Below are positions 1 to 64,000 of a stretch of DNA of 64,000 nt, in pieces. The notes under the pieces were generated by a model. That model saw nothing but the letters and a program-made list of their open reading frames with translations. It searched no databases and was not told the origin of the DNA. The stretch is from Mucilaginibacter sp. PAMC 26640. Lineage in GTDB: Bacteria; Bacteroidota; Bacteroidia; Sphingobacteriales; Sphingobacteriaceae. A program made the position numbers and the translations under genes. How positions within the stretch are numbered: the first letter of the stretch is position 1; each line of letters starts with the position of its first letter. The stretch is from positions 4,030,001 to 4,094,000 of the forward strand of contig CP014773.1 of assembly GCA_001596135.1 (NCBI GenBank), given 5' to 3'.

Positions 1-66
1 TACGCTCCCGCCTAACTCTTAAATTGGACCATGCATCCGCAAAAAAATCGCGGTATAATTTTGAAA

Positions 67-1902
67 ATGGCAAGAACAAGAAACGCTATACCCACAGAAA
101 ATATTACCTTTAAACAACGCCTGTCTGCGTTAAGCAATCTACCCCAGCTTTTCAAATTGGTTTGGGAAAGCAGTCCGGCTAAAACTACCCTGACATTCAT
201 CCTCCGCATCATTCGCTCGGCTATGCCTGTTGCGCTGCTTTATGTCGGCAAGTTGATTATAGACCAGGTGGTGCTGCTCAATGGCCATCCGTTGGGTGCC
301 GACCAGCATTACCTTTGGAAATTGGTTGCGATTGAATTTGGGCTTGCAGTAATAACAGACGGCCTGAACCGGATGATTAGCCTGGTAGACGGGCTTTTAG
401 GTGACCTATTCTCCAATCATACGTCCATCCGTATCATGCAGCACGCGGGTACGCTGGATCTCGATCAATTTGAAGATTCGGTATTTTATGATAAACTGGA
501 ACGCGCCAGGCAGCAAACCGTAGGCCGGTCAATTTTATTATCCCAAGTAATGAGCCAGGTGCAGGATTTTATCTCAATCGGGTTTTTACTTGCCGGCCTT
601 ATTGCTTTCAATCCCTGGCTTATCGTTTTATTAGTAATAGCAATTATCCCAGCCTTTTTAGGCGAATCATATTTTAACAGCCAAAACTACGCACTTACCC
701 GCAGCCAAACCCCCGAAAGGCGTGAACTGGATTATCTGCGATATCTTGGCGCCAGTGATGAAACCGCCAAAGAAGTAAAGATCTTTGATCTATCGGGTTT
801 TATTATTGAGCGGTTTAGTAAACTATCACGTAAGTTTTATACCGATAACAGCAAGTTGGCCTTACGCAGATCCGGGTGGGGAACTTTTTTTTCCATATTG
901 GGGAGCATCGGTTATTATACAGCATATGGATACATTATTTATGAAACCGTTACCGGTAAAACATCGGTTGGAAGCCTTACATTTTTAGCGGGCTCTTTTC
1001 GCCAGCTAAGTACGTTAATGGAAGAAATGCTGAGCCGCTTTACCACCGTTTCTCAGGGCGCCATTTACCTGAATGATTTCATCGAATTTTTCCAGATCAA
1101 ACCCAAAATCACGATACCGGCCAAACCACGCCCCTTCCCCGATCCTATTTTGCATGGCTTTACCTTTGAAGACGTAGGCTTTCAATATCACAATTCAGAC
1201 CGCTGGGCCAACAGGCATCTCAACTTCACGCTCCATCCAGCGGAAAAGCTGGCATTGGTTGGAGAAAACGGAGCTGGTAAAACCACGCTGGTGAAACTAT
1301 TAGCCCGCCTTTATGACCCTACAGAAGGCCGTATACTTTTGGATGGCATTGATTTAAAAGAATATGATATTGAGGCTTTAAGGTTAAATATGGGTATCAT
1401 TTTCCAGGACTATATCCGCTACCAAATGACCCTATCGCAAAATATTGCTGTGGGTAATATAAAGGAGATCAATAATGACCGACTTATAGAGAAAGCAGCG
1501 CAGGAGAGTTTAGCCGATGCATTGGCCGATAAATTACCGGGACATTACCAGCAATGGCTTGGAAGGCGCTTTAACGAAGGCATTGAACTATCCGGCGGCG
1601 AATGGCAAAAAGTAGCGCTGGCCAGGGCCTATATGAAAGACGCACAAGTTTTGATCCTGGATGAACCAACTGCAGCTTTGGACGCCCGCGCGGAGTATGA
1701 AGTTTTTCAGCGCTTTGCCGAATTAACTAAGGGAAAATCAGCGGTGCTTATATCACACCGGTTTTCCACAGCACGTATGGCCGATAGGATTTTGGTATTG
1801 GACAAAGGTACAATCCTGGAAACGGGCACACACCAGGAATTATTGGCAGCTAATGGCCGTTACGCTGAACTATTTAAACTGCAGGCAATGGGATATCAAT
1901 AA
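67..1902 (+). CDS. ABC transporter, fused permease and ATPase
   Basis: Half-size ABC exporter of 611 aa with an N-terminal membrane domain and a C-terminal nucleotide-binding domain; it should act as a homodimer in the inner membrane. Walker A GENGAGKT lies at about residues 399-406, the LSGGE signature at about 508 and the Walker B ILDEP at about 530, followed by the H-loop ISHRF. All motifs needed for ATP hydrolysis are present. An upstream in-frame ATG at 31 would add 12 residues; I prefer 67 because it begins the stretch that looks like family sequence. The substrate cannot be told. Upstream context is cut by the window edge. Confidence 0.93.
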   Translation: MARTRNAIPTENITFKQRLSALSNLPQLFKLVWESSPAKTTLTFILRIIRSAMPVALLYVGKLIIDQVVLLNGHPLGADQHYLWKLVAIEFGLAVITDGLNRMISLVDGLLGDLFSNHTSIRIMQHAGTLDLDQFEDSVFYDKLERARQQTVGRSILLSQVMSQVQDFISIGFLLAGLIAFNPWLIVLLVIAIIPAFLGESYFNSQNYALTRSQTPERRELDYLRYLGASDETAKEVKIFDLSGFIIERFSKLSRKFYTDNSKLALRRSGWGTFFSILGSIGYYTAYGYIIYETVTGKTSVGSLTFLAGSFRQLSTLMEEMLSRFTTVSQGAIYLNDFIEFFQIKPKITIPAKPRPFPDPILHGFTFEDVGFQYHNSDRWANRHLNFTLHPAEKLALVGENGAGKTTLVKLLARLYDPTEGRILLDGIDLKEYDIEALRLNMGIIFQDYIRYQMTLSQNIAVGNIKEINNDRLIEKAAQESLADALADKLPGHYQQWLGRRFNEGIELSGGEWQKVALARAYMKDAQVLILDEPTAALDARAEYEVFQRFAELTKGKSAVLISHRFSTARMADRILVLDKGTILETGTHQELLAANGRYAELFKLQAMGYQ

Positions 1903-1910
1903 GCTGGCAT

Positions 1911-2123
1911 TCAAAATTGATCAGGTGACGGCTTGTTGAGCGCATCATCACAACTTCCGGGCAACTTATTTTGTTTAAAGCAAAGTTCGCCATTTATTTT
2001 TGCTCTAAATCTATAATACCGTTGTTTCTCAAACAGGCTAAGGTTGTACCGCATATCATCGAGCATTTCCAGTGCTTCCTCCAGGTAGCGCTTGCATAGT
2101 TGTTGTTCTGTTAAATTTTCCAT
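1911..2123 (-). CDS. Small hypothetical protein (70 aa)
   Basis: A charged 70-aa protein with no signal peptide or membrane segment. The N-terminal two thirds look helical (MENLTEQQLCKRYLEEALEM), with paired leucines and acidic residues. It converges tail to tail with the ABC transporter, 8 bp apart. I do not recognise the family. Amino-acid composition and a clean ATG support a real gene, but there is no functional evidence. Confidence 0.5.
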   Translation of the reverse strand: MENLTEQQLCKRYLEEALEMLDDMRYNLSLFEKQRYYRFRAKINGELCFKQNKLPGSCDDALNKPSPDQF

Positions 2124-2352
2124 AAGCTGGTAATAGCTATCAAACCTACAAAGTAAATGCTAAATATACTAAATAATTTAGCATTGGTTGATGTTTTGGC
2201 ATACGCTGTAGCCTTGCTATTGCCCGTTAGCGTACAGTTCACTGTATTGACAACGAACGAATTTTTTAACTTAAATCAATCTAAGCAACTATTAACCAAT
2301 GCATTATAGCCATGGCACCGGATTTGAGGGACCAGTTCATACACAGTGACTA

Positions 2353-2673
2353 ATGAAAAGCAACAGACCACTCATCCGGCAAACGTTCAGACAGGAGCGC
2401 TTTGATGTCCTCATTAAAAAACAAATGGAAGGTAAAGCGACTTTCAAAGACCTTACCGAACTTGATGATATTGTAAACCGTGACCCGGAAATCAGGGAGT
2501 GCATTTTGGATGAAATGCACGATAGTGGCTTCCGTACAGATGATCAGGATCTGTCATCCATCTTAACGCCCCATAAAGCAAAAAAGACAGGTTTATGGGC
2601 ACAGTTCAAGTCGTTACTCAACCGCTTTATGCTGCAGACACATCTAAATTCAAGGTTGTGCTATAATATTTGA
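2353..2673 (+). CDS. Hypothetical protein (106 aa)
   Basis: A 106-aa soluble protein, rich in acidic and basic residues in its first 75 residues, ending in a basic, possibly amphipathic tail. No signal peptide. The reading frame uses codons like its neighbours and is closed by a hairpin shared with the convergent cold-shock gene. I cannot assign a function. Confidence 0.5.
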   Translation: MKSNRPLIRQTFRQERFDVLIKKQMEGKATFKDLTELDDIVNRDPEIRECILDEMHDSGFRTDDQDLSSILTPHKAKKTGLWAQFKSLLNRFMLQTHLNSRLCYNI

Positions 2674-2684
2674 GGCATAAAAAA

Positions 2685-2708
2685 AGCATCTGCTTTACAA
2701 CAGATGCT
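2685..2708 (-). terminator. Rho-independent terminator of the cold-shock gene
   Basis: Perfect 8-bp stem AGCATCTG/CAGATGCT around an 8-nt loop. Read on the minus strand it is followed by seven T residues, the classic intrinsic terminator layout, 27 bp after the cold-shock stop codon. It may also stop the convergent gene ending at 2673. Confidence 0.8.
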
Positions 2709-2734
2709 TACGATTAAATTTTATAGTGATTTTG

Positions 2735-2929
2735 TTAAACTACTTTTACATTTACCGCGGTAAGGCCTTTTTTGCCTTCTTCTACATCGAAAGTTACGCT
2801 ATCGTTTTCACGAATAGTATCGATAAGACCAGTTGAGTGTACAAAAACATCGCTTCTGTTATCAGTTTGTGAAATGAACCCGAATCCTTTTGTAACGTTG
2901 AAAAACTTTACAGTTCCTTCTTTTGACAT
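2735..2929 (-). CDS. Cold-shock domain protein (CspA family)
   Basis: A 64-aa single cold-shock domain. Both RNA-binding motifs are visible: RNP1 as KGFGFI (residues 14-19) and RNP2 as VFVH (28-31). Such proteins bind single-stranded RNA and DNA and melt RNA secondary structure. Length matches the family exactly. The gene is monocistronic, with its own terminator downstream and a long A/T-rich leader upstream, as is common for csp genes whose mRNA leader controls expression. Confidence 0.95.
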   Translation of the reverse strand: MSKEGTVKFFNVTKGFGFISQTDNRSDVFVHSTGLIDTIRENDSVTFDVEEGKKGLTAVNVKVV

Positions 2930-3141
2930 TATATTATTGTTTTAATAAGCATGCAAGGTAGTCATTAAAAACGGCATTAATTTTTAATTTAAACTTTTAC
3001 TTCATTTTAGTTTAAAAACCTGCTCATTTTCAATAAATAAAGACTACATTTAACCATTACCACAACACATCGTAAAAATATCTGCTGCGCTTATAGCGAG
3101 GCGGTATTTTATTATACTTTAATTAATAATTATACACTATC

Positions 3142-3270
3142 ATGAGTAAAGACAAGAAGCAGGTTAAAGAAGTTAAGAAAGAGAAAACGGTTAACGTAAA
3201 TAAAAAAGTATCATCTTACCAATCCGGCAAATCAACATCATCAGCCGATCTTACCTCTAAGAAAAAATAA
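3142..3270 (+). CDS. Small lysine-rich protein (42 aa)
   Basis: ATG at 3142, stop at 3268-3270. The product begins MSKDKKQVKEVKKEKTVN and ends in TSKKK. It is very basic, about one third lysine, with serine/threonine in the second half and no hydrophobic segment, so it should be cytoplasmic and disordered, possibly nucleic-acid binding. It sits 4 bp upstream of the next gene, which suggests co-transcription. No family is recognised. Too short for many gene callers. Confidence 0.6.
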   Translation: MSKDKKQVKEVKKEKTVNVNKKVSSYQSGKSTSSADLTSKKK

Positions 3271-3274
3271 TTGC

Positions 3275-3598
3275 ATGAACGAAAAAACAATAGAAGATCA
3301 AACCCGCCTGTATCTGTACGACCTGATGAATACTGCCCGCGAACATGGCTTTAAACCTGATGACGTTTGGGAATTCAGCCTAGTTGGCGATGTAGAAAAA
3401 CTGCGATTACAAAAGGCTTATCACCCTACAATAGCCACTAAAATGTTACCAGAGGCTGTATTGGAAGTTTTTCACAAAATAAAATCGCGTTTAAACCAAT
3501 CGTTTAGTAAAGAGGAGCAATCTCTCGATAAGCGTTCCGTAGTTACCGATAATTTAAACTACCTGGTGGCCTATAATTTAAAACGGCCTCGTTCATAG
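3275..3598 (+). CDS. Hypothetical protein (107 aa)
   Basis: A 107-aa soluble protein, probably mostly helical, without a signal peptide. It follows the small lysine-rich gene by 4 bp and is closed by a hairpin terminator at 3621-3650, so the two likely form a short operon. I do not recognise a domain. The linker EVFHKIKSRLNQSFSKEEQS is hydrophilic. Confidence 0.55.
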   Translation: MNEKTIEDQTRLYLYDLMNTAREHGFKPDDVWEFSLVGDVEKLRLQKAYHPTIATKMLPEAVLEVFHKIKSRLNQSFSKEEQSLDKRSVVTDNLNYLVAYNLKRPRS

Positions 3599-3620
3599 TT
3601 AGTATCAATCCATCATTTAA

Positions 3621-3650
3621 AATAGCAGCGCGGTCATTCGTGCTGCTATT
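3621..3650 (+). terminator. Bidirectional hairpin terminator
   Basis: Stem AATAGCAGC/GCTGCTATT (3621-3629 and 3642-3650) with a 12-nt loop, followed by TTTG on the plus strand and TTTTAAA on the minus strand. It lies between convergent genes ending at 3598 and 3673 and can serve both. Confidence 0.7.
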
Positions 3651-3672
3651 TTTGTTAAATGTTATCGTATTC

Positions 3673-4215
3673 TTAAAGTAAACTATCTGACTGATTTTCG
3701 GGTGTTTCCATATTATTTTGGCTTACAGACGTGTCTCCCACAGAATGTCTTCGTTTTCCGTAGAACTTCGTAGCGCTAAAATGGTCATGATCGTAAAAAT
3801 CATTTCCTACTGTAACGTTCGCATCCGGATCGGCGAAAACATGTCGAATCTGCTCCTCCGTATCTGAATTAATCTCCCTGCCGTGCTCATAAAGCGGCAA
3901 GGCCAAAATCTGCGCTTTGGTAATATTAGGGATAATTACATTATCATCTTTCTCATGCAATTCGGCTACACCAATGGGCACCAATATACGGCCATCTTCT
4001 AATCCAATATCATTATTTTCCATATGAATAATGATATATCGCACCTTGCGCGATTGCGGATTGAACAGTAGTTCATCCACCTCCCCAATTTTCTTAGCCT
4101 CGGAATCTCTTACATCCCAACCCTGAATATCGGGCTGGTGGTCAACAATTTCGAAATCGCTTTCGCTAAGCTCTTCCAGCTTGCTATATTCCTGTCCATT
4201 TTCTGCCGAAGCCAT
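3673..4215 (-). CDS. PRC-barrel domain protein
   Basis: A 180-aa soluble protein. Residues ~30-95 carry the PRC-barrel pattern: WDVRDSEAKKIGEVDELLF, then KVRYIIIHM and ILVPIGVAEL. In non-photosynthetic bacteria such proteins are often stress-related and of unknown exact role. The C-terminal third is polar and histidine-rich (DFYDHDHFSATKFYGKRRHS), probably disordered. Preceded on the same strand by the OmpA-like gene, 41 bp away, so probably an operon of envelope or general stress proteins. Confidence 0.8.
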   Translation of the reverse strand: MASAENGQEYSKLEELSESDFEIVDHQPDIQGWDVRDSEAKKIGEVDELLFNPQSRKVRYIIIHMENNDIGLEDGRILVPIGVAELHEKDDNVIIPNITKAQILALPLYEHGREINSDTEEQIRHVFADPDANVTVGNDFYDHDHFSATKFYGKRRHSVGDTSVSQNNMETPENQSDSLL

Positions 4216-4256
4216 AATTGATATTGTTTAATTTTACCTGGATTAGGTTTGCTTTA

Positions 4257-4916
4257 TTAATTTTTGAGTGTATCCCGAAATGCCACAATCTCCACACTCC
4301 TGTTTTGTTGCCTTCCGCTTGTGGTGCCGTTATTGGCGAGGGGTTTGGCTTCACCTAAAGCATGAATTGTGATCATCGCTGATGCAAAACCTGCTTTTGC
4401 TACCAGCCACTCCTTCACCGCTACCGCCCTTTTTTCTGCAAGCGCTGTATTGACTGCAACAGTGCCTGTACTATCGGTACGACCGTAAATGCCAATGTTC
4501 CCATTCTTAAAACGCTTGTTGAGCGATGCAGCGATAAGCTTTAATTGCACATCTGCACTGTTTTGAAGAGTGCTTTCACCTGTTCCGAAAAGAATATTCC
4601 CACCAAGGCCATAAATTGAATAATTAGCATTACTGCGAATTACTACAGATGTATCGCTGATTTCGTCAAAAGTGGATTTTGGCAGGGTGAATTCTACATT
4701 GTCCCAATCGGGCTGTCCGGGGTCCACTGTAGTTTTGGCTTTTTTGGTGGTATCTGCTAAGGTAGAATCGTTACCATTGGTTTTTAGAGCAGTTGGCCGG
4801 TAACTCTTATTGCATCCCCGAAACAGCATAAATATGATACCTATTACTACTAAACCCACAACGATCCAGATCCAAAAAGGTCCTTTGTGTTTGGGTTGAA
4901 CATCCAATTGCGCCAT
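4257..4916 (-). CDS. OmpA-family protein with N-terminal membrane anchor
   Basis: A 219-aa protein with one transmembrane segment at about residues 13-31 (FWIWIVVGLVVIGIIFMLF) and an OmpA-like peptidoglycan-binding domain at about 100-215. The domain shows the motifs IYGRTDSTG, LAEKRAVAVKEWL and GRQQNRSVEI, the last being the usual NRRVEI region. It should be anchored in the inner membrane with the C-terminal domain binding the cell wall. Upstream partner of the PRC-barrel gene. Confidence 0.88.
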   Translation of the reverse strand: MAQLDVQPKHKGPFWIWIVVGLVVIGIIFMLFRGCNKSYRPTALKTNGNDSTLADTTKKAKTTVDPGQPDWDNVEFTLPKSTFDEISDTSVVIRSNANYSIYGLGGNILFGTGESTLQNSADVQLKLIAASLNKRFKNGNIGIYGRTDSTGTVAVNTALAEKRAVAVKEWLVAKAGFASAMITIHALGEAKPLANNGTTSGRQQNRSVEIVAFRDTLKN

Positions 4917-5082
4917 ATGAAAAATTATTGTGTTGGTTAATTACTTACCTATCAAAGCATCTTGCCGTAATTTGGTTTTAAAAAATTCCGAAATGATGTT
5001 GATCCGTTTGCAATTGGCATTAGATAATAGCTGTTAACAATCTAAAATGTAAGTTTTAAATTGCGGCCGTTTTCAGTTGCTT

Positions 5083-6282
5083 ATGACCCGTCCCGTACAA
5101 TCTATATACACTTTCCAATTTGGCTTGGTTTGCCTTAGTTCATTGTTATTTTCCGCAAGTTATAATATGCTCATACCAGAGTTGCCGGCGTACTTAAGCA
5201 GTATGGGGGGCGGCGAACATAAAGGTTTAATAGTTGCCTTATTTACACTTACAGCGGGTATTTCGCGTCCTTTCAGTGGCAGGCTTACTGACAGGTTAGG
5301 CCGTGTGCCCGTTATGGCAGTAGGGTCCATCGTGTGCTTTATTTGTGGTTTTTTATACCCGGTTTTGGGTACGGTAGCAGGCTTCTTATTCTTGAGATTG
5401 CTACATGGCTTTTCAACGGGATTTAAGCCTACGGCCACCGCTGCTTACGTAGCAGATTTGGTACCCCGTGAACGATGGGGAGAAGCCTTGGGCATGCATG
5501 GGCTTTGCTTTATTACCGGCATGGCGGTTGGGCCGGCCATAGGCAGTTCTATCCGCATGTCGCATTCGCTAAACACACTTTTTTACACTTCATCATTTTT
5601 TGCGCTGATGTCAATCGTCCTACTCATGAACATGAAGGAAACTTTGAAAGTTAGGGAAAAGCTTAATCTCGATATGTTCAAGATCTCCCGAAAAGACATC
5701 ATTGCCATAGAGGTACTGCCTGCGGCTATCGTTACCTTATTATCTTATGTTTCTTATGGAGCGATTTTGACACTGATTCCGGATTGGAGTCACCATTTAG
5801 GGATCGGTAACAAAGGATTGTTCTTTATGGTTTTTACTATTGCATCGCTGGTGATTCGATTTGTTGCGGGCAAAATATCAGACCAATATGGACGACTGGT
5901 AATTATAAAGACAGGCTTGGTCATACTCGGCGCAGCGTTGTTAACTGTAGCTTTTGCAAGTACGGTTACCGGTCTGCTATTTGGCTCCGTTATTTATGGC
6001 GTGGCGCAGGGCATTCTGTCCCCTGCCCTTAATGCCTGGACAATTGATATGAGCCAGCCAAGCCATCGTGGAAAGGCTGTTGCCACTATGTATATATCGC
6101 TGGAGGCTGGCATTGGGCTCGGCGCCTTAGTAGCAGGCTGGTTTTACCAGGATGTTATTGGCAAGGTGCCATATATTATATATGGCACCGCGGCAGTTAG
6201 CGCTGTGGCTCTTGCATACATGTTTTTGCGCAAAGAACCTGTTAGAAAAACTGAGGCTGTTGAACCGGAGCCTGTAATATGA
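5083..6282 (+). CDS. MFS transporter
   Basis: A 399-aa major facilitator with 12 predicted hydrophobic segments. The loop 2-3 signature is visible as GRLTDRLGRVPVM near residue 68 and its second-half echo as GKISDQYGRLVI. ATG at 5083 is preferred over the TTG at 5077. Substrate unknown; the family covers drug and sugar efflux. The upstream spacer carries TAAGTTTT (5050-5057), a poor match to the -7 element. Confidence 0.9.
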   Translation: MTRPVQSIYTFQFGLVCLSSLLFSASYNMLIPELPAYLSSMGGGEHKGLIVALFTLTAGISRPFSGRLTDRLGRVPVMAVGSIVCFICGFLYPVLGTVAGFLFLRLLHGFSTGFKPTATAAYVADLVPRERWGEALGMHGLCFITGMAVGPAIGSSIRMSHSLNTLFYTSSFFALMSIVLLMNMKETLKVREKLNLDMFKISRKDIIAIEVLPAAIVTLLSYVSYGAILTLIPDWSHHLGIGNKGLFFMVFTIASLVIRFVAGKISDQYGRLVIIKTGLVILGAALLTVAFASTVTGLLFGSVIYGVAQGILSPALNAWTIDMSQPSHRGKAVATMYISLEAGIGLGALVAGWFYQDVIGKVPYIIYGTAAVSAVALAYMFLRKEPVRKTEAVEPEPVI

Positions 6283-6310
6283 TTATTTACACTGCGGCCT
6301 CGCGTATAAA

Positions 6311-6625
6311 TTATTCCGATGCTTCCTCGCCTTTTTCTCCAAGTTGCACTATATCGCCTTCTTTAAAAAGAATAGCTTGGAGGGTTTTACGCCAAACCGG
6401 TTTCTGCCTCAGCAGAAATTCAAGATCCATGCCGAAGTGTTTAAACTCTTCGTGCTGCGCATTTTGCATAATTGCTTTAGCTTGTTGATTGTTCTCCACT
6501 GAAATTCGCTGTTCATACCAGTTGATCGCTTCAGCTTCTTCACCCAATGATACGATCATACGTGCAAAGGTCCTGGTTTCATCGCTCAATTCATGAGCCG
6601 GTTCGTGATATTGGTCAAATGCCAT
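6311..6625 (-). CDS. Encapsulated-ferritin-like protein (EncFtn family)
   Basis: A 104-aa two-helix ferritin-like protein. The segment GEEAEAINWYEQR (28-40) followed by HEEFKH (58-63) matches the EncFtn pattern known from Rhodospirillum rubrum, whose ferroxidase centre uses Glu and His from these two helices; the matching residues here are E29, E30, E32, W36, Y37, E60 and H63. EncFtn assembles as a ring-like decamer that oxidises iron and is normally packed inside an encapsulin nanocompartment. The C-terminus (VQLGEKGEEASE) shows no typical encapsulin-targeting peptide, and no encapsulin gene is adjacent: neighbours are an MFS transporter and bioB. Confidence 0.72.
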   Translation of the reverse strand: MAFDQYHEPAHELSDETRTFARMIVSLGEEAEAINWYEQRISVENNQQAKAIMQNAQHEEFKHFGMDLEFLLRQKPVWRKTLQAILFKEGDIVQLGEKGEEASE

Positions 6626-6816
6626 AATAGTGTTTTTTGTGAATAAAGCGATACTATGCCATTTTTGTTTTAAGCGTATTTTAGGCTATTACTTTTTGTT
6701 GATAAGGGGTAGATGACCTATCAATATAATTTCAGGCCACGGGGCTAAACCTGTTTGCTGAACTCATTTGCCGAGTTCGGAATTGATACCAATAACAAAC
6801 TTTCACCCTTAATTAA

Positions 6817-6842
6817 AAAACCGGCAAAAATTCGCCGGTTTT
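6817..6842 (-). terminator. Rho-independent terminator of bioB
   Basis: Stem AAAACCGGC/GCCGGTTTT with an 8-nt loop; on the minus strand the stem ends in TTTTTT AATT. It lies 41 bp after the bioB stop. Confidence 0.8.
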
Positions 6843-6882
6843 CAGTTTCGTATCTTATAAATTGATATTCAATTAAGGGCGT

Positions 6883-7899
6883 CTAAATTACCTCATTGAT
6901 GCTCATCTCTTTTAGCTCCTGAGGAACATTAGGGCGGCCATTTTTAAATGCTTTACGTGGTTTTAGACCTAAAAGCTCGAACATCGCCATATCATCATCG
7001 AAAGAAGGATTAGGAGTTGTCAATAGCTTCTCCCCCGCAAAAATAGAGTTAGCACCAGCCATAAAGCAAAATGCCTGCTCCAGCGTGCTCATCTCCGTAC
7101 GGCCCGCTGAAAGTCTTACTACGGTTTTAGGCATCACGATACGTGCGGTAGCAATCATTCTTACCATTTCCCAAACAGAAACCCGCGGCTGATCAGCCAA
7201 CGGAGTGCCTTTTACAGGTACCAGCGCATTAATCGGTACTGATTCCGGATGCTTAGGTAAATTTGAAAGTGTTTTCAACATTGAAATCCTGTCGGCAACG
7301 GTTTCACCCAAGCCAATTATGCCACCGCTGCAAACGGAAATTTTGGCTTTGCGCACATGATCCAGCGTTTGTAAGCGATCATCATAAGTACGGGTAGTAA
7401 TAATGCGCTTATAATCTTCTTCAGATGTATCTAAATTGTGGTTGTAGGCATATAAACCGGCATCTGCAAGTCGCTGCGCCTGTGATTCGGTAAGCATACC
7501 CAGCGTGCAGCAAACCTCCATATCCATAGCGTTTACGGCTTTCACCATATCAATCACCTTGTCAAAATCACGGTTATCACGTACCTCTCGCCATGCGGCA
7601 CCCATACAAAGCCTGCTCGCACCGCCATTCTTTGCTTTTTGGGCAACGGCTATTACTTCTTCTTTTGGCATAATAGCATGCACGTCAACTCCGGTGTTGT
7701 AGCGCGCGGCCTGCGGGCAATACGCGCAATCCTCGGGGCAGCCACCAGTTTTAATAGATATTAAAGAACTGATCTGCACTTCGGAATAGTCCTTGTTTTC
7801 CCGGTGGATACTTGCTGCCCTATAAACAAGATCTAGTAATGGTGAATGATATATTTCGGCTATTTCTTCCTGAGTCCAGTTATTTCTTACTTCGGTCAT
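6883..7899 (-). CDS. bioB: Biotin synthase
   Basis: A 338-aa radical-SAM enzyme that inserts sulfur into dethiobiotin to form biotin. The radical-SAM cluster motif CxxxCxxC is at C54, C58 and C61 (GGCPEDCAYCPQ). Other BioB hallmarks are the YNHNLDTS motif and CSGGIIGLGE. Length is typical. The gene stands alone here, without bioA, bioD or bioF; other biotin genes must be elsewhere. It has its own terminator downstream. Confidence 0.97.
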   Translation of the reverse strand: MTEVRNNWTQEEIAEIYHSPLLDLVYRAASIHRENKDYSEVQISSLISIKTGGCPEDCAYCPQAARYNTGVDVHAIMPKEEVIAVAQKAKNGGASRLCMGAAWREVRDNRDFDKVIDMVKAVNAMDMEVCCTLGMLTESQAQRLADAGLYAYNHNLDTSEEDYKRIITTRTYDDRLQTLDHVRKAKISVCSGGIIGLGETVADRISMLKTLSNLPKHPESVPINALVPVKGTPLADQPRVSVWEMVRMIATARIVMPKTVVRLSAGRTEMSTLEQAFCFMAGANSIFAGEKLLTTPNPSFDDDMAMFELLGLKPRKAFKNGRPNVPQELKEMSINEVI

Positions 7900-8029
7900 G
7901 GGTATAAAGTTTACGCAAATATTAAAAGTTTATTTACTAATATAATGAGTTAAATTTTATTTAAAGCAAAGATGCTAAGGTGCAAAGATTTAAAATTTAG
8001 TTTAATTTAAAAGTTGTGCCGTATTTGTC

Positions 8030-9382
8030 TCAATTCAATAAGAATTTGCTGGCCAGCCATAGCGGCAGTAAAAAACCGATGCAATCGGTAAAGGTTGTAA
8101 TAATGATAGATGAAGCCACAGCCGGATCTATCCCAACTCTTTTTAAAATTAGTGGAATGCCTGCTCCCGTTAACCCGGCTACAATCAGATTTCCAGTCAT
8201 GGCCAAAAACAATACTACGCCCAACATCGGGTTCTTATCATAAAACACTGCGAACAACAACACAATAACTCCGTTGAAAGCGCCATTGATCATCCCTACT
8301 AAAAACTCTTTTACAACCGTTTTGTAAGCCTGCGCATCAGACAAATCTGTAAGTGAGATACGCCTGACCGTTACAGCTAATGCTTGTGTCGCAGCATTAC
8401 CACCCATGCCTCCAATTATGGTAACGTAAGCCACAATAATAGGCAACTCTTCTTCAACATAAGTAAATTGCCTGATAACCGCAGCTGCTAAAAAAGCAGT
8501 ACCCAGGTTTATGATGAGCCATGGCAGGCGACTCTTTACCGCATCTTTCCAATTACCGCTTAGTTCTTCATCCTCTGAAACCCCGGAGATCTTTAAGATG
8601 TCTTCGGTGTTTTCCTGCTCCATCACGTCGATGATATCATCTACCGTTACACGGCCGAGTAACCTCATATTATCATCTACCACGGGAATGGTAGTAAGAT
8701 TATATTGGGATATCAACCCGGCAACATCTTCCTGATCAAGCTCGGCTTTTACGTAAACAAAATCTTTTATTACTAAGTCACGTACACGGGCATAAGAGGG
8801 TGCTTTAATGATTGATTTAATGGAAAGAATTCCCTGTAAAATATCGGCGTCATCTACCACATAGATGGTATAAAACTCCTCCATCTCTTCAGATTGGCGG
8901 ATGATCTCGTCCAGCGCATCTTTTTTATCAAGGCTGATGTTCACCTTGATGATCTCCGAGTTCATTAAACCACCCGCGGTATCTTCGTCATACTTTAAAA
9001 GCGCACGGATGTTCGTAGCATCTTCCTGGTCGATGTCCTGTAAAATCTCGTGCTGCTCATGCTCCTCAAGCTGCGAAATGATATCGGTGGCATCATCATA
9101 ATCCAGCTCCTCGATAATATCCGATCGTTTGCCGGGATGCAAATTCAGCAACAACTCTTCCGGGTGCGATTCTTCTGTCATTTCCGACAGAACTTCTGAG
9201 GCCAAATCCGCTGGCAGCACATTGATAATTCGTGCTTTAGCTTCTTGAGGCAACTTCTCAAATAAGATCGCTATCTCAGATGCATGATACTCTTTCAGAA
9301 CAAGCTCTAAATCAGCATCATTCCCTTCCAGCGCGGTTTTAATGCGTAACAGGTCCGATTTATCTATTTCAAAAGACTGCAT
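8030..9382 (-). CDS. mgtE: Magnesium transporter MgtE
   Basis: A 450-aa protein with the full MgtE layout: an N-terminal helical superhelix domain (about 1-130), a tandem CBS pair (about 135-255), a plug helix and five membrane segments (about 285-450). The motif GGMGGNAATQALAVTVR is in the pore region. It forms a homodimeric Mg2+ channel in the inner membrane gated by cytoplasmic Mg2+ binding to the N and CBS domains. Monocistronic, ending near the bioB promoter region. Confidence 0.96.
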   Translation of the reverse strand: MQSFEIDKSDLLRIKTALEGNDADLELVLKEYHASEIAILFEKLPQEAKARIINVLPADLASEVLSEMTEESHPEELLLNLHPGKRSDIIEELDYDDATDIISQLEEHEQHEILQDIDQEDATNIRALLKYDEDTAGGLMNSEIIKVNISLDKKDALDEIIRQSEEMEEFYTIYVVDDADILQGILSIKSIIKAPSYARVRDLVIKDFVYVKAELDQEDVAGLISQYNLTTIPVVDDNMRLLGRVTVDDIIDVMEQENTEDILKISGVSEDEELSGNWKDAVKSRLPWLIINLGTAFLAAAVIRQFTYVEEELPIIVAYVTIIGGMGGNAATQALAVTVRRISLTDLSDAQAYKTVVKEFLVGMINGAFNGVIVLLFAVFYDKNPMLGVVLFLAMTGNLIVAGLTGAGIPLILKRVGIDPAVASSIIITTFTDCIGFLLPLWLASKFLLN

Positions 9383-9568
9383 ATGCTGGCAAATTAACGA
9401 AATTTAACGAGTTAAGGGGGATTGGATAGTCATTCACTAAAGAATTATCAGCTAGAATTCTGCGTAGCTGTGTCACGAATCGGTAACTTGTTGACTGTGA
9501 AGCAAACTTTTTTAATTTTTCCAAGTTGTTTTCGAAAGTAATTTACGCCAACGTCGTATTTTATTTAA

Positions 9569-10915
9569 ATGATCTATTCGATGCATCAAAAAAAAATATC
9601 TACCATTTTATTTGTTAACTTTTTAATTGTGGCGTTACTTGCTTCTTTACCAGGTAGTAGTTACGGACAAGTACAGGTACCAACCGATACTTTAAAAGTT
9701 GATTCTGCCCGGGCAAACGCACTACGCTATCAAAAGCAGCAGGCAGCCATGCTGGCTAAACAATATGATATCGGTGATTTGATTAAAGATATTTTTAATC
9801 CACACAAAAAACCTGATACAGTTTTTAAAAAGCCTTCGGGTATAACCATTATACCAAATATAGCATCCAATCCAACCATAGGTTCGCAAATAGGTATCAA
9901 AGCGGTAGCTGGTAGAAAATTGGGAACCGATCCTAATACATTATTGTCGGTGGCTGCTACATCAGCGTCGATTACTACGAAGGGCATTATTTATTTTTAC
10001 GTCAATCATAACATATATACGCCGGGTAACGCCTATAATTTCCAGGGAAATATTGTTGCAGCCAAAACGGTGTCGCCTGATTACGGCCTTGGCATTGGGG
10101 AACGAAATAACGGCACCGAAGCCGACCAGGTGCTGGCTAATGCGGATCGGAAAGGCAGGGCATTGAACTCCCTGTATTTCAATGTCAGAGAGAAAGTTTA
10201 CAAGGAGATTCAGAAAAATCTTTTTGTTGGGGCGGGCGCTTCGTTTGACATAAGGCGGAATATTGAAGATAAAAAGTCAACCGGACTAACTCCTTATAGC
10301 ATCTACAATGATCGGCACGGATTTGATAATAATGGTTATAGCGCAAATGGCTTGTTATTTAACGTACAATATACAACGCGGGATAACCAGAACAGAGCTT
10401 ACAAAGGCCTGTATCTAGATGCAGGATTCAGAGTAAATCAAACCTGGTTGGGTAGTTCGAAAAGTGCAGTGCAGTTTACAACCGACTTTAGGAAATATTT
10501 CAGCCTTTCTACAAGTGAACCGGAGCATGTCATTGCTTTCTGGAATTGGGGATCGTATCTTATTTCGGGTAATATCCCCTACCTCGAGTTGGCTGGAACC
10601 GGTAAAGACGGATCGTTTCGCAGCGGGCGTGGCTATGTGAGTCAATACTTTAAGGGCACTCAATATAATTATTCGGAGGCTGAGTACCGCTTTCCGATCA
10701 CCCGTAACAAATTTTTAAGTGGTGTAGCATTTTTAAACGTGCAGACCACCAATGATGAGGCCGGCACCAAAATTTTTGAAGTTTGGCAACCCGGTGGTGG
10801 AGCTGGTTTAAGAGTATTGTTCAACAAAGCAACGCGCACCAATCTTTGTCTTGATTATGCATGGGGCAAAAACGGCCAGCGTGGATTCTTTTTGGGTTTG
10901 AATGAGGCATTTTAA
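9569..10915 (+). CDS. Omp85/BamA-type outer-membrane barrel protein
   Basis: A 448-aa exported protein. The signal peptide ends near SSYGQ; an alternative start at 9581 (MHQKKIS...) gives a tidier signal peptide. The C-terminal half has alternating strands and aromatic residues of a bacterial surface antigen barrel, with YRFPITRNKF near residue 375 and an ending in FFLGLNEAF, a plausible barrel C-terminal signal with terminal Phe. There is no room for a POTRA array, so this is a barrel-only member, common in Bacteroidota and of unknown substrate. Confidence 0.8.
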   Translation: MIYSMHQKKISTILFVNFLIVALLASLPGSSYGQVQVPTDTLKVDSARANALRYQKQQAAMLAKQYDIGDLIKDIFNPHKKPDTVFKKPSGITIIPNIASNPTIGSQIGIKAVAGRKLGTDPNTLLSVAATSASITTKGIIYFYVNHNIYTPGNAYNFQGNIVAAKTVSPDYGLGIGERNNGTEADQVLANADRKGRALNSLYFNVREKVYKEIQKNLFVGAGASFDIRRNIEDKKSTGLTPYSIYNDRHGFDNNGYSANGLLFNVQYTTRDNQNRAYKGLYLDAGFRVNQTWLGSSKSAVQFTTDFRKYFSLSTSEPEHVIAFWNWGSYLISGNIPYLELAGTGKDGSFRSGRGYVSQYFKGTQYNYSEAEYRFPITRNKFLSGVAFLNVQTTNDEAGTKIFEVWQPGGGAGLRVLFNKATRTNLCLDYAWGKNGQRGFFLGLNEAF

Positions 10916-11029
10916 CAAGCTCGATATTTTATTTCAATCTCTATTTTTTTGTTGTAGCTGGAGAATCTGGCATGCGAGCCATGGCCCAAACTTTTAACTT
11001 ATCTTCGCAGGATCGTAATCCGACAGCAA

Positions 11030-12331
11030 ATGATACAGCAAGCGCTCAAAAACCTCAAGATAAATGCCCTTAACCCAATGCAGGAAGCTGCCATTAGCGC
11101 TGCAAAAAAAGGCGATGTGATTTTACTTTCGCCAACAGGATCCGGCAAAACACTTGGGTTTTTACTGCCTATACTTGCCTTGCTGCAAAAAGACGTCAAC
11201 ACGGTGCAAGCACTTATTTTAGTTCCCTCGCGCGAGTTGGCTTTACAAATAGAACAGGTATTTCGAACTATTGGCAGTGGCTTTAAAGTAAACTGCTGTT
11301 ACGGTGGGCACCCTGTTAAAACGGAAATGAAAAATTTATCGCAGCCACCTGCCCTACTGGTTGGTACACCTGGCCGGATAGCGCACCACCTCCGTCGCAA
11401 AAGTTTCAGCACTGATACAATTAACACCCTGATCCTTGACGAATTTGATAAAGCCCTGGAGTTTGGTTTTCAGGAGGATATGAGTTTCATCATCAGCGAG
11501 CTGCCCAATGTGAAGAAACGCATGCTTACCTCCGCAACAAGAATGGATGAAATTCCACGCTTTACCGGGATACAGAAGCCAATCGTGTTGGATTTTCTGG
11601 GTCAAACAGAAACGGTTGCCAACTTGAAACAGAAAGTAGTTATAGCGGAACCAGCAGACCGGCTGGAGGCACTTTTTGCATTGATCTGCAAGATAGGTGA
11701 TAAGGCCACCCTTGTTTTTTGCAATCACCGTGAAGCGGTAGAACGCATCAGCGATGTGCTTTGGGATAACGGGCTGCCTAACGACATCTTTCACGGTGGC
11801 ATGGAACAGGAAGACCGCGAACGCGCGCTCATCAAATTCCGTAATGGCAGCCATCGCATCCTCATCACCACCGATCTTGCATCGCGGGGTTTGGATATCC
11901 CGGAAATAGAACACGTGATCCACTACCAACTACCGCACACTGAAGAGGCTTTTGTTCACCGTAACGGACGCACAGCCAGAATGCATGCTACCGGTACCTC
12001 CTACCTTCTTCTTTCCCCAGGTGATAAACCAGCTTATTTAAAAGAATTACCGGAAACGGAAGACCTGACCGGTGACATTGTTATCCCTCCCCCGTCGGAG
12101 TGGACGACGCTGTACCTTGCCGCCGGTAAAAAAGACAAAGTAAACAAAGTGGATATTGTTGGCCTACTTTTAAAGAAAGGCAACCTTAATAAGGATGATC
12201 TGGGTTTAATAGAGGTTCTTGATTTTTCATCTTATGCCGCAGTAAAACGCTCACAAGCCGAGCGGGTGGCTGCGCTTGTAAAAACGGAGAAGATCAAAGG
12301 CAAAAAAGTAAAAATAGAGATCTCGAAATAA
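11030..12331 (+). CDS. DEAD-box ATP-dependent RNA helicase
   Basis: A 433-aa helicase core. Visible motifs: Q-motif region NPMQEAA, motif I SPTGSGKT, Ia PSRELAL, Ib GTPGR, motif II written DEFD (137-140) instead of DEAD, III SAT, and VI HRNGRTAR. The last ~75 residues form a small extra domain similar to the RNA-binding tail of DbpA-like helicases, which bind 23S rRNA. Likely role in ribosome assembly or RNA turnover. The third residue of motif II (Ala to Phe) is unusual but does not touch the catalytic Asp-Glu. Confidence 0.92.
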   Translation: MIQQALKNLKINALNPMQEAAISAAKKGDVILLSPTGSGKTLGFLLPILALLQKDVNTVQALILVPSRELALQIEQVFRTIGSGFKVNCCYGGHPVKTEMKNLSQPPALLVGTPGRIAHHLRRKSFSTDTINTLILDEFDKALEFGFQEDMSFIISELPNVKKRMLTSATRMDEIPRFTGIQKPIVLDFLGQTETVANLKQKVVIAEPADRLEALFALICKIGDKATLVFCNHREAVERISDVLWDNGLPNDIFHGGMEQEDRERALIKFRNGSHRILITTDLASRGLDIPEIEHVIHYQLPHTEEAFVHRNGRTARMHATGTSYLLLSPGDKPAYLKELPETEDLTGDIVIPPPSEWTTLYLAAGKKDKVNKVDIVGLLLKKGNLNKDDLGLIEVLDFSSYAAVKRSQAERVAALVKTEKIKGKKVKIEISK

Positions 12332-12334
12332 AAT

Positions 12335-13000
12335 TTAAACAACTGTGCTCAAAGATTTCAGCATAGCGATCAATTCCGGCTGTGGGTGGCAATCCTGTTT
12401 GTCACTGGCGATCCGATAAGAAGTGTGGGTCCATATGCCCGGTTCGCTGCCTATTGCTTTTTTGCTTACATCCCACATCTCCGGATGGTATGTTTTGGGT
12501 AAATGGTAGGTATCGCACAGGAAGTTCAATAGTTCCTTTAACGACTTGATCTGTAACGCCGAATATTTTTCGAATCCGGCGTAACCACGGAATTTTGGAC
12601 TGTAAACCTGCACATCACTTTCCGGCACAATGCCGCCTGCGTAATTAAGCCATTTGTTATTCTTTTTCGTTAAACCACCCCAACAGGTTAGTTCAATTCC
12701 CACACTTTCTTTATGCAGTTTATCACAACGGGTGCCGTAATCAGCAAAGCCCAGGGCATGCAAAAGAGCAGCCGGTACACCTAAGTGAGCTGCATAATAC
12801 TTCGAAGAAAATGCTTGTACAATAATGCCATCCTTACCAATTACAAAGGCCGTGGCAACGGCAACCGGATCGCTTTTCCAATAATCAATATTTGCCCTGG
12901 CTGACGGGCCACTGGCAGTGTGGTGAATTACAATTTGTTTTTTAGCGAATTCCTGTTTGTGAAACTGGTTATCCGGTAATGGATATTGATCGATATTCAT
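12335..13000 (-). CDS. N-acetylmuramoyl-L-alanine amidase
   Basis: A 221-aa Amidase_2 family zinc enzyme that cuts the lactyl-amide bond between MurNAc and the stem peptide. The motifs HHTASG (residues ~26-31), HLGVP and SVGIEL are family hallmarks; TYHPEMW near the C-terminus supplies a further zinc-ligand position. No signal peptide is evident, so it may act in muropeptide recycling or be released by lysis. Convergent with the helicase gene, only 3 bp apart. Confidence 0.9.
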   Translation of the reverse strand: MNIDQYPLPDNQFHKQEFAKKQIVIHHTASGPSARANIDYWKSDPVAVATAFVIGKDGIIVQAFSSKYYAAHLGVPAALLHALGFADYGTRCDKLHKESVGIELTCWGGLTKKNNKWLNYAGGIVPESDVQVYSPKFRGYAGFEKYSALQIKSLKELLNFLCDTYHLPKTYHPEMWDVSKKAIGSEPGIWTHTSYRIASDKQDCHPQPELIAMLKSLSTVV

Positions 13001-13110
13001 AAGGGTAGGTTTTTTGTATAAACCTACGGAATGCTAATTTAAATAGCAAATTTAATGCAATTATAATATCACAAATTAATTGATGTTGGTGAACAATCTC
13101 AACAATGGCT

Positions 13111-13677
13111 TTACCTGATTCCTTTGCGGATGCGGCTAAGAGATGTTGGTGTAACCCCTATAAAAGAAGCCAGATATTTCTGCGGAATTTTTTGAAGATA
13201 TGGCGGCTTAGCCATCAGGTCGAGATACCTTTTCTCTGCGGAATCACGCTGCAGTGCGGTGAAACGGTCAATCAAATTTAGCACTGCATCTTCCCAGAAA
13301 TTCCGCATCATTTCCTGCATAGTTGGGAATAGCCGGTACAGTTCGGTCAATTCAGTTTTCGGCAGATAGAAGATCTTACTGTCCTCAATAGCCTGCAGGT
13401 AATAGTTTGAAGGCTTATCGCTAATAAAACTATAAATATCTATGGCTGAGGAGTTTGGAAATGCAAACCAAACGGAAATTTCTACGTCCTCGTTAAGGTA
13501 ATACAGGCGCAAACATCCCTCCTGCACAAACACAAGATCCTGGCAAACGGTACCTTCCCTCAACAAGAAATCATTCTTAGCTATTGTTTTTTCTTTAAAC
13601 CGCCCAACAATATCTTCAAGGTCGGCATCGCTAAAAGTTGCATAGCTGCTGATGTAGTTCTTTAGTTCGGCGGTCAT
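13111..13677 (-). CDS. Crp/Fnr-family transcriptional regulator
   Basis: A 188-aa protein with an N-terminal cyclic-nucleotide-binding-like beta-roll (residues ~20-110, including NDFLLREGTVCQDLVFVQEG) and a C-terminal helix-turn-helix (KYLASFIGVTPTSLSRIRKG, 166-185). The usual phosphate-binding cassette of true cAMP receptors is not preserved, so the ligand may differ or be absent. Homologues of this size are very common in Sphingobacteriaceae. Single gene. Confidence 0.9.
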   Translation of the reverse strand: MTAELKNYISSYATFSDADLEDIVGRFKEKTIAKNDFLLREGTVCQDLVFVQEGCLRLYYLNEDVEISVWFAFPNSSAIDIYSFISDKPSNYYLQAIEDSKIFYLPKTELTELYRLFPTMQEMMRNFWEDAVLNLIDRFTALQRDSAEKRYLDLMAKPPYLQKIPQKYLASFIGVTPTSLSRIRKGIR

Positions 13678-14005
13678 TTATTGGATGGAAGTTTCCGCTA
13701 ATTTCAGCAAAAAAACCTATCTACAATAATTTCAGCTCTTAATAAATGCAATTATTATCTTGCGTTGCTATAAATAATCACATGTAATTGGACCGATGCA
13801 ATGCAAAACGTTAGCCCGTAAGTTGAACGGATAATGATCTTACTTGGTAGTGGTCACATTAGTTAGATAAAAAAGTTTATAGATGACGAAGGCGCATATA
13901 AGGTTGTGGAATTAGTTGATATAATGAAGAAGTGACGATCATTATTCAAGCGCCTGTTAAGTATTAAATTAAGTCGTCGGTTCAGCAAAAACTATAATTA
14001 CTATT
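13678..14005. other. Intergenic stretch, no gene seen
   Basis: A/T-rich spacer of 328 bp. A short open stretch on the plus strand near 13870-13937 translates to protein-like sequence (KKFIDDEGAYKVVELVDIMK) but has a stop just upstream and no start codon, so it may be the tail of a lost gene. Nothing else is recognisable. Confidence 0.4.
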
Positions 14006-14242
14006 TCAATTTGCTTTGCTAAACTTAGTTTCTACACGTTCTGCCTGAAATAAATAGTTTTGAGTGAGCTTTGTGTAGGCGGCAATAACTTGATCATCAT
14101 CAAAAAATTGTTCTATAACAAAAGAGATCGGATCACCAGTCTGTGGAACGTGCGGCGGATTTTCTATAATAATATTTCTTGGGCCGCTATAATCGGTGTA
14201 AAAGAACTTGGTATCAAACTCAAATCTAAGTAAAGTTGTCAT
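14006..14242 (-). CDS. Hypothetical protein (78 aa)
   Basis: A 78-aa soluble protein starting MTTLLRFEFDTKFFYTDYSG. It contains an alternating beta-like first half and NPPHVPQTGDPI in the middle. No signal peptide. Flanked on both sides by gene-free A/T-rich DNA. Function unknown. Confidence 0.5.
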   Translation of the reverse strand: MTTLLRFEFDTKFFYTDYSGPRNIIIENPPHVPQTGDPISFVIEQFFDDDQVIAAYTKLTQNYLFQAERVETKFSKAN

Positions 14243-14715
14243 TTGGGGGGATTGTTAAGTTTAAGTCGGTATTACAAATACTGATATAATTAGAATGCTA
14301 GTCGTCAACTGAGGTACATATATTATGCATAAACAACATCAAACACTAAAATTTAAAAGAAAGCGCGAGCAAAGCAATTCTCTTATCACTTAGTCCGGAC
14401 AACTATTGAACTCAAAATTATAATCAGCGTATTAGAACCCCATTAGAATAACATTAAATTTGGATTAGAATTCATATGGTACTAAATATCAACTATATAC
14501 AGCAAATTCACAAGAATTTTTACTGGCCTTATAACAAAAGGTCTGTCGTTAAATAATTTCGTATTTCTAACAAATTTATTGTGAGACTATAATTTATATA
14601 GCTGTAGCATCCTCTGTTGCGTTTTTCAAGAAAATGCAGATTTATATATTAATTGTCAGTCAATATTTAGAATAGTCCTTTGTCGTATTTTCAATTTCAC
14701 AACCGGGCAATATTT
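14243..14715. other. Intergenic A/T-rich stretch, no gene seen
   Basis: About 470 bp of A/T-rich DNA with stops in all frames. I see no RNA gene, no strong hairpin and no repeat. It separates the end of the efflux/two-component operon from the small hypothetical gene. Confidence 0.4.
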
Positions 14716-15483
14716 TTAAAGACCAGATTGGTTGAGCCAGTTTTTTAACTGGTTAGATTTTTCTCTGCTGATTAATACACCTTCATTTAACGATGGTGCG
14801 AGATCAATTTTTAATTGCCCGTTGAAGGATTGGTGAATATTGAGAATTGCCTTTATAGAGACGATGTATTGCCGGCTGATTCGAAAAAAACCATCCGGAT
14901 TCATCTCCTTCTCCAATATCTCCAACGTCTGATCGATCATAAACCGCTGGGCATTGTGCCTAACCAAAAAGGTGGTTTTATTTTCAGAAGTAAAATAGGC
15001 TATCTCATCGGCCATCACCAATATAAATTTATCACGGTAGGCAATCAAGAAGCGCGTACGGTAGATAGGCTGCCTGGCATGCATGTTTTTAACCATTTTT
15101 AAGATAGTCTCATCATGGCCTAAGCCGGCAAGAGATTTGGTCTTCGTCAAACAAGCTTGGAGTTTTTCAGCTTCTAATGGTTTGAGCAGGTAAGCAATTC
15201 CATTAACCTCGAATGCTTTTAAGGCGTATTCATCATAAGCCGTAATAAAAATGACCGGAGCAGTTACATCAACATGGGTAAAGATCTCAAAACTCAGGCC
15301 ATCGGTTAGTCTTATATCCATAAATATAATATCTGGCTGTTGGTTACTTCTCAACCATTCCACACTGGCAGCAACCGTTTGCAACTTCGCGGCTATGCTA
15401 ATATTTCTATCAAGGGCGTGAAGCATTTTTTCTAGCCTTTGGATATTTGGAAGCTCATCTTCAATAATTAAAACCGTTAACAT
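14716..15483 (-). CDS. LytTR-family response regulator
   Basis: A 255-aa regulator with an intact receiver domain (acidic pair E8/D9, phospho-acceptor Asp in FMDIRL, conserved Lys in YLLKPL) and a C-terminal LytTR DNA-binding domain (about 150-255, with FFRISRQYIVSIKAI). Its first 23 bp overlap the end of the histidine kinase gene, so the two are translationally coupled partners. It probably controls the upstream pump operon of which it is the last gene. Confidence 0.93.
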   Translation of the reverse strand: MLTVLIIEDELPNIQRLEKMLHALDRNISIAAKLQTVAASVEWLRSNQQPDIIFMDIRLTDGLSFEIFTHVDVTAPVIFITAYDEYALKAFEVNGIAYLLKPLEAEKLQACLTKTKSLAGLGHDETILKMVKNMHARQPIYRTRFLIAYRDKFILVMADEIAYFTSENKTTFLVRHNAQRFMIDQTLEILEKEMNPDGFFRISRQYIVSIKAILNIHQSFNGQLKIDLAPSLNEGVLISREKSNQLKNWLNQSGL

Positions 15484-16537
15484 CGTATTTTTTTTTAGTC
15501 AATTCGATCAAAGGTATCGTCACCCGAAAAAAGAAATCATCATTATTCACTATTGGTAATTGCTTGTTTAAAAGACGGTATCGTTCACTAATATTTTTCA
15601 GGCCGATTTGAGTACCTTGTTCCGGTGATTTTTTAGGAGTCTTATTATTTTCCACTATTAAAATGTTGCTGTCATCAGCACGGATATGAATGCGAAGGGG
15701 CGCATCGGTGCTAAAAACATTATGCTTAATTGCGTTCTCGATCAGCAATTGCAAGGTCAGTGGCGGTAGGCCAAACCGTTTAGCATTTTCTATAGGATCA
15801 ATACGGACGCTGATACCGCTGCCGTACCGTATCTCGTACAAGAACAAATAGGCTTTGATAAACTCCAATTCTTCAGTCACGGGGATCACATCTTGTATCC
15901 TGTTCATGAGCATGTACCTATAAATTGAGGATAACTTAGCGATATACGATACGGCAACAGCCGGCTGATCTTCGATCAGTGCGGTTACAATACTGAGGTT
16001 GTTGAACAAAAAATGTGGATCAAGCTGCAATTTTAAAGCCTCCAGTTGTGCTTGGGTGCTCAAGTTTTCCATTTCCATCGATCTCAGCCTGGAATCATTC
16101 CAACGGTAGAAGAAATATTCTGCAGCGAAAACCGCGGTAATTAACAGGGAGAAGATGATGCCGATGATAGTGGTCTGTCTCTGCATCAAGGCATCATAAT
16201 CAAAATGAGCGGGGAATCTAATGCTGAAGAACAAATTAAGAATGATGTAGATAATCAAGATATGTACCGAAAGCTGTGTAGCGAACCTGATTTTCGGCCG
16301 GCTTTCCCAAGGAATGTATCTGTTTAATAATGTAGTAAGCTGTATGCCTGTCTCAAATAAAACGGCAGCATATGCCGCGCTGAATGAGAATTCGAGTAGA
16401 AAGTCACCAAATGCATAATAATGCCAGCTGTTAAAGGTCCGCTCAAAAGGATTGATCATTACGAGGATCAGGTACAGTATCAATCCGAAGCCAGGATAAC
16501 CGTAGATGCGGAATAATCGATAGCTGTGTTTATGCAT
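15461..16537 (-). CDS. LytS-type sensor histidine kinase
   Basis: A 358-aa kinase with four hydrophobic segments in the first 150 residues and no large external domain. The His_kinase signature LDPHFLFNNL (around residue 173) holds the phospho-acceptor His; the HATPase part follows with LLIENAIKHN and a short IGLKNISERY. Such kinases sense the membrane or envelope state and phosphorylate LytTR regulators. Overlaps its regulator gene by 23 bp. Confidence 0.93.
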   Translation of the reverse strand: MHKHSYRLFRIYGYPGFGLILYLILVMINPFERTFNSWHYYAFGDFLLEFSFSAAYAAVLFETGIQLTTLLNRYIPWESRPKIRFATQLSVHILIIYIILNLFFSIRFPAHFDYDALMQRQTTIIGIIFSLLITAVFAAEYFFYRWNDSRLRSMEMENLSTQAQLEALKLQLDPHFLFNNLSIVTALIEDQPAVAVSYIAKLSSIYRYMLMNRIQDVIPVTEELEFIKAYLFLYEIRYGSGISVRIDPIENAKRFGLPPLTLQLLIENAIKHNVFSTDAPLRIHIRADDSNILIVENNKTPKKSPEQGTQIGLKNISERYRLLNKQLPIVNNDDFFFRVTIPLIELTKKKYDVNGFNY

Positions 16538-16572
16538 GTGCTAAAATAGGGATAAAGTACAATGATACGTAC

Positions 16573-16944
16573 TCAATTTATCCGTTTCCATGTCTCTTTA
16601 AAGCTTAAAAAGCCCCATTTGACTTTAAGATTCAGCTCTGTTCCATTCTCATTAACCGTGAACTGCCCGTGATAGGTCTTGTTATCTTTCGGATCGATCA
16701 CAATCCCATCAAAAACCTTATTAATTGTCAGTCTAAGTTCTCTGGCGATTATCTTATTGTTGTTGATCTTGTCTTTTTCGCTTGATGTACTGATTTGTTT
16801 GGCGCTGAAAAAAGCTCCGTCAGGATAGAATTCAATAATATCTTTATCGGGGGTTTCCCATCTCCCTGTTATTGCTGCCTGTTGAGCTGAGCAAATGCAA
16901 CTTAAAAAAACAACGAATAACGTCAAAACAACTTGTTTACACAT
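16573..16944 (-). CDS. Secreted DUF2147-like protein
   Basis: A 123-aa exported protein; signal peptide cleaved after about residue 20 (CSAQQ). The mature part follows the DUF2147 pattern: a GRWETPDKDIIEFYPDG opening, the DPKDNKTYHG block in the middle and a tryptophan-arginine ending (KETWKRIN). The family is of unknown function and forms a small beta-barrel. It is the fourth gene of the pump operon. Confidence 0.78.
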   Translation of the reverse strand: MCKQVVLTLFVVFLSCICSAQQAAITGRWETPDKDIIEFYPDGAFFSAKQISTSSEKDKINNNKIIARELRLTINKVFDGIVIDPKDNKTYHGQFTVNENGTELNLKVKWGFLSFKETWKRIN

Positions 16945-16964
16945 GGTTATAAAATTAATACTTA

Positions 16965-17591
16965 TTATAGAGGAGCTTTAATGCCCACCATCGCACTAAT
17001 ACCGCTCAGATGGGTATTTGATTTATTGGGCAGATTGGGTATTGTGGATGCCTGGCTTTCGAAATAAAAAATAAATGCATTGGATACTTTGAAATTGACA
17101 CCACCGCCTGCATTTACATAGAGATAAGTCCCCGAAGACGTGGTATAACTGACCGTTTTGGATACTTTGACGAATGATGTAGTGGGGACATCTATAAAAG
17201 ATGTACCGGCTCCACCCAAAATATAGGGCTGCCATCTTCCAAAACTATGCTGGTAACCTAAGCCTAAACCGAGGTTGGTACTGTTGGCCTTGGCATCGAT
17301 TGAAGAATAAACGTTTTCGAAATTGCTTTGTGACTTGAAATCTACAGTAGACTGGCCGAATTGTAATTTCGCAAAATAATCCTGCTGATAATTGAGTTGC
17401 AACGATGTCATCGCATTAGACCCTACAAGGGTCTTTGTACCTTTAGCCTGATCATATGGAATGAACAAACCTACGGAGCCGCCAAAATCCAGGTATAATT
17501 TCCGGGCTGTTGTTTCAGCCTTGTTTTGTGCACGGGCGATAGAAAAGAATGCGACAAAACAAATCAGTAAAATAAAAAATTTAGTTTTCAT
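16965..17591 (-). CDS. Outer-membrane beta-barrel protein
   Basis: A 208-aa exported barrel. ATG at 17591 gives a clean signal peptide (MKTKFFILLICFVAFFSIARA). The rest is made of alternating strands typical of 8-stranded porin-like OmpX/OmpW-type proteins of Bacteroidota, with GLGLGYQHSFGRWQPYILGG in the centre. Located directly after the RND-TolC fusion in the same operon. Confidence 0.8.
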   Translation of the reverse strand: MKTKFFILLICFVAFFSIARAQNKAETTARKLYLDFGGSVGLFIPYDQAKGTKTLVGSNAMTSLQLNYQQDYFAKLQFGQSTVDFKSQSNFENVYSSIDAKANSTNLGLGLGYQHSFGRWQPYILGGAGTSFIDVPTTSFVKVSKTVSYTTSSGTYLYVNAGGGVNFKVSNAFIFYFESQASTIPNLPNKSNTHLSGISAMVGIKAPL

Positions 17592-17656
17592 GAAGCGTTT
17601 ATGGTTAAACCTAGCCGACTCAATTATCATCGGTGCGACAGTAAAGGATGCTTTAA

Positions 17657-20600
17657 TCAGCGGGTATTTCCGGTTGCTTTGTAATAACCAGCCACTGCGG
17701 TGAGGTATTCAAAAACACTTTGAGTGTAGTCGTTATCGGCCTCTACCACCCTCAGTTCGGCATCTGCAATCTCAACGTATTTGGCAAAACCCTTTTGCCA
17801 TCTGGCCCGGACAAATGCAAGCGCCTGTTCACGAGCACAACGGATATTTTGCTGGCCTTTCATTTTTTCGCTATTTTCTATAATTGCCAGGCGGTTATTC
17901 CGAATTTGGAGCTTGGCCTGATTTTCCATCAGCCTTCGTTCGGTTGTCATCTGTTCCAGCGCTAGCCTGCTTTGCTTTACTCTGGCATCAGTACGAAAAC
18001 CGGTAAAAATAGGGATGCTTAATTGTATGCCTATATAAAAGCTATTCGGCACATTGTAATGATCAAATTTGAAATTATCCGACTGCGCCTGCAGCGTGTA
18101 CTGGCTAACAAACGCCAGTGAGGGCAGGTATTTTGACTGCTCATTTTTAACCTGTTGGCTGGCAATCTGTATTTTCCAGTCACGCAGATACAAATCCGGG
18201 CGTATACCGTTTTTTAACGTATCAACATTTACGTTTTGTTGCCCGCCTAATAAGTTTACACCGATAGTATCGGTCAATGCCAATTCTTGATCCAGCGATA
18301 CATTTAACAGACTTTTCAGATAATTTTCAGATTGTTTAATCGCAGTTTGAGCCTTGTTGCAATTAATCTTCATCAGTTCTAAATTGCTCCATGCATTCAG
18401 GGTATCTGCTTTATTGGCATAACCCTTGCTAAATAATAAACGGCTATCAGTAAGATTGCGTTGCGAACGATTGAAGGCAGCATTTGTCAATACCTGGTTT
18501 TGACCAGCGATTAAGCTGTTAAAATAAGCTTTCCTGATCTCATCTGCCAGTTCCCAACGGCTTAGCGCTGCATTGGCATCGTTTAGTCCCATGTTTAGTT
18601 TTGCCGAATGAACATTGCCGGCAACTTCCTGGTTAAAGATTGGCATCCTGACATTAAGGTTACCCGTATAAGCATTTTTGGAAGAAGCGGGTATAGCCTG
18701 TAAACTACCAATATCATAAGTAATCTGCGACGCAGCATTAATGCCGAATGTTGGGAGAAAGAATACAGCCGGCTTAATATTCCTCAGATAATCTACAGTG
18801 ATTTCAACCTGCGGATATTGATAGGATTGAGCTTCTTTTAGGCTGAATTTTGCTTTTTGAGCGTCGAGTTCTGCCAGCTTAATCTGCTGATTGGCACTTA
18901 AGCCAATGCTAACTGCCTGCTTTAAGGACAGCGGCATTTTGTGTTGTGCACAGGCGGTGCCCACGCAACTTATACTAATGATAAGGGTAATAAAAATGCT
19001 GAGCGTAGTTACTGCCTTTTTTTTCATTAACTGCCTTTTCAAAAAGTTACTAAGGCTGGCTTTTAATTTAAACATGGTGCTGTAGACCACCGGTACAACC
19101 ACCAGTGTTAAAAACATACTGCTGCTCAGGCCGCCGATTAACACCCAGGCCAGCCCACTACTGAATGCGGAAGACCCGCCTTTGGCCACTGCCAAAGGCA
19201 ACATGCCAATTACCATAGCAAGCGTGGTCATCAATATTGGCCGCAACCTGGCCTTGCCTGCCTCTATAAGTGCGTGGCTAACGCTACGACCGTCGACTGC
19301 GCCATTTAAAACATCGTTAGTTTTGTCCACCAGTAAAATACCGTTTTTAACTACCAATCCCATCATCATTATAAGACCGAAAATTGAAAATACATTCATG
19401 GATTTGGCGGTGAGCGCCAATGCCATTAATGCACCGGAGATAGCCAGCGGAATAGAAAAAAGGATCACAAACGGAAATAGCCAGTTATTGTACAGGGTCA
19501 CCATGATCAGGTAGATGAGCGCGAAAGATACCAGCAGAGCTAACCCCAAATCATTGAAAGCATCTCCTTGCTGTTCCAGATCGCCTTCGTAGATCACCTG
19601 CACGCTTTTACTCAAGCCAATTTTTTCGATTTTTTTTTTGATATCTTCGCCAACATCGCCAACGGGCCTTCCGGAAACCTGTGCCAATAAAGTGACGCTA
19701 GGTTGCTTATTACGGCGTTCAAGCCCTGACGGCCCTGACTGCTGAACCATTTTGGCAAACTGATTGAAATAGACCAATTGGTTATCTGCATTGATGAAAG
19801 TAAGTTTCATCAGCTGATCAGTTTGTTTACGGTCATGAACATCCAGCTGTATCCGGGTATCGGTTTCCTTATCCTGGTTCCGAAACTTCAATTGATCATT
19901 TCCATAAATCGCCAGCCGCAAAGCATTTCCAACGACTTCGGTATTTAACCCAAGTTTGGCCATTTTATCCCGGTCTGCAAGCAACTTTATTTCCGGCGTA
20001 CCTAATTCAGATGATAACCTTGGGCTAACCAAACCACTTACACTACGAATATGGCCGAGAACAACTGCTGCTGCTGCGTTTACGCTATCCCGGTTGGTTC
20101 CGGTAATTAGTAACTGTACCGGTGCTTCATTGGCACCAAATAAACCAATTGGAGAAACCCTGCTTTTTACACCTGCTACCTGTATAGATAAGGCTTTCAG
20201 CTCTCTGGATAGTTGTGACAGGCTTTTCTTTCTTTCTGTTTCGGGTATCAGAGATATATTGATGGTGGCGAGGTTCGAACTGTATTTTTCATTAAAGCCA
20301 TCATTTTGGTAACCGGTATTGGAAAAAACCTTCGTGATTTCAGGCACTGATTTTAATTTATTTTCAATGATCCTAATGGTAGAATCTGTTTCCGCTAGTT
20401 TAGTCCCCGGCTGCAGATCAACGAATAGAGATAACTCTCCTTTATCTGCCGCTGGCAGAAATTCAGTGCCGACGGTATCGGAAGTCAGCAATAACAGCGA
20501 GCTGCCAAAAATGGTGAATGCAATTATACCGATGACGACTTTATGGCTGAGACTCCATCGTAGTAGTTGACCATATCCTTCGGTGAGGCTGTGCATTACC

Positions 20601-22129
20601 GACTCAAACCAATGGCCGGCCTTTCCAAAGATCGTTTTTGAGCTCAAATGCTCCAGCCTGGCAAAACGCGATGCGATCATGGGTGTCAGCGTGAAGGAAA
20701 CAAAAAGGCTGGACAGCGTAGATATGACAATCACTAATGAAAATTCTTTTATTAAGCTACCTACAAGTCCGGGAACCAATGCCATGGGCAAGAATACGAC
20801 TACGTTTACTAACGTGATCGATAGCGCGGCAAAACCGATCTCGTTCCGACCATCCAGCGCTGCATCCCGCTTATCTTTTCCTTTTTCTAGGTGATGATAA
20901 ATATTCTCCAGCACCACTATGGAATCATCAACCAGCACACCAATCACTAGGCTCATGGCCAATAGAGTCATCAGGTTAAGCGAATAATCCAACGCATACA
21001 TCATAATGAAGGCGCTGAATAAAGAAGCCGGTATGGAAACCATAATGATTAGTGAATTACGGATGCTGTGTAAAAAGACCAGCATAACCAATGCTACCAG
21101 AAGTATGGCAATAGCAAGGTCATCATAAACCTGGTGGGCGGCTTTCAGTGTAAATTCCGAACTATCCTGAGCCACGTTAAATTTGATTTTTTGTGCTGCA
21201 TACTCCTGTTCTAACTGTTGCAGTTCTTCCCTTACTACCTTGGTTACTTCTGCTGCATTTGCGCCGTTTGTTTTATTGATAAATAGCGCTATAGATGTTT
21301 GCCCATTAAGGCGACTGCTGATCTCTTCGTCCTTTTGGCTGATCTGCACTGTGGCAACGTCTTTTATACTCAGGTTACTGCCATCGGGAAAGGTTTTTAT
21401 TCTTAAGTTGCTAACCTGGGAGGTATCCGTTAACTTTCCACTCAACTTAACGCCGAACTGCGCATCCTTGTCTTTTATTATACCAACAGGGTAATCGGTA
21501 TTGGCTTTGCGGATCGTTTCGAATACATCGGTGATCGATAACCCGTTGCTGATCAGTTTATCCTGTTTGATCAGCACTTTAATTTCTTTAGGGGTGCCGC
21601 CCAGTATCTTGACTTTCCCTACGCCTTTTATCTGCGCCAGCCTTGGTCTAAGCCGGTTATTCACCAGCTCGTATAATTCGGAAGAGGAAACTGATGCAGT
21701 TACGGCCAGTTTTAATACCGGCAGGTCATTTACATTAAATTTCTCCAGAACGGGTGCTTTAATACCTTCAGGGAAATCTGCCAGGGTACTATTTACAGAC
21801 CGCTGCACTTCTTGCATCGCTTGATCAGGGTTGGCATCAGCCAAAAATTCAATAGATACCACGGAAAGATTATTCGCCGACAATGAATTTACCTTTTTAC
21901 TTTTACTTACGCCCGAAACGGCATCCTCAATTTTTTTGGTAATACTGTTCTCCACATCTTCTGGCGAAGCGCCGGGGTAGGCTGTAATAACCGAAATGGT
22001 TGGCGTGGCCAAGTTGGGCAACAGTTCATATTTTAAATTCTGATAGCTGATGATGCTTAAACCACCAAGAATAAGAAAGAATACGATAAATAAGATCGGC
22101 CTTTTGATGGCCAGTCCGGTAATACTCAT
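17657..22129 (-). CDS. RND efflux pump fused to a TolC-type channel
   Basis: A 1490-aa fusion. Residues 1-1034 are a complete HAE1-type RND permease with 12 membrane segments, the TM4 proton-relay pair in GVLVDDSIVVLENI and the TM10 lysine in GLVVKNGILLVDK. Residues 1035-1490 are a complete TolC/OEP channel whose own N-terminus, MKKKAVTTLSIFITLIISIS, is a typical signal peptide ending near CAQ. The two together with the preceding adaptor form a tripartite pump across both membranes. Either the polyprotein is cut by signal peptidase, or the internal ATG at 19027 is also used. Substrate unknown; the RND part is of the drug/hydrophobe type rather than the metal type. Confidence 0.93.
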   Translation of the reverse strand: MSITGLAIKRPILFIVFFLILGGLSIISYQNLKYELLPNLATPTISVITAYPGASPEDVENSITKKIEDAVSGVSKSKKVNSLSANNLSVVSIEFLADANPDQAMQEVQRSVNSTLADFPEGIKAPVLEKFNVNDLPVLKLAVTASVSSSELYELVNNRLRPRLAQIKGVGKVKILGGTPKEIKVLIKQDKLISNGLSITDVFETIRKANTDYPVGIIKDKDAQFGVKLSGKLTDTSQVSNLRIKTFPDGSNLSIKDVATVQISQKDEEISSRLNGQTSIALFINKTNGANAAEVTKVVREELQQLEQEYAAQKIKFNVAQDSSEFTLKAAHQVYDDLAIAILLVALVMLVFLHSIRNSLIIMVSIPASLFSAFIMMYALDYSLNLMTLLAMSLVIGVLVDDSIVVLENIYHHLEKGKDKRDAALDGRNEIGFAALSITLVNVVVFLPMALVPGLVGSLIKEFSLVIVISTLSSLFVSFTLTPMIASRFARLEHLSSKTIFGKAGHWFESVMHSLTEGYGQLLRWSLSHKVVIGIIAFTIFGSSLLLLTSDTVGTEFLPAADKGELSLFVDLQPGTKLAETDSTIRIIENKLKSVPEITKVFSNTGYQNDGFNEKYSSNLATINISLIPETERKKSLSQLSRELKALSIQVAGVKSRVSPIGLFGANEAPVQLLITGTNRDSVNAAAAVVLGHIRSVSGLVSPRLSSELGTPEIKLLADRDKMAKLGLNTEVVGNALRLAIYGNDQLKFRNQDKETDTRIQLDVHDRKQTDQLMKLTFINADNQLVYFNQFAKMVQQSGPSGLERRNKQPSVTLLAQVSGRPVGDVGEDIKKKIEKIGLSKSVQVIYEGDLEQQGDAFNDLGLALLVSFALIYLIMVTLYNNWLFPFVILFSIPLAISGALMALALTAKSMNVFSIFGLIMMMGLVVKNGILLVDKTNDVLNGAVDGRSVSHALIEAGKARLRPILMTTLAMVIGMLPLAVAKGGSSAFSSGLAWVLIGGLSSSMFLTLVVVPVVYSTMFKLKASLSNFLKRQLMKKKAVTTLSIFITLIISISCVGTACAQHKMPLSLKQAVSIGLSANQQIKLAELDAQKAKFSLKEAQSYQYPQVEITVDYLRNIKPAVFFLPTFGINAASQITYDIGSLQAIPASSKNAYTGNLNVRMPIFNQEVAGNVHSAKLNMGLNDANAALSRWELADEIRKAYFNSLIAGQNQVLTNAAFNRSQRNLTDSRLLFSKGYANKADTLNAWSNLELMKINCNKAQTAIKQSENYLKSLLNVSLDQELALTDTIGVNLLGGQQNVNVDTLKNGIRPDLYLRDWKIQIASQQVKNEQSKYLPSLAFVSQYTLQAQSDNFKFDHYNVPNSFYIGIQLSIPIFTGFRTDARVKQSRLALEQMTTERRLMENQAKLQIRNNRLAIIENSEKMKGQQNIRCAREQALAFVRARWQKGFAKYVEIADAELRVVEADNDYTQSVFEYLTAVAGYYKATGNTR

Positions 22130-22167
22130 AAAAATAGATTTGGAGTGATTTTAGAGTGATGAACTGC

Positions 22168-23259
22168 CTAGTTATTAATGGTAAGCGTTTGTAGTTTCTT
22201 ACCTGGCTCTACATTCAAAAGGCCCGTTGTCATTACGGTATCCCCTACCTTTAAGCCGCTTGATACCGACAGGAAATTGTCGAATTCTTTCCCCAATACA
22301 ATGGGTGTGAGGACGGGGTGACGTGAACGGTGGATCAAGTAAACAGCACTTTGTCCTTTATTATTTGTTAATGCACTGCGGGGTATAACTAGCGCATTTG
22401 AGCGTTTATCTCCCTGAAAGGTTACGGTCACATTCATTCCGGATAAAAGCTTGCTAGCCTTGTTGTTTACAACCCTGATTTCCACCGGGAAAGTTTTGGC
22501 GGAAGACGCAACAGGGATGATAGCCGATATTTTACCTCTAAAAGTAATATCCGGGTAGGCATCAGCCTTTACCATTGCGGTATCGCCGTTTTTTAAATGA
22601 GCAATTTCATTTTCCTGAACAAAAACGTTAACTACAACATTATTCAGACAGGCCATTGTGCCCAGGGTAATGCCGGACGTAACATATTCGCCCTGGTTTA
22701 TTTTCTTATCTATCACCGTTCCGGTTTCAGGAGCCAGTATTAATGTTTGCTCAACCTGCTTTTTACTGATGTTGCGTTGAAACCCGGCATTCTGCATCAG
22801 CAGCCTGGCATTCTCTACTTCCATCCCGGAAGCATTTCCTGACTCCTGGAGTTCTTTTAATTTTAGATAGTCCGCTTTAGCTTTGGTGTAGAAATGCTCA
22901 TTGATCTGATTGCCCGAAGCACGGGTTGATGGATCAACTCTGACCAAAATGGCACCTTTGGTTACCACGAGACCCTTTTCAATAGCAGAGTAGATTACTT
23001 TACCGTCAGTTTCCGACGTTAATGTGATGGTTTTTCCAGCTTCTACGGCCCCTCTATAAGTAAATGCGTCTGAAAAATGCATTTCTTTAACTAAAGCAGC
23101 GTGGGCTGCGTAACCTACCGGTTGTAGCTCTTGAATGATTTCGTTTTGGACAGCCTCCTTATTGTTGTTTAAACGGCTGATTATTGCCACTGTTGCAAGG
23201 AGCAACAGTCCTGATGAGATTATTTTTGGGTAGTGCTTTTTGAACATTTCCTCGAACAT
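22168..23259 (-). CDS. RND efflux periplasmic adaptor (MFP)
   Basis: A 363-aa membrane-fusion protein. ATG at 23259 is chosen; the longer frame begins with TTG. It has an N-terminal membrane anchor (ISSGLLLLATVAII), a short helical hairpin and a lipoyl/barrel-sandwich domain (GTVIDKKINQGEYVTSG), then the beta-barrel domain. First gene of the operon, 38 bp before the RND-TolC fusion, with which it forms the pump. Confidence 0.93.
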   Translation of the reverse strand: MFEEMFKKHYPKIISSGLLLLATVAIISRLNNNKEAVQNEIIQELQPVGYAAHAALVKEMHFSDAFTYRGAVEAGKTITLTSETDGKVIYSAIEKGLVVTKGAILVRVDPSTRASGNQINEHFYTKAKADYLKLKELQESGNASGMEVENARLLMQNAGFQRNISKKQVEQTLILAPETGTVIDKKINQGEYVTSGITLGTMACLNNVVVNVFVQENEIAHLKNGDTAMVKADAYPDITFRGKISAIIPVASSAKTFPVEIRVVNNKASKLLSGMNVTVTFQGDKRSNALVIPRSALTNNKGQSAVYLIHRSRHPVLTPIVLGKEFDNFLSVSSGLKVGDTVMTTGLLNVEPGKKLQTLTINN

Positions 23260-24276
23260 ATTGCAATGATTATAATGCAAAAATGCAGCTGCCCACCCGG
23301 CTATTAATTTTCAACTGACTGAGTTGACGAAAATGGCAACCGAAGTTTCAAAAACTGGGAATGATCGAAACGCAGGCGATCCGGCAATTAGAATATAATT
23401 AGAAATGACGAAGGATGACTAGAATTGGTTTTTCGACAGCATAAGAATTCAAATGGCGACTTGGAATTTGCCAAAACTTGAAATAAGGCATAAAAAAAGC
23501 CCTTTTACTACTGTAAAAAGGCTTCTTATAAGGGGGTGGATAACGGTGCAAAATCCGCACCTTTTTGTGGAAGAATTAATTGAAATAGGCGGTTTTTCTA
23601 AAATGCTAAGGATCGAAGAGCAAATATGAATCATCAATTGATTTTGCAACTAAATCATCAGTGAAAAATAATTATATATGTGGAGAATAAATAGAATAAT
23701 CCTTTACGGTCTGAAGATTGATTGATTTCTTACGAAAATCCTATTGGCGGAGTTATAATATCTGACACTGCATCTATTGAATATCAGTAATATAATTTCA
23801 ACCGTGTCGAATATCGCGTTCTCAATACGCGGAGTTTCGTCGTGACTAGCTTCAAGGTTAGTTTAAACACGATCTGCCTTGTCTAATATTTTTTGTATTC
23901 AAGGGCAATAGTTATCGTCCGTTCTTTTTTAAAATCGGAGTTCGGTTTAAGCGGCTAAAAGTAATTGCTTGTCATAGTTTCAAAAACGAAATTTAGGGAA
24001 GGTTTTTAGGGAAGAAATGATAAGCGGAAATAGCGCCCATCGTGTTCATTAGAAAGTTTCCAACGGAACAGTGCCTGGTATTAAGACCAATAATTTATCA
24101 GTGTATCGACTGACCCATATATTTCCGTTGGACGCACTGTCTCGTAATTGATCGAAGTTAAGGCCGTCAACGTGTTCTCATACAAAAGAATGTTACGGTA
24201 GGGGCTGTTTGGAGGATCGGGTGCCAGCCTAAAATTGCTAAGACTTCCAGCAATCTACTGCAGCGTCATATCAAAC
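23260..24276. other. Gene-poor stretch between pump operon and IS630 element
   Basis: About 1 kb with no convincing gene. It holds an intrinsic terminator at 23497-23524 pointing left with no gene feeding it, and a 10-bp inverted repeat (TCCAACGGAA at 24059-24068 against TTCCGTTGGA at 24123-24132) without a T-tract. Probably a region where genes were lost before or during IS insertion. Confidence 0.4.
23497..23524 (-). terminator. Orphan rho-independent terminator
   Basis: Stem AAGCCCTTTTAC/GTAAAAAGGCTT (one mismatch) with a 4-nt loop, followed on the minus strand by seven T residues. No minus-strand gene lies within 700 bp upstream, so the gene it served appears lost. Confidence 0.65.
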
Positions 24277-24278
24277 TA

Positions 24279-25475
24279 GTGTTATGTTAATCGTGTAATG
24301 ACGGATAAAGCCTTTTCAGTTTTATGCGCGCATCTTTATTTTTGAACTGCCAGTTAATTTTGCTGTTCTTATTATTTCTGTTGTCTTGCCAAGCCGCTAC
24401 CTCTTCGGTGATTTCTTGCATTGTTGAAATATGCCTGTTTAAGCATTGCCTATTCAATACATGCAATTCTATCTCGGCCATATTGAGCCAGCTTCCATGC
24501 TTGGGCGTATAAACAAACTCAAACCTATCCCATAGCCTTTTGGCTTCGGCTGGTTCAAATGTCTCATAAAATGCAGAGGCCGAATGGGTTTTAAAATTGT
24601 CCATTACTAAAGTTATTTTTTCGCCGCCGGGTAGCATTCATCTGCTATTCTTTTTACGAATAAAGCCCAGTCTTTTTTGGTTTTAAATACCGTAACTCCT
24701 ACAAAGCGATTGCCCTTCAACGGTTCGTTGGCCATAAATATATTGACTACCCCATGCCTTATATACTCGTAATCTACTCTTGCCTCCTGGCCAGGCTTCA
24801 TGGCTTGTGAGGGTTGCCCTTCTTCTATCAACTATTTTGGCGACTCATCCATGCATACAACCGGAAAATCCTCACCATAAGGCTTTTTGTATATATCCAA
24901 TACCCGTTCCATATTGGCTACAAATTCGCTGCTTTTTTCCGGCGGTATTACCCATCCCTTCACTTTCCAAGGCTTAAGTTCGTTTTTTTAAGCACGCTTC
25001 TTACAGTCACATGCGAAATGCTTTCTACATATTCCAACTCCACCATCTTATCGGCAAGTAACCTTAATGTCCATTTAGCAAACCCCTTAGGCGGCTCACT
25101 GCAACATAAAGCTACCAGTTTAGCTTCTACATCGCCATCTGATTTTGTTTCATAAACCCGGCTGGTGGGCCGACGATCTCAAACACCTTTAAAACCCTCT
25201 TCAATAAACTTTTTCTTCACCCGGTCTATCGTTCGCATCCCTACTTTCAGAACTTTACTGATCTGTTCATTGTTTATCTTCTCCGCATATTCCCCTTCAT
25301 CACAATTCAGAAGTACATAGGCTGTCCGGAATGTTTGATAACTATGGGAGCCTTTGTTGATTATTGAGTATAACTCTCCAACCTCTTCTTTGGTAAGTTT
25401 ATCGTATAGCGTATCATCTGTAAATCGTTTTACAAATATATACTTTTATACGTCATATTATATTTAACTCAACAC
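24279..25475 (-). mobile_element. Decayed IS630-family insertion sequence
   Basis: 1197 bp. The ends are imperfect inverted repeats starting GTGTT: GTGTTATGTTAATCG at 24279 and, read inwards on the other strand from 25475, GTGTTGAGTTAAATA; both then reach ATGACG. The element is flanked by TA at 24277-24278 and 25476-25477, the TA target duplication typical of the family. It encloses a broken transposase gene. Confidence 0.85.
24287..25445 (-). pseudogene. IS630-family transposase, broken
   Basis: A DDE transposase that can be read through by hand. The N-terminal helix-turn-helix part (DDTLYDKLTKEEVGELYS) is stopped by TGA at 25179-25181; the frame resumes, meets a run of seven A near 24990 where a -1 shift restores NELKPWKVKGWV, meets TAG at 24832-24834 after VVCMDESPK, and needs another -1 shift at a run of six A near 24618 to reach ITLVMDNFKTHS, the second catalytic motif. 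The C-terminal catalytic Glu region is GSWLNMAEIE. No start codon is seen. Two nonsense codons mean it is dead even if the A-runs are natural frameshift sites. Confidence 0.88.
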
Positions 25476-25602
25476 TAGATAACCGGGACAGTCTTTCTGG
25501 AATTAGGTATCGTGACTTCTATCGGCAGGTTCTTGTTTTTTAGGCCAAGTTCAACTTGGTCAGGGAATATTAATCGCGTATAAACTTCTGGGTAACGATA
25601 TT

Positions 25603-25929
25603 TTAGTATTCCAAACGCCTTACCGTAAAAAAAATATTCAACAAGCTTTTTGCACTATTATCAGCAACAAAAATGTAAACGCCATCGTAATTATAAATTT
25701 CCAGATCCTTGTTTAGGAAAGGAAGATCCTTTACAAAATATATTGAGTCAGGAAACGAAACATTCAATGGGTTTTTACGCCCAATGAATTTCAACTTTCC
25801 AACGTTGATGGGAATTTCAGTCTGGCCAAGCATTGGCTGTTTTACAAGAGATTTGATCCTTTCATCAATTTGATCAACCGTGAGGTTGGCCTGATTAAAG
25901 TCATTTGTAGTTTTTTTTGTTCGTTGGGG
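25603..25929 (-). pseudogene. Fragment of an unknown gene downstream of tolC
   Basis: An open frame of 108 codons closed upstream by TAA at 25930-25932 without an early start; the first ATG is at 25833 (MLGQTEIPINVGKLKFIGRK). The part before that ATG still looks coding (VDQIDERIKSLVKQP). This suggests a 5'-truncated gene, or a 76-aa protein using 25833. It lies 30 bp after the TolC gene on the same strand. No domain recognised; hydrophilic, alternating beta-like segments. Confidence 0.45.
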
Positions 25930-25959
25930 TTATTTTAAGGGCCATTATTTGCGCACTTT

Positions 25960-27417
25960 TTAGTCAGCAGCATCATAATTTATTTTTTTACCGCCTACAA
26001 AATCAAAGAGCGTTAGCCGCCGGATATGATAATAGGATTCCCAGAACAAACGGAGATTTTTGATAAAAGACCGTTTGGCCTCATCTTTTTCCGTTAATGC
26101 AATATGAAGGTCAGTAAGGCTGATCCGACCGATTAAAAATTGCTGTTCGGCCAATTCATAACGTTCGTTGGCGATACTATCGGCCTGTCTCGCTATTTGA
26201 ATATTGTCGCTGATCAATTCCGTATTTTGAACAAGGCTAACTATCTCTTGCACGATCGCAAGCTGTTCGAGTTCAACGTTGTATTGTTCTGTTTTTAAAT
26301 TTGACAGCGCGAGGTCGCGTTTACCTTTATTTCGCCCCCAGTCCACAATTGGAATGCTCAAATTCAGCGAGAGTTGTTGCTGGCCCTTAGAGGAACTGTA
26401 AATACCATATATGTCGGCGTCCGAGCCGCTTAACCCGAGAACCGCGCTTAGGGTTATCGAATAACGCTCCCTGTTGGCGCTTTCAAGGTTACTTTTTGCC
26501 TCGAGGATTCTCCTTTTGAAGGCAATAAACTCTTTCCTGTTCATTTTTGCCTCTGCTATGGCCTGATCCAGGGAAAGCCGCATAACCGGGAGGGTATCCG
26601 GAATCAGGAGATCGTTGAGCGCCGTATCCTTAATACCCGCATAAGTCTTCAACTTGTAGATGGCGGACTTAAAGTCGACGTTAGACTTTTGCAGATCCTG
26701 CTGTGAATTTAAGATCCGGAGTTTAAGCTGCAGGATTTTATCTTTGGTGGTCGTACCTAGGCTGACCCGTTTATTTTCGATCTCGTATAAGTGCTGGATG
26801 TTGAAGAGGTTTTTAACAGCGAGTTGCTTATTAACGGATGCTTCAACCGCGTCAAAAAAATAGGTCACCACATTATCAGAAAGGTTTTCCATTTCCTGCG
26901 TAAATGCCTTCCTTGACTCCTGTAATTTCAAAGGCTCGATCTGTTTTTGCCATTTGAACCGGTTATAGGCGAATAAGGGCTGGTTGACCATCAGGTTGTA
27001 GGGACTCCCACTGTATTGCCGGTAATGGTTTCCGAAATCATCAAACCTGGACAAGTTAGTTGTCAGTGAAATATCCGCTCCGGTCGCTAATACACTCTGA
27101 CTGAGCGTAGCTCCCAGGCTTGAATAATTTTGCCTGATCGGTATGAAACGGAATGAACCATCATCCTGAGATATTTTAGAGTATTCTTTCGAATAATTCG
27201 CCAGGCTCCCGGATATCACCACCTGCGGCTTCAGTGTGGCCTTGTAATTTTCGAAGGACAATGCCAACGCCTGTTTGTTACTACCCGCGAGTTTGGCGGA
27301 CGTGGAATGATGTATCGCAAGATCGATGATATTGGCAAGTGAATAACTCTTTTTTTCCTGGCCGTGAGCGCATAACGGGAACAGCAGTAAACATCTCCAA
27401 AGGTATTTTATGGTCAT
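25960..27417 (-). CDS. TolC-family outer-membrane channel
   Basis: A 485-aa outer-membrane efflux protein. ATG at 27417 gives the signal peptide MTIKYLWRCLLLFPLCAHGQ and overlaps the RND stop codon as ATGA, which is tight coupling. Two helical OEP repeats follow (about 25-240 and 260-480). With the adaptor at 30472-31554 and the RND gene between, it completes a tripartite exporter. Confidence 0.9.
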   Translation of the reverse strand: MTIKYLWRCLLLFPLCAHGQEKKSYSLANIIDLAIHHSTSAKLAGSNKQALALSFENYKATLKPQVVISGSLANYSKEYSKISQDDGSFRFIPIRQNYSSLGATLSQSVLATGADISLTTNLSRFDDFGNHYRQYSGSPYNLMVNQPLFAYNRFKWQKQIEPLKLQESRKAFTQEMENLSDNVVTYFFDAVEASVNKQLAVKNLFNIQHLYEIENKRVSLGTTTKDKILQLKLRILNSQQDLQKSNVDFKSAIYKLKTYAGIKDTALNDLLIPDTLPVMRLSLDQAIAEAKMNRKEFIAFKRRILEAKSNLESANRERYSITLSAVLGLSGSDADIYGIYSSSKGQQQLSLNLSIPIVDWGRNKGKRDLALSNLKTEQYNVELEQLAIVQEIVSLVQNTELISDNIQIARQADSIANERYELAEQQFLIGRISLTDLHIALTEKDEAKRSFIKNLRLFWESYYHIRRLTLFDFVGGKKINYDAAD

Positions 27418-30400
27418 TTTGAACGTTTGAATTTGGTCGTTAGGAAGAAGTAAGAAAGGGGCACAAACCATACGGCCAGGAATGTACCGATGGTCAGCCC
27501 CCCGATGATAACATATACCATGGGCCGTTGCAGGTCACTGCCGATACCCGGGGTAAATAAGACCGGGAGTAATGCCAGGCTTGTGCTCAGGGAAGTCATC
27601 AATAGCGGTTTCAGACAAATCTCACCGGCCTGGTGCAACAGCTGTTCCAGCTGTTCTGTCGTTTCTTCTCGCCCCGATTCCTTATACTGCCTGCGGATCC
27701 GGTTGATAGTCTCCACTTTCAATATCGGGTCGTCGACAATGATCCCCAGTACCACGACGAATCCCACTGCCGCCATGATGTCCAGAGTACCGCCGCACAT
27801 CCACAGTAGTAATAAGGCGGCAGAAATACCCAGCGGGAGTGTCAACATCACGATGAAGGGGTAAGCCAGGCTCTCGAACTGCATAGCCAAGATAAAGTAA
27901 AGCAGCAAAATCGAGATAAAAAAGATGATGGCGAGGTCCTTAACAGCGGCCTGGTTGGAAAAGTATTTGCCCGTGAACATGACCGTACAGTTTGAACTAA
28001 GCGCTATCCTCCTCAGCGTGGTCGATAGGTATTCAATATTTCCACTGCCCGCTTGTGTAAACAGAACAGACCGGTAAGGGCCGGATTTATCGGATGTAAT
28101 GTTTTTAGTATGCCGCGCAAAACCGTAATTAACCAGTGCAGAAAGTGGGTAAGAAACCTTGTTCTTGTTGATCCGGGATTGGGTCATGAGGTCCGTGAAA
28201 TCGCCATCGGGGCCGCTTAGCACCAACGATTCCCAGTCCTCCTTGTTCCTTTGACTCATCCGGTAAGAACCGGTTATCCTTTTCAATTCGGATTTGACTT
28301 CGTCATCATTAATGTGGTAGGCTTCCAGCACCTCTTCCTTAAGCGACATGTCTATATTGTCTTCTTCCTGAAATCCCGGCCCGAATTGCCAGGCCCGGTT
28401 ATGGAGGCCTGACAAGGCGCGCTTCACCGACCTGAAGTCCGCTTCACCCGAAGATTCTGTGATTGGCTTGAACCGGGCTTCAAAGTACGGCTCTCTGTTT
28501 TCGAACAACTGGGTAAAGGCATTCGGCGCATCCGTTACCGTAAAAGAAACCCCTGGAAACCTAGATTTTAAGCACCCCGAAAGCCTGTACTCACCCTGTT
28601 TTTTTTCATTTTCGGTTGGGAAACTCAGGTATACTTCGGTGTGCTGTGTGTTGTTCGTGTTTTCGTTGAGCAAAAATTGCCTTATCCCTATTTCAGCCTC
28701 CCACGTTACCTTGCTATTCAACGTACTGATCACCTCAAGTGTACCGGCCCTATTTGCATCGACCGATAGTGGCCTGTTCCAGTCAATAGTCAGGAGGATT
28801 TCATTTTGTGCGATATGCGGTAATGAAGCGATCGGCACATAACGGAAAAAGACCGCGCAAGCTGGCATAAAAAGGATTGTGATATAGAAAAAACGTTTTT
28901 TGTGCCTGAAGATATGATTGATCATCCGGTGGTATTGATGAGATATCCATAAATAGAACCGGGTGTCCTCCTTTAAGGTAAGTTGCCTTTTGCCGATCAG
29001 GAGCTTATAGAGCAAAGGGTTCAACATAAACGCCACCAGAAGCGAAACGATCAGCGATATAGTCAGGGCGGTTGCCTGATCATAAACGAGCGCGCCCGCG
29101 ATGCCACTCAGGTAGATCAAAGGCGCGTAAACCGCCACGGTTGTAAGTACCTGACTAATTACTGGAACAATCACCTCATTCGTGCCCTGTACACAACTTT
29201 CGTCGATGTTCAATCCCTCCAGTTGTTTCCTGTAGATGTTATCTAATACGACAATAGAATTGTCGATCAGCATACCAATCCCCAGTGCAAGCCCCGATAG
29301 GGAAATAATATTGAAAGATATTTGAAAGATATTTGAAAGATATAAAAGAAAACAAAGGAAATAACAAGCGATAGCGGGATACTGATACTCATCAGCAGCG
29401 GCATAGCATAATTTCCAAGGAAAAGAAACAATAACAGCACGCAGAGTATACCCCCAAAAATCAGGTCCTGAACGAGATTGCTTATACCGGCCTCGAGCAG
29501 GAAATTCTGGTTTTGGGTCGTCGAAAAACGAACACCCGGATAATCTTTGCTGAGGAACTTAATGGTGTTCAGCACCCGTGGCAGCAGTTCGTTCATTTTA
29601 GCATCGGGTTGTTTTAAAATATTAATGACCAACCCTTCCTTTCCGTTATACAAATGATACCCGGAAGGCTCCTCCCGGTAATTGGTCACCCGTGCCAGGG
29701 TCGCGAGCGGGACGCTATGGGATGAATCAACTGGAATCATGACGCGCCTGAGCTGGTCCAAATCACCGGAACGGTTTTTGAGCTTTAAAAAGTAGGTGTT
29801 AGTACCATCCTTGACGGTCAGCGAACCGACATCAGCATCCGACGTATTGATAACCTCCGCTATTCGGTCAATATTGATGCCTAGTGCGGACATCGCCCTG
29901 GTGTCGGGTGTGATTTTTACCGCGGGATGCTGGGCGCCATTGATATCTACCATAGCGACCCCGGGGATCTGTTCAAATCGCCTCTTGATCGATTTTTTAA
30001 CCAGCACGGATAATTCCACCAATTTAGCCGTGTCCTGCGGGACCAGCTGGACCCGCAGGATAGGGACATCCGATGTATTCAGCCGCGATATCTGTGGCCT
30101 TGGCAAATCCGTGGGCAGCGTGCTGATCAGCCTGTCTATCTTTTCGTTCATATCCACGTAAGCCAAGTTCATATTCGTACCGAAACTGAATGAGATATGC
30201 AGGATAGCGGCATGATTGGTACTGGTCGCTTCGATATCCTTCAGGTGATCCGCATTTACAATACTTTCCCTGATCAGGCTGGTGACATTCTTTTCGATCG
30301 CCGCTGCCGCAGTATTCGGATAACTTATTTTGATCAGAATGACAGGTACATCGATACCCGGAAGTAAAGAAATCGGGATTTTCCGCAACGCCAGTACCCC

Positions 30401-30466
30401 CAATACACTGATAACCAGGAACGACATTAAAACCGCTATCGGTCTCGCTATTAAATACCTGACCAT
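27414..30466 (-). pseudogene. RND efflux permease, split by an 11-bp repeat gain
   Basis: The N-terminal half (30466 down to the stop at 29267) and the C-terminal half (open from about 29310 to 27414) together make one RND permease of about 1015 aa. The break is at 29311-29343, three tandem copies of TTGAAAGATAT. Removing one copy puts the frame back in register and gives FFYIFQISFNIISLSG leading into GMLIDNSIVVLDNI (TM4). The rest is intact and encodes 12 membrane segments. Belongs to the adaptor-RND-TolC operon: 5 bp after the adaptor, 4-bp overlap with tolC. It is off in this assembly but could be restored by loss of one repeat copy. Confidence 0.88.
29311..29343 (+). repeat. Three tandem copies of an 11-bp unit inside an RND gene
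   Basis: TTGAAAGATAT at 29311-29321, 29322-29332 and 29333-29343, perfect copies. The gene is in frame with two copies (or five), out of frame with three. Confidence 0.95.
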
Positions 30467-30471
30467 AGCCG

Positions 30472-31554
30472 CTATTTTGTGGGGTTACTAATTTTTACAG
30501 GGCTGTCGTTGTTCAGCTGCTGGTTATTGGATACAATTACACTTGAACCGGGTGTAACACCAGATAATATCTCCACCTCTTTACCATCATCATGTCCAGT
30601 ATTAACATAATTCCACACCGCCAGACCATGTTCAAACGTAAATACGATCATTTTTCCGCTCCTGGTGACAACGGCACGTTTCGGGATCATCAGCGCGCGG
30701 TTTTCCGGAATATTGATAACTGCCTGTGCGTTCATCCCAGGTAGCAGCCCCACAAAATCTCGGATATGTAGCCGGACCCTGACCATGCCATTTTCGTCGA
30801 CGATTGGGTTGATTTCTCCGACAACCGCTCCGTGTACTTTTCCTGTGGCCAAAGGGATCACAGTACCGGCCTGCCCAATTTTTATTTTATTGATGTCCTC
30901 CTCCAGCAGACTGGTTTCCAGCGACAGTTCACCGGACGAGTAAACAGTAAACAATTCATCCCCCGCACGAACAAAATCCCCTTGGTGCACCTTGACATTG
31001 GCCACTTTCCCGGCAAAAGGGACTCGGACAGAGGCCCTGGAAAGTTCATTTTCACGTTCCTGAATGTCAAGTTCAGCCTGGACTAAGCCCGCGTTCGATT
31101 TAATTTTATGGTAAACCGTATCAAGCGTTGCACGGCTTTTGTTTTTCAGCAGGCTTTCCTGACTCAACAGATCGCTCTTATAGTTAACGGAACTGTTAAA
31201 AGCAGTTTCTTTGGCCCTGTTCAATTTGATGATCAGGTCTTTGGTATCAAATTTCAGCACCTCTTCACCCGATCCGAACACCGCGCCGTTACCAGCCCTA
31301 CTCAGTTCAATAAAGCCGCTCATCGTGCTGTAGATTTTTGCAATTTTCTCAGGGTAAACTTTTCCGGCACCTTCGACTTTAAACTGTATTTTTTTTGTTT
31401 GGGCGCGAATAGTGTCGACCGGTATCTGTTCCATTGTTACTGGCACCAGGCTTAAAGAATCAGCGTTTTCTTTTTCCTTTTTTGGCCCTGAGCAAGATTG
31501 AAAAAAGCAGAACAGCGCCGCCGCAGAGAGTATAAAAACCATTTTTTCTGTCAT
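30472..31554 (-). CDS. RND efflux periplasmic adaptor lipoprotein (MFP)
   Basis: A 360-aa adaptor with a lipoprotein signal peptide (LFCFFQSC, lipidated Cys near residue 21). It has the split barrel-sandwich/lipoyl halves (GSGEEVLKFDTKDL and GKVANVKVHQGDFVRAGD), a helical hairpin between, and the C-terminal beta-barrel and membrane-proximal domains. First gene of the operon; divergent from the small peptide gene. Confidence 0.9.
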   Translation of the reverse strand: MTEKMVFILSAAALFCFFQSCSGPKKEKENADSLSLVPVTMEQIPVDTIRAQTKKIQFKVEGAGKVYPEKIAKIYSTMSGFIELSRAGNGAVFGSGEEVLKFDTKDLIIKLNRAKETAFNSSVNYKSDLLSQESLLKNKSRATLDTVYHKIKSNAGLVQAELDIQERENELSRASVRVPFAGKVANVKVHQGDFVRAGDELFTVYSSGELSLETSLLEEDINKIKIGQAGTVIPLATGKVHGAVVGEINPIVDENGMVRVRLHIRDFVGLLPGMNAQAVINIPENRALMIPKRAVVTRSGKMIVFTFEHGLAVWNYVNTGHDDGKEVEILSGVTPGSSVIVSNNQQLNNDSPVKISNPTK

Positions 31555-31811
31555 AAATTGATCCCATGTTTAGAGTTTTTAAAAAGCGTTATTGTTTCAT
31601 TTTTATGTGAAATAGTATTTATATATATATCAAATATCATTTTATCAGGATTAACAAGAAAAAATGAAAAAGCAAATTATATTCTCAATAATAACAAAAA
31701 AAAATATTTTATTCTGTTGTTATTTAATTTTTTGTTATATAGTTTTGTTTAGCAGTCGGCCGACAGCGTTCAATTAAATTATTATTTATTATTAATTAAA
31801 AAAACATCATT
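31555..31811. other. Divergent intergenic region, very A/T-rich
   Basis: 257 bp between the pump operon and the peptide gene; carries the peptide promoter and presumably the pump promoter. Long A and T tracts suggest bent DNA. Confidence 0.6.
31717..31747 (+). promoter_or_regulatory. Bacteroidota-type promoter of the peptide gene
   Basis: TTG at 31717-31719, a 20-bp spacer, then TAGTTTTG at 31740-31747, a perfect match to the TAnnTTTG -7 element. Predicted start of transcription is about 31753, giving a leader of about 60 nt. Confidence 0.55.
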
Positions 31812-32012
31812 ATGAACAGCTTAAAAAAACACTTTTCAAAAATCGTCGCAACTGCTCTTCTTGTAGGTTCAGGAATTATTTTCCCAGTAAGCAAATCGAA
31901 TGCAACTGTACCTACCACTTATTGCTGGGGCTCACTGCGTACAGTGCAAGGCATCGCAGTTTGTGATGGTAGCGCAAACAACTGCACACATCCATGTTCA
32001 CCGGCTAATTAA
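31812..32012 (+). CDS. Small secreted four-cysteine peptide
   Basis: A 66-aa precursor. The first 31 residues are a signal peptide (basic KKHFSK, hydrophobic IVATALLVGSGIIF, cleavage after SNA). The mature part is about 35 aa, TVPTTYCWGS to CTHPCSPAN, with cysteines at 38, 51, 58 and 62, so two disulfides are possible. It stands directly between a promoter and a hairpin terminator, so it should be made in excess over the downstream genes. Layout resembles Bacteroidota small-peptide loci that sit beside beta-propeller lipoproteins (the NVEALA type), but the NVEALA motif itself is absent. No known family is recognised. Possible roles: signal peptide, bacteriocin or cofactor carrier. Confidence 0.65.
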   Translation: MNSLKKHFSKIVATALLVGSGIIFPVSKSNATVPTTYCWGSLRTVQGIAVCDGSANNCTHPCSPAN

Positions 32013-32018
32013 TCGTGA

Positions 32019-32051
32019 AAGGCCTGTCAGGTTTAAAAGCCTGACGGGCTT
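32019..32051 (+). terminator. Terminator/attenuator after the peptide gene
   Basis: Strong hairpin AAGGCCTGTCAGG/CCTGACGGGCTT with an 8-nt loop, followed by CTTTT. It is 7 bp after the peptide stop. Read-through would feed the lipoprotein-RND genes that follow. Confidence 0.75.
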
Positions 32052-32264
32052 CTTTTCAAAACGTGTCCGATCATATCTTTGGTCGATACGATCAAGGTCT
32101 GCAAATATTTTTTCTTCAGCAACTGTAAAACTGACAGAGTCGAACGGTTGCCGCTACCCATTTCCCAGTTTGCGATAAATTCCTTTTTGATAGTGTTGAA
32201 AACTATGTAAAGGTCACAAAAGAGCCAGCTACCCGATGTAATTCTTCAATCAATATACGAGAAC

Positions 32265-33470
32265 ATGAAACAACTGCAAAGCATTCAGATAAAAACCATT
32301 GCAATAGCTGCCTTATCCAGCCTTTTGCTCTTTTCCTGCCGGTCATTTGGAAACAGAAACCCTGAGGCCAAGGAAATCTCCTTTAAAATTACCGACAGCA
32401 TCCCGTTGTACAACGACTCGCTTTCGTTCCGGTTCTTCGATATCAGTAAGATAGCACACGATTCGATACTCGCATTTCAGCACCCAGCCTTAAATTTATC
32501 ACTGTTAAACCACAAAGGCGTTTTTCAGAAAACCATCAGTAAAAAAGGAGAGCTGCTCGGACAATTTGTTGGCACCTTTATTCAGCCTAACCTGTCAACA
32601 GATAATTTTCTTTTTGTTGTAGAAGACGGTAATACACCATGCATTTCCATTTTCAATCCTGCATTTAAATTTGTAAAAAGGATATATCTTAACCAATATA
32701 TTGACTACGATTATGTCCCCACGTTGCAATCCACATCCTTTGTAGAAAAAACGGACGGCGTAACAAAATTATTCCTGAGCACGAATACCACTCAATATGG
32801 ATTCAGTTCACCCGACCTTTACAAAAGAACCAGTAGTGTTATGGAACTCGATCTGGATAAAGACTTCAATGTGATTAGTAAAAAAAGGTACCTGCCCTAC
32901 AAAAATTACCCTAAAATCCAGTCAGCCTTAGCCGCAAATAAAAAGGACTGGGACAGCCCGGTCGCGCAGATTGCCGCAGATGCACCCACGAAAACCAAAT
33001 ACGTTAAATACGAGTTCGATGATAACCTCTATGCTTATGACGATAATTGGCATTTAATCAAAACCTATGCCGTTTCACCGCCATATGCGACCGGAGGCTA
33101 CAGCATTCCGTTTAACCAAGGTATCAGAGACCAGCAAAAAAGCACCGAAACGGACTTTAAATTAAGGTATGCCAATATTTATTATTACAGCATGGACATC
33201 AAAGATGGTAAAGCATTCATCCTTTACCTCAAACCTCTGGAGGCAGATGCGATACCTAAAAATCAATTTGAAGAAAACAAAGTAGTGGTTACGCCCGTGC
33301 TACATGTAATCGATCTTAAAACGGACAAGCAATTTTTTGTAAACCTTCCCGTGAAGCTTTCCCCTTACAGTCACGTAGCCGCACTAAATAGTAACGAGGT
33401 GATGATCTCGGGAAATTCCAAGATCAACGAAGATATTCAACTCTACAAAATCAAGCTTAATTATGAATAA
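32265..33470 (+). CDS. Beta-propeller-like lipoprotein (DUF4221 type)
   Basis: A 401-aa lipoprotein; signal peptide ends LLLFSC with lipidation at Cys 25 or so. The mature part has repeated beta-strand blocks of a six-bladed propeller (for example ILAFQHPALNLSLLNHKGVF and FVVEDGNTPCISIF), like the DUF4221/6-bladed-propeller proteins found beside small secreted peptides in Bacteroidota. Function unknown; a surface receptor or scaffold is likely. Its last 8 bp overlap the next gene. Confidence 0.7.
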   Translation: MKQLQSIQIKTIAIAALSSLLLFSCRSFGNRNPEAKEISFKITDSIPLYNDSLSFRFFDISKIAHDSILAFQHPALNLSLLNHKGVFQKTISKKGELLGQFVGTFIQPNLSTDNFLFVVEDGNTPCISIFNPAFKFVKRIYLNQYIDYDYVPTLQSTSFVEKTDGVTKLFLSTNTTQYGFSSPDLYKRTSSVMELDLDKDFNVISKKRYLPYKNYPKIQSALAANKKDWDSPVAQIAADAPTKTKYVKYEFDDNLYAYDDNWHLIKTYAVSPPYATGGYSIPFNQGIRDQQKSTETDFKLRYANIYYYSMDIKDGKAFILYLKPLEADAIPKNQFEENKVVVTPVLHVIDLKTDKQFFVNLPVKLSPYSHVAALNSNEVMISGNSKINEDIQLYKIKLNYE

Positions 33471-33909
33471 GGCGAATCTCGTGGTAGCTGCATGTATGAT
33501 CGGCTGCCTCTTTTCCTGCAATAGCCATCAGAAAGATGAAAGCGATAGATTCCGGGTAGCTGATTCCATTTTAATGAAGAACCTGGTGGGGACTAACAAG
33601 TCTGCTACATTTTACCTGATTGCTGATGCTTCGTGTGAATTTTGTATTAAAAACCTGGAATTTTACCTAAGTAAAATCCCTCGGAAAGAGCGGTATATTA
33701 TTTATACCACTGCTTTCCGTAAAATTCGTTACAGAGATCTTCCCGTCAGCAATATTGTAGATAGCAGTAATCTCGTGATATTACAGGGGTATACCCTGCT
33801 CGAGAATGTTGCCGCGCTCACAAAGGATATCAAAGGCCCATATAAAATAACAATGGACAAAAATCGGGTCAAAAATATTTCTCCGCTGATGCCTCACGTC
33901 ACCAAATAA
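33463..33909 (+). CDS. Small CxxC lipoprotein, possible thiol oxidoreductase
   Basis: A 148-aa lipoprotein (signal ends IGCLFSC). It carries ASCEFC at about residues 52-57, a thioredoxin-like CxxC placed after a FYLIAD strand, as in a thioredoxin fold. The fold is short and lacks a clear cis-proline motif, so activity is uncertain. Translationally coupled to the propeller gene. It may oxidise or shuffle disulfides of the four-cysteine peptide encoded upstream. Confidence 0.65.
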   Translation: MNKANLVVAACMIGCLFSCNSHQKDESDRFRVADSILMKNLVGTNKSATFYLIADASCEFCIKNLEFYLSKIPRKERYIIYTTAFRKIRYRDLPVSNIVDSSNLVILQGYTLLENVAALTKDIKGPYKITMDKNRVKNISPLMPHVTK

Positions 33910-34013
33910 AGCCCGGGTATAATATAACAAAGACATGTCCGGAAAGAAAGGCAAAAAGAAAGCGGTGAAATCACCTTAAAAACTGACAAGTAGCCAGACC
34001 ATAATCATAATTA

Positions 34014-37000
34014 ATGACGCCGATTAGAATTGTCATGCTGTTTATTGTGACCGCAATGCTGAGCATTTTTTGTCTTAGCAAATTAAATATCAGTTATTTA
34101 CCGGCGCAGACAACGGCTAACCAGATCTCTATACTTTTTAGCGTTGCTGATGCCGACCCGGAACAGACGGAGACACTCGCAACAGAACCGTTAGAGAATA
34201 TCCTTTCCGGAATTAATGGGATCAAAAAAATATCTTCCGTCTCCTCTTACAATTCCGGGCGCATAGTTGTTACTTTTGAGAGTAAATCTGATTTCGACTA
34301 TAAATATTTTGAAATCATTTCAGCGGTTCGGGAAGCGAGACAGCACCTTTCGCCACGTGTCTCATTTCCATTGGTGAGTAAAGGCGAAGAAATGAACACG
34401 GCTGATAAAACCCCGCTACTGGTTTATACGATCGAGTTCAAAAAAAACAGCGCTGAAACCAGCAATAACGTACAACTTTCTATCAGACAAAAGCTCGCTG
34501 CCGTACCAGGTATCAGGCGGATAGAGTTATCAGGGTATGACGATCAGCAGTTGAATATTATTTATGACCAGCAAAAACTACAGGCATTACAGCTTCGGCC
34601 GGAATCCCTGGTATCTGCTATCAGGAAAAACACGACGGAGTTTTATCCTGGACTGACCAATGTCGGCACTTACGGGCAAATGGCCGTGAGGGTATTCCAT
34701 CCCATCAGTTCTTTATTGGACATCAAAAACATCCCGGTTGTCACTCTGCAGGCAGGACTGGTTCATTTGGGCGATTTAAGCAATGTTTATCTCGGTAATA
34801 AGCCTGCCGAAAATATCTTCAGGATTAACGGTAAAAAGTCGATTAATTTAAGCATATATGCTGACGACCGAAAAAATCAGCTTGAAGCAACAGTGCACAT
34901 CAAACAGGCAATCCTAGGCATTGAAACGGCGTTTGATAAAAATTGCAGTTTTGTACTTACCCATGATAACTCGGCATATATCAGGACCGAACTTCGGGAA
35001 AACATTATCAGGAGCTGTTTTGTGGTCATCATTTTGGTCATTCTGCTATTTATTTCATACCGCGACTGGCAGCCTCTTATCATATTAACGGGTACATTAC
35101 TAATCAACCTCGGACTCCTCGTATTGTGCTGCTGGTTTCTTCGTGTGGAAATCCATCTTTACTCCCTGGCCGGTATTACCATCGCCTTCGGTATAATGAT
35201 TGACCATGCGATCATTATATTCGACTACTTCCATCAGTATAAGAATATCAAATCGTACACCGCATTGTTGGGTGCGACGCTCACGACGATCGCCTCCCTG
35301 TTGTTGGTTTTTCTTTTACCCGATGAAGAAAAGAAAAACCTGGGTGATTTTTCCATTATTATTTGCCTGGCATTGGGTTCATCCCTGCTGACAAACCTGT
35401 TCTTTACAATTTCACTTTACAAAATCACATACGGCTCCGGTTGGAACAGGCCGGCACCCGGCGTTGTGACGGAAGCCCAAAAAGTCTCGATGAAAGCAGG
35501 CCGGGTTTATTTTATCCTCATTAAAAACACAGGGAGGTTCAAAAAAACATTCCTGGTTGCAGTCACCCTATTATTTGGATTACCAATTTTCCTGCTTCCT
35601 GATAAGCTGGAAAATTCCTCTCTTTATAACCGGACAATAGGATCTGATGTATATCAGCAATACCTCAGGCCTTACCTGGACAAATACACTGGCGGATCGC
35701 TCCGTTTATTCAAGGTCAATGTATTTGATGGCAGCGGTTTTCGGGACGCAGGCAAAACAAAACTGGTGATCAACGCAGAAATACCACCAGGCAAACCAAT
35801 TGAACAAATGGATCAGCTTTTCATCGCGCTGGAAAATTTCCTCAAACCGTACGAAGGCATCGATAAATATATCTCAAGAATCTATTCCCCGCAGAATGGC
35901 GTTATGGAAATCTTTTTTAAAAAGGGCTTTGAACATTCGGATTATCCAGGGCGGATTAAATATCTCTTGACCAATAAAGTGATTTTTTATGGCGGGGTGA
36001 CCTGGAGTATTTACGGTTCCGGACAGGGCTTCAGTAATTCGATGGAAAATCAACTACCTTTTTTTCGGATAAAGTTGAGCGGTTATGACGCGGGGACATT
36101 GGATAGGCTGGTATCCGACTACGGCCATTTACTCAGCTCCAATAAACGTGTGGGCAAAGTTGAACTAAACGAGCGGTACACTTATGAAGATAAACCAGGC
36201 CAGCAATATAATTTCCATATCAACGACAGCGCATTGACGGCAAGGAACCTGAACCACGCAGATCTCAACACAGCCCTGGCCTGGGAAAGGGATAATCCCG
36301 AAATCTCCGCCATTAACGTGGACAACACTTTTTACCCGCTTCATTTCACCGCATCCGGAACGTCCACACTTACCGAATGGGACCTGCTCCATGACCCGCT
36401 TCTTATCAGTAATGAAAAGGCGATCAGGTTTTCAGGCATGGGAAAGATAACCCTGGATAAGACATCCGGTGCTATTTATAAAGAGAACAGACAGTACCTC
36501 AGGGTTGTCAGTTTTGAATACAACGGATCGGCAAACTTCGGGGACCGCTTTCTGGAAAAAAGTATGACGAATTTCAAAAAGAGCCTGCCGGAGGGTTATT
36601 TCTTAGAAAGGGTCAATGATTCAAGAACTCAAAAGAATGATGATGCCATCTATGGAACCATCGTTGTCTTGTTGATAATCACAAACTATATCATTTGTTG
36701 TATCCTGTTTGAAAACCTCTTCCAGCCGCTGGCCATCATCTTTACCATACCAGTTTCTTTCATCGGTATATTTTTGACTTTCTATTGGTTTGGTATTTCG
36801 TTCGATCAGGGTGGCTACGCTTCATTTATCATGCTTGGAGGCTTGGTAGCCAATGCCGGTATCTTCATCATCAACGATTACAATATGCTGCAGAAGAAAT
36901 TCCCGGAAGAAAACAGAAACAAGCTTTTGACCAATGCAATCTTAAACAGGTTCAGGACCATTTTACTAACAAGTATATCGGCCGTTTGCGGTTTAATCCC

Positions 37001-37178
37001 GTTTTTATTCCAGGGAAATAATGAGGTATTCTGGTTCTCCTTTGCAACAGGTACCATCGGCGGCGTCGCCTGCTCTTTTTTCAGCGTGTTTATTTTTCTT
37101 CCCGTCATGCTTTGGAACCGGGATGGCAAACGCGACGTCCCTGATTTATCTTTCAAGCTTCAGGAAACCCGGAAATGA
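34014..37178 (+). CDS. Divergent RND-family permease
   Basis: A 1054-aa RND protein with 12 membrane segments and two large periplasmic loops. It is unusual: the TM4 acidic pair is D397-H398 (FGIMIDHAIII) and TM10 has A946-N947-A948 (GGLVANAGIF), so the normal Asp-Asp/Lys proton relay is not conserved. The first periplasmic domain is short. It has no adaptor or channel gene of its own on this strand; it may pair with the divergent adaptor/TolC set. Likely exporter of the small peptide or a lipid/peptide-dependent conformational machine. Confidence 0.85.
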   Translation: MTPIRIVMLFIVTAMLSIFCLSKLNISYLPAQTTANQISILFSVADADPEQTETLATEPLENILSGINGIKKISSVSSYNSGRIVVTFESKSDFDYKYFEIISAVREARQHLSPRVSFPLVSKGEEMNTADKTPLLVYTIEFKKNSAETSNNVQLSIRQKLAAVPGIRRIELSGYDDQQLNIIYDQQKLQALQLRPESLVSAIRKNTTEFYPGLTNVGTYGQMAVRVFHPISSLLDIKNIPVVTLQAGLVHLGDLSNVYLGNKPAENIFRINGKKSINLSIYADDRKNQLEATVHIKQAILGIETAFDKNCSFVLTHDNSAYIRTELRENIIRSCFVVIILVILLFISYRDWQPLIILTGTLLINLGLLVLCCWFLRVEIHLYSLAGITIAFGIMIDHAIIIFDYFHQYKNIKSYTALLGATLTTIASLLLVFLLPDEEKKNLGDFSIIICLALGSSLLTNLFFTISLYKITYGSGWNRPAPGVVTEAQKVSMKAGRVYFILIKNTGRFKKTFLVAVTLLFGLPIFLLPDKLENSSLYNRTIGSDVYQQYLRPYLDKYTGGSLRLFKVNVFDGSGFRDAGKTKLVINAEIPPGKPIEQMDQLFIALENFLKPYEGIDKYISRIYSPQNGVMEIFFKKGFEHSDYPGRIKYLLTNKVIFYGGVTWSIYGSGQGFSNSMENQLPFFRIKLSGYDAGTLDRLVSDYGHLLSSNKRVGKVELNERYTYEDKPGQQYNFHINDSALTARNLNHADLNTALAWERDNPEISAINVDNTFYPLHFTASGTSTLTEWDLLHDPLLISNEKAIRFSGMGKITLDKTSGAIYKENRQYLRVVSFEYNGSANFGDRFLEKSMTNFKKSLPEGYFLERVNDSRTQKNDDAIYGTIVVLLIITNYIICCILFENLFQPLAIIFTIPVSFIGIFLTFYWFGISFDQGGYASFIMLGGLVANAGIFIINDYNMLQKKFPEENRNKLLTNAILNRFRTILLTSISAVCGLIPFLFQGNNEVFWFSFATGTIGGVACSFFSVFIFLPVMLWNRDGKRDVPDLSFKLQETRK

Positions 37179-37443
37179 AATTAGTATTAGTCGGGTGCCA
37201 TATACCGTTTCGCTCCAATCGCCATTTCGTCACCCGATAATAGGTATTAGTCACATATTTTGATAGGTTCGTCATTCTCCTGACAGATCATCGATTAATT
37301 TTCCATAATTTAATACAGTAAAAAGTTTTGACGTTCGGCTTCGCGAGGGGGCACATCGACGAGTGGGACATACGCCCGTTACGTTTGATAGGAAGCACAA
37401 TCTTTTTTCAACCAACCTTTGCCTTAATAAATTTTTTATAAAA
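37179..37443. other. Intergenic stretch before the LytTR gene
   Basis: 265 bp with no gene. Contains TACGTTTG at 37380-37387, an exact -7 type match, but no good -33 partner. Start of the next gene is set at 37444, where the receiver domain begins. Confidence 0.4.
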
Positions 37444-38175
37444 ATGCTGAAATGCTGTATTATCGAGGATGTACCGACCTCATCACAACTTATTGAAAAT
37501 TATATCAACGATACCCCAGGACTAGAATTCGCAGGCTGTTCCGTTGGGTTGAACAACGGGATCAATCTGGTTAACCGTATATTACCAGACCTCACGTTTG
37601 TTAATGCCAGTATGCGGGAAATTTCCGGGATAGATCTCGCCAAATTGACAAGTAGCCTGACAACCGTTATACTGATCACCGAAGATCCGGATCTCGCCTT
37701 GGCCGCATATGATAACGAGATCTTCGATTACCTGCTCCAACCTGTCCCTTACTGGCGCTTTATAAAGTGCCTGACCAACCTGAAAAACATAGCCAAAAGG
37801 CTTAGCGCTTATTCCCGCGAAAACCATTTTTTCATTCGAACAGAGGCCCGCGGAAAATTCATCAGGATCAATTTTTCGGATATCGTCTATATAGAAGGAG
37901 CTTTAAATTATATTCATATTCACCTTGTCGACGGTACCCGGATTAAAACCTACATTTCGTTGACCGATATTTACGCCAATCTGAACCCTTTCAAGTTCAC
38001 CAGAATTCACCGGTCCTATATCATCAACAACGACCTGCTCACAGAAGTCAACGGAAATGACATTGTCATGTGCGGAAGGGCTTCTCTGACAATTGGAGCC
38101 GCTTACAAAACCAGTTTCTTTGACAGCCTTGCACACAAGGTAATCGGGGCAAAAAAAGTAACGGAAGAAGTATAA
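37444..38175 (+). CDS. LytTR regulator with a degenerate receiver domain
   Basis: A 243-aa protein. The receiver-like domain keeps the acidic pair E8/D9, but the phospho-acceptor Asp is Asn54 (LTFVNASM) and the conserved Lys of YLLKP is Gln (YLLQPV). The LytTR DNA-binding domain (about 145-240, FTRIHRSYIINNDLL) is intact. It should bind DNA independently of phosphorylation, or respond to another ligand. The longer frame from 37363 adds 27 residues without homology, so ATG 37444 is chosen. Confidence 0.85.
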   Translation: MLKCCIIEDVPTSSQLIENYINDTPGLEFAGCSVGLNNGINLVNRILPDLTFVNASMREISGIDLAKLTSSLTTVILITEDPDLALAAYDNEIFDYLLQPVPYWRFIKCLTNLKNIAKRLSAYSRENHFFIRTEARGKFIRINFSDIVYIEGALNYIHIHLVDGTRIKTYISLTDIYANLNPFKFTRIHRSYIINNDLLTEVNGNDIVMCGRASLTIGAAYKTSFFDSLAHKVIGAKKVTEEV

Positions 38176-38179
38176 GTCA

Positions 38180-40009
38180 TCAGGAACCACCGCTATGACT
38201 TTCAATCACCTCTCTCAGGGAAACTCTAATATCCACTCTGGCTCCGACTGACTGGTGAAGAATCTCACCCGATTTACCAATCACAATATGCACCGGCAAC
38301 ACGTTGGTATTGAATTGTTTGCTTAGATTGCCTTCAAAATTCAGAATTTTATATTTGAAGATCCGGTTATCCAGAAAATAATCTACTCTCTGCTTTTTAT
38401 CCGCTGTAATCGCCAGGAAAACTATATCCGACCGGTTACGGTACCCGTCGACCAGTTGATTTAACTCCGGAATTTCCGCAACACATGGAGCGCAACCAAT
38501 GCTCCAGAGATTAATAACGATGATTTTGCCTTTAAAATCAGCGAGCTGAACCTGCGAGCCATCTAATGCCGTACAATGAAAATCAGTAATTGGTGGGACA
38601 TCAGGATCCGCATGTATCTCCCCCTTTCGCGCTATTGAAGACAGAAATGTCGCAAATGAATCTTGCGTTATATTGTATTCTTTAAATAATTTCCGCAGAG
38701 AATCTAATGCAGCGGGATCGGCGTCCCGGTATAAACTTACATAGTCGTTCAGCGCACGGGTATAATCCCCGGCAAGCTTGTATGAATTTGCCCGTACAGA
38801 CAGAATTGATCGCTTGAAATTGTCTGCAGTACTGCTGCCACCGATTATCTGTAACGCTGCCGAAGCATGAACGATTGCGCTGCTGTAATTTTTTTGCAAC
38901 ACAGCGACCTTGGCAAGGTCCAGCAACGTGAGGGGTACATAAAGCTGGTATTGTGCGTCTGTGATGCGCTCCTCATGGTTAACACGGCCATCCTGAAAAT
39001 ATTTCAGTTCTTTTTTCAGTAATAACTCCGCTTTTCTGGCTTTTAACTTACGGGATATATATATTTCAGGCAGTTGATTTAAGCGGTAATAGCTGATAGT
39101 TCCGTTTTTATAAGCAGGGCCCGATACCCGCTCAAACGCACGAACCGGAATCGTTCGATCATCCTGCAGGTAGTCCCAAATGATATCGTCTTTTGAAAGT
39201 TCGGCATCCGGGTATCGCATAAAAATTTCCCTGAGCCGGGATCGAATATCATCCGCGATTGCCTTACCGGATGCTTTATAGTTTTCATAATTATAAATGG
39301 TAAAGGCAAACCGTGTTTCTGCACTCGCCGGGAAAAGGTTTAACATCCGCAAAAGATAATCCTTTCCGCTTTTCATGTCCCCTGTTTTAGCGTAAGCGAC
39401 GCACAAAGCAGCTAATAGTCCGGAATTCCCGTCCGGTGATCCTTTCCTCCCCCTGGCTATCTCCAGCAGTTTATGCAGCATGTCCTGAATCTCCTTCTTT
39501 CCCTCGCTACCTTCCTTGATCATGGAAACCACGTTGATATAGCTGGCATAGGCCAGGAAATTATCCGGATACCGGCCAATTTCCTGGAGAAATAAGCTAT
39601 CGGGGTGATCGGAAAAAAAAGCCTGTAATAAGGCGCCCCTTACCGGTGTCCTTTTATTCGGTGTATAAACCAGTAAGTCTATCGCTGCATTGTGATCGTC
39701 TTTATTTAGGGTGTAAAATCCTGCTTTAAGGGAAGCTGCCTCCGGTACCTTAAATAATGCGGTCAGCAGTTTCCCACACATTCTCATTCTTCGGTGACAA
39801 CTTTGCATCGTTCCATCCTGAAAATAAGTGCTTACCCTTAAAAAGACCGGGGAATTTCCACGTAAGGCAGCCTGTGGATCCAACGAATCATAAGTGAAAC
39901 GGATAGTTTCCCCCGCTGCGGGCTTTAAGATATTCACCCGTCCAGGCTGCGTCCATGCCAAAAAAGGCAGGCAGCATATGAATACATATAAGAAAGAAAT
40001 TTTGACCAT
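38180..40009 (-). CDS. Secreted TPR and TlpA-type thioredoxin protein
   Basis: A 609-aa exported protein; ATG 40009 gives the signal peptide MVKISFLYVFICCLPFLAWTQ. Residues ~100-460 are helical TPR-like repeats and the last ~140 residues are a TlpA/AhpC-TSA thioredoxin domain with SIGCAPC (CxxC) and a NLWS start. Periplasmic disulfide reductases of this type act in cytochrome or secreted-protein folding. Convergent with the degenerate LytTR gene, 4 bp apart. A second thiol protein in the peptide cassette. Confidence 0.85.
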   Translation of the reverse strand: MVKISFLYVFICCLPFLAWTQPGRVNILKPAAGETIRFTYDSLDPQAALRGNSPVFLRVSTYFQDGTMQSCHRRMRMCGKLLTALFKVPEAASLKAGFYTLNKDDHNAAIDLLVYTPNKRTPVRGALLQAFFSDHPDSLFLQEIGRYPDNFLAYASYINVVSMIKEGSEGKKEIQDMLHKLLEIARGRKGSPDGNSGLLAALCVAYAKTGDMKSGKDYLLRMLNLFPASAETRFAFTIYNYENYKASGKAIADDIRSRLREIFMRYPDAELSKDDIIWDYLQDDRTIPVRAFERVSGPAYKNGTISYYRLNQLPEIYISRKLKARKAELLLKKELKYFQDGRVNHEERITDAQYQLYVPLTLLDLAKVAVLQKNYSSAIVHASAALQIIGGSSTADNFKRSILSVRANSYKLAGDYTRALNDYVSLYRDADPAALDSLRKLFKEYNITQDSFATFLSSIARKGEIHADPDVPPITDFHCTALDGSQVQLADFKGKIIVINLWSIGCAPCVAEIPELNQLVDGYRNRSDIVFLAITADKKQRVDYFLDNRIFKYKILNFEGNLSKQFNTNVLPVHIVIGKSGEILHQSVGARVDIRVSLREVIESHSGGS

Positions 40010-40227
40010 GTTCTTGCTTTTTTGTAAATTGAACACAATCATTTTGAGAAGCAATATAATTTGACGAACCCCCAATTCAACCGTACAAGGCAAGGTTGTC
40101 AGGCATTAAATACAGGAATGGCACTGTGAATTGTCGTTCATCGGGAAAAAACAGCTATCCGTCATAGCTTTTTAGTGGTTTGTCATTAAAATCCAACGAT
40201 TATTTATAATATCTATACCTTGAGCAC

Positions 40228-41328
40228 ATGAAATGGTTAAAGACCTTTTGGGATAAATCTTTTACAAAACTTCCATACCGGTTGTTTTTGCATGGCAGTT
40301 TTTGGTTTATTCTTCTTTTTTTCGGGATGGAAGAAAGCACTATTGTGCGCATCGATCTACAGCAGCGTATTTTCGTATCACTGGTGGGGGTGTTTTTCGC
40401 CTTGTTTTTATATTACCCCCTGATCTATTTCATTTTACCCTTTTTACAAAAAAAAAAATGGTTGCCGGCACTATTCTTTTTCGTACTTTATTACGTCGCG
40501 GCCATAATATTGAGGAATTACCATATTCAGCTGGTGGTGGGGCTTTACAACCTCAAAGGCAAATGGGTAGTTGGTGAAGACTTTTGGGACAGACTTTACC
40601 AAAATAGATTCAATATGACTGGTATAACAGAAATTCTTTTCAGCAGTTTACCCAGCATGTTACAGGTCATTTATATCCCGTTAGCCATTAAATTTATCCG
40701 TTATGCCTATCAATTCAATATCAGACAGGCCTGGCTCGCCAAGGAAAACGCACAATTACAGTTATCGACGCTGAAGGCCCAGATCAATCCTCATTTTTTC
40801 TTTAACACGCTGAACAATCTTCAATCTTTTATTGTGCAGAACGAGAAAGAAAAATCGGTTGACTTGTTGAACAAGCTGGGTGAATTTATGCGTTCAACCC
40901 TATACGAATGCGAAGATGAATATATCACGATGAACCAGGAGATTACCCTGCTGCAGAATTATGTGGCCATTGAGCGGGTACGTTTCGCTGAACTGGCAAA
41001 GATCAGGATCAGCTTGATCGATGAAGACCCGAACTATCGCATCCCTCCTTTTATCTTCCTGCCTTTTATGGAAAATGCATTTAAATATGGTGGGGCTTTG
41101 CCAACGAAAGAAATTGCCATAAATGTGGAATTGGTCAATTCAGCGGAACGGCTTTATTTAAAATCAACCAATAAGTATTACCAGGAACCAGGTGCAACCG
41201 CTCAAGGAGGGATTGGCTTACACAACGTCCGGCAGCGTCTGAATTACTACTTCAAAGAAAAACATAACTTGGACATATGCCAGACACAAGACTTTTTTAA
41301 CGTAGAACTACAAATTGATAAACAATGA
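40228..41328 (+). CDS. LytS-type sensor histidine kinase
   Basis: A 366-aa kinase with four hydrophobic segments in the first 160 residues. The His_kinase signature is INPHFFFNTLNNL (around 188-200), followed by an ATPase part with FLPFMENAFKYG and GIGLHNVRQRL. Its stop overlaps the next start as ATGA, so kinase and regulator are coupled. Divergent from the TlpA protein; the 218-bp spacer holds both promoters. Confidence 0.93.
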   Translation: MKWLKTFWDKSFTKLPYRLFLHGSFWFILLFFGMEESTIVRIDLQQRIFVSLVGVFFALFLYYPLIYFILPFLQKKKWLPALFFFVLYYVAAIILRNYHIQLVVGLYNLKGKWVVGEDFWDRLYQNRFNMTGITEILFSSLPSMLQVIYIPLAIKFIRYAYQFNIRQAWLAKENAQLQLSTLKAQINPHFFFNTLNNLQSFIVQNEKEKSVDLLNKLGEFMRSTLYECEDEYITMNQEITLLQNYVAIERVRFAELAKIRISLIDEDPNYRIPPFIFLPFMENAFKYGGALPTKEIAINVELVNSAERLYLKSTNKYYQEPGATAQGGIGLHNVRQRLNYYFKEKHNLDICQTQDFFNVELQIDKQ

Positions 41329-42017
41329 ATTACCTGATTGTTGACGACGAACCCCAAGCCCGCAAATTGCTGCAGGCTTATATGGAGAACATGAACTCCT
41401 ACCATCTCGTGAGGCAATGCGAGAGCGCCATGGAGGCATTTGAAACGCTTTACAGTGAAAAGATCGATATGATGTTTCTTGATATTAAGATGCCTATCAT
41501 ATCCGGAACTGATTTCCTGCGTTCATTAAAGAATCCTCCACTGGTAATTTTTACAACTGCCTATAATAAATATGCTATGGAAAGCTACGAGTTGAATGTC
41601 GTCGACTATTTGTTAAAACCGATCGCTCTTCCAAGGTTACTACAGGCATTGGAAAAAGTTCAAAACAGATTGTTAAGTCAAAGAAACCCGGCAATAAACG
41701 ACCAGGTTAGACATTTGTTCGTTAAAGTAGGGCTCAAAATTCTCAAAGTAAATTTAGATGAAATTTTATTGATTGAAGGAATGCAAAATTATTGCAAACT
41801 GCATTTGAAGGATAAAGTTATGGTTGCCGGTAATACTATGAAAGCCATGGAAGATATGTTACCTGCCAATGCGTTTATCAGGGTTCACCGATCTTATATT
41901 GTACCTGTTGCGACAATTAACGCCATTATTGGCAACACCATTGAAACTTCCTATCAACAGGTTCCTATCGGCGTAAACTACCGATCTGCAATTTTAAAAT
42001 ATGCTAACGCCAGGTAA
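41325..42017 (+). CDS. LytTR-family response regulator
   Basis: A 230-aa regulator. The receiver is intact (VDDE near residue 6-9, acceptor Asp in MMFLDIKMP, Lys in YLLKPI) and the LytTR domain is at about 130-228 (FIRVHRSYIVPV). Partner of the kinase encoded upstream (4-bp overlap). Together they probably control the peptide/RND cassette. Confidence 0.93.
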   Translation: MNYLIVDDEPQARKLLQAYMENMNSYHLVRQCESAMEAFETLYSEKIDMMFLDIKMPIISGTDFLRSLKNPPLVIFTTAYNKYAMESYELNVVDYLLKPIALPRLLQALEKVQNRLLSQRNPAINDQVRHLFVKVGLKILKVNLDEILLIEGMQNYCKLHLKDKVMVAGNTMKAMEDMLPANAFIRVHRSYIVPVATINAIIGNTIETSYQQVPIGVNYRSAILKYANAR

Positions 42018-42021
42018 TCGG

Positions 42022-42040
42022 GCAGGGATAAAATCCCTGC
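42022..42040 (+). terminator. Hairpin after the LytTR gene
   Basis: Perfect 8-bp stem GCAGGGAT/ATCCCTGC with a 3-nt loop, 5 bp after the stop codon. No T-tract follows, so it may act only as a transcript 3' end stabiliser. Confidence 0.4.
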
Positions 42041-42117
42041 AGAACTAATCTTGAAAAAACGCTGGCGCCTGTTCCCGGGGTGGCTTATTTAACACATCAA
42101 ACAACCCTCTGGCGGCC

Positions 42118-43529
42118 CTACGGTGTGTACACATCTTGTTGATAATTTTGGTAAAGCGTCCAGCCCTCATAAATGTTGTAAAATTTGGCCAGTCCCTTTT
42201 GTAAAACGATTGGGCCTGGCTTTCTTTGGGATGTATATCCTTTCCACCCTCCCAGCCGTGCAGTTATCCAGGTAGCCCACTTTAAGGTGTTTACTTTGGC
42301 GTGTTTCTTTAATTTCCCTGTTGCCCCGTCCATTTTGTCGCCTACCATTTGTAAGCACCTTTGTTCCTGATGGTCAAACACTTCATTGATATCCTGCTCA
42401 TTATCATCATCGTAGGCAAGCATCATTTGCAATATTCTTAAACTGGCCATCATCGCCAATAACGTTAGTTTACGGATTGCCCACCCCTCTTCCAATTGTG
42501 ACCGTTCGATGCGGAAACCGTCCGTTTTCAGTAGCCGGTGAACCTGTTCGATATACCACCGCTCTTTATACCATGAAATGACCGATAGGGCATCTTCGGC
42601 ATTTGTCACTTCATGGGTGGTCAGTATGCGCCAGTGAATGCCTTTGCCTTCACTTAGTTCGGCAGCTTCTACCACATATACTTCCTGGGTCTCCGGCATA
42701 TTCCCGTCCCTACAGGATTTTGGTTTCAAAAGCAGTGTTTTCGTCCATTTCAGCCCCATGTGTGCTACACGCTTTGTGACGCTTTTCCTGTTATCGCCAA
42801 TTACCCGGAGGTGATACCAATGCATCACGGGCAATTCATCCAGGCAACTGCTTAGCTTTTTGTTCCCCGCTACCTGCCGGTCATGGTTAGAGCGGATTAA
42901 CAATTCTACCTTTCCCTTTTTAACTACGCCAAACAGATCATAAATATCACTTTCCCGGTCTGCGACAATAGTTATTGAGGCTGCTTCCTTTAACAGTTCC
43001 TAGCTTGCATTAGCTGCTTTTATCCAGTTGTAAGATTCCTTTTCTTCAATTGGCAACTGTCGGTAACCCCGCCCAAGTTTGTCCGGGGCATACTCGGGCC
43101 TTTCCCATGCATCTATGTGAGAATAACCTAAGGCGTGGCTGCTAACGGCATCTACTACCAAACTGCTATGCAGCATAAACCCAAGTATATCTTCCCTCGA
43201 AGTTGTCCCAAGCCGCTTTTTGCCTTTTTACGCCCGCGTTGCGCCGAAAAGTTAAACTCCGTCGTATCTTGTATGCACAATAAATGCCTGCCTGGGCACA
43301 ACGTTAGGCAACGGCCTCTTATACTTTTTATAATTCCTTCTTCAGTGAAACTATCATTGTTGAACAGCCTGTAAAAACTTCGCTGCTCGCTTTCGCTCTC
43401 TGTAATTTGTCGCAAACTGCTATCGCGTCCCATTGTTAACTTCCGAAGCGCATTTATTGCCCGCTTTTCTATGCGCTTGTCTCCGAATGCACCTGCAAAA
43501 TCAGGGTTCGAATTAATCAATTCCACCAT
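42118..43529 (-). pseudogene. IS4/Tn5-like transposase, broken
   Basis: A transposase of about 470 aa readable in pieces. The N-terminal 120 residues (MVELINSNPDFAGAFGDKRI, Tn5-type DNA-binding domain; first catalytic Asp in CIQDTTEFNF) end at a one-base deletion near 43165. The next part runs to a TAG at 43000-43002 (after KAANAS), then IVADRESDIYDL (second Asp) continues in frame to 42118, containing the YREK-like motif WYKERWYIEQ. The stop codon lies in flanking DNA. Two lesions make it inactive. Confidence 0.85.
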
Positions 43530-43573
43530 CCCGCTAAATTCAACTTTTTATTCCCATACTTGTGTACACACAG
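42121..43573 (-). mobile_element. IS4-family (IS50-like) insertion sequence, defective
   Basis: 1453 bp. End repeats: CGGTGTGTACACA at the left and, inward from 43573, CTGTGTGTACACA (12 of 13 match). The right end continues AAGT, giving TACACAAGT as in the IS50/Tn5 outside end. No target duplication is visible (GCGGCCCTA to the left, TAGCCAAAG to the right). Encloses a broken transposase. Confidence 0.75.
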
Positions 43574-43800
43574 TAGCCAAAGGGAGGGGGACTTCGCCTC
43601 GATTTATGAAGAAGTTCATGGGCAATCGATAGGCGCTATGACTATCTCCACCCAACTGAAAGCCTTCGGATTCGGCTTCCGCAAATCCCGGGAAATCCTG
43701 ACCAGCCCAGATCCCCTCTTTCGTGAAAAACTCAACCACATCAAATAAATCCTCTCCAACCTGAGCGTGGAAAAAACTATAGCACTGTTATATCATTGAA
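43574..43800 (+). pseudogene. Scrap of an IS630-like transposase
   Basis: A remnant of about 70 codons directly abutting the IS4-like right end. Reads EGDFASIYEEVHGQSIG and FGFRKSREILTSPDPLFREK, a winged-helix segment like IS630-family transposases, interrupted by TAA at 43746-43748, then continues ILSNLSVEKTIALLYH. Probably the target into which the IS4-like element moved. Confidence 0.5.
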
Positions 43801-43859
43801 CAGGTCAAAAAGTATGCAGTTGGATACCATTAGAGAGTTGGAAGGTCACGAAAGTTTGA

Positions 43860-44527
43860 AACCTTGACATCAAGGATATCAATAAGCGGAATCCTGCCTT
43901 AGGTTTACTTAACATACGAATATCTCACGCACAATACGAGGTCAAAAAAATCGATAAACTGCTCAAATCCAAACAAGATAGTTTAAACGATGACTTTCTT
44001 TCCGACCCTTTTGAACGTTTTAACCTAGCGAAATATCAGAAGAAAGGGACCTCAAATGAAAAGTTAGAACTTCAAATTCCTAACAATAGCGGTTGGAAAG
44101 TCATCTATTCCTACAATTTTTATGGCGTAAGGATTTTTGTTATCCCAGGGTTTTGGATAAACACGAAGCTTATCTGATACACAACAAAAAGAAACCACCT
44201 GTAAAACCTGCTTTTGTTTTTTTAAATACCTGCAGCAGCGGTATTGTTAGTGATCCGGATTTTGCAGACGTCCTATCAGATTTATATCCTGCTTATGCTC
44301 TTGAAATAATAATAACTACTTTTAATATTATGGATGTACATGCAGGTGAATTGCCAAGAGCATTTTATGATAATTTTATAAGGCAAAATAAAACTGCGTT
44401 TGATTCATTTATTACCGCAAAAAATTGGCTAATCCTGGGAGAAAAAAAATATTCAGCTTTTGGATACTTATTATGGTTTGCCCGTCCCGATTTAAGGTAC
44501 TCACTTAAACCTTCGGCAATCATCTAA
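43860..44527 (+). pseudogene. CHAT-domain protease, frameshifted remnant
   Basis: An open frame without start runs from 43860 to about 44130 (for example NDDFLSDPFERFNLAKYQKK, GWKVIYSYNFYG), then a one-base shift leads into the frame ending at 44527. The second part shows the CHAT signature PAFVFLNTCSSG with the catalytic Cys, then IIITTFNIMDVHAGELPRAF, FYDNF and FGYLLWFARPDLR, the usual CHAT C-terminal pattern. The catalytic His region upstream is not clear. CHAT domains are caspase-like peptidases used as effectors in bacterial conflict systems. N-terminus missing. Confidence 0.6.
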
Positions 44528-44617
44528 AAGACTTTGTGTAAAACTAAAAGGAAATTAACAACGGCTGAAAAAAATTAAAAGCATCGGAAATAAAAAAAGC
44601 ATCCTAAACTTAAAGTT

Positions 44618-44945
44618 ATGAAAAATCAAATTGAAATTATTGGTGGCGAACCTGTTGAAGAAGATCTTACCCGAGGGTTAAAACAAAAATTCTAAATTAA
44701 ACGAAATCATAAAATTCGGTCAAATCTCTGCTGATAAGCTTTCAGACGAACTGAAAAACACAGCAACCGCTATAGGCAAGGCTATGGATTTTGTCGATGA
44801 AGCATTAAACAAATATGATCTTGATGAAATTACAATTAAACTTGCCATAACTGCAAGTGGAAACATTGGCATTTTAGGAACAGGGGTTACTGCTTCAGGC
44901 ACGGGCGGCATAGATTTAAAATTCAAAAGAAAGAATTGTGCTTGA
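44618..44945 (+). pseudogene. Trypco1-like partner protein, frameshifted
   Basis: About 108 codons. It starts MKNQIEIIGGEPVEEDLT at 44618; one extra A near 44680 breaks the frame, after which NSKLNEIIKFGQ and DLDEITIKLAITAS, GNIGILGTGVTASGTGGIDL follow to the stop at 44945. The C-terminal pattern (EITIKL, small-residue turn, GIDLKFK) resembles the trypsin-co-occurring domain 1 (CU044_2847-type) that accompanies trypsin, caspase or CHAT effectors. Placed 90 bp after the CHAT remnant. Domain assignment is by eye. Confidence 0.5.
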
Positions 44946-45375
44946 GTGGTAAAAGACTAACATGCCTCTTATTTTAGGATCTTTTCAATCTCCGCGATGT
45001 CAAAATAGCTGAATTTTTAGTGGAGAATAGATGAAAAAAAGGCTAAAAATCACAAAAAAGTCAGTATTTTTATAAAAGGCAATTTTGAAAAAAGTATAAA
45101 AAACCGCATTTCTGATTGGATATTCCGGCATGCTTGACCATGCTGTTCCGTGCCCATTAGACCAATCGATTGTGTTGATGAATATAAAATTTCAAAAATG
45201 TAATTCAGGATGATAGCATGGTCAAAGTGTAACGGAATGCCTTGTACTCATTTCCGGAACACATTGATCAACGACTCCGGAATATCCAGTCATGCAAGGA
45301 CACTTTGCTTAATGCGGATCTCCAATTGTTTTATAAAAATCACCCATATATGGGTTTATTGGTTACATTTTTTTG
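44946..45375. other. Gene-free stretch holding an IS21-like mini-element
   Basis: No gene is seen in these 430 bp. The notable content is the inverted-repeat element at 45117-45288, listed separately. Confidence 0.5.
45117..45288. mobile_element. Mini-element with IS21-type terminal repeats
   Basis: 172 bp bounded by perfect 12-bp inverted repeats TGGATATTCCGG (45117-45128) and CCGGAATATCCA (45277-45288). Inside, the unit TTCCG-N(5-7)-TTGACCA recurs, twice from the left end and three times, inverted, from the right. Multiple internal repeats at each end are typical of IS21-family elements, but istA and istB are absent, so this is a deletion derivative or MITE. No target duplication seen. Confidence 0.55.
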
Positions 45376-45641
45376 AATCATTTTCGGGTTGTAAAAGTCA
45401 AGCGCGACCCTCAGCTAAGTAAAGATTTCGGAGAGACTCTCCGGGAGCTTCGCAATGAGAAAAACTTTCGCAAGAAGACGTCGCAAATATGCTTGAGACC
45501 TCGCCGTCGCAAGTAGGAAGGCTAGAGCGTGGTGAGACCAACCCCACCCTTGCCACCATGGGTGCTTTTTTCGGTGTTCTCGGAGTTTCATTAAGAGAAT
45601 TACTTCGGTTAAAAAATTATAAGAATGACAATCACACTTAA
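45376..45641 (+). pseudogene. XRE-family helix-turn-helix regulator, frameshifted
   Basis: Reads KDFGETLRELRNEKNF, loses one T of a T-run near 45465, and continues in another frame as SQEDVANMLETSPSQVGRLE and GETNPTLATMGAFFGVLGVS to a stop at 45639-45641. The helix-turn-helix is textbook HTH_3. No ATG is visible; TTG at 45374 may have been the start. Probably the former regulator of the mobile element or its cargo. Confidence 0.7.
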
Positions 45642-45737
45642 ATTGTTCTCAATTTTAAAATAGATTTCGCCAAGCACGATGACGGAATTAATTTTAAACA
45701 TAAAAAAGGCACCTTTCTCTATACTTTTCAAGAGTAA

Positions 45738-47420
45738 TTACATAGAAAACGCTTTTTGTGGCTCATCGCTATCGTCTGACTTTTTAGGTTCATCATCGTC
45801 AACGGAGCTGTTAGCTTCAAGCTTTTTCAACTCCTTCGCCAGTAATTGCGCAACGTCTTTTTTAATCCTTTTATAATTCTCCTGGATATCTTCTTCCGTT
45901 ACCCGAGCCCCCCCCGGCAAAGGCTTATACAGCGCCTCCTCACGCTTAATACCCTCATAGTTGTTTTGCAACTCCGCATGAAACATTTTTAAATCGGTCC
46001 TGCAATCCGGGTTATCGGCCACAATACCCACAAATTCACCGGAAGATAAAGCCGCTGTCTTCGAGGCTGGTATTGCATATTCTAATTGCGTTGATTTGGA
46101 AACCGAAGTGTCCGAACTATTGATACTTAGGCTTTCCCGGTTCTGCATGATCTTCTCGAAATTCTCGCTCATCTTTTTAGCCGTATCCCCGCTCACCTGC
46201 CCGCAGATCACATTGCCCACAATACCCGTAATCACATCCGCATGATCCGCGCCATAATCCTTTTTGAGTTGGCTAAAATACTGTATTCCAATCGTCACAC
46301 TGATCAAATTCGATCTGCCTGTAGAAATTGTGGGTATCAAGTCGGCCGTTAAGGTCGGAAATTCATCAAAGATCAGGCTGCTTTTTAACTTGCCTTTCTT
46401 ATTGACGAGTTTAAGCATCCGATTTACATACAAAGAAAGTACCGCACCATACACCTGTAGCTTTTGCGGGTTGTTGCCCATACACACGATTGTAGGCTCA
46501 TCCGGGTTATTGATATCTAAGGTGAAATCATTGCCTGATAACACATAATATAATTGTGGCGAAGCCAAACGGGCCAGCCCGATCTTGGCCGAAGCGATCT
46601 GCCCCTCTAACTGCGCCATCGCCTTGTTGTGGTAGGCAGATATAAAAGGATTAATCAATACCTTGATTTCTTCTTCCTGTTCCAGCACCGCGAAAAGCCG
46701 GTCATAGTCGGTTTGCATCAATTCGATGACATGGAGTAAGGTACAATACCGGCCTTTTTCATGCTTTCTTAAATACCATATAATAGCCGTCAGGAAATTA
46801 ATGGGGTTTTCCACGAAGAAATCACCCTGCTTTTTCAGCCATTCCCGGTTCAAACCTAACATGATCGTGCGGCTGGATTCCGTCGCATCGGTAATATCCT
46901 CCATACTTTGCGGGTCTAGTGGGTTGCAACGATGGTAGATCTTATCAAAATCGATCACCCAAAAAGTGGGCTTGACTTTGTAGTTAGCATAATACTTTAA
47001 CAATGCATTATAAGCGATCAGAGTCAAATCGCTAAACTTGAAATCATACAAAAACACACTGTGCCCTTTACGAATGTGCTGGTCGATCACATGCCGGATG
47101 ACGAAGTATGTTTTACCTGCACCTGCCAGGCCCAAAACCGCCGTTGAGCGGTGTGGATTGATCACATTGATATAAGAATCCCTCACTTTGCCGTTGAGTT
47201 TATACTTAGCAGGCAGGTTGATTGAATATTCATTTTCCAATAGCCTTTCTTCCTGCGGGAACGTTTCGTTATCCCTATTAAAAATATCTTTATTGAGATT
47301 ACCCTTGATCTGTCGCGACAACCAGTTGCCGCCAGTCAGGATAAGTAAGTAGCCGATACCGGTTAGAACCATATACAGGATAGCCACTATGTTATCCCCG
47401 CATTGTAAGTAGAACCGCAA
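45738..47420 (-). pseudogene. MobC/TraG-type conjugative coupling protein, 5'-truncated
   Basis: A 560-aa open frame of a VirD4/TraG-type ATPase that delivers DNA to a conjugation channel. Walker A is GLAGAGKTY (about 96-104), Walker B is SSLIFDEFPTL, and the TraM-recognition region TISTGRSNLISVTIGIQYFSQ follows. The N-terminus has only one membrane segment and starts with TTG at 47420; the usual longer N-terminal part is missing and the frame abuts the serine-recombinase remnant. The rest is intact, so it may still be made, but without relaxase or transfer genes here it has no job. Confidence 0.75.
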
Positions 47421-48633
47421 GCTATTGAGCAGCCGTTAGACATGACAGTGCCGGAAAATAAGATGATGCTGGCCATTTATCTGACAGCCCCTGAAATTGA
47501 GAATGACAGGCGTGGATTGAATACGTTTTATGGTATTCGAAGGGCAAGAAAAGAAGGACGCTGGCCCGGCCTCGCCCCAGTTGGTTACCTCAACCGTACC
47601 GCAGAAGACGGCAAAAATATATCAGTCCTGACGGAGAACAGGCTAAGTTGATGGAATGGGCATTTAAGGAAATCTCCAAAGGCAAATATTCCACCGAACA
47701 AATATTTAAAAAGTGGTAGAATCAGGTTTGAATTGCAGTAAAAACAATTTTTTAAGGCTCGTTCGCAATCCGATCTATTGCGGTAGAATTCCCATAGCGC
47801 AATATAAAGATGAGGATGCTTTTACTGTTACCGGATTACATAAACCAATCATATCAGAATACTTGTTTTACGAAGTTCAGGATATCTTAGACGGCAACAA
47901 GCGGACGATTAAAACTAAAATTATCACCAATAAACATTTTCCTTTAAAAGGCTTTATTAGTTGTTCAAGGTGTCCCCGAACGCTATGCACAAGCGGTTCA
48001 AAAGGGCGGAGCATGTATTATTACTACTACCACTGTTGCTCAAAATGTGGTTGCAGGTATAAAGCTGATGAGGTTAATAACGAACTTTTACAATTGCTTG
48101 ATCTATATACGCTCAATCCCCGCGCTATTGAGTTGTTTAAAATTGTTATCCTTGACGAATACGCTAATGACACCGTTGGATATAAAGAGTATAAGATTTC
48201 TTTGGCAAAACAGCTTACAGAGTTTAATAACCGACTTTCCAAAGCGCGGGAATTATTATTGGCTGGGGATCTTGACAGTGCCGATTATAAAGGGATAAAA
48301 GCAGATTGTGAGCGGGGAATACTGATTACAGAGGCTCAACTTGCTGAGTTAGGTAAAAATAAGTATACAAAAAGCCAATTAGAGCCCATTATAGACAAAG
48401 CGATAGCAACTTACGCTAATCTAAGTGTAATTTACTGTAAATCAAATGATGAAGAGAAAAGAAGGCTAATTGGTTCGATGTTTCCCGAAAAAATCCCTTT
48501 TGAAAATCTAAAACATCGAACCGCTAAAGTTAATGATAGCTTCCGCCGTATTTACCTGACAAACAAGCAATTATCAAGCAAAAAAAGGGGCAAAAGACTT
48601 CTGAAAATCTCTTGCCCCGTGAAGGGTAAATGA
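47409..48633 (+). pseudogene. Large serine recombinase, truncated and frameshifted
   Basis: The N-terminal catalytic (resolvase) domain is gone: the frame opens at EPQAIEQPLDMTVPENKMML just after TAA at 47406-47408. One base is missing in an A-run near 47620 (GKN should run into YISPDGEQ) and another near 47717 (KKW into VESGLNCS). The rest holds the recombinase domain, the zinc ribbon (CSRCPRTLC, CCSKCGC) and the C-terminal coiled coil. The stop codon lies in the tRNA-His gene. It was probably the integrase of the element. Confidence 0.85.
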
Positions 48634-48699
48634 TGGGGCTCGAACCCACGACCCTCGGTACCACAAACCGATGCTCTAACCAACTGAGCTACATCTACC
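48625..48699 (-). tRNA. tRNA-His (anticodon GTG)
   Basis: 75 nt on the minus strand. Acceptor stem GTAGATG/CATTTAC with an extra G before it and C as discriminator, giving the G-1:C73 pair that marks tRNA-His. Anticodon loop TTTGTGG, D-arm GCTCAGTTGGTTAGAGC, T-loop TTCGAGC. CCA is not encoded. The last 9 bases of a serine-recombinase remnant overlap its 3' end, which suggests an attachment site. Confidence 0.95.
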
Positions 48700-48815
48700 G
48701 TGTTGGGAGTGCAAAAATAGAAATTTTGTTACGTTTTGCAAACCTTTTTTAAAATTACAATCGCCTTACCCTATTTATTTAGAATCGTTCTGCTTAATGG
48801 TTAAATTTGTACATC

Positions 48816-50903
48816 ATGGCAGAGGAACTAGTTGAATTAAACGTTACAGGGATGCATTGCAATAATTGTGCGATGAGCATTCATAAGTTATTGGAAAAGA
48901 AAGGACTGGAAAATATACTGGTTAGCTTTGCTTCCGAAGAAGTGAAATTCAGCACAGCCGACCAGACACTGGTTCCAGGAATTATTAACGATATAGAAAA
49001 TTTAGGTTTTCACGTAGTTGACGATGTTGACACTCATAAAACTATGTTTTATGATAAAGTGGAGAACAAATTTATATTCTGCGCCTTTTTTACCGCTCCC
49101 CTTCTGTTGCATATGTTTTTGCCATGGCATTTTTTGCATCATCCAATTGTTCAATTTGTGCTATGCCTGCCAGTTTTTGTAGTTGGTTGTTTGCATTTCG
49201 GTAAAAGCGCCTGGAGTTCGATAAAGGGCGGAGTGCCTAATATGGATGTGCTGATCTTTATCGGATCCGCCTCCGCTTTTGTTTATAGCCTGGTAGGCAC
49301 TATCCAGGATCTTGGTGAGCATTATTTATTCTATGAAACCTGCGCAACGATAATTACCCTTGTGTTGCTTGGCAATGTATTGGAGAAAAGGTCGGTTAAT
49401 CAAACTACCTCTGCTGTAAAAGATCTGATGAAGTTTCAGCAGGTTAATGCTAATCGGGTAATTAATGGTGTAACGGAAGTTGTTAGTGCCAAAGAGGTGC
49501 AAACAGGCGATATCCTGTTAGTGAATGAAGGCGACCAGGTACCTGTAGATGGAGAGGTTTTAAGCGGCGATGCATTGGTCAACGAAGCCATGATTACCGG
49601 CGAAAGTGTTCCGGTTGCAAAAAAGAAATATGATACAGTCATCGGCGGCACCATATTACAGCAGGGTAATCTCAAAATCATGGCTACCAAGATCGGAAGC
49701 AACAGCACACTGTCGCAGATAATTGATTTGATGAAACGGGCGCAGGCAGCCAAGCCTCCTGTACAAAAACTCGGTGATAAGGTAGCTTCCATTTTTGTCC
49801 CCGTTGTGATTGGCATTGCTGCTTTGACATTTATAATAACATATTTTGCGACCGATGCAGGTATGCAGCGCTCCATGATGAACGCGATAGCTGTGTTGGT
49901 TATTTCTTGTCCATGTGCCATGGGTTTAGCAACCCCCACAGCCGTAATGGTAGGTTTAGGCCGGGCAGCAAAAAATGGCATCCTGATAAAAGGCGGTGAT
50001 ACAATTGAAGCGGTAGCCAATACCAAATTTGTAATATTTGATAAAACGGGAACCCTAACTACGGGTAAATTCAGTATCAAAGATATTAAAGTAGAGCAAG
50101 GGTTGGATCTGGAGTATATCCGCGGGGTAATCATCGCTATCGAAGAGCGCTCCAATCACCCGATAGCAAAATCATTAGTTGCTGAGTTGGCCAGCCATCC
50201 CAAACAAAAAGTGATATTGAAAACGGCGGTGGAAGAAAAAGGGCTCGGTATGCGCGCAGAAGACGTTGAAGGCAACCATTACTTTTTGGGCACTGCCAAG
50301 CTAAACAAAGATGATAACTTTAACCTTGTTCTTTACAAGAACCAGGTATTAGCAGCGCAAATAGCGGTTGAAGACACACTTAAACCTGATGCGTTGCATC
50401 TGGTAAATCAACTGAAAAAAGCAGGGATAACGCCGGTTTTATTAAGCGGAGATAAGGCCAGCAGGTGTGTATCCGTAGCGCAGACATTAGGAATAAAAGA
50501 GGTTCACGCCGAAAAATTACCGGATGAAAAATTAAGCGTGGTTGATATGTACCGCAAAAAAGGCAAAACCATTATGATAGGCGATGGTATTAATGATGCC
50601 CCTGCCCTTACGCAGGCTGATGTGGGTGTATCTATGAATGATGCCAGCCATATCGCAATTCAATCGGCTAAAGTAATTTTGTTGAATACCGATCTGCAAT
50701 CCGTAGTAACTTTTCTGCAGATCAGCAGGCACACCCTGCTAACCATAAAACAAAACCTGTTTTGGGCATTTGCCTATAATATAATTGCTATACCCATTGC
50801 TGCTTTAGGCTTTCTTAACCCTATGGTTGGCGCACTGGCAATGGCATTTAGCGATGTCATCGTAATTGGGAACTCTTTGAGGTTAAAGGTCAAAAAACTT
50901 TAA
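48816..50903 (+). CDS. copA: Copper-type P1B ATPase
   Basis: A 695-aa heavy-metal P-type ATPase that exports Cu(I) or a similar ion. One N-terminal HMA domain (GMHCNNC, C15 and C18), the phosphatase motif TGES (261-264), the membrane CPC (365-367), the phosphorylation site DKTGT (D409), SNHPIA and GDGINDAP are all visible. ATG at 48816 is preferred to the TTG at 48807. TAAATTTG (48802-48809) just upstream is a -7 type match that would give a nearly leaderless mRNA. Confidence 0.93.
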   Translation: MAEELVELNVTGMHCNNCAMSIHKLLEKKGLENILVSFASEEVKFSTADQTLVPGIINDIENLGFHVVDDVDTHKTMFYDKVENKFIFCAFFTAPLLLHMFLPWHFLHHPIVQFVLCLPVFVVGCLHFGKSAWSSIKGGVPNMDVLIFIGSASAFVYSLVGTIQDLGEHYLFYETCATIITLVLLGNVLEKRSVNQTTSAVKDLMKFQQVNANRVINGVTEVVSAKEVQTGDILLVNEGDQVPVDGEVLSGDALVNEAMITGESVPVAKKKYDTVIGGTILQQGNLKIMATKIGSNSTLSQIIDLMKRAQAAKPPVQKLGDKVASIFVPVVIGIAALTFIITYFATDAGMQRSMMNAIAVLVISCPCAMGLATPTAVMVGLGRAAKNGILIKGGDTIEAVANTKFVIFDKTGTLTTGKFSIKDIKVEQGLDLEYIRGVIIAIEERSNHPIAKSLVAELASHPKQKVILKTAVEEKGLGMRAEDVEGNHYFLGTAKLNKDDNFNLVLYKNQVLAAQIAVEDTLKPDALHLVNQLKKAGITPVLLSGDKASRCVSVAQTLGIKEVHAEKLPDEKLSVVDMYRKKGKTIMIGDGINDAPALTQADVGVSMNDASHIAIQSAKVILLNTDLQSVVTFLQISRHTLLTIKQNLFWAFAYNIIAIPIAALGFLNPMVGALAMAFSDVIVIGNSLRLKVKKL

Positions 50904-50938
50904 CCCGTTACTTGATTAACCTGCAATCAGGAATTTAT

Positions 50939-50946
50939 TACTTTTG
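50939..50946 (+). promoter_or_regulatory. -7 element before rnhA
   Basis: TACTTTTG, an exact TAnnTTTG match 24 bp before the ATG; a TTG lies at 50912-50914, a little farther than the ideal spacing. Confidence 0.4.
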
Positions 50947-50970
50947 TCGCCCTTTTAACATTCAGGGTTT

Positions 50971-51432
50971 ATGATAGAAATTTATACTGACGGCGCATCT
51001 AGCGGAAATCCGGGACCGGGTGGTTACGGAGTTATATTACGTTCCGGGCAGCACTATAAAGAGCTTTCCGCCGGTTTTCGAAAGACAACCAATAACCGTA
51101 TGGAGCTTCTTGCTGTTATCAGCGGACTGGAAGCTATCAAAACGCCCAATCAACAAGTAACTATTTTCTCCGATTCGAAATATGTTATAGATGCTATAGA
51201 AAAGCGTTGGGTGAATGGCTGGCTAGCCAAAGGATTCGCAGGTAAAAAAAATAAGGATCTATGGCTGCGCTATCTCAATATTGCTAAAATACACCAAGTT
51301 AAATTTGTGTGGGTTAGGGGCCACAATGGGCATCCCGAAAACGAGCGTTGTGATGTATTAGCTGTAGCTGCAGGCAAACAAAAAGAGCTGCTGATTGATT
51401 CTGTATTTGAAATGGAAGCTGCAAAAGGCTAA
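50971..51432 (+). CDS. rnhA: Ribonuclease HI
   Basis: A 153-aa enzyme that cuts RNA in RNA/DNA hybrids. Catalytic acids D7, E45 and D68 are visible (IYTDGASSGNPG, NNRMELLAV, FSDSKYV), with the fourth Asp in NERCDVLA. Length is typical for RNase HI. Monocistronic with a likely promoter at 50939-50946. Confidence 0.96.
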   Translation: MIEIYTDGASSGNPGPGGYGVILRSGQHYKELSAGFRKTTNNRMELLAVISGLEAIKTPNQQVTIFSDSKYVIDAIEKRWVNGWLAKGFAGKKNKDLWLRYLNIAKIHQVKFVWVRGHNGHPENERCDVLAVAAGKQKELLIDSVFEMEAAKG

Positions 51433-51506
51433 TCTTTAAATTATGGTCAATGGACAAATGCAGTAGCAAGTTTATTGTTAACCGCGATAGCATTTTGACC
51501 AGGAAA

Positions 51507-52001
51507 CTACTTCCCTCCTAGCTCAATTACATCCATCCCGTGAATTTTGTCTCCGGTAATACTAAACCGCAATAATGTTCGCACTTTATGCCAGCCTTGT
51601 TTGCCTGCCGCGCCAGAGTTGAGGTGCAGGCAGCTGATCTTTTTATCATAAATTACTTTTAAGATATGCGAATGCCCGGTAATGAATAACTGTGGTGGGT
51701 TGCTGTAAATTTCAGGTTTCACCAGCGGGCTGTATCTGCCGGGGTAGCCTCCAATATGCGTTATCCAAACATCTACTTCCTCACATTTAAAGCGAAGATA
51801 CTCCGGGTAAGTCTGGCGGATATCTTTATCGTCTATATTACCATAAACCCCTTTGAGAGGTTTAAAAGCCGCAAGTTTTTCTGCTAATTCGAGTGTCCCG
51901 AAATCACCGGCGTGCCAAATCTCGTCGCAACTGTCAAAGTGCTTAAAAACAGCATCATCAAGGTAACTGTGTGTATCGGATATAAGGCCTATTTTGGGCA
52001 T
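51507..52001 (-). CDS. Metallophosphoesterase, YfcE/MJ0936 type
   Basis: A 164-aa calcineurin-like phosphoesterase. Metal-binding motifs are LISDTHSYLDD (D8, H10), GDFGT, GNIDD, ITHIGG and TGHSHI. The YfcE family hydrolyses phosphodiesters; true substrate unknown. Adjacent to and 7 bp after trmN6 on the same strand, probably co-transcribed. Confidence 0.93.
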   Translation of the reverse strand: MPKIGLISDTHSYLDDAVFKHFDSCDEIWHAGDFGTLELAEKLAAFKPLKGVYGNIDDKDIRQTYPEYLRFKCEEVDVWITHIGGYPGRYSPLVKPEIYSNPPQLFITGHSHILKVIYDKKISCLHLNSGAAGKQGWHKVRTLLRFSITGDKIHGMDVIELGGK

Positions 52002-52008
52002 TTTAGAT

Positions 52009-52722
52009 TTAGAAAATTGTTAAAAAGTCTTTTAGTAAGGTTTGATATTCCAAAGTGTAAACTTTCGGTTCATCGTAAATCACAAGTTCACTTTCGCTTG
52101 ATGGCGTAATTTGATAACTCATTGTAATTATCTCCCTGTGCGGCATTGATTCTGCAAAAGATTTTATGACGATACGACCATTCAAATGCAAGTTCATTTG
52201 CGGCAGTAGCTTTTTTACGAGGACCCCTGTTTCCACCGGTAATATCATTGCACAAATACCACGATCCGTTAAATGGCTGCTAATTGCTGAAAGCAGTCGC
52301 TCAAAAAACGGCTCATCAGTGTGTTTAGCCAGGGTCTTCTTTTCGCCGGGAGAAGTTAGAGAATTTAAAAAGAATGGCGGATTGGATACTATGAGATCAT
52401 AGCGAACGGTAGGCAATGTTTCAAAGTAGCTCTCGAAACCAGTGCCAAACATCTTTAACCGATCTGAAAAGGAAGAGGTTTGAAAGTTCCTATTCGCCGT
52501 TATCGCTGCGGCTGCGTCGACTTCCACTGCATCGATGATTGCATTGGAAAATCGTTGCGCCAGCATAAGGGCAATAACACCCGTGCCGGCACCGATATCA
52601 AGGATTCGTTCAGGAAGGTTTGCGGTAGCTAATGCCCCCAGCAAAACGCCGTCAGTATTAACTTTCATGGCGCAATTGCTCTGGTCTACGTTAAATTGCT
52701 TAAACTTAAATATGCCTGCCAA
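52009..52722 (-). CDS. trmN6: tRNA1(Val) A37 N6-methyltransferase
   Basis: A 237-aa Rossmann-fold methyltransferase. SAM-binding motif DIGAGTGVIAL (about 42-52) and catalytic NPPFF (about 114-118) match the YfiC/TrmN6 family, which methylates A37 of tRNA-Val. The FKQFNV opening is also typical. First gene of a pair with the phosphoesterase. Confidence 0.92.
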   Translation of the reverse strand: MAGIFKFKQFNVDQSNCAMKVNTDGVLLGALATANLPERILDIGAGTGVIALMLAQRFSNAIIDAVEVDAAAAITANRNFQTSSFSDRLKMFGTGFESYFETLPTVRYDLIVSNPPFFLNSLTSPGEKKTLAKHTDEPFFERLLSAISSHLTDRGICAMILPVETGVLVKKLLPQMNLHLNGRIVIKSFAESMPHREIITMSYQITPSSESELVIYDEPKVYTLEYQTLLKDFLTIF

Positions 52723-52797
52723 TCCCTGATAATTTACCTTGAATTCCTTAATAATTTGACTACTTTCATGCTGTTAATTTAACGTTCCGGCTTTTTA

Positions 52798-55221
52798 ATG
52801 CAACTGCGTCTACAACAAGTTAAACATCAATTTAAAAAGCCAAAAGTAATTATAATAACGGCGTTTTTATTGGGACTGGGAATATGGTTTGCTTTTTGCC
52901 TGCCAAATCCTTTGTTTAAAACACCTACCTCTTTTGTTATCAACGATGATGCGGGGCAGTTGCTTGGTGCGTCTATCGCGTCCGACGGTCAGTGGCGATT
53001 CCCTTATAATGATAGCGTGCCCACTAAGTTCCGGCAATGCATAATCGCTTTCGAGGATAAACGATTTGAACATCATCCCGGCTTTGACCCCTTTGCATTT
53101 GTTCGGGCTGTCAAACAAAACATTCGCTCCAAAAGGGTGACTAGCGGGGGTAGTACGCTAACCATGCAGGTGATTCGCCTTGCCACGCACCACAAGCGTA
53201 CTATTTTGAATAAGGCAGGTGAAATCTTTATGGCACTGCGGTTGGAATGCGGGTACAGTAAAGATCAAATCATGGCCATGTACGCCAGTAACGCTCCATT
53301 TGGCAGTAATGTTATTGGATTGGATGCCGCCGCCTGGCGATACTTTGGCCGGGGGCCGGATAAACTATCCTGGGGTGAAATGGCCGCTTTAGCGGTGTTA
53401 CCCAACTCCCCGTCGCTGGTTCATCCCGGTAAAAATCGCCATACACTTTTGAAAAAACGCAACCTTTTACTCAACCGGCTTTACAAGCAAGGCATTATCG
53501 ATAGCACCACAGCGAAGCTTGCTGAGTTTGAACCGGTTCCGGAAAAGCCGATACCGTTACCGCAGGCCGCTCCTCACCTGCTGCAAAGATTTAAAGCTGA
53601 AAACAGGAGTAAAGGAAACCAGCTTACCAGGATCAACACCACTCTGAAAGCCAACCTGCAGCAGCAGGTAACCGGCATTTTAGAACGCCATCACCAGGTG
53701 TTGAAAGGCAACGATATCAATAACATAGCGGCAATAGTCCTCGACGTGGAAACCGGGGCAACCCTCGCCTATGCAGGTAATATCTCGCACCGCGAAGACC
53801 CTAATATGGAGAGTGATGTTGACGTTATCGGCGCTCCCAGAAGCCCGGGAAGCACCTTAAAGCCCCTGTTGTACGCATCCATGATGCACGATGGATTAAT
53901 TCTGCCGAACAGCCTGATTCCAGATATGCCAACGCAGATTTCAGGCTATCATCCGGAAAATTTTGATCTGAGCTATGATGGTGTGGTACCTGCTTCTAAC
54001 GCTTTATCGCGCTCATTGAACGTTCCGGCTGTTAAAATGCTTCAGCAATACAAATACGAACGTTTTTACGATATGATGCGAAAGGCGGGCGTGACAACGC
54101 TTACGCAACCTGCAGATCACTATGGCTTGTCCCTGATATTGGGCGGCGGAGAAAATACCCTCTGGGAACTTACCGGTATTTACGCGGATATGGCAAGAGT
54201 GCTTAATCACTACCAAAAATATAACGGGAAGTACGATGCCGCCGATTATCACCACCCTGTATATAAATTACAAACAAAAGAAAAACCCGTACTGGAAAAC
54301 AATGGCTTGCTGGACGCCGGCTCCATATACTACACTTTACAGGCCATGGAGGAGGTGATGCGCCCCGGGGAAGAAATGCTATGGCAACAGTTTAGTTCAA
54401 CGCAGCGCATTGCCTGGAAAACCGGAACCAGTTTTGGTTTCAGAGATGGTTGGGCTATTGGCATTACGCCAAAATACGTGGTGGGTGTTTGGGTAGGCAA
54501 TACCGATGGCGAAGGCAGGCCGGGCTTAACCGGGATCAACACCGCCGCCCCTGCCATGTTTGAGATATTCCGGCAGTTGCCTGCTGCCCGCGACTGGTTC
54601 GATATGCCTATGGGCGAAATGATAAAGATCAGCGTGTGTAAAGAAAGCGGTTACCGGGCGGGGCAGTACTGCACTAATCTTGCAGAAGAATGGGTACCAA
54701 AGCCGGGACTAAAAGCACCTTCATGCCCATGGCACCGGCTGGTACACCTCTCCCCCGATGAACACTACCAGGTCACCGGAAATTGCGAACTACCGGAAAA
54801 TATAGTGAATAAAGGCTGGTTTGTGCTGCCCCCATCAATGGAGTACTATTACAAAACCAAAAACTATCAATACCATGTGTTGCCCGGCTTTAAGCCGGGT
54901 TGTGGCGAGGCAGATTATGGTAACCCTATGGAGCTCATCTATCCAAAAGACAATGCCAAGATCTACGTACCGCTGGAGGTTGATGGGAAACGCGGGAAGG
55001 TGATCTTTAACGCTGCTCACAGACAGCCCGGCATTAAAATTTTCTGGCATTTGGATAACAAGTACGTAGCCGAAACTTCAACTTTTCACCAGGTTGCGTT
55101 GAGTCCATCTCCAGGTAAGCATAAATTAACCCTGGTTGATGCCGAAGGGAATAATCTTGTGATCTATTTTGAAATTTTAGATAAAAACAATCAGCGCAAA
55201 ACAGATTTAAAAAGCCAATAA
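52798..55221 (+). CDS. pbpC: Penicillin-binding protein 1C
   Basis: An 807-aa bifunctional peptidoglycan synthase anchored by one N-terminal membrane segment (IIITAFLLGLGIWFAFCLP). The GT51 transglycosylase domain is at about 60-240 (FEDKRFEHHPGFD). The transpeptidase domain has the Ser motif SPGSTLKP, the SRSLN motif and KTGTS. The last ~90 residues are the PBP1C C-terminal domain. All catalytic residues are present. Confidence 0.95.
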   Translation: MQLRLQQVKHQFKKPKVIIITAFLLGLGIWFAFCLPNPLFKTPTSFVINDDAGQLLGASIASDGQWRFPYNDSVPTKFRQCIIAFEDKRFEHHPGFDPFAFVRAVKQNIRSKRVTSGGSTLTMQVIRLATHHKRTILNKAGEIFMALRLECGYSKDQIMAMYASNAPFGSNVIGLDAAAWRYFGRGPDKLSWGEMAALAVLPNSPSLVHPGKNRHTLLKKRNLLLNRLYKQGIIDSTTAKLAEFEPVPEKPIPLPQAAPHLLQRFKAENRSKGNQLTRINTTLKANLQQQVTGILERHHQVLKGNDINNIAAIVLDVETGATLAYAGNISHREDPNMESDVDVIGAPRSPGSTLKPLLYASMMHDGLILPNSLIPDMPTQISGYHPENFDLSYDGVVPASNALSRSLNVPAVKMLQQYKYERFYDMMRKAGVTTLTQPADHYGLSLILGGGENTLWELTGIYADMARVLNHYQKYNGKYDAADYHHPVYKLQTKEKPVLENNGLLDAGSIYYTLQAMEEVMRPGEEMLWQQFSSTQRIAWKTGTSFGFRDGWAIGITPKYVVGVWVGNTDGEGRPGLTGINTAAPAMFEIFRQLPAARDWFDMPMGEMIKISVCKESGYRAGQYCTNLAEEWVPKPGLKAPSCPWHRLVHLSPDEHYQVTGNCELPENIVNKGWFVLPPSMEYYYKTKNYQYHVLPGFKPGCGEADYGNPMELIYPKDNAKIYVPLEVDGKRGKVIFNAAHRQPGIKIFWHLDNKYVAETSTFHQVALSPSPGKHKLTLVDAEGNNLVIYFEILDKNNQRKTDLKSQ

Positions 55222-55355
55222 CAGAGTAAGTACAAAATTTGCAACGCAAGTGAGTTTTGAAAATCAATAGTCAGCTATTGATCCAACAAGTAGTAGCAAC
55301 TTCGTGACTTTACACGAATTAATATTATCTACATTAGTTTCCAAATCAAAAACCC

Positions 55356-56063
55356 ATGCTTGAACAATATGACCTTGGTAACCTGATGGTATTGGACATA
55401 GAAACCGTACCGCAATATGCAACCCACGCAGAAGTACCCGAACATATGCAGGAGTTATGGGCGCATAAAACCCGGTTGCAGCGCAATGAGGCTACAGGCG
55501 AAGAATTTTATGAACGGGCCGGAATCTGGGCGGAGTTTGGTAAGATCGTCTGCATCTCAGTGGGCATCTTTTTAAATGGAAAACGTACGGCTCTCCGTGT
55601 TAAATCATTTGCAGGGCACGAGGAAAAGGAACTGCTGGAAGATTTCAGCAAGATGCTGAGCAGTCAACCAGCGAGTATTATACTCTGCGCTCATAATGGC
55701 AAAGAGTTCGATTTTCCCTACATCTGCCGCCGGATGCTCATCAATGGCGTACAGTTCCCTCCCCATTTGCATATAGCAGGTAAAAAGCCATGGGAGATCA
55801 ACCACCTCGATACCATGGAACTCTGGAAATTCGGCGATTATAAAAATTATACTTCGCTAAACCTGCTCACCGCTATCTTCAATATTCCAACCTCAAAAGA
55901 CGATATTGATGGCAGCCAGGTAGGCTATGTTTATTGGGTGGAAGATGATCTGCCCCGTATCTGTACCTATTGCCAAAAGGATGTGATTGCCACGGCGCAA
56001 CTTATCAGGCGCTACCGTGGCGAAGCATTGGTTGAAGAAGAATGTATTACAATTGTGGGCTGA
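55356..56063 (+). CDS. Predicted 3'-5' exonuclease, PolB-like
   Basis: A 235-aa DnaQ/PolB-type exonuclease. The DEDD residues are visible: DIE in VLDIETVP (Exo I), HNGKEFDFP (Exo II) and YCQKDVIA (Exo III). This small family acts on single-stranded DNA ends; cellular role not established. Single gene. Confidence 0.9.
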   Translation: MLEQYDLGNLMVLDIETVPQYATHAEVPEHMQELWAHKTRLQRNEATGEEFYERAGIWAEFGKIVCISVGIFLNGKRTALRVKSFAGHEEKELLEDFSKMLSSQPASIILCAHNGKEFDFPYICRRMLINGVQFPPHLHIAGKKPWEINHLDTMELWKFGDYKNYTSLNLLTAIFNIPTSKDDIDGSQVGYVYWVEDDLPRICTYCQKDVIATAQLIRRYRGEALVEEECITIVG

Positions 56064-56083
56064 GCGAGACGATTAAAGCTTTT

Positions 56084-56106
56084 AAAATCGTATTATCTAC
56101 GATTTT
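56084..56106 (+). terminator. Possible intrinsic terminator after the exonuclease
   Basis: Perfect 9-bp stem AAAATCGTA/TACGATTTT with a 5-nt loop, ending in T residues, 20 bp after the stop. A/T-rich, so stability is modest. Confidence 0.45.
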
Positions 56107-56228
56107 TAGATCAAATCAGGGTTAACTCAACTTAATCTAATTCAATGTTTAACTTTTTAAATTAACTGATTGTCAACACATTAAAACTATCTATCAATCA
56201 CCATGTCAACTCTTATTATTTATGGGAT

Positions 56229-57617
56229 TTACCCCATCGCCTCTTCCTCCACATGAACAATGATGGATTTTATCACCGTATCTAACTCTTCACCAGCCTG
56301 CTGTAATTTGCTGAGTGTTTCTTTGTCTACCTCATAATCATTAGCTTTTAAAACATTGATCAGACCCATAATGGAAGCTACAGGTTTGCGGATCTCATGC
56401 GACTGAACAAAAGCGATATTCTGTAACGCTTGATCCTTCTTCACGTTACTGATTATATTTAAACGATTATCTTTCCTTATCAGTCGATATTGCAAATAAA
56501 GAACAATAGTGAATACGATAAACAAAACACATCCTGCCACCACAATCAGCAGTTGCCTGTTTTTTTCAGATTGCTGGTGTCCCATTTCAGCAATAGCTTT
56601 ATCTTTTGTGGCGGTTTGATATTTGATCTCCAGTTCGCTCATCTTTACTTCATTCTGCCGCACTTTTAATGAGTCGCGCATTTTTTGGGCGCGCAGAACA
56701 AGGTTAAGTGATGTTTTATAATCCTGCATGGCAACGTAGCAATCTTCCAGGTGCCCATAAAGTTCCATCTCGCGGTAAGGCTCTTTTATTTCTCTTGAAA
56801 TAGCTATCGCCTTATTCAAATAGTCCAATCCCTTTTGCTGCTCCCCCTTAAAGAACCAGGCTTGCCCTAACCAAGCGTAAGCATAAGTTAACGATCGTGG
56901 TTGGTTTAGTTTCCGGGCCAAAAATGCACCTTTGCCGGCGTAGTAAATCGCTTTATCAAAATCTTTTTTGTCCAGGTAATACTGCCCTACATTGTCGTAA
57001 AGCGGTATAGATACGCGCTCATACTTGCTATTGCTTTCAGCAATTTTCAAGGCCCTGATCTGGATATTGATTGAAGTATCCCGGACTGTATCCCTTCTTA
57101 CTTTCCTGATCGAATGCGTCAGCATCGCTTTTTGGCTCAGCGCACTGATGATCATCATAGTATCCTTATTTGTTGTTGCCCAGCTCAATGCGTTTTGCTG
57201 CGACTCAAATGCCTTTTTATAATTAGTATTTTCTTTATGCAGATTACTGATCAAACTATAAATCTGTGGATAGGCTTGGTTGATCTTGTTTTTATCGATG
57301 TCAGCCAGTGCTTTTATAGCCATGCCCATAGCCTGTTGATGATCGGCAGACATCCACAAGTAATGCGCTTTAAATAATTCGCTGTATACTACAGCGGTTT
57401 TATCATGGGTGTGCTCTGCAATTTTTGAAAGTTTTTCAGCTATTGCCAAAGCCGAATCTGCATGGGCACTTTGTAGATTTTTACCTTGTTTTATCAGTTG
57501 CTGTATTTGGGAATTATCAGATCCATTTACAGGCAGATAAACAGGCTTTTTCCTGCAAGAAAACATCGAGAATAATAGAGAAGCGATTATATAAACACGG
57601 ATGGCAAAAGCGGTCAT
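56229..57617 (-). CDS. TPR sensor protein with a lone histidine-kinase DHp segment
   Basis: A 462-aa protein. An N-terminal signal ends near FSC, perhaps a lipoprotein; about eight TPR-like helical repeats (residues ~40-330) lie in the periplasm; one membrane segment follows (IVVAGCVLFIVFTIVLYL, ~365-385). The C-terminus is a DHp helix pair with the phospho-acceptor motif SHEIRKPVASI and stops after VEEEAMG with no ATPase domain. No lesion is visible, so the short form appears natural. It may be a phospho-transfer partner or a decoy of other TPR kinases. Confidence 0.8.
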   Translation of the reverse strand: MTAFAIRVYIIASLLFSMFSCRKKPVYLPVNGSDNSQIQQLIKQGKNLQSAHADSALAIAEKLSKIAEHTHDKTAVVYSELFKAHYLWMSADHQQAMGMAIKALADIDKNKINQAYPQIYSLISNLHKENTNYKKAFESQQNALSWATTNKDTMMIISALSQKAMLTHSIRKVRRDTVRDTSINIQIRALKIAESNSKYERVSIPLYDNVGQYYLDKKDFDKAIYYAGKGAFLARKLNQPRSLTYAYAWLGQAWFFKGEQQKGLDYLNKAIAISREIKEPYREMELYGHLEDCYVAMQDYKTSLNLVLRAQKMRDSLKVRQNEVKMSELEIKYQTATKDKAIAEMGHQQSEKNRQLLIVVAGCVLFIVFTIVLYLQYRLIRKDNRLNIISNVKKDQALQNIAFVQSHEIRKPVASIMGLINVLKANDYEVDKETLSKLQQAGEELDTVIKSIIVHVEEEAMG

Positions 57618-57940
57618 AAGGGCCGGGCAGATTTAGGTGTTTTTGTGAGCATAAAACTAATAAAATTCATCAATAAATAAATGCCCTCATCAAATATTAC
57701 CTATCTGTCTTGTAGAATGTCTGTAACTTATAAAGTAAGATACCACCCAAGTTTAGTGAAGTAATTTTATTGGCGTAAACACAGTGCGATTAATAGAGAT
57801 TGAATTAGCTAATTTCAACCCATACGGCCATTTTGCATGCCAAATACTATCTTTTCACGCTCCGGGGTTTAATAGAAACACGCTTCATCGACAACCCAAT
57901 TCAGCATAAATCCTTATCTTAGCTGCATTACATATTACCT
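57618..57940. other. Divergent intergenic region upstream of rnr
   Basis: 323 bp between the TPR sensor and RNase R, which diverge. A/T-rich, no gene and no clear hairpin. It must hold both promoters; TATCTTAG near 57917 is a weak -7 candidate for rnr. Confidence 0.4.
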
Positions 57941-60082
57941 ATGTCTAAAAAGAAAAGTAAAGGCAATTCATCCATCAACAAAGTGCTTGCGCAAATGGTG
58001 TTGGATATATTCGAGCAGAACGGCAATACGCCACTTAATCATAAGCAAGTTTCTGCTAAACTTAATGTACGTGATCCTGATGCCCGCGACGTAATATTCG
58101 ACGTATTGAAAGAGGAGGCATTTAAAGGTGTTTTAAAAGAAATTACACCGGGAAAATTCCAGCTGCTTGAATTGAAAACCTTCGTGGAAGGTAAGGTAGA
58201 TCTGACCAATGATGGGTCCGCCTTTATCGTTACAGATGACCCTGCAGAAACCGATATTTTTGTGGCTCCGCGTAAACTACGCAACGCACTGAATGGCGAT
58301 CGTGTAAAAGTTTATGTTTACTCCGCCAGTAAAGGCAAACGGCAGGAAGGCGAGGTAATCGAGATCATCCAGCGCCACAAAATGGAGTTTACAGGTATCG
58401 TAAAACTCTCCGAACGCTTTGCTTTTTTCATTCCGGATGACCGTAAGATGATGCACGATATCTTCATCCCCATCACCGATCTGAACGGTGCCAAAAACGG
58501 GATTAAAGCGGTTGCTGAAATTACCGACTGGCCTGCCGGTGCAAAAAACCCAATCGGGCGAATTAAGCACGTTTTAGGTAATCAGGGTGAGAACGATACG
58601 GAGATGAACGCTATCCTGGCCGAATACGGCTTCCCGCTCTCCTTCCCCGCCGATGTGGAGAAAGATGCTGAAGAAATTCCGGCTGAGATCTCCAGTGAAG
58701 AAATTGCCAAACGCCGCGATTTTAGAGAGGTGCTTACTTTCACTATCGACCCGTTTGATGCGAAAGATTTTGATGATGCATTATCTTATAAAAAACTAGA
58801 GAACGGTAACTACGAAGTAGGCGTACATATTGCCGACGTATCACATTATATTATCCCCGACTCTGCATTAGATAAGGAAGCATACGAGCGCGGTACGTCT
58901 GTTTACCTGGTAGACAGGGTGATTCCGATGCTGCCAGAAAGACTATCAAACGGCCTGTGCTCACTCAGGCCAAAAGAAGATAAACTGTGTTTTTCAGCTG
59001 TATTTGAACTTGACTACAATGCCAATATAGTAGAACAATGGTTCGGCAGAACGGTGATCCATAGTGACAGGCGCTTTACCTATGAGGAAGTGCAGGATGT
59101 AATAGAAACCAAAACCGGCGACTATGTTGAAGAGATAGAAAAACTGAACGGACTGGCCTACAAACTGCGCGAACGCAAGTTTAAAGCGGGAGCCATCAGC
59201 TTTGAAACTACCGAGGTTAAATTCAAACTGGATGAAACCGGCAAGCCAACCGGTGTATATGTAAAAGAACGTAAAGATGCCCATAAGCTGATTGAAGATT
59301 TTATGCTGCTGGCTAATAAAAAGGTTGCAGAATATGTGAATAAGATGGGCAAAGGCAAGCATAAATACACTTTTGTTTACCGTGCTCACGACTCCCCTAA
59401 ACCTGATGCCCTGGCCAACTTTGCCCAGTTTGCAGCAAGGTTTGGGTATAAGATCAATACCAAGTCTGACAAGGAAACTGCAAAGTCCCTGAATTTTTTG
59501 ATGGAGGATGTTGAAGGGAAGAAAGAGCAAAACGTACTTACTCACCTGGCTATCAGGTCGATGGCGAAGGCTATCTACACCACAAAAACCAGCAGCCATT
59601 ACGGCTTAGCGTTCGACCATTACACCCATTTTACCTCGCCTATCCGGAGGTACCCCGATGTGATGGTGCATCGCCTGCTTTTTCATTACCTAAACGGTGG
59701 ACAAAGCGCCAATGCCGATCATTACGAAGAACTTTGCAAGCACAGCTCGCAAATGGAAAAGAAGGCGGCTGACGCCGAACGCTCGTCTGTTAAATACAAA
59801 CAGGCCGAGTACCTTAAAGACCAGGTGGGCAATACATTTACCGGCATTATCTCTGGTGTTACCGAATGGGGCATGTATGTGGAGATCATCGAAAATAAAT
59901 GCGAAGGCATGATTCGCCTGCGCGATATCAGCGATGATTTTTATACTTTAGACGAGAAAAATTATGCTATCATCGGCCAGCGAAAGAAGAAAATTTATCA
60001 ACTGGGCGATGAGGTTAGTATCAAAGTAAAAAATGTGGACCTGACCAAGAAACAAATAGATTTTAGTTTGGTACAGAGTTAA
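57941..60082 (+). CDS. rnr: Ribonuclease R
   Basis: A 713-aa 3'-5' exoribonuclease. Order of domains: helix-turn-helix (about 15-70), two cold-shock domains (to about 235), RNB catalytic domain (about 255-580, with DPFDAKDFDDALS carrying the catalytic Asps) and S1 (about 620-712). It degrades structured RNA and helps rRNA and mRNA turnover. Length and order are canonical. Confidence 0.96.
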   Translation: MSKKKSKGNSSINKVLAQMVLDIFEQNGNTPLNHKQVSAKLNVRDPDARDVIFDVLKEEAFKGVLKEITPGKFQLLELKTFVEGKVDLTNDGSAFIVTDDPAETDIFVAPRKLRNALNGDRVKVYVYSASKGKRQEGEVIEIIQRHKMEFTGIVKLSERFAFFIPDDRKMMHDIFIPITDLNGAKNGIKAVAEITDWPAGAKNPIGRIKHVLGNQGENDTEMNAILAEYGFPLSFPADVEKDAEEIPAEISSEEIAKRRDFREVLTFTIDPFDAKDFDDALSYKKLENGNYEVGVHIADVSHYIIPDSALDKEAYERGTSVYLVDRVIPMLPERLSNGLCSLRPKEDKLCFSAVFELDYNANIVEQWFGRTVIHSDRRFTYEEVQDVIETKTGDYVEEIEKLNGLAYKLRERKFKAGAISFETTEVKFKLDETGKPTGVYVKERKDAHKLIEDFMLLANKKVAEYVNKMGKGKHKYTFVYRAHDSPKPDALANFAQFAARFGYKINTKSDKETAKSLNFLMEDVEGKKEQNVLTHLAIRSMAKAIYTTKTSSHYGLAFDHYTHFTSPIRRYPDVMVHRLLFHYLNGGQSANADHYEELCKHSSQMEKKAADAERSSVKYKQAEYLKDQVGNTFTGIISGVTEWGMYVEIIENKCEGMIRLRDISDDFYTLDEKNYAIIGQRKKKIYQLGDEVSIKVKNVDLTKKQIDFSLVQS

Positions 60083-60160
60083 TGATTGATTTAGTGAATT
60101 ACTGATTTAGTGATTGTTGGAAAAAATATACCCCTAACATTTCACCCAGTCGACCCCCAA

Positions 60161-61126
60161 ATGAGAAAACTCGAAGATCTGCAAGCACTGATTGCTACAT
60201 CCGTTGCAAAATTAAAGTATCCACTTTACCCGGCGGAATTGTATGAACCGATAACCTACATATTAGCCATTGGCGGCAAACGTATGCGCCCTGCCTTGCT
60301 TTTGATGGCCTGCGACCTATTTGGCGGCGATGTTGAAGCTGCCTTACCTCCCGCTTTGGCTATTGAGGTGTTCCATAATTTCACGCTGATGCATGATGAT
60401 ATTATGGACAACGCTCCTAAGCGGCGCGGCCGCTCCACAGTACACGAAAAATGGAATCAAAATGTAGCTATCCTGAGCGGCGACGTGATGCTGATAGAGG
60501 GTTATAAACTAATGATGCAGGTTCGTAACGATATTTTGCGCCAGGTGCTGGATATTTTTAACGATACAGCAGTAGGCGTTTGCGAGGGACAACAGCTGGA
60601 TATGACGTTTGAGACCAGCAGTGACATCAGTATTGATGAATATATCAACATGATCCGCCTTAAAACTGCTGTAGTGTTAGGCGGGGCCCTAAAAATTGGT
60701 GCGCTCATCGGCGAAGCTGATCAAAAAGATGCCGATCTGTTATCCGTTTTTGGGATCAACCTCGGCATTGCTTTTCAATTGCAGGATGATATTCTGGACG
60801 TATACGGCGACCCGGAAAAATTTGGCAAGCAGGTTGGCGGCGATATCATCTCCAATAAAAAAACATATTTGCTGATCAAGGCGCTTGAATTAACAAGCAG
60901 TGCTGAACTGGATACATGGCTGGCTGCAAAGGAATTTAATGCCGCTGAGAAAGTAGCAGCAGTAACAGCTATATATAACGCTGCAGACGTACGCCGTTAT
61001 GCCGAAGATGAAATGCAGGCCTATGCTGAAAAAGCTTTTAAAGCACTGGAGCAGATCAATCTCCCCGAACAAAGCAAACAATATTTGCGCGACTTTGCCG
61101 ATGGGTTGCTGGTGAGGGAATATTAA
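60161..61126 (+). CDS. Polyprenyl synthetase (long-chain trans-prenyl diphosphate synthase)
   Basis: A 321-aa enzyme that makes the isoprenoid tail of menaquinone. First Asp-rich motif DDIMD (in LMHDDIMDNAP) and second DDILD (in QLQDDILDVYGD) bind Mg-diphosphate; GGKRMRP binds IPP. ATG at 60161 is chosen over the GTG at 60110. Chain length cannot be told from sequence alone. Confidence 0.93.
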   Translation: MRKLEDLQALIATSVAKLKYPLYPAELYEPITYILAIGGKRMRPALLLMACDLFGGDVEAALPPALAIEVFHNFTLMHDDIMDNAPKRRGRSTVHEKWNQNVAILSGDVMLIEGYKLMMQVRNDILRQVLDIFNDTAVGVCEGQQLDMTFETSSDISIDEYINMIRLKTAVVLGGALKIGALIGEADQKDADLLSVFGINLGIAFQLQDDILDVYGDPEKFGKQVGGDIISNKKTYLLIKALELTSSAELDTWLAAKEFNAAEKVAAVTAIYNAADVRRYAEDEMQAYAEKAFKALEQINLPEQSKQYLRDFADGLLVREY

Positions 61127-61136
61127 ATACACGGAG

Positions 61137-61550
61137 ATGAAAAAGTTATTACCTGCCGCTTTTCTGTTTGTGACGATAGTGAATGCTCACGCACAATCAC
61201 CGCAAGCAAAAACCGATTCGGTAAGTCCGCAAAATTCTTTCATCGAGTACGAAGTTTCTCCAAAGTTCCCCGGAGGTGAGGACGCTTTCAAAAATTTCAT
61301 TAAAGAAAATTTACGCTGGCCAAAAAACGACCCTCAAATAGAAGGCAAAGTTATTATCACTTTTATTATTCAGAAAGACGGAAGATTAACGAATTTCAAA
61401 ATTTTAAAAAGTCTTCGTCCGGCCTACAATAAAGAAGCATTGCGCATATTAAAAGCATCTCCAAAATGGACTCCCGGAATGCAGATGGGAAAACCGATAG
61501 TTGTGGCCTATACAGTGCCGATAATATTCAGCGCTGCAAAAAGTTATTAA
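61137..61550 (+). CDS. Secreted TonB C-terminal domain protein
   Basis: A 137-aa exported protein; signal peptide to about residue 20 (VNAHAQS). The rest is a TonB_C domain with PGGEDAFKNFIKENLRWP, EGKVIITFIIQKDGRL and KWTPGMQMGKP, as found in M56/TonB proteins of Bacteroidota. It has no membrane anchor, so it is a free periplasmic TonB-like domain. 10 bp after the prenyl synthase gene. Confidence 0.9.
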   Translation: MKKLLPAAFLFVTIVNAHAQSPQAKTDSVSPQNSFIEYEVSPKFPGGEDAFKNFIKENLRWPKNDPQIEGKVIITFIIQKDGRLTNFKILKSLRPAYNKEALRILKASPKWTPGMQMGKPIVVAYTVPIIFSAAKSY

Positions 61551-61624
61551 GCCTCCTGTACAAAAATAAGATTGTTAGATGTAGTTTCACACTTCCAATG
61601 AGCATCGAATATCCAAAAGAGAAA

Positions 61625-63226
61625 ATGAAAAAAACAATCTATACCCTAGCATTCGTAGCATCAACACTGGTTGTCTCCGCGCAAAAAAGCAAGATCACAT
61701 CCGGTGGCAAACTTAAACCCGAGCAGGCCAATGTGGATATCCGGCATTATACCATTGCCTTAGATGTTAACTTTGAGCAGAAGTCGATAGATGGATACAC
61801 TACCATAGATCTCATCACGGCCAAACCAACGCATGTATTGTTGTTTGATCTGTTGGATTCTTTGAATGTAAAACAGGTATCGATCAACGGCACGAAGGAA
61901 CCGTTTGAATATAAAAACAATATGATCACCATTAACACAGTAAAGGAATTGCCTGCAGGTAAGGCCAGTGTGAAAGTGATCTATGGCGGTAAGCCGCATG
62001 TGGCCGTCCGCCCGCCGTGGGATGATGGATTTACTTGGACGCGCGACTCCACCGGCCATAACTGGCTGGCCATCACCGCCGAGGGCACAGGCGGCAAAAT
62101 ATACTATCCTTGCAAAGATCACCCGTCTGATGAGCCAAATGAAGGTGCAGAATTGATCATTACCGTTCCAAAGGATTTGGTTGTTGCAGGACCTGGTATC
62201 TTGGTAAAGAAATCTACTAATGGCGATAAAGCTACCTTCCACTGGAAAACCAACTACACCATCAATAACTATAGCATACTGTTCAATGTAGGCGATTATA
62301 AACTGGTTAAACGCACTTACAAAAGCGTAGCCGGTCGTACCGTACCCATGGAGTTTTATGTACTGAATGAACATGCCGGCAAAGCAGCAAAGCTGATGGA
62401 CATCTGGGAGCAAACGATCCACGAGAAGGAAAAATATTTTGGCGAATATCCCTGGGCAAAAGAAAAAGCCGGTTTGGTAGAAACGCCCCACCTTGGTATG
62501 GAGCACCAAAGCATGGTGGCTTATGGCAATAAGTTCAGGTACGTAAAAGTTGGCGGTCAGGATTACGACTGGCTGCTGCACCATGAATTCGGTCACGAAT
62601 GGTGGGGCAACAAAGTTACCGCTATTGACTGGGCCGACTATTGGATCCATGAGGGGATCAATACTTATGCAGACGCGTTGTTTACTTTAGAGTTCGCAGG
62701 GAAGCCTGCTTACATCAAGCTATTCCAAAATTCAGTTAAGGGATTTCAGAATAAATTACCGATCGTATTGGGTAAAGATATCGACGAGGAATCTGCCTAT
62801 AACGGAGATATTTATGGCAAGGGCGGGTTCTTTATGCACACCCTTAACTATGTTATGGGCGATAGCCTGTTTTTCCCCACCCTAAAAGGTTTTGTCACCG
62901 ATCCGAATCATACCTACGATCACCTGAACAATACCGATGATGTGGAGCAATATTTCAGCAAGGCCTATGGCAAAAGCCTGAAACCTATGTTTGACCTCTA
63001 CCTGCGTACTACCAATAAGGTAGAGTTTGATATAGTAGCGCAACGACAAGAGGGCAAATATTTGATCAAACTTCAAAACCTGGATATGGCGTTACCGCTG
63101 GATGTTACTACGGATGCGGGTGTTCAACATGTTACGGTAACTGCCAAAGGAGTAAGCGTCACGAGCAAGACTATGCCGGTCATTGATGCGGACGGCTGGT
63201 ATTTTAAGAAGGTGAGCTATGAATAG
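61625..63226 (+). CDS. M1-family zinc aminopeptidase
   Basis: A 533-aa secreted peptidase. ATG at 61625 gives the signal peptide MKKTIYTLAFVASTLVVSAQ. Zinc site HEFGH (320-324) with the third ligand E343 (HExxH-x18-E). The substrate motif is LGMEHQS instead of GAMEN, as in many Bacteroidota members. It trims N-terminal residues from peptides in the periplasm. An in-frame extension to 61466 overlaps the TonB gene and lacks homology. Confidence 0.94.
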   Translation: MKKTIYTLAFVASTLVVSAQKSKITSGGKLKPEQANVDIRHYTIALDVNFEQKSIDGYTTIDLITAKPTHVLLFDLLDSLNVKQVSINGTKEPFEYKNNMITINTVKELPAGKASVKVIYGGKPHVAVRPPWDDGFTWTRDSTGHNWLAITAEGTGGKIYYPCKDHPSDEPNEGAELIITVPKDLVVAGPGILVKKSTNGDKATFHWKTNYTINNYSILFNVGDYKLVKRTYKSVAGRTVPMEFYVLNEHAGKAAKLMDIWEQTIHEKEKYFGEYPWAKEKAGLVETPHLGMEHQSMVAYGNKFRYVKVGGQDYDWLLHHEFGHEWWGNKVTAIDWADYWIHEGINTYADALFTLEFAGKPAYIKLFQNSVKGFQNKLPIVLGKDIDEESAYNGDIYGKGGFFMHTLNYVMGDSLFFPTLKGFVTDPNHTYDHLNNTDDVEQYFSKAYGKSLKPMFDLYLRTTNKVEFDIVAQRQEGKYLIKLQNLDMALPLDVTTDAGVQHVTVTAKGVSVTSKTMPVIDADGWYFKKVSYE

Positions 63227-63386
63227 ATCATAGCTCCAAATTCTCAGATTTTTGCAAGACTCGGCATAAGCTAAGAGCAAATTGGCGGATAAACAATCTC
63301 ACCCGAAGTAGTTGACTACTTATCCTACAAGATTGATTTGTTTTGGCAAGTCATGAAAAGGTTTATCACAGGAATAAAAGCATAAA

Positions 63387-63416
63387 AAAGCCCCGAATCA
63401 AACGATTCGAGGCTTT
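63387..63416 (-). terminator. Rho-independent terminator of the L21-L27 operon
   Basis: Stem AAAGCC-C-CGAATC/GATTCG-A-GGCTTT with one mismatch and a 4-nt loop, followed on the minus strand by TTTTTT. 25 bp after the rpmA stop. Confidence 0.8.
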
Positions 63417-63440
63417 CTCAATATTGTGAGCTTGCTAAAA

Positions 63441-63821
63441 TTATTCAGCAGCTGCTTCTTCTTTTTTAGCTTTTGGTGCCTTCTTAGCAACAGACTCTTC
63501 TGCAACGGGTGCAGCTTCAGCAGCAGCAACAGGTGCTGGTGCAAGGTCTTCCGCTACAGCTGAGATCTCAAAAGGAATAACAGAAACGTAAGAACGGTTA
63601 TCTGCTTTCTTTTTAAATACTACATGTCCGGCTGTTAAAGCAAATAAGGTATGATCCTTACCAATGCCTACGTTTAAACCCGGGTTATGTTTAGTACCAC
63701 GCTGACGAACGATGATGTTACCTGCAATAGCTGGTTGACCACCGAAAATTTTGATACCTAAACGCTTGCTATGTGATTCGCGGCCGTTTCTTGAACTACC
63801 GGCCCCTTTTTTGTGTGCCAT
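63441..63821 (-). CDS. rpmA: 50S ribosomal protein L27, with C-terminal extension
   Basis: A 126-aa protein. The first ~87 residues are textbook L27 ([38 protein letters not shown]). L27 is normally about 85-95 aa; here an extra ~40 residues rich in Ala, Lys, Glu and Pro follow ([20 protein letters not shown]). It sits in the peptidyl-transferase region via its N-terminus; the tail should hang outside. 50 bp after rplU. Confidence 0.96.
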
Positions 63822-63871
63822 TTCTTAATTTCTTTTGTGAGCAGACGTTGATCGGCCCGGTTAAAATTTAA

Positions 63872-64000
63872 TTATAATGTGATACCTGTGATCTCGATCT
63901 TGGTAAATTGCTGACGGTGACCATTTTTCTTCTGGTAGCCTTTTCTTCTTTTCTTTTTGAAGATAATTACTTTATCACCTTTTAAATGAGACACGATCTT
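63872..64000 (-). CDS. rplU: 50S ribosomal protein L21, partial
   Basis: The C-terminal 42 residues are in the window: [20 protein letters not shown] then [17 protein letters not shown], the classic L21 ending, with stop at 63872-63874. The gene continues beyond the right edge. Confidence 0.95.

What the first reader, a model, noticed from the sequence alone, without database searches (positions are those of the whole stretch)
31717..32051. Unrecognised secreted four-cysteine mini-protein gene
Signal peptide, SNA cleavage site, a mature part with C38, C51, C58 and C62, TTG-N20-TAGTTTTG promoter and strong terminator. A compact gene built for high output, flanked by regulated transport genes. 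No family matched by eye.
Basis: seen in the sequence. Interest (0 to 1): 0.7.

Follow-up and report, generated by a model that had tools for sequence, protein, structure and literature searches.

The report
Small secreted cysteine peptide with exporter
A soil bacterium carries a tiny secreted peptide, likely held by disulfide bonds, that matches no catalogued family and in the five genomes where it was found sits beside the same partner genes, which suggests a dedicated peptide-making and perhaps peptide-export unit.

Summary
A 66-codon gene at 31812-32012 (+) has a Sec-type signal sequence, an SNA site, a 35-residue mature part with C38, C51, C58 and C62, a Bacteroidota-type promoter and a strong hairpin after the stop. 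The window protein matches nothing in Pfam or NCBIfam. It is a real gene: Mucilaginibacter gossypii has a syntenic copy under purifying selection with the same promoter, and three more genomes, one in another family, carry diverged copies. In all five loci found it precedes an unnamed lipoprotein (predicted six-bladed propeller, closest solved fold DUF4221) and a CxxC protein (probable thioredoxin fold); in four of five it lies beside two RND permeases and their adaptor. C-x6-C is invariant; C1 and C4 are present or absent together. Relatives of RND2 in six other genomes have NVEALA or other cysteine peptides nearby: 10 of 11 NVEALA matches there lie within 20 kb of RND2. A strong hairpin follows 10 of 17 peptide genes and 0 of 22 other cassette genes. 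Best reading: a disulfide peptide made in excess, oxidised in the periplasm, escorted by the propeller and exported by the RND pump. Export and role are inferred. It is a new peptide family in the cargo position of NVEALA-type cassettes.

The parts
31717..31747 (+). Bacteroidota-type promoter TTG-N20-TAGTTTTG
   Evidence: Read directly; same element and spacing in M. gossypii. TANNTTTG was not found within 180 bases upstream of the G145, G666a or G666b peptide genes. That TANNTTTG is the Bacteroidota consensus is recalled.
31812..32012 (+). gene of the 66-aa secreted cysteine peptide
   Evidence: ORF; ortholog L035 5700-5891, 79% identical; relatives in G145, G337 (two), G666 (two)
31812..31904 (+). 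signal sequence, residues 1-31, likely cut after SNA
   Evidence: Lysine-rich start, hydrophobic core, S-N-A site read by eye
31905..32009 (+). mature 35-residue part, C38/C51/C58/C62
   Evidence: Read directly; C51 and C58 invariant in 7 of 7 family peptides, C38 and C62 both present in 4 and both absent in 3 (and raw sequences)
32021..32057 (+). hairpin and T-rich tail between peptide gene and lipoprotein gene
   Evidence: -24.5 kcal/mol, z -5.8; hairpins also follow the last peptide gene before the lipoprotein in the other four loci (z -3.4, -6.2, -3.2, -4.5)
32265..33470 (+). lipoprotein (LFSC lipobox by eye), predicted six-bladed beta-propeller
   Evidence: No Pfam match; model pLDDT 78, pTM 0.80; best solved match 3s9j DUF4221, Z 23.8, rmsd 3.9, 339 aligned
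33463..33909 (+). small CxxC protein with lipobox-like start, probable thioredoxin fold
   Evidence: C58 and C61 invariant in 6 of 6; model pLDDT 82; Foldseek best E 4.8e-4, TM 0.3-0.4; VIA best Z 7.0, rmsd 3.8, 109 aligned, listed rows thioredoxin-like
34014..37178 (+). RND permease 2
   Evidence: ACR_tran E 9e-83; 66%, 37% and 34% identical to M. gossypii, G337 and G666 copies
30472..31554 (-). RND periplasmic adaptor (membrane fusion protein)
   Evidence: RND_mfp E 3.6e-40, above cutoff; copies in M. gossypii, G337, G666
29267..30466 (-). RND permease 1, N-terminal piece (frame interrupted)
   Evidence: ACR_tran; one intact 1013-aa frame in M. gossypii
27414..29273 (-). RND permease 1, C-terminal piece
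   Evidence: ACR_tran
25960..27471 (-). outer membrane efflux protein (TolC type)
   Evidence: OEP E 6.7e-32
37363..38175 (+). LytTR response regulator
   Evidence: LytTR E 7.3e-15
38180..40093 (-). TPR and AhpC/TSA-type thiol-disulfide protein
   Evidence: AhpC-TSA E 6.6e-13
40228..41328 (+). sensor histidine kinase
   Evidence: His_kinase E 2.3e-23; M. gossypii copy 74% identical
41325..42017 (+). LytTR response regulator paired with the kinase
   Evidence: Response_reg and LytTR; M. gossypii copy 80% identical

Best explanation
The gene encodes the cargo of a small peptide-secretion unit. The peptide leaves the cytoplasm by Sec and loses its signal sequence after SNA. In the periplasm it is oxidised to one or two disulfides (C51-C58, and C38-C62 where present), helped by the CxxC lipoprotein at 33463-33909, and bound or escorted by the propeller lipoprotein at 32265-33470. 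The RND permeases with adaptor and TolC-type channel then move it outside. The hairpin behind the peptide gene keeps peptide transcript in excess over its helpers, and the LytTR/kinase pairs control the unit. The released peptide most likely acts on other cells, as a signal or an antibacterial. Shown: gene, conservation, cassette order, partner folds as models, hairpins, nearness of this RND type to other cysteine peptides. Inferred: disulfide pairing, redox role, export by RND, regulation, biological role.
For: Peptide-propeller-CxxC order in 5 of 5 loci found. Two RND permeases plus adaptor beside it in 4 of 5. C1 and C4 co-vary, and every mature peptide, cut where I judge by eye, has 2 or 4 cysteines. 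Probable thioredoxin fold of the CxxC protein. Hairpin: 4 of 7 family peptide genes and 6 of 10 peptide genes at RND2-relative loci (8 NVEALA-type, 2 other) at z <= -2.5, against 0 of 22 other cassette genes that I picked. Six of six further genomes with an RND2 relative at E <= 1e-180 (7 of 141 genomes with own) have secreted cysteine peptides within about 20 kb. A whole-genome NVEALA search of those six gave 11 matches in four genomes, 10 of them within 20 kb of RND2, against 0 of 118 phylum genomes. LytTR and kinase genes near four of five family loci.
Against: G145 has a MacB/FtsX permease and a lantibiotic dehydratase instead of RND genes beside its peptide. RND1 is interrupted in this assembly. 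RND genes with LytTR/kinase genes occur also without such a peptide noted, in this window at 14716-23280, so part of the link could be general. No expression, secretion or activity data. The window family has no detectable sequence homology with NVEALA peptides (hhalign 15.9% on 12 leader columns), and propellers and CxxC proteins of the two kinds do not align by profile either. The fold match of the CxxC protein is middling (best Z 7.0). Only samples of 100-400 genomes were searched at a time.
Confidence: 0.5

Rival explanations
1. The peptide stays in the periplasm as a ligand or subunit of the propeller lipoprotein and tells the two-component system about envelope or redox state; the RND pump is what is regulated, not its exporter.
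For: Kinase/LytTR genes near four of five loci; propeller and CxxC partners are the constant part (5 of 5) while the transporter type differs in G145.
Against: Tandem or paired peptide copies in G337 and G666, variable tails and hairpins behind the peptide genes look more like a released product than a sensor subunit.
Confidence: 0.27
2. It is the precursor of a ribosomally made, enzymatically modified peptide (lanthipeptide-like).
For: A lantibiotic dehydratase (Lant_dehydr_N and _C, E 4.5e-50 and 1.5e-53) lies in the same run of genes in G145.
Against: In the window no dehydratase, radical-SAM or cyclase family was seen among the 27 of 51 ORFs of 120 aa or more that were scanned; a Sec-type signal is unusual for such precursors (recalled).
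Confidence: 0.1
3. A bacteriocin whose propeller lipoprotein is the immunity protein.
For: Gene order peptide then lipoprotein; hairpin between them; sporadic spread (3 of 149 genus genomes, own included).
Against: The propeller is 400 aa and the CxxC partner is present in all five loci, more than immunity needs; no activity data.
Confidence: 0.1
4. Chance open frame.
For: Short; no named family.
Against: Syntenic orthologs, third-position bias, promoter conserved in M. gossypii.
Confidence: 0.01

Closest known systems
NVEALA peptides (Pfam PF14055)
   Same: Short Sec-type cysteine peptides near propeller lipoproteins (TolB_like at G224), CxxC proteins and an RND pair of the same type; hairpin behind several of the genes.
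   Different: No family peptide matches the model; no NVEALA motif; ordinary AxA-type site; C-x6-C core; no profile similarity.
DUF4221 family (BVU_1028, PDB 3s9j)
   Same: Propeller lipoprotein model matches over 339 of 362 residues, Z 23.8.
   Different: 12% identity; no Pfam match for any of five homologs at E up to 5.
TlpA/ResA/DsbE thioredoxin-fold proteins
   Same: Closest solved folds of the CxxC protein.
   Different: No Pfam thioredoxin hit for the window protein; one homolog touches AhpC-TSA at E 0.14; TM-scores 0.3-0.4, Z at most 7.0.
Gram-positive LytTR-controlled bacteriocin/pheromone peptides (Com/Blp type; recalled)
   Same: Small secreted peptide, dedicated exporter, kinase plus LytTR regulator.
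   Different: Here Sec signal and RND candidate exporter instead of a double-glycine leader and ABC exporter; no homology claimed.

Membership tests
NVEALA (PF14055) | Match to the Pfam model | tested here: not met
   None of 7 family peptides matches PF14055 (listing at E <= 10, HMMER filters on); own genome has no NVEALA at E <= 1e-4
NVEALA (PF14055) | NVEALA-like motif at the end of the signal region | tested here: not met
   Window has SKSNATV; no [VI]EALA in any of the 7
NVEALA (PF14055) | Sequence-profile similarity to NVEALA peptides | tested here: not met
   hhalign of 7 family against 8 NVEALA-type peptides: probability 15.9% over 12 leader columns
NVEALA-type cassette (works like) | Propeller lipoprotein and CxxC protein beside the peptide, RND pair in the neighbourhood | tested here: met
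   for the family (RND pair in 4 of 5); for NVEALA loci; the parts are alike in kind, not in sequence
DUF4221 (for 32265-33470) | Pfam match | tested here: not met
   0 of 5 at E <= 5
DUF4221 (for 32265-33470) | Same fold | tested here: met
   Z 23.8, rmsd 3.9, 339 aligned, first in the list; NHL propellers follow at Z 21.5
Thioredoxin-like superfamily (for 33463-33909) | Thioredoxin fold with CxxC at the start of the first helix | tested here: inconclusive
   Model: strand 48-54, CxxC 58-61, helix 59-69; the rows listed are thioredoxin-like, but TM 0.3-0.4, one row at E <= 0.001, best Z 7.0, rmsd 3.8, 109 aligned
Lanthipeptide precursor | Dehydratase or cyclase in the cluster | tested here: inconclusive
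   Dehydratase at G145; not seen in the 27 of 51 window ORFs scanned
RND-exported peptide | Secretion depends on the RND genes | not testable with these tools
   Needs a deletion strain and secretome

The most novel reading that the evidence does not exclude
A class of paired RND permeases in Bacteroidota is a dedicated secretion system for Sec-exported, disulfide-bonded peptides. NVEALA peptides and this unnamed C-x6-C family are two unrelated cargo families of the same machine, each with a propeller escort and a CxxC oxidant, controlled by two-component systems; the products are intercellular signals or antibacterials.
Probability: 0.3. Interest if true: 0.78.

Novelty: new variant of a known kind. 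Interest (0 to 1): 0.55.

Why it matters
NVEALA peptides are a Pfam family named only after a motif, and the held library of open papers returned no paper with the word. The finding adds a second, unrelated peptide family in the same genetic slot and links both to one type of RND permease, which makes one clear test possible: do these pumps secrete peptides? If yes, RND pumps gain a new class of natural substrate and Bacteroidota gain a peptide communication or warfare route.

Tried and rejected
Protein search with the 66-aa peptide alone in 100 genomes: 60 of 100 had rows at E <= 10. Besides the own gene only G024 (E 4.4e-4) was below 0.01; it lies antisense to a 446-aa frame and was dropped; the other rows were not followed. 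Peptide profile in 398 genomes: 7 genomes at E <= 0.01; G116, G337 and G145 are real, the other four (E 0.004-0.0075) were dropped, of which only L046 was looked at. Weak propeller hit G914 (E 1.9e-4) is by eye an NHL-type repeat protein with no family peptide seen beside it, dropped. Viral contigs: no relative. Plasmids: no match. Rfam: nothing over 31400-32400 at gathering score. PDB by sequence: nothing for the propeller, only chance-level rows (E 0.27 or more) for the other two. Membership of NVEALA was tested and rejected. The upstream frame 31664-31777 has a look-alike in M. gossypii (L035 5533-5688), but both lie over the conserved promoter DNA, so I do not call it a gene. Paper searches listed nothing on this system; I saw listings and abstract starts only and read no paper.

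Numbers to read with care: the genome draws overlap, and one search scored five candidates a genome. Hairpins: weak after the first of the two G337 peptides (z -1.0) and the second G666 peptide (z -2.0); for the second G337 peptide z is -2.4 with 70 bases and -3.2 with 56 bases. Four of ten peptide genes at RND2-relative loci show none. The two G241 matches and the third G268 match are not. The 22 comparison genes were picked by me from the five family loci and G224. Seven family peptides come from five genomes, so the joint loss of C1 and C4 (4 with both, 3 with neither) is few independent events. The control loci were those already held, not a random draw.

Full report
What was checked. The promoter TTG-N20-TAGTTTTG (31717-31747) is present. 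The sequence after the stop folds into a long hairpin followed by a T-rich tail (-24.5 kcal/mol, z -5.8), although a simple terminator scan did not list it. The window peptide has no Pfam or NCBIfam match and the family profile has only chance-level PDB rows.

It is a real gene. Mucilaginibacter gossypii Gh-67 (L035) has the same gene order and a 63-aa copy, 79% identical. The two copies differ by 21 synonymous and 13 non-synonymous codons, by codon position 11, 7 and 28 (p 1e-4), in the mature part alone 6, 4 and 19 (p 4e-4). The promoter block is kept. The contig length shared by G116 and the M. gossypii record and the 'same genus' label of G116 place the window in the genus of M. gossypii.

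It has relatives, found through its neighbour. The 401-aa lipoprotein downstream occurs, own genome included, in 3 of 149 genus genomes, 4 of 399 of the family and 2 of 395 of the phylum; in the family of G666 in 2 of 148, one of them a false lead, and in the genus of G337 in 1 of 145. Each of the five true loci (window, M. gossypii, G145, G337, G666) has a short secreted peptide gene just before it: one in the window, M. gossypii and G145, two in tandem in G337, and in G666 one before and one after the helper genes. G666 is of another family of the class. Across the seven peptides the core C-x-G-x4-C is invariant. The spacing C-x12-C-x6-C-x3-C is the same in window, M. gossypii and the first G666 peptide; the second G666 peptide has C-x14 at the start. 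In G145 and both G337 peptides the first and last cysteine are both absent. That pattern suggests a nested pairing, C51-C58 inside C38-C62; it rests on few independent events and is an inference.

Its partners. The lipoprotein has no Pfam match in five homologs, but its model (pLDDT 78, pTM 0.80) is a propeller whose best solved match is DUF4221 protein BVU_1028 (3s9j; Z 23.8, rmsd 3.9, 339 aligned). The 148-aa protein after it has an invariant CxxC in six homologs and a model (pLDDT 82) whose closest solved folds are TlpA, ResA and DsbE-like thioredoxin proteins; the match is consistent but middling (TM 0.3-0.4; best Z 7.0, rmsd 3.8, 109 aligned). Around them lie, in the window, an outer membrane efflux protein, RND1, adaptor, RND2, LytTR regulators, a kinase and an AhpC/TSA-type protein. 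M. gossypii, G337 and G666 have the same adaptor, RND1 and RND2 (adaptor 71, 46 and 36% identical; RND2 66, 37 and 34%). G145 differs: a MacB/FtsX permease and a lantibiotic dehydratase lie in the run after the CxxC gene. Kinase and LytTR genes lie near the window, M. gossypii, G145 and G337 loci; in about 50 kb around G666 I saw none by reading ORF starts, without a family scan.

The wider link. A search with four RND2 proteins found 7 of 141 family genomes at E <= 1e-180, own included. Around RND2 in the other six I read 15 to 37 kb. All six have small secreted cysteine peptides about 3 to 19 kb from RND2. Of eight peptides of G224, G268 and G270 scanned, seven pass the NVEALA cutoff of Pfam and one falls below it; G285 and G273 have longer cysteine-rich peptides without a Pfam match, next to DUF5128 propellers. 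A whole-genome search for NVEALA in the six genomes gave 11 matches in four of them (G224 4, G241 2, G268 3, G270 2; ten above the cutoff), and 10 of the 11 lie within 20 kb of RND2; the eleventh is on another contig of G241. The same search over 118 phylum genomes gave none at E <= 1e-4, with one of 14 controls positive. TolB_like propellers (G224), CxxC proteins and signal peptidase I genes recur at these loci (partly by eye). By sequence the two peptide families are not related, nor do the propellers or CxxC proteins of the two kinds align. So the window peptide is not an NVEALA protein; it stands where one would stand.

A shared expression device. With 70 bases after each stop and 100 dinucleotide shuffles, z <= -2.5 was reached after 4 of 7 family peptide genes and 6 of 10 peptide genes at RND2-relative loci (eight NVEALA-type, two other), and after 0 of 22 lipoprotein, CxxC, adaptor, RND or channel genes picked from the same cassettes. 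A hairpin right behind a structural peptide gene is a usual way to make much product and little helper from one promoter (recalled for bacteriocin and similar operons).

Reading. I take the peptide as the product of the unit, oxidised and escorted in the periplasm and exported by the RND machine (0.5). A periplasmic ligand in an envelope-sensing circuit is the main rival (0.27). The export step, the pairing of cysteines, the redox role and the final function are not shown. The state of the pump in the window strain is also uncertain because RND1 is interrupted in the assembly at short direct repeats, while M. gossypii has an intact frame.

Noticed in passing
29267-29350: RND permease 1 is split into two frames at a place with short direct repeats of about 11 bases; M. 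gossypii has one intact frame. Could be an assembly slip, a decayed gene or a slippage-type switch.
   Followed up: partly
17657-22129: A 1490-aa protein joins a full RND permease (ACR_tran 4-1017) to an outer membrane efflux domain (OEP, best stretch 1319-1487), near an adaptor and a kinase/LytTR pair at 14716-16537.
   Followed up: no
42118-48633: DDE transposase match, TraG/TraD-type coupling protein and a recombinase family protein: perhaps remains of a mobile element right beside the cassette.
   Followed up: no
L048 3544-6420: Lantibiotic dehydratase in the same gene run as a family peptide in G145.
   Followed up: partly
L062 44-844, L071 1115-2050, L074 3970-4842: Signal peptidase I genes (L062 by NCBIfam; the others by eye) within NVEALA/RND loci: possibly a dedicated peptidase for these peptides.
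   Followed up: partly
L065 14875-15282, L066 16774-17139: Two further unnamed cysteine-rich secreted peptides (135 and 121 aa) before DUF5128 propellers, with no Pfam or NCBIfam match.
   Followed up: no
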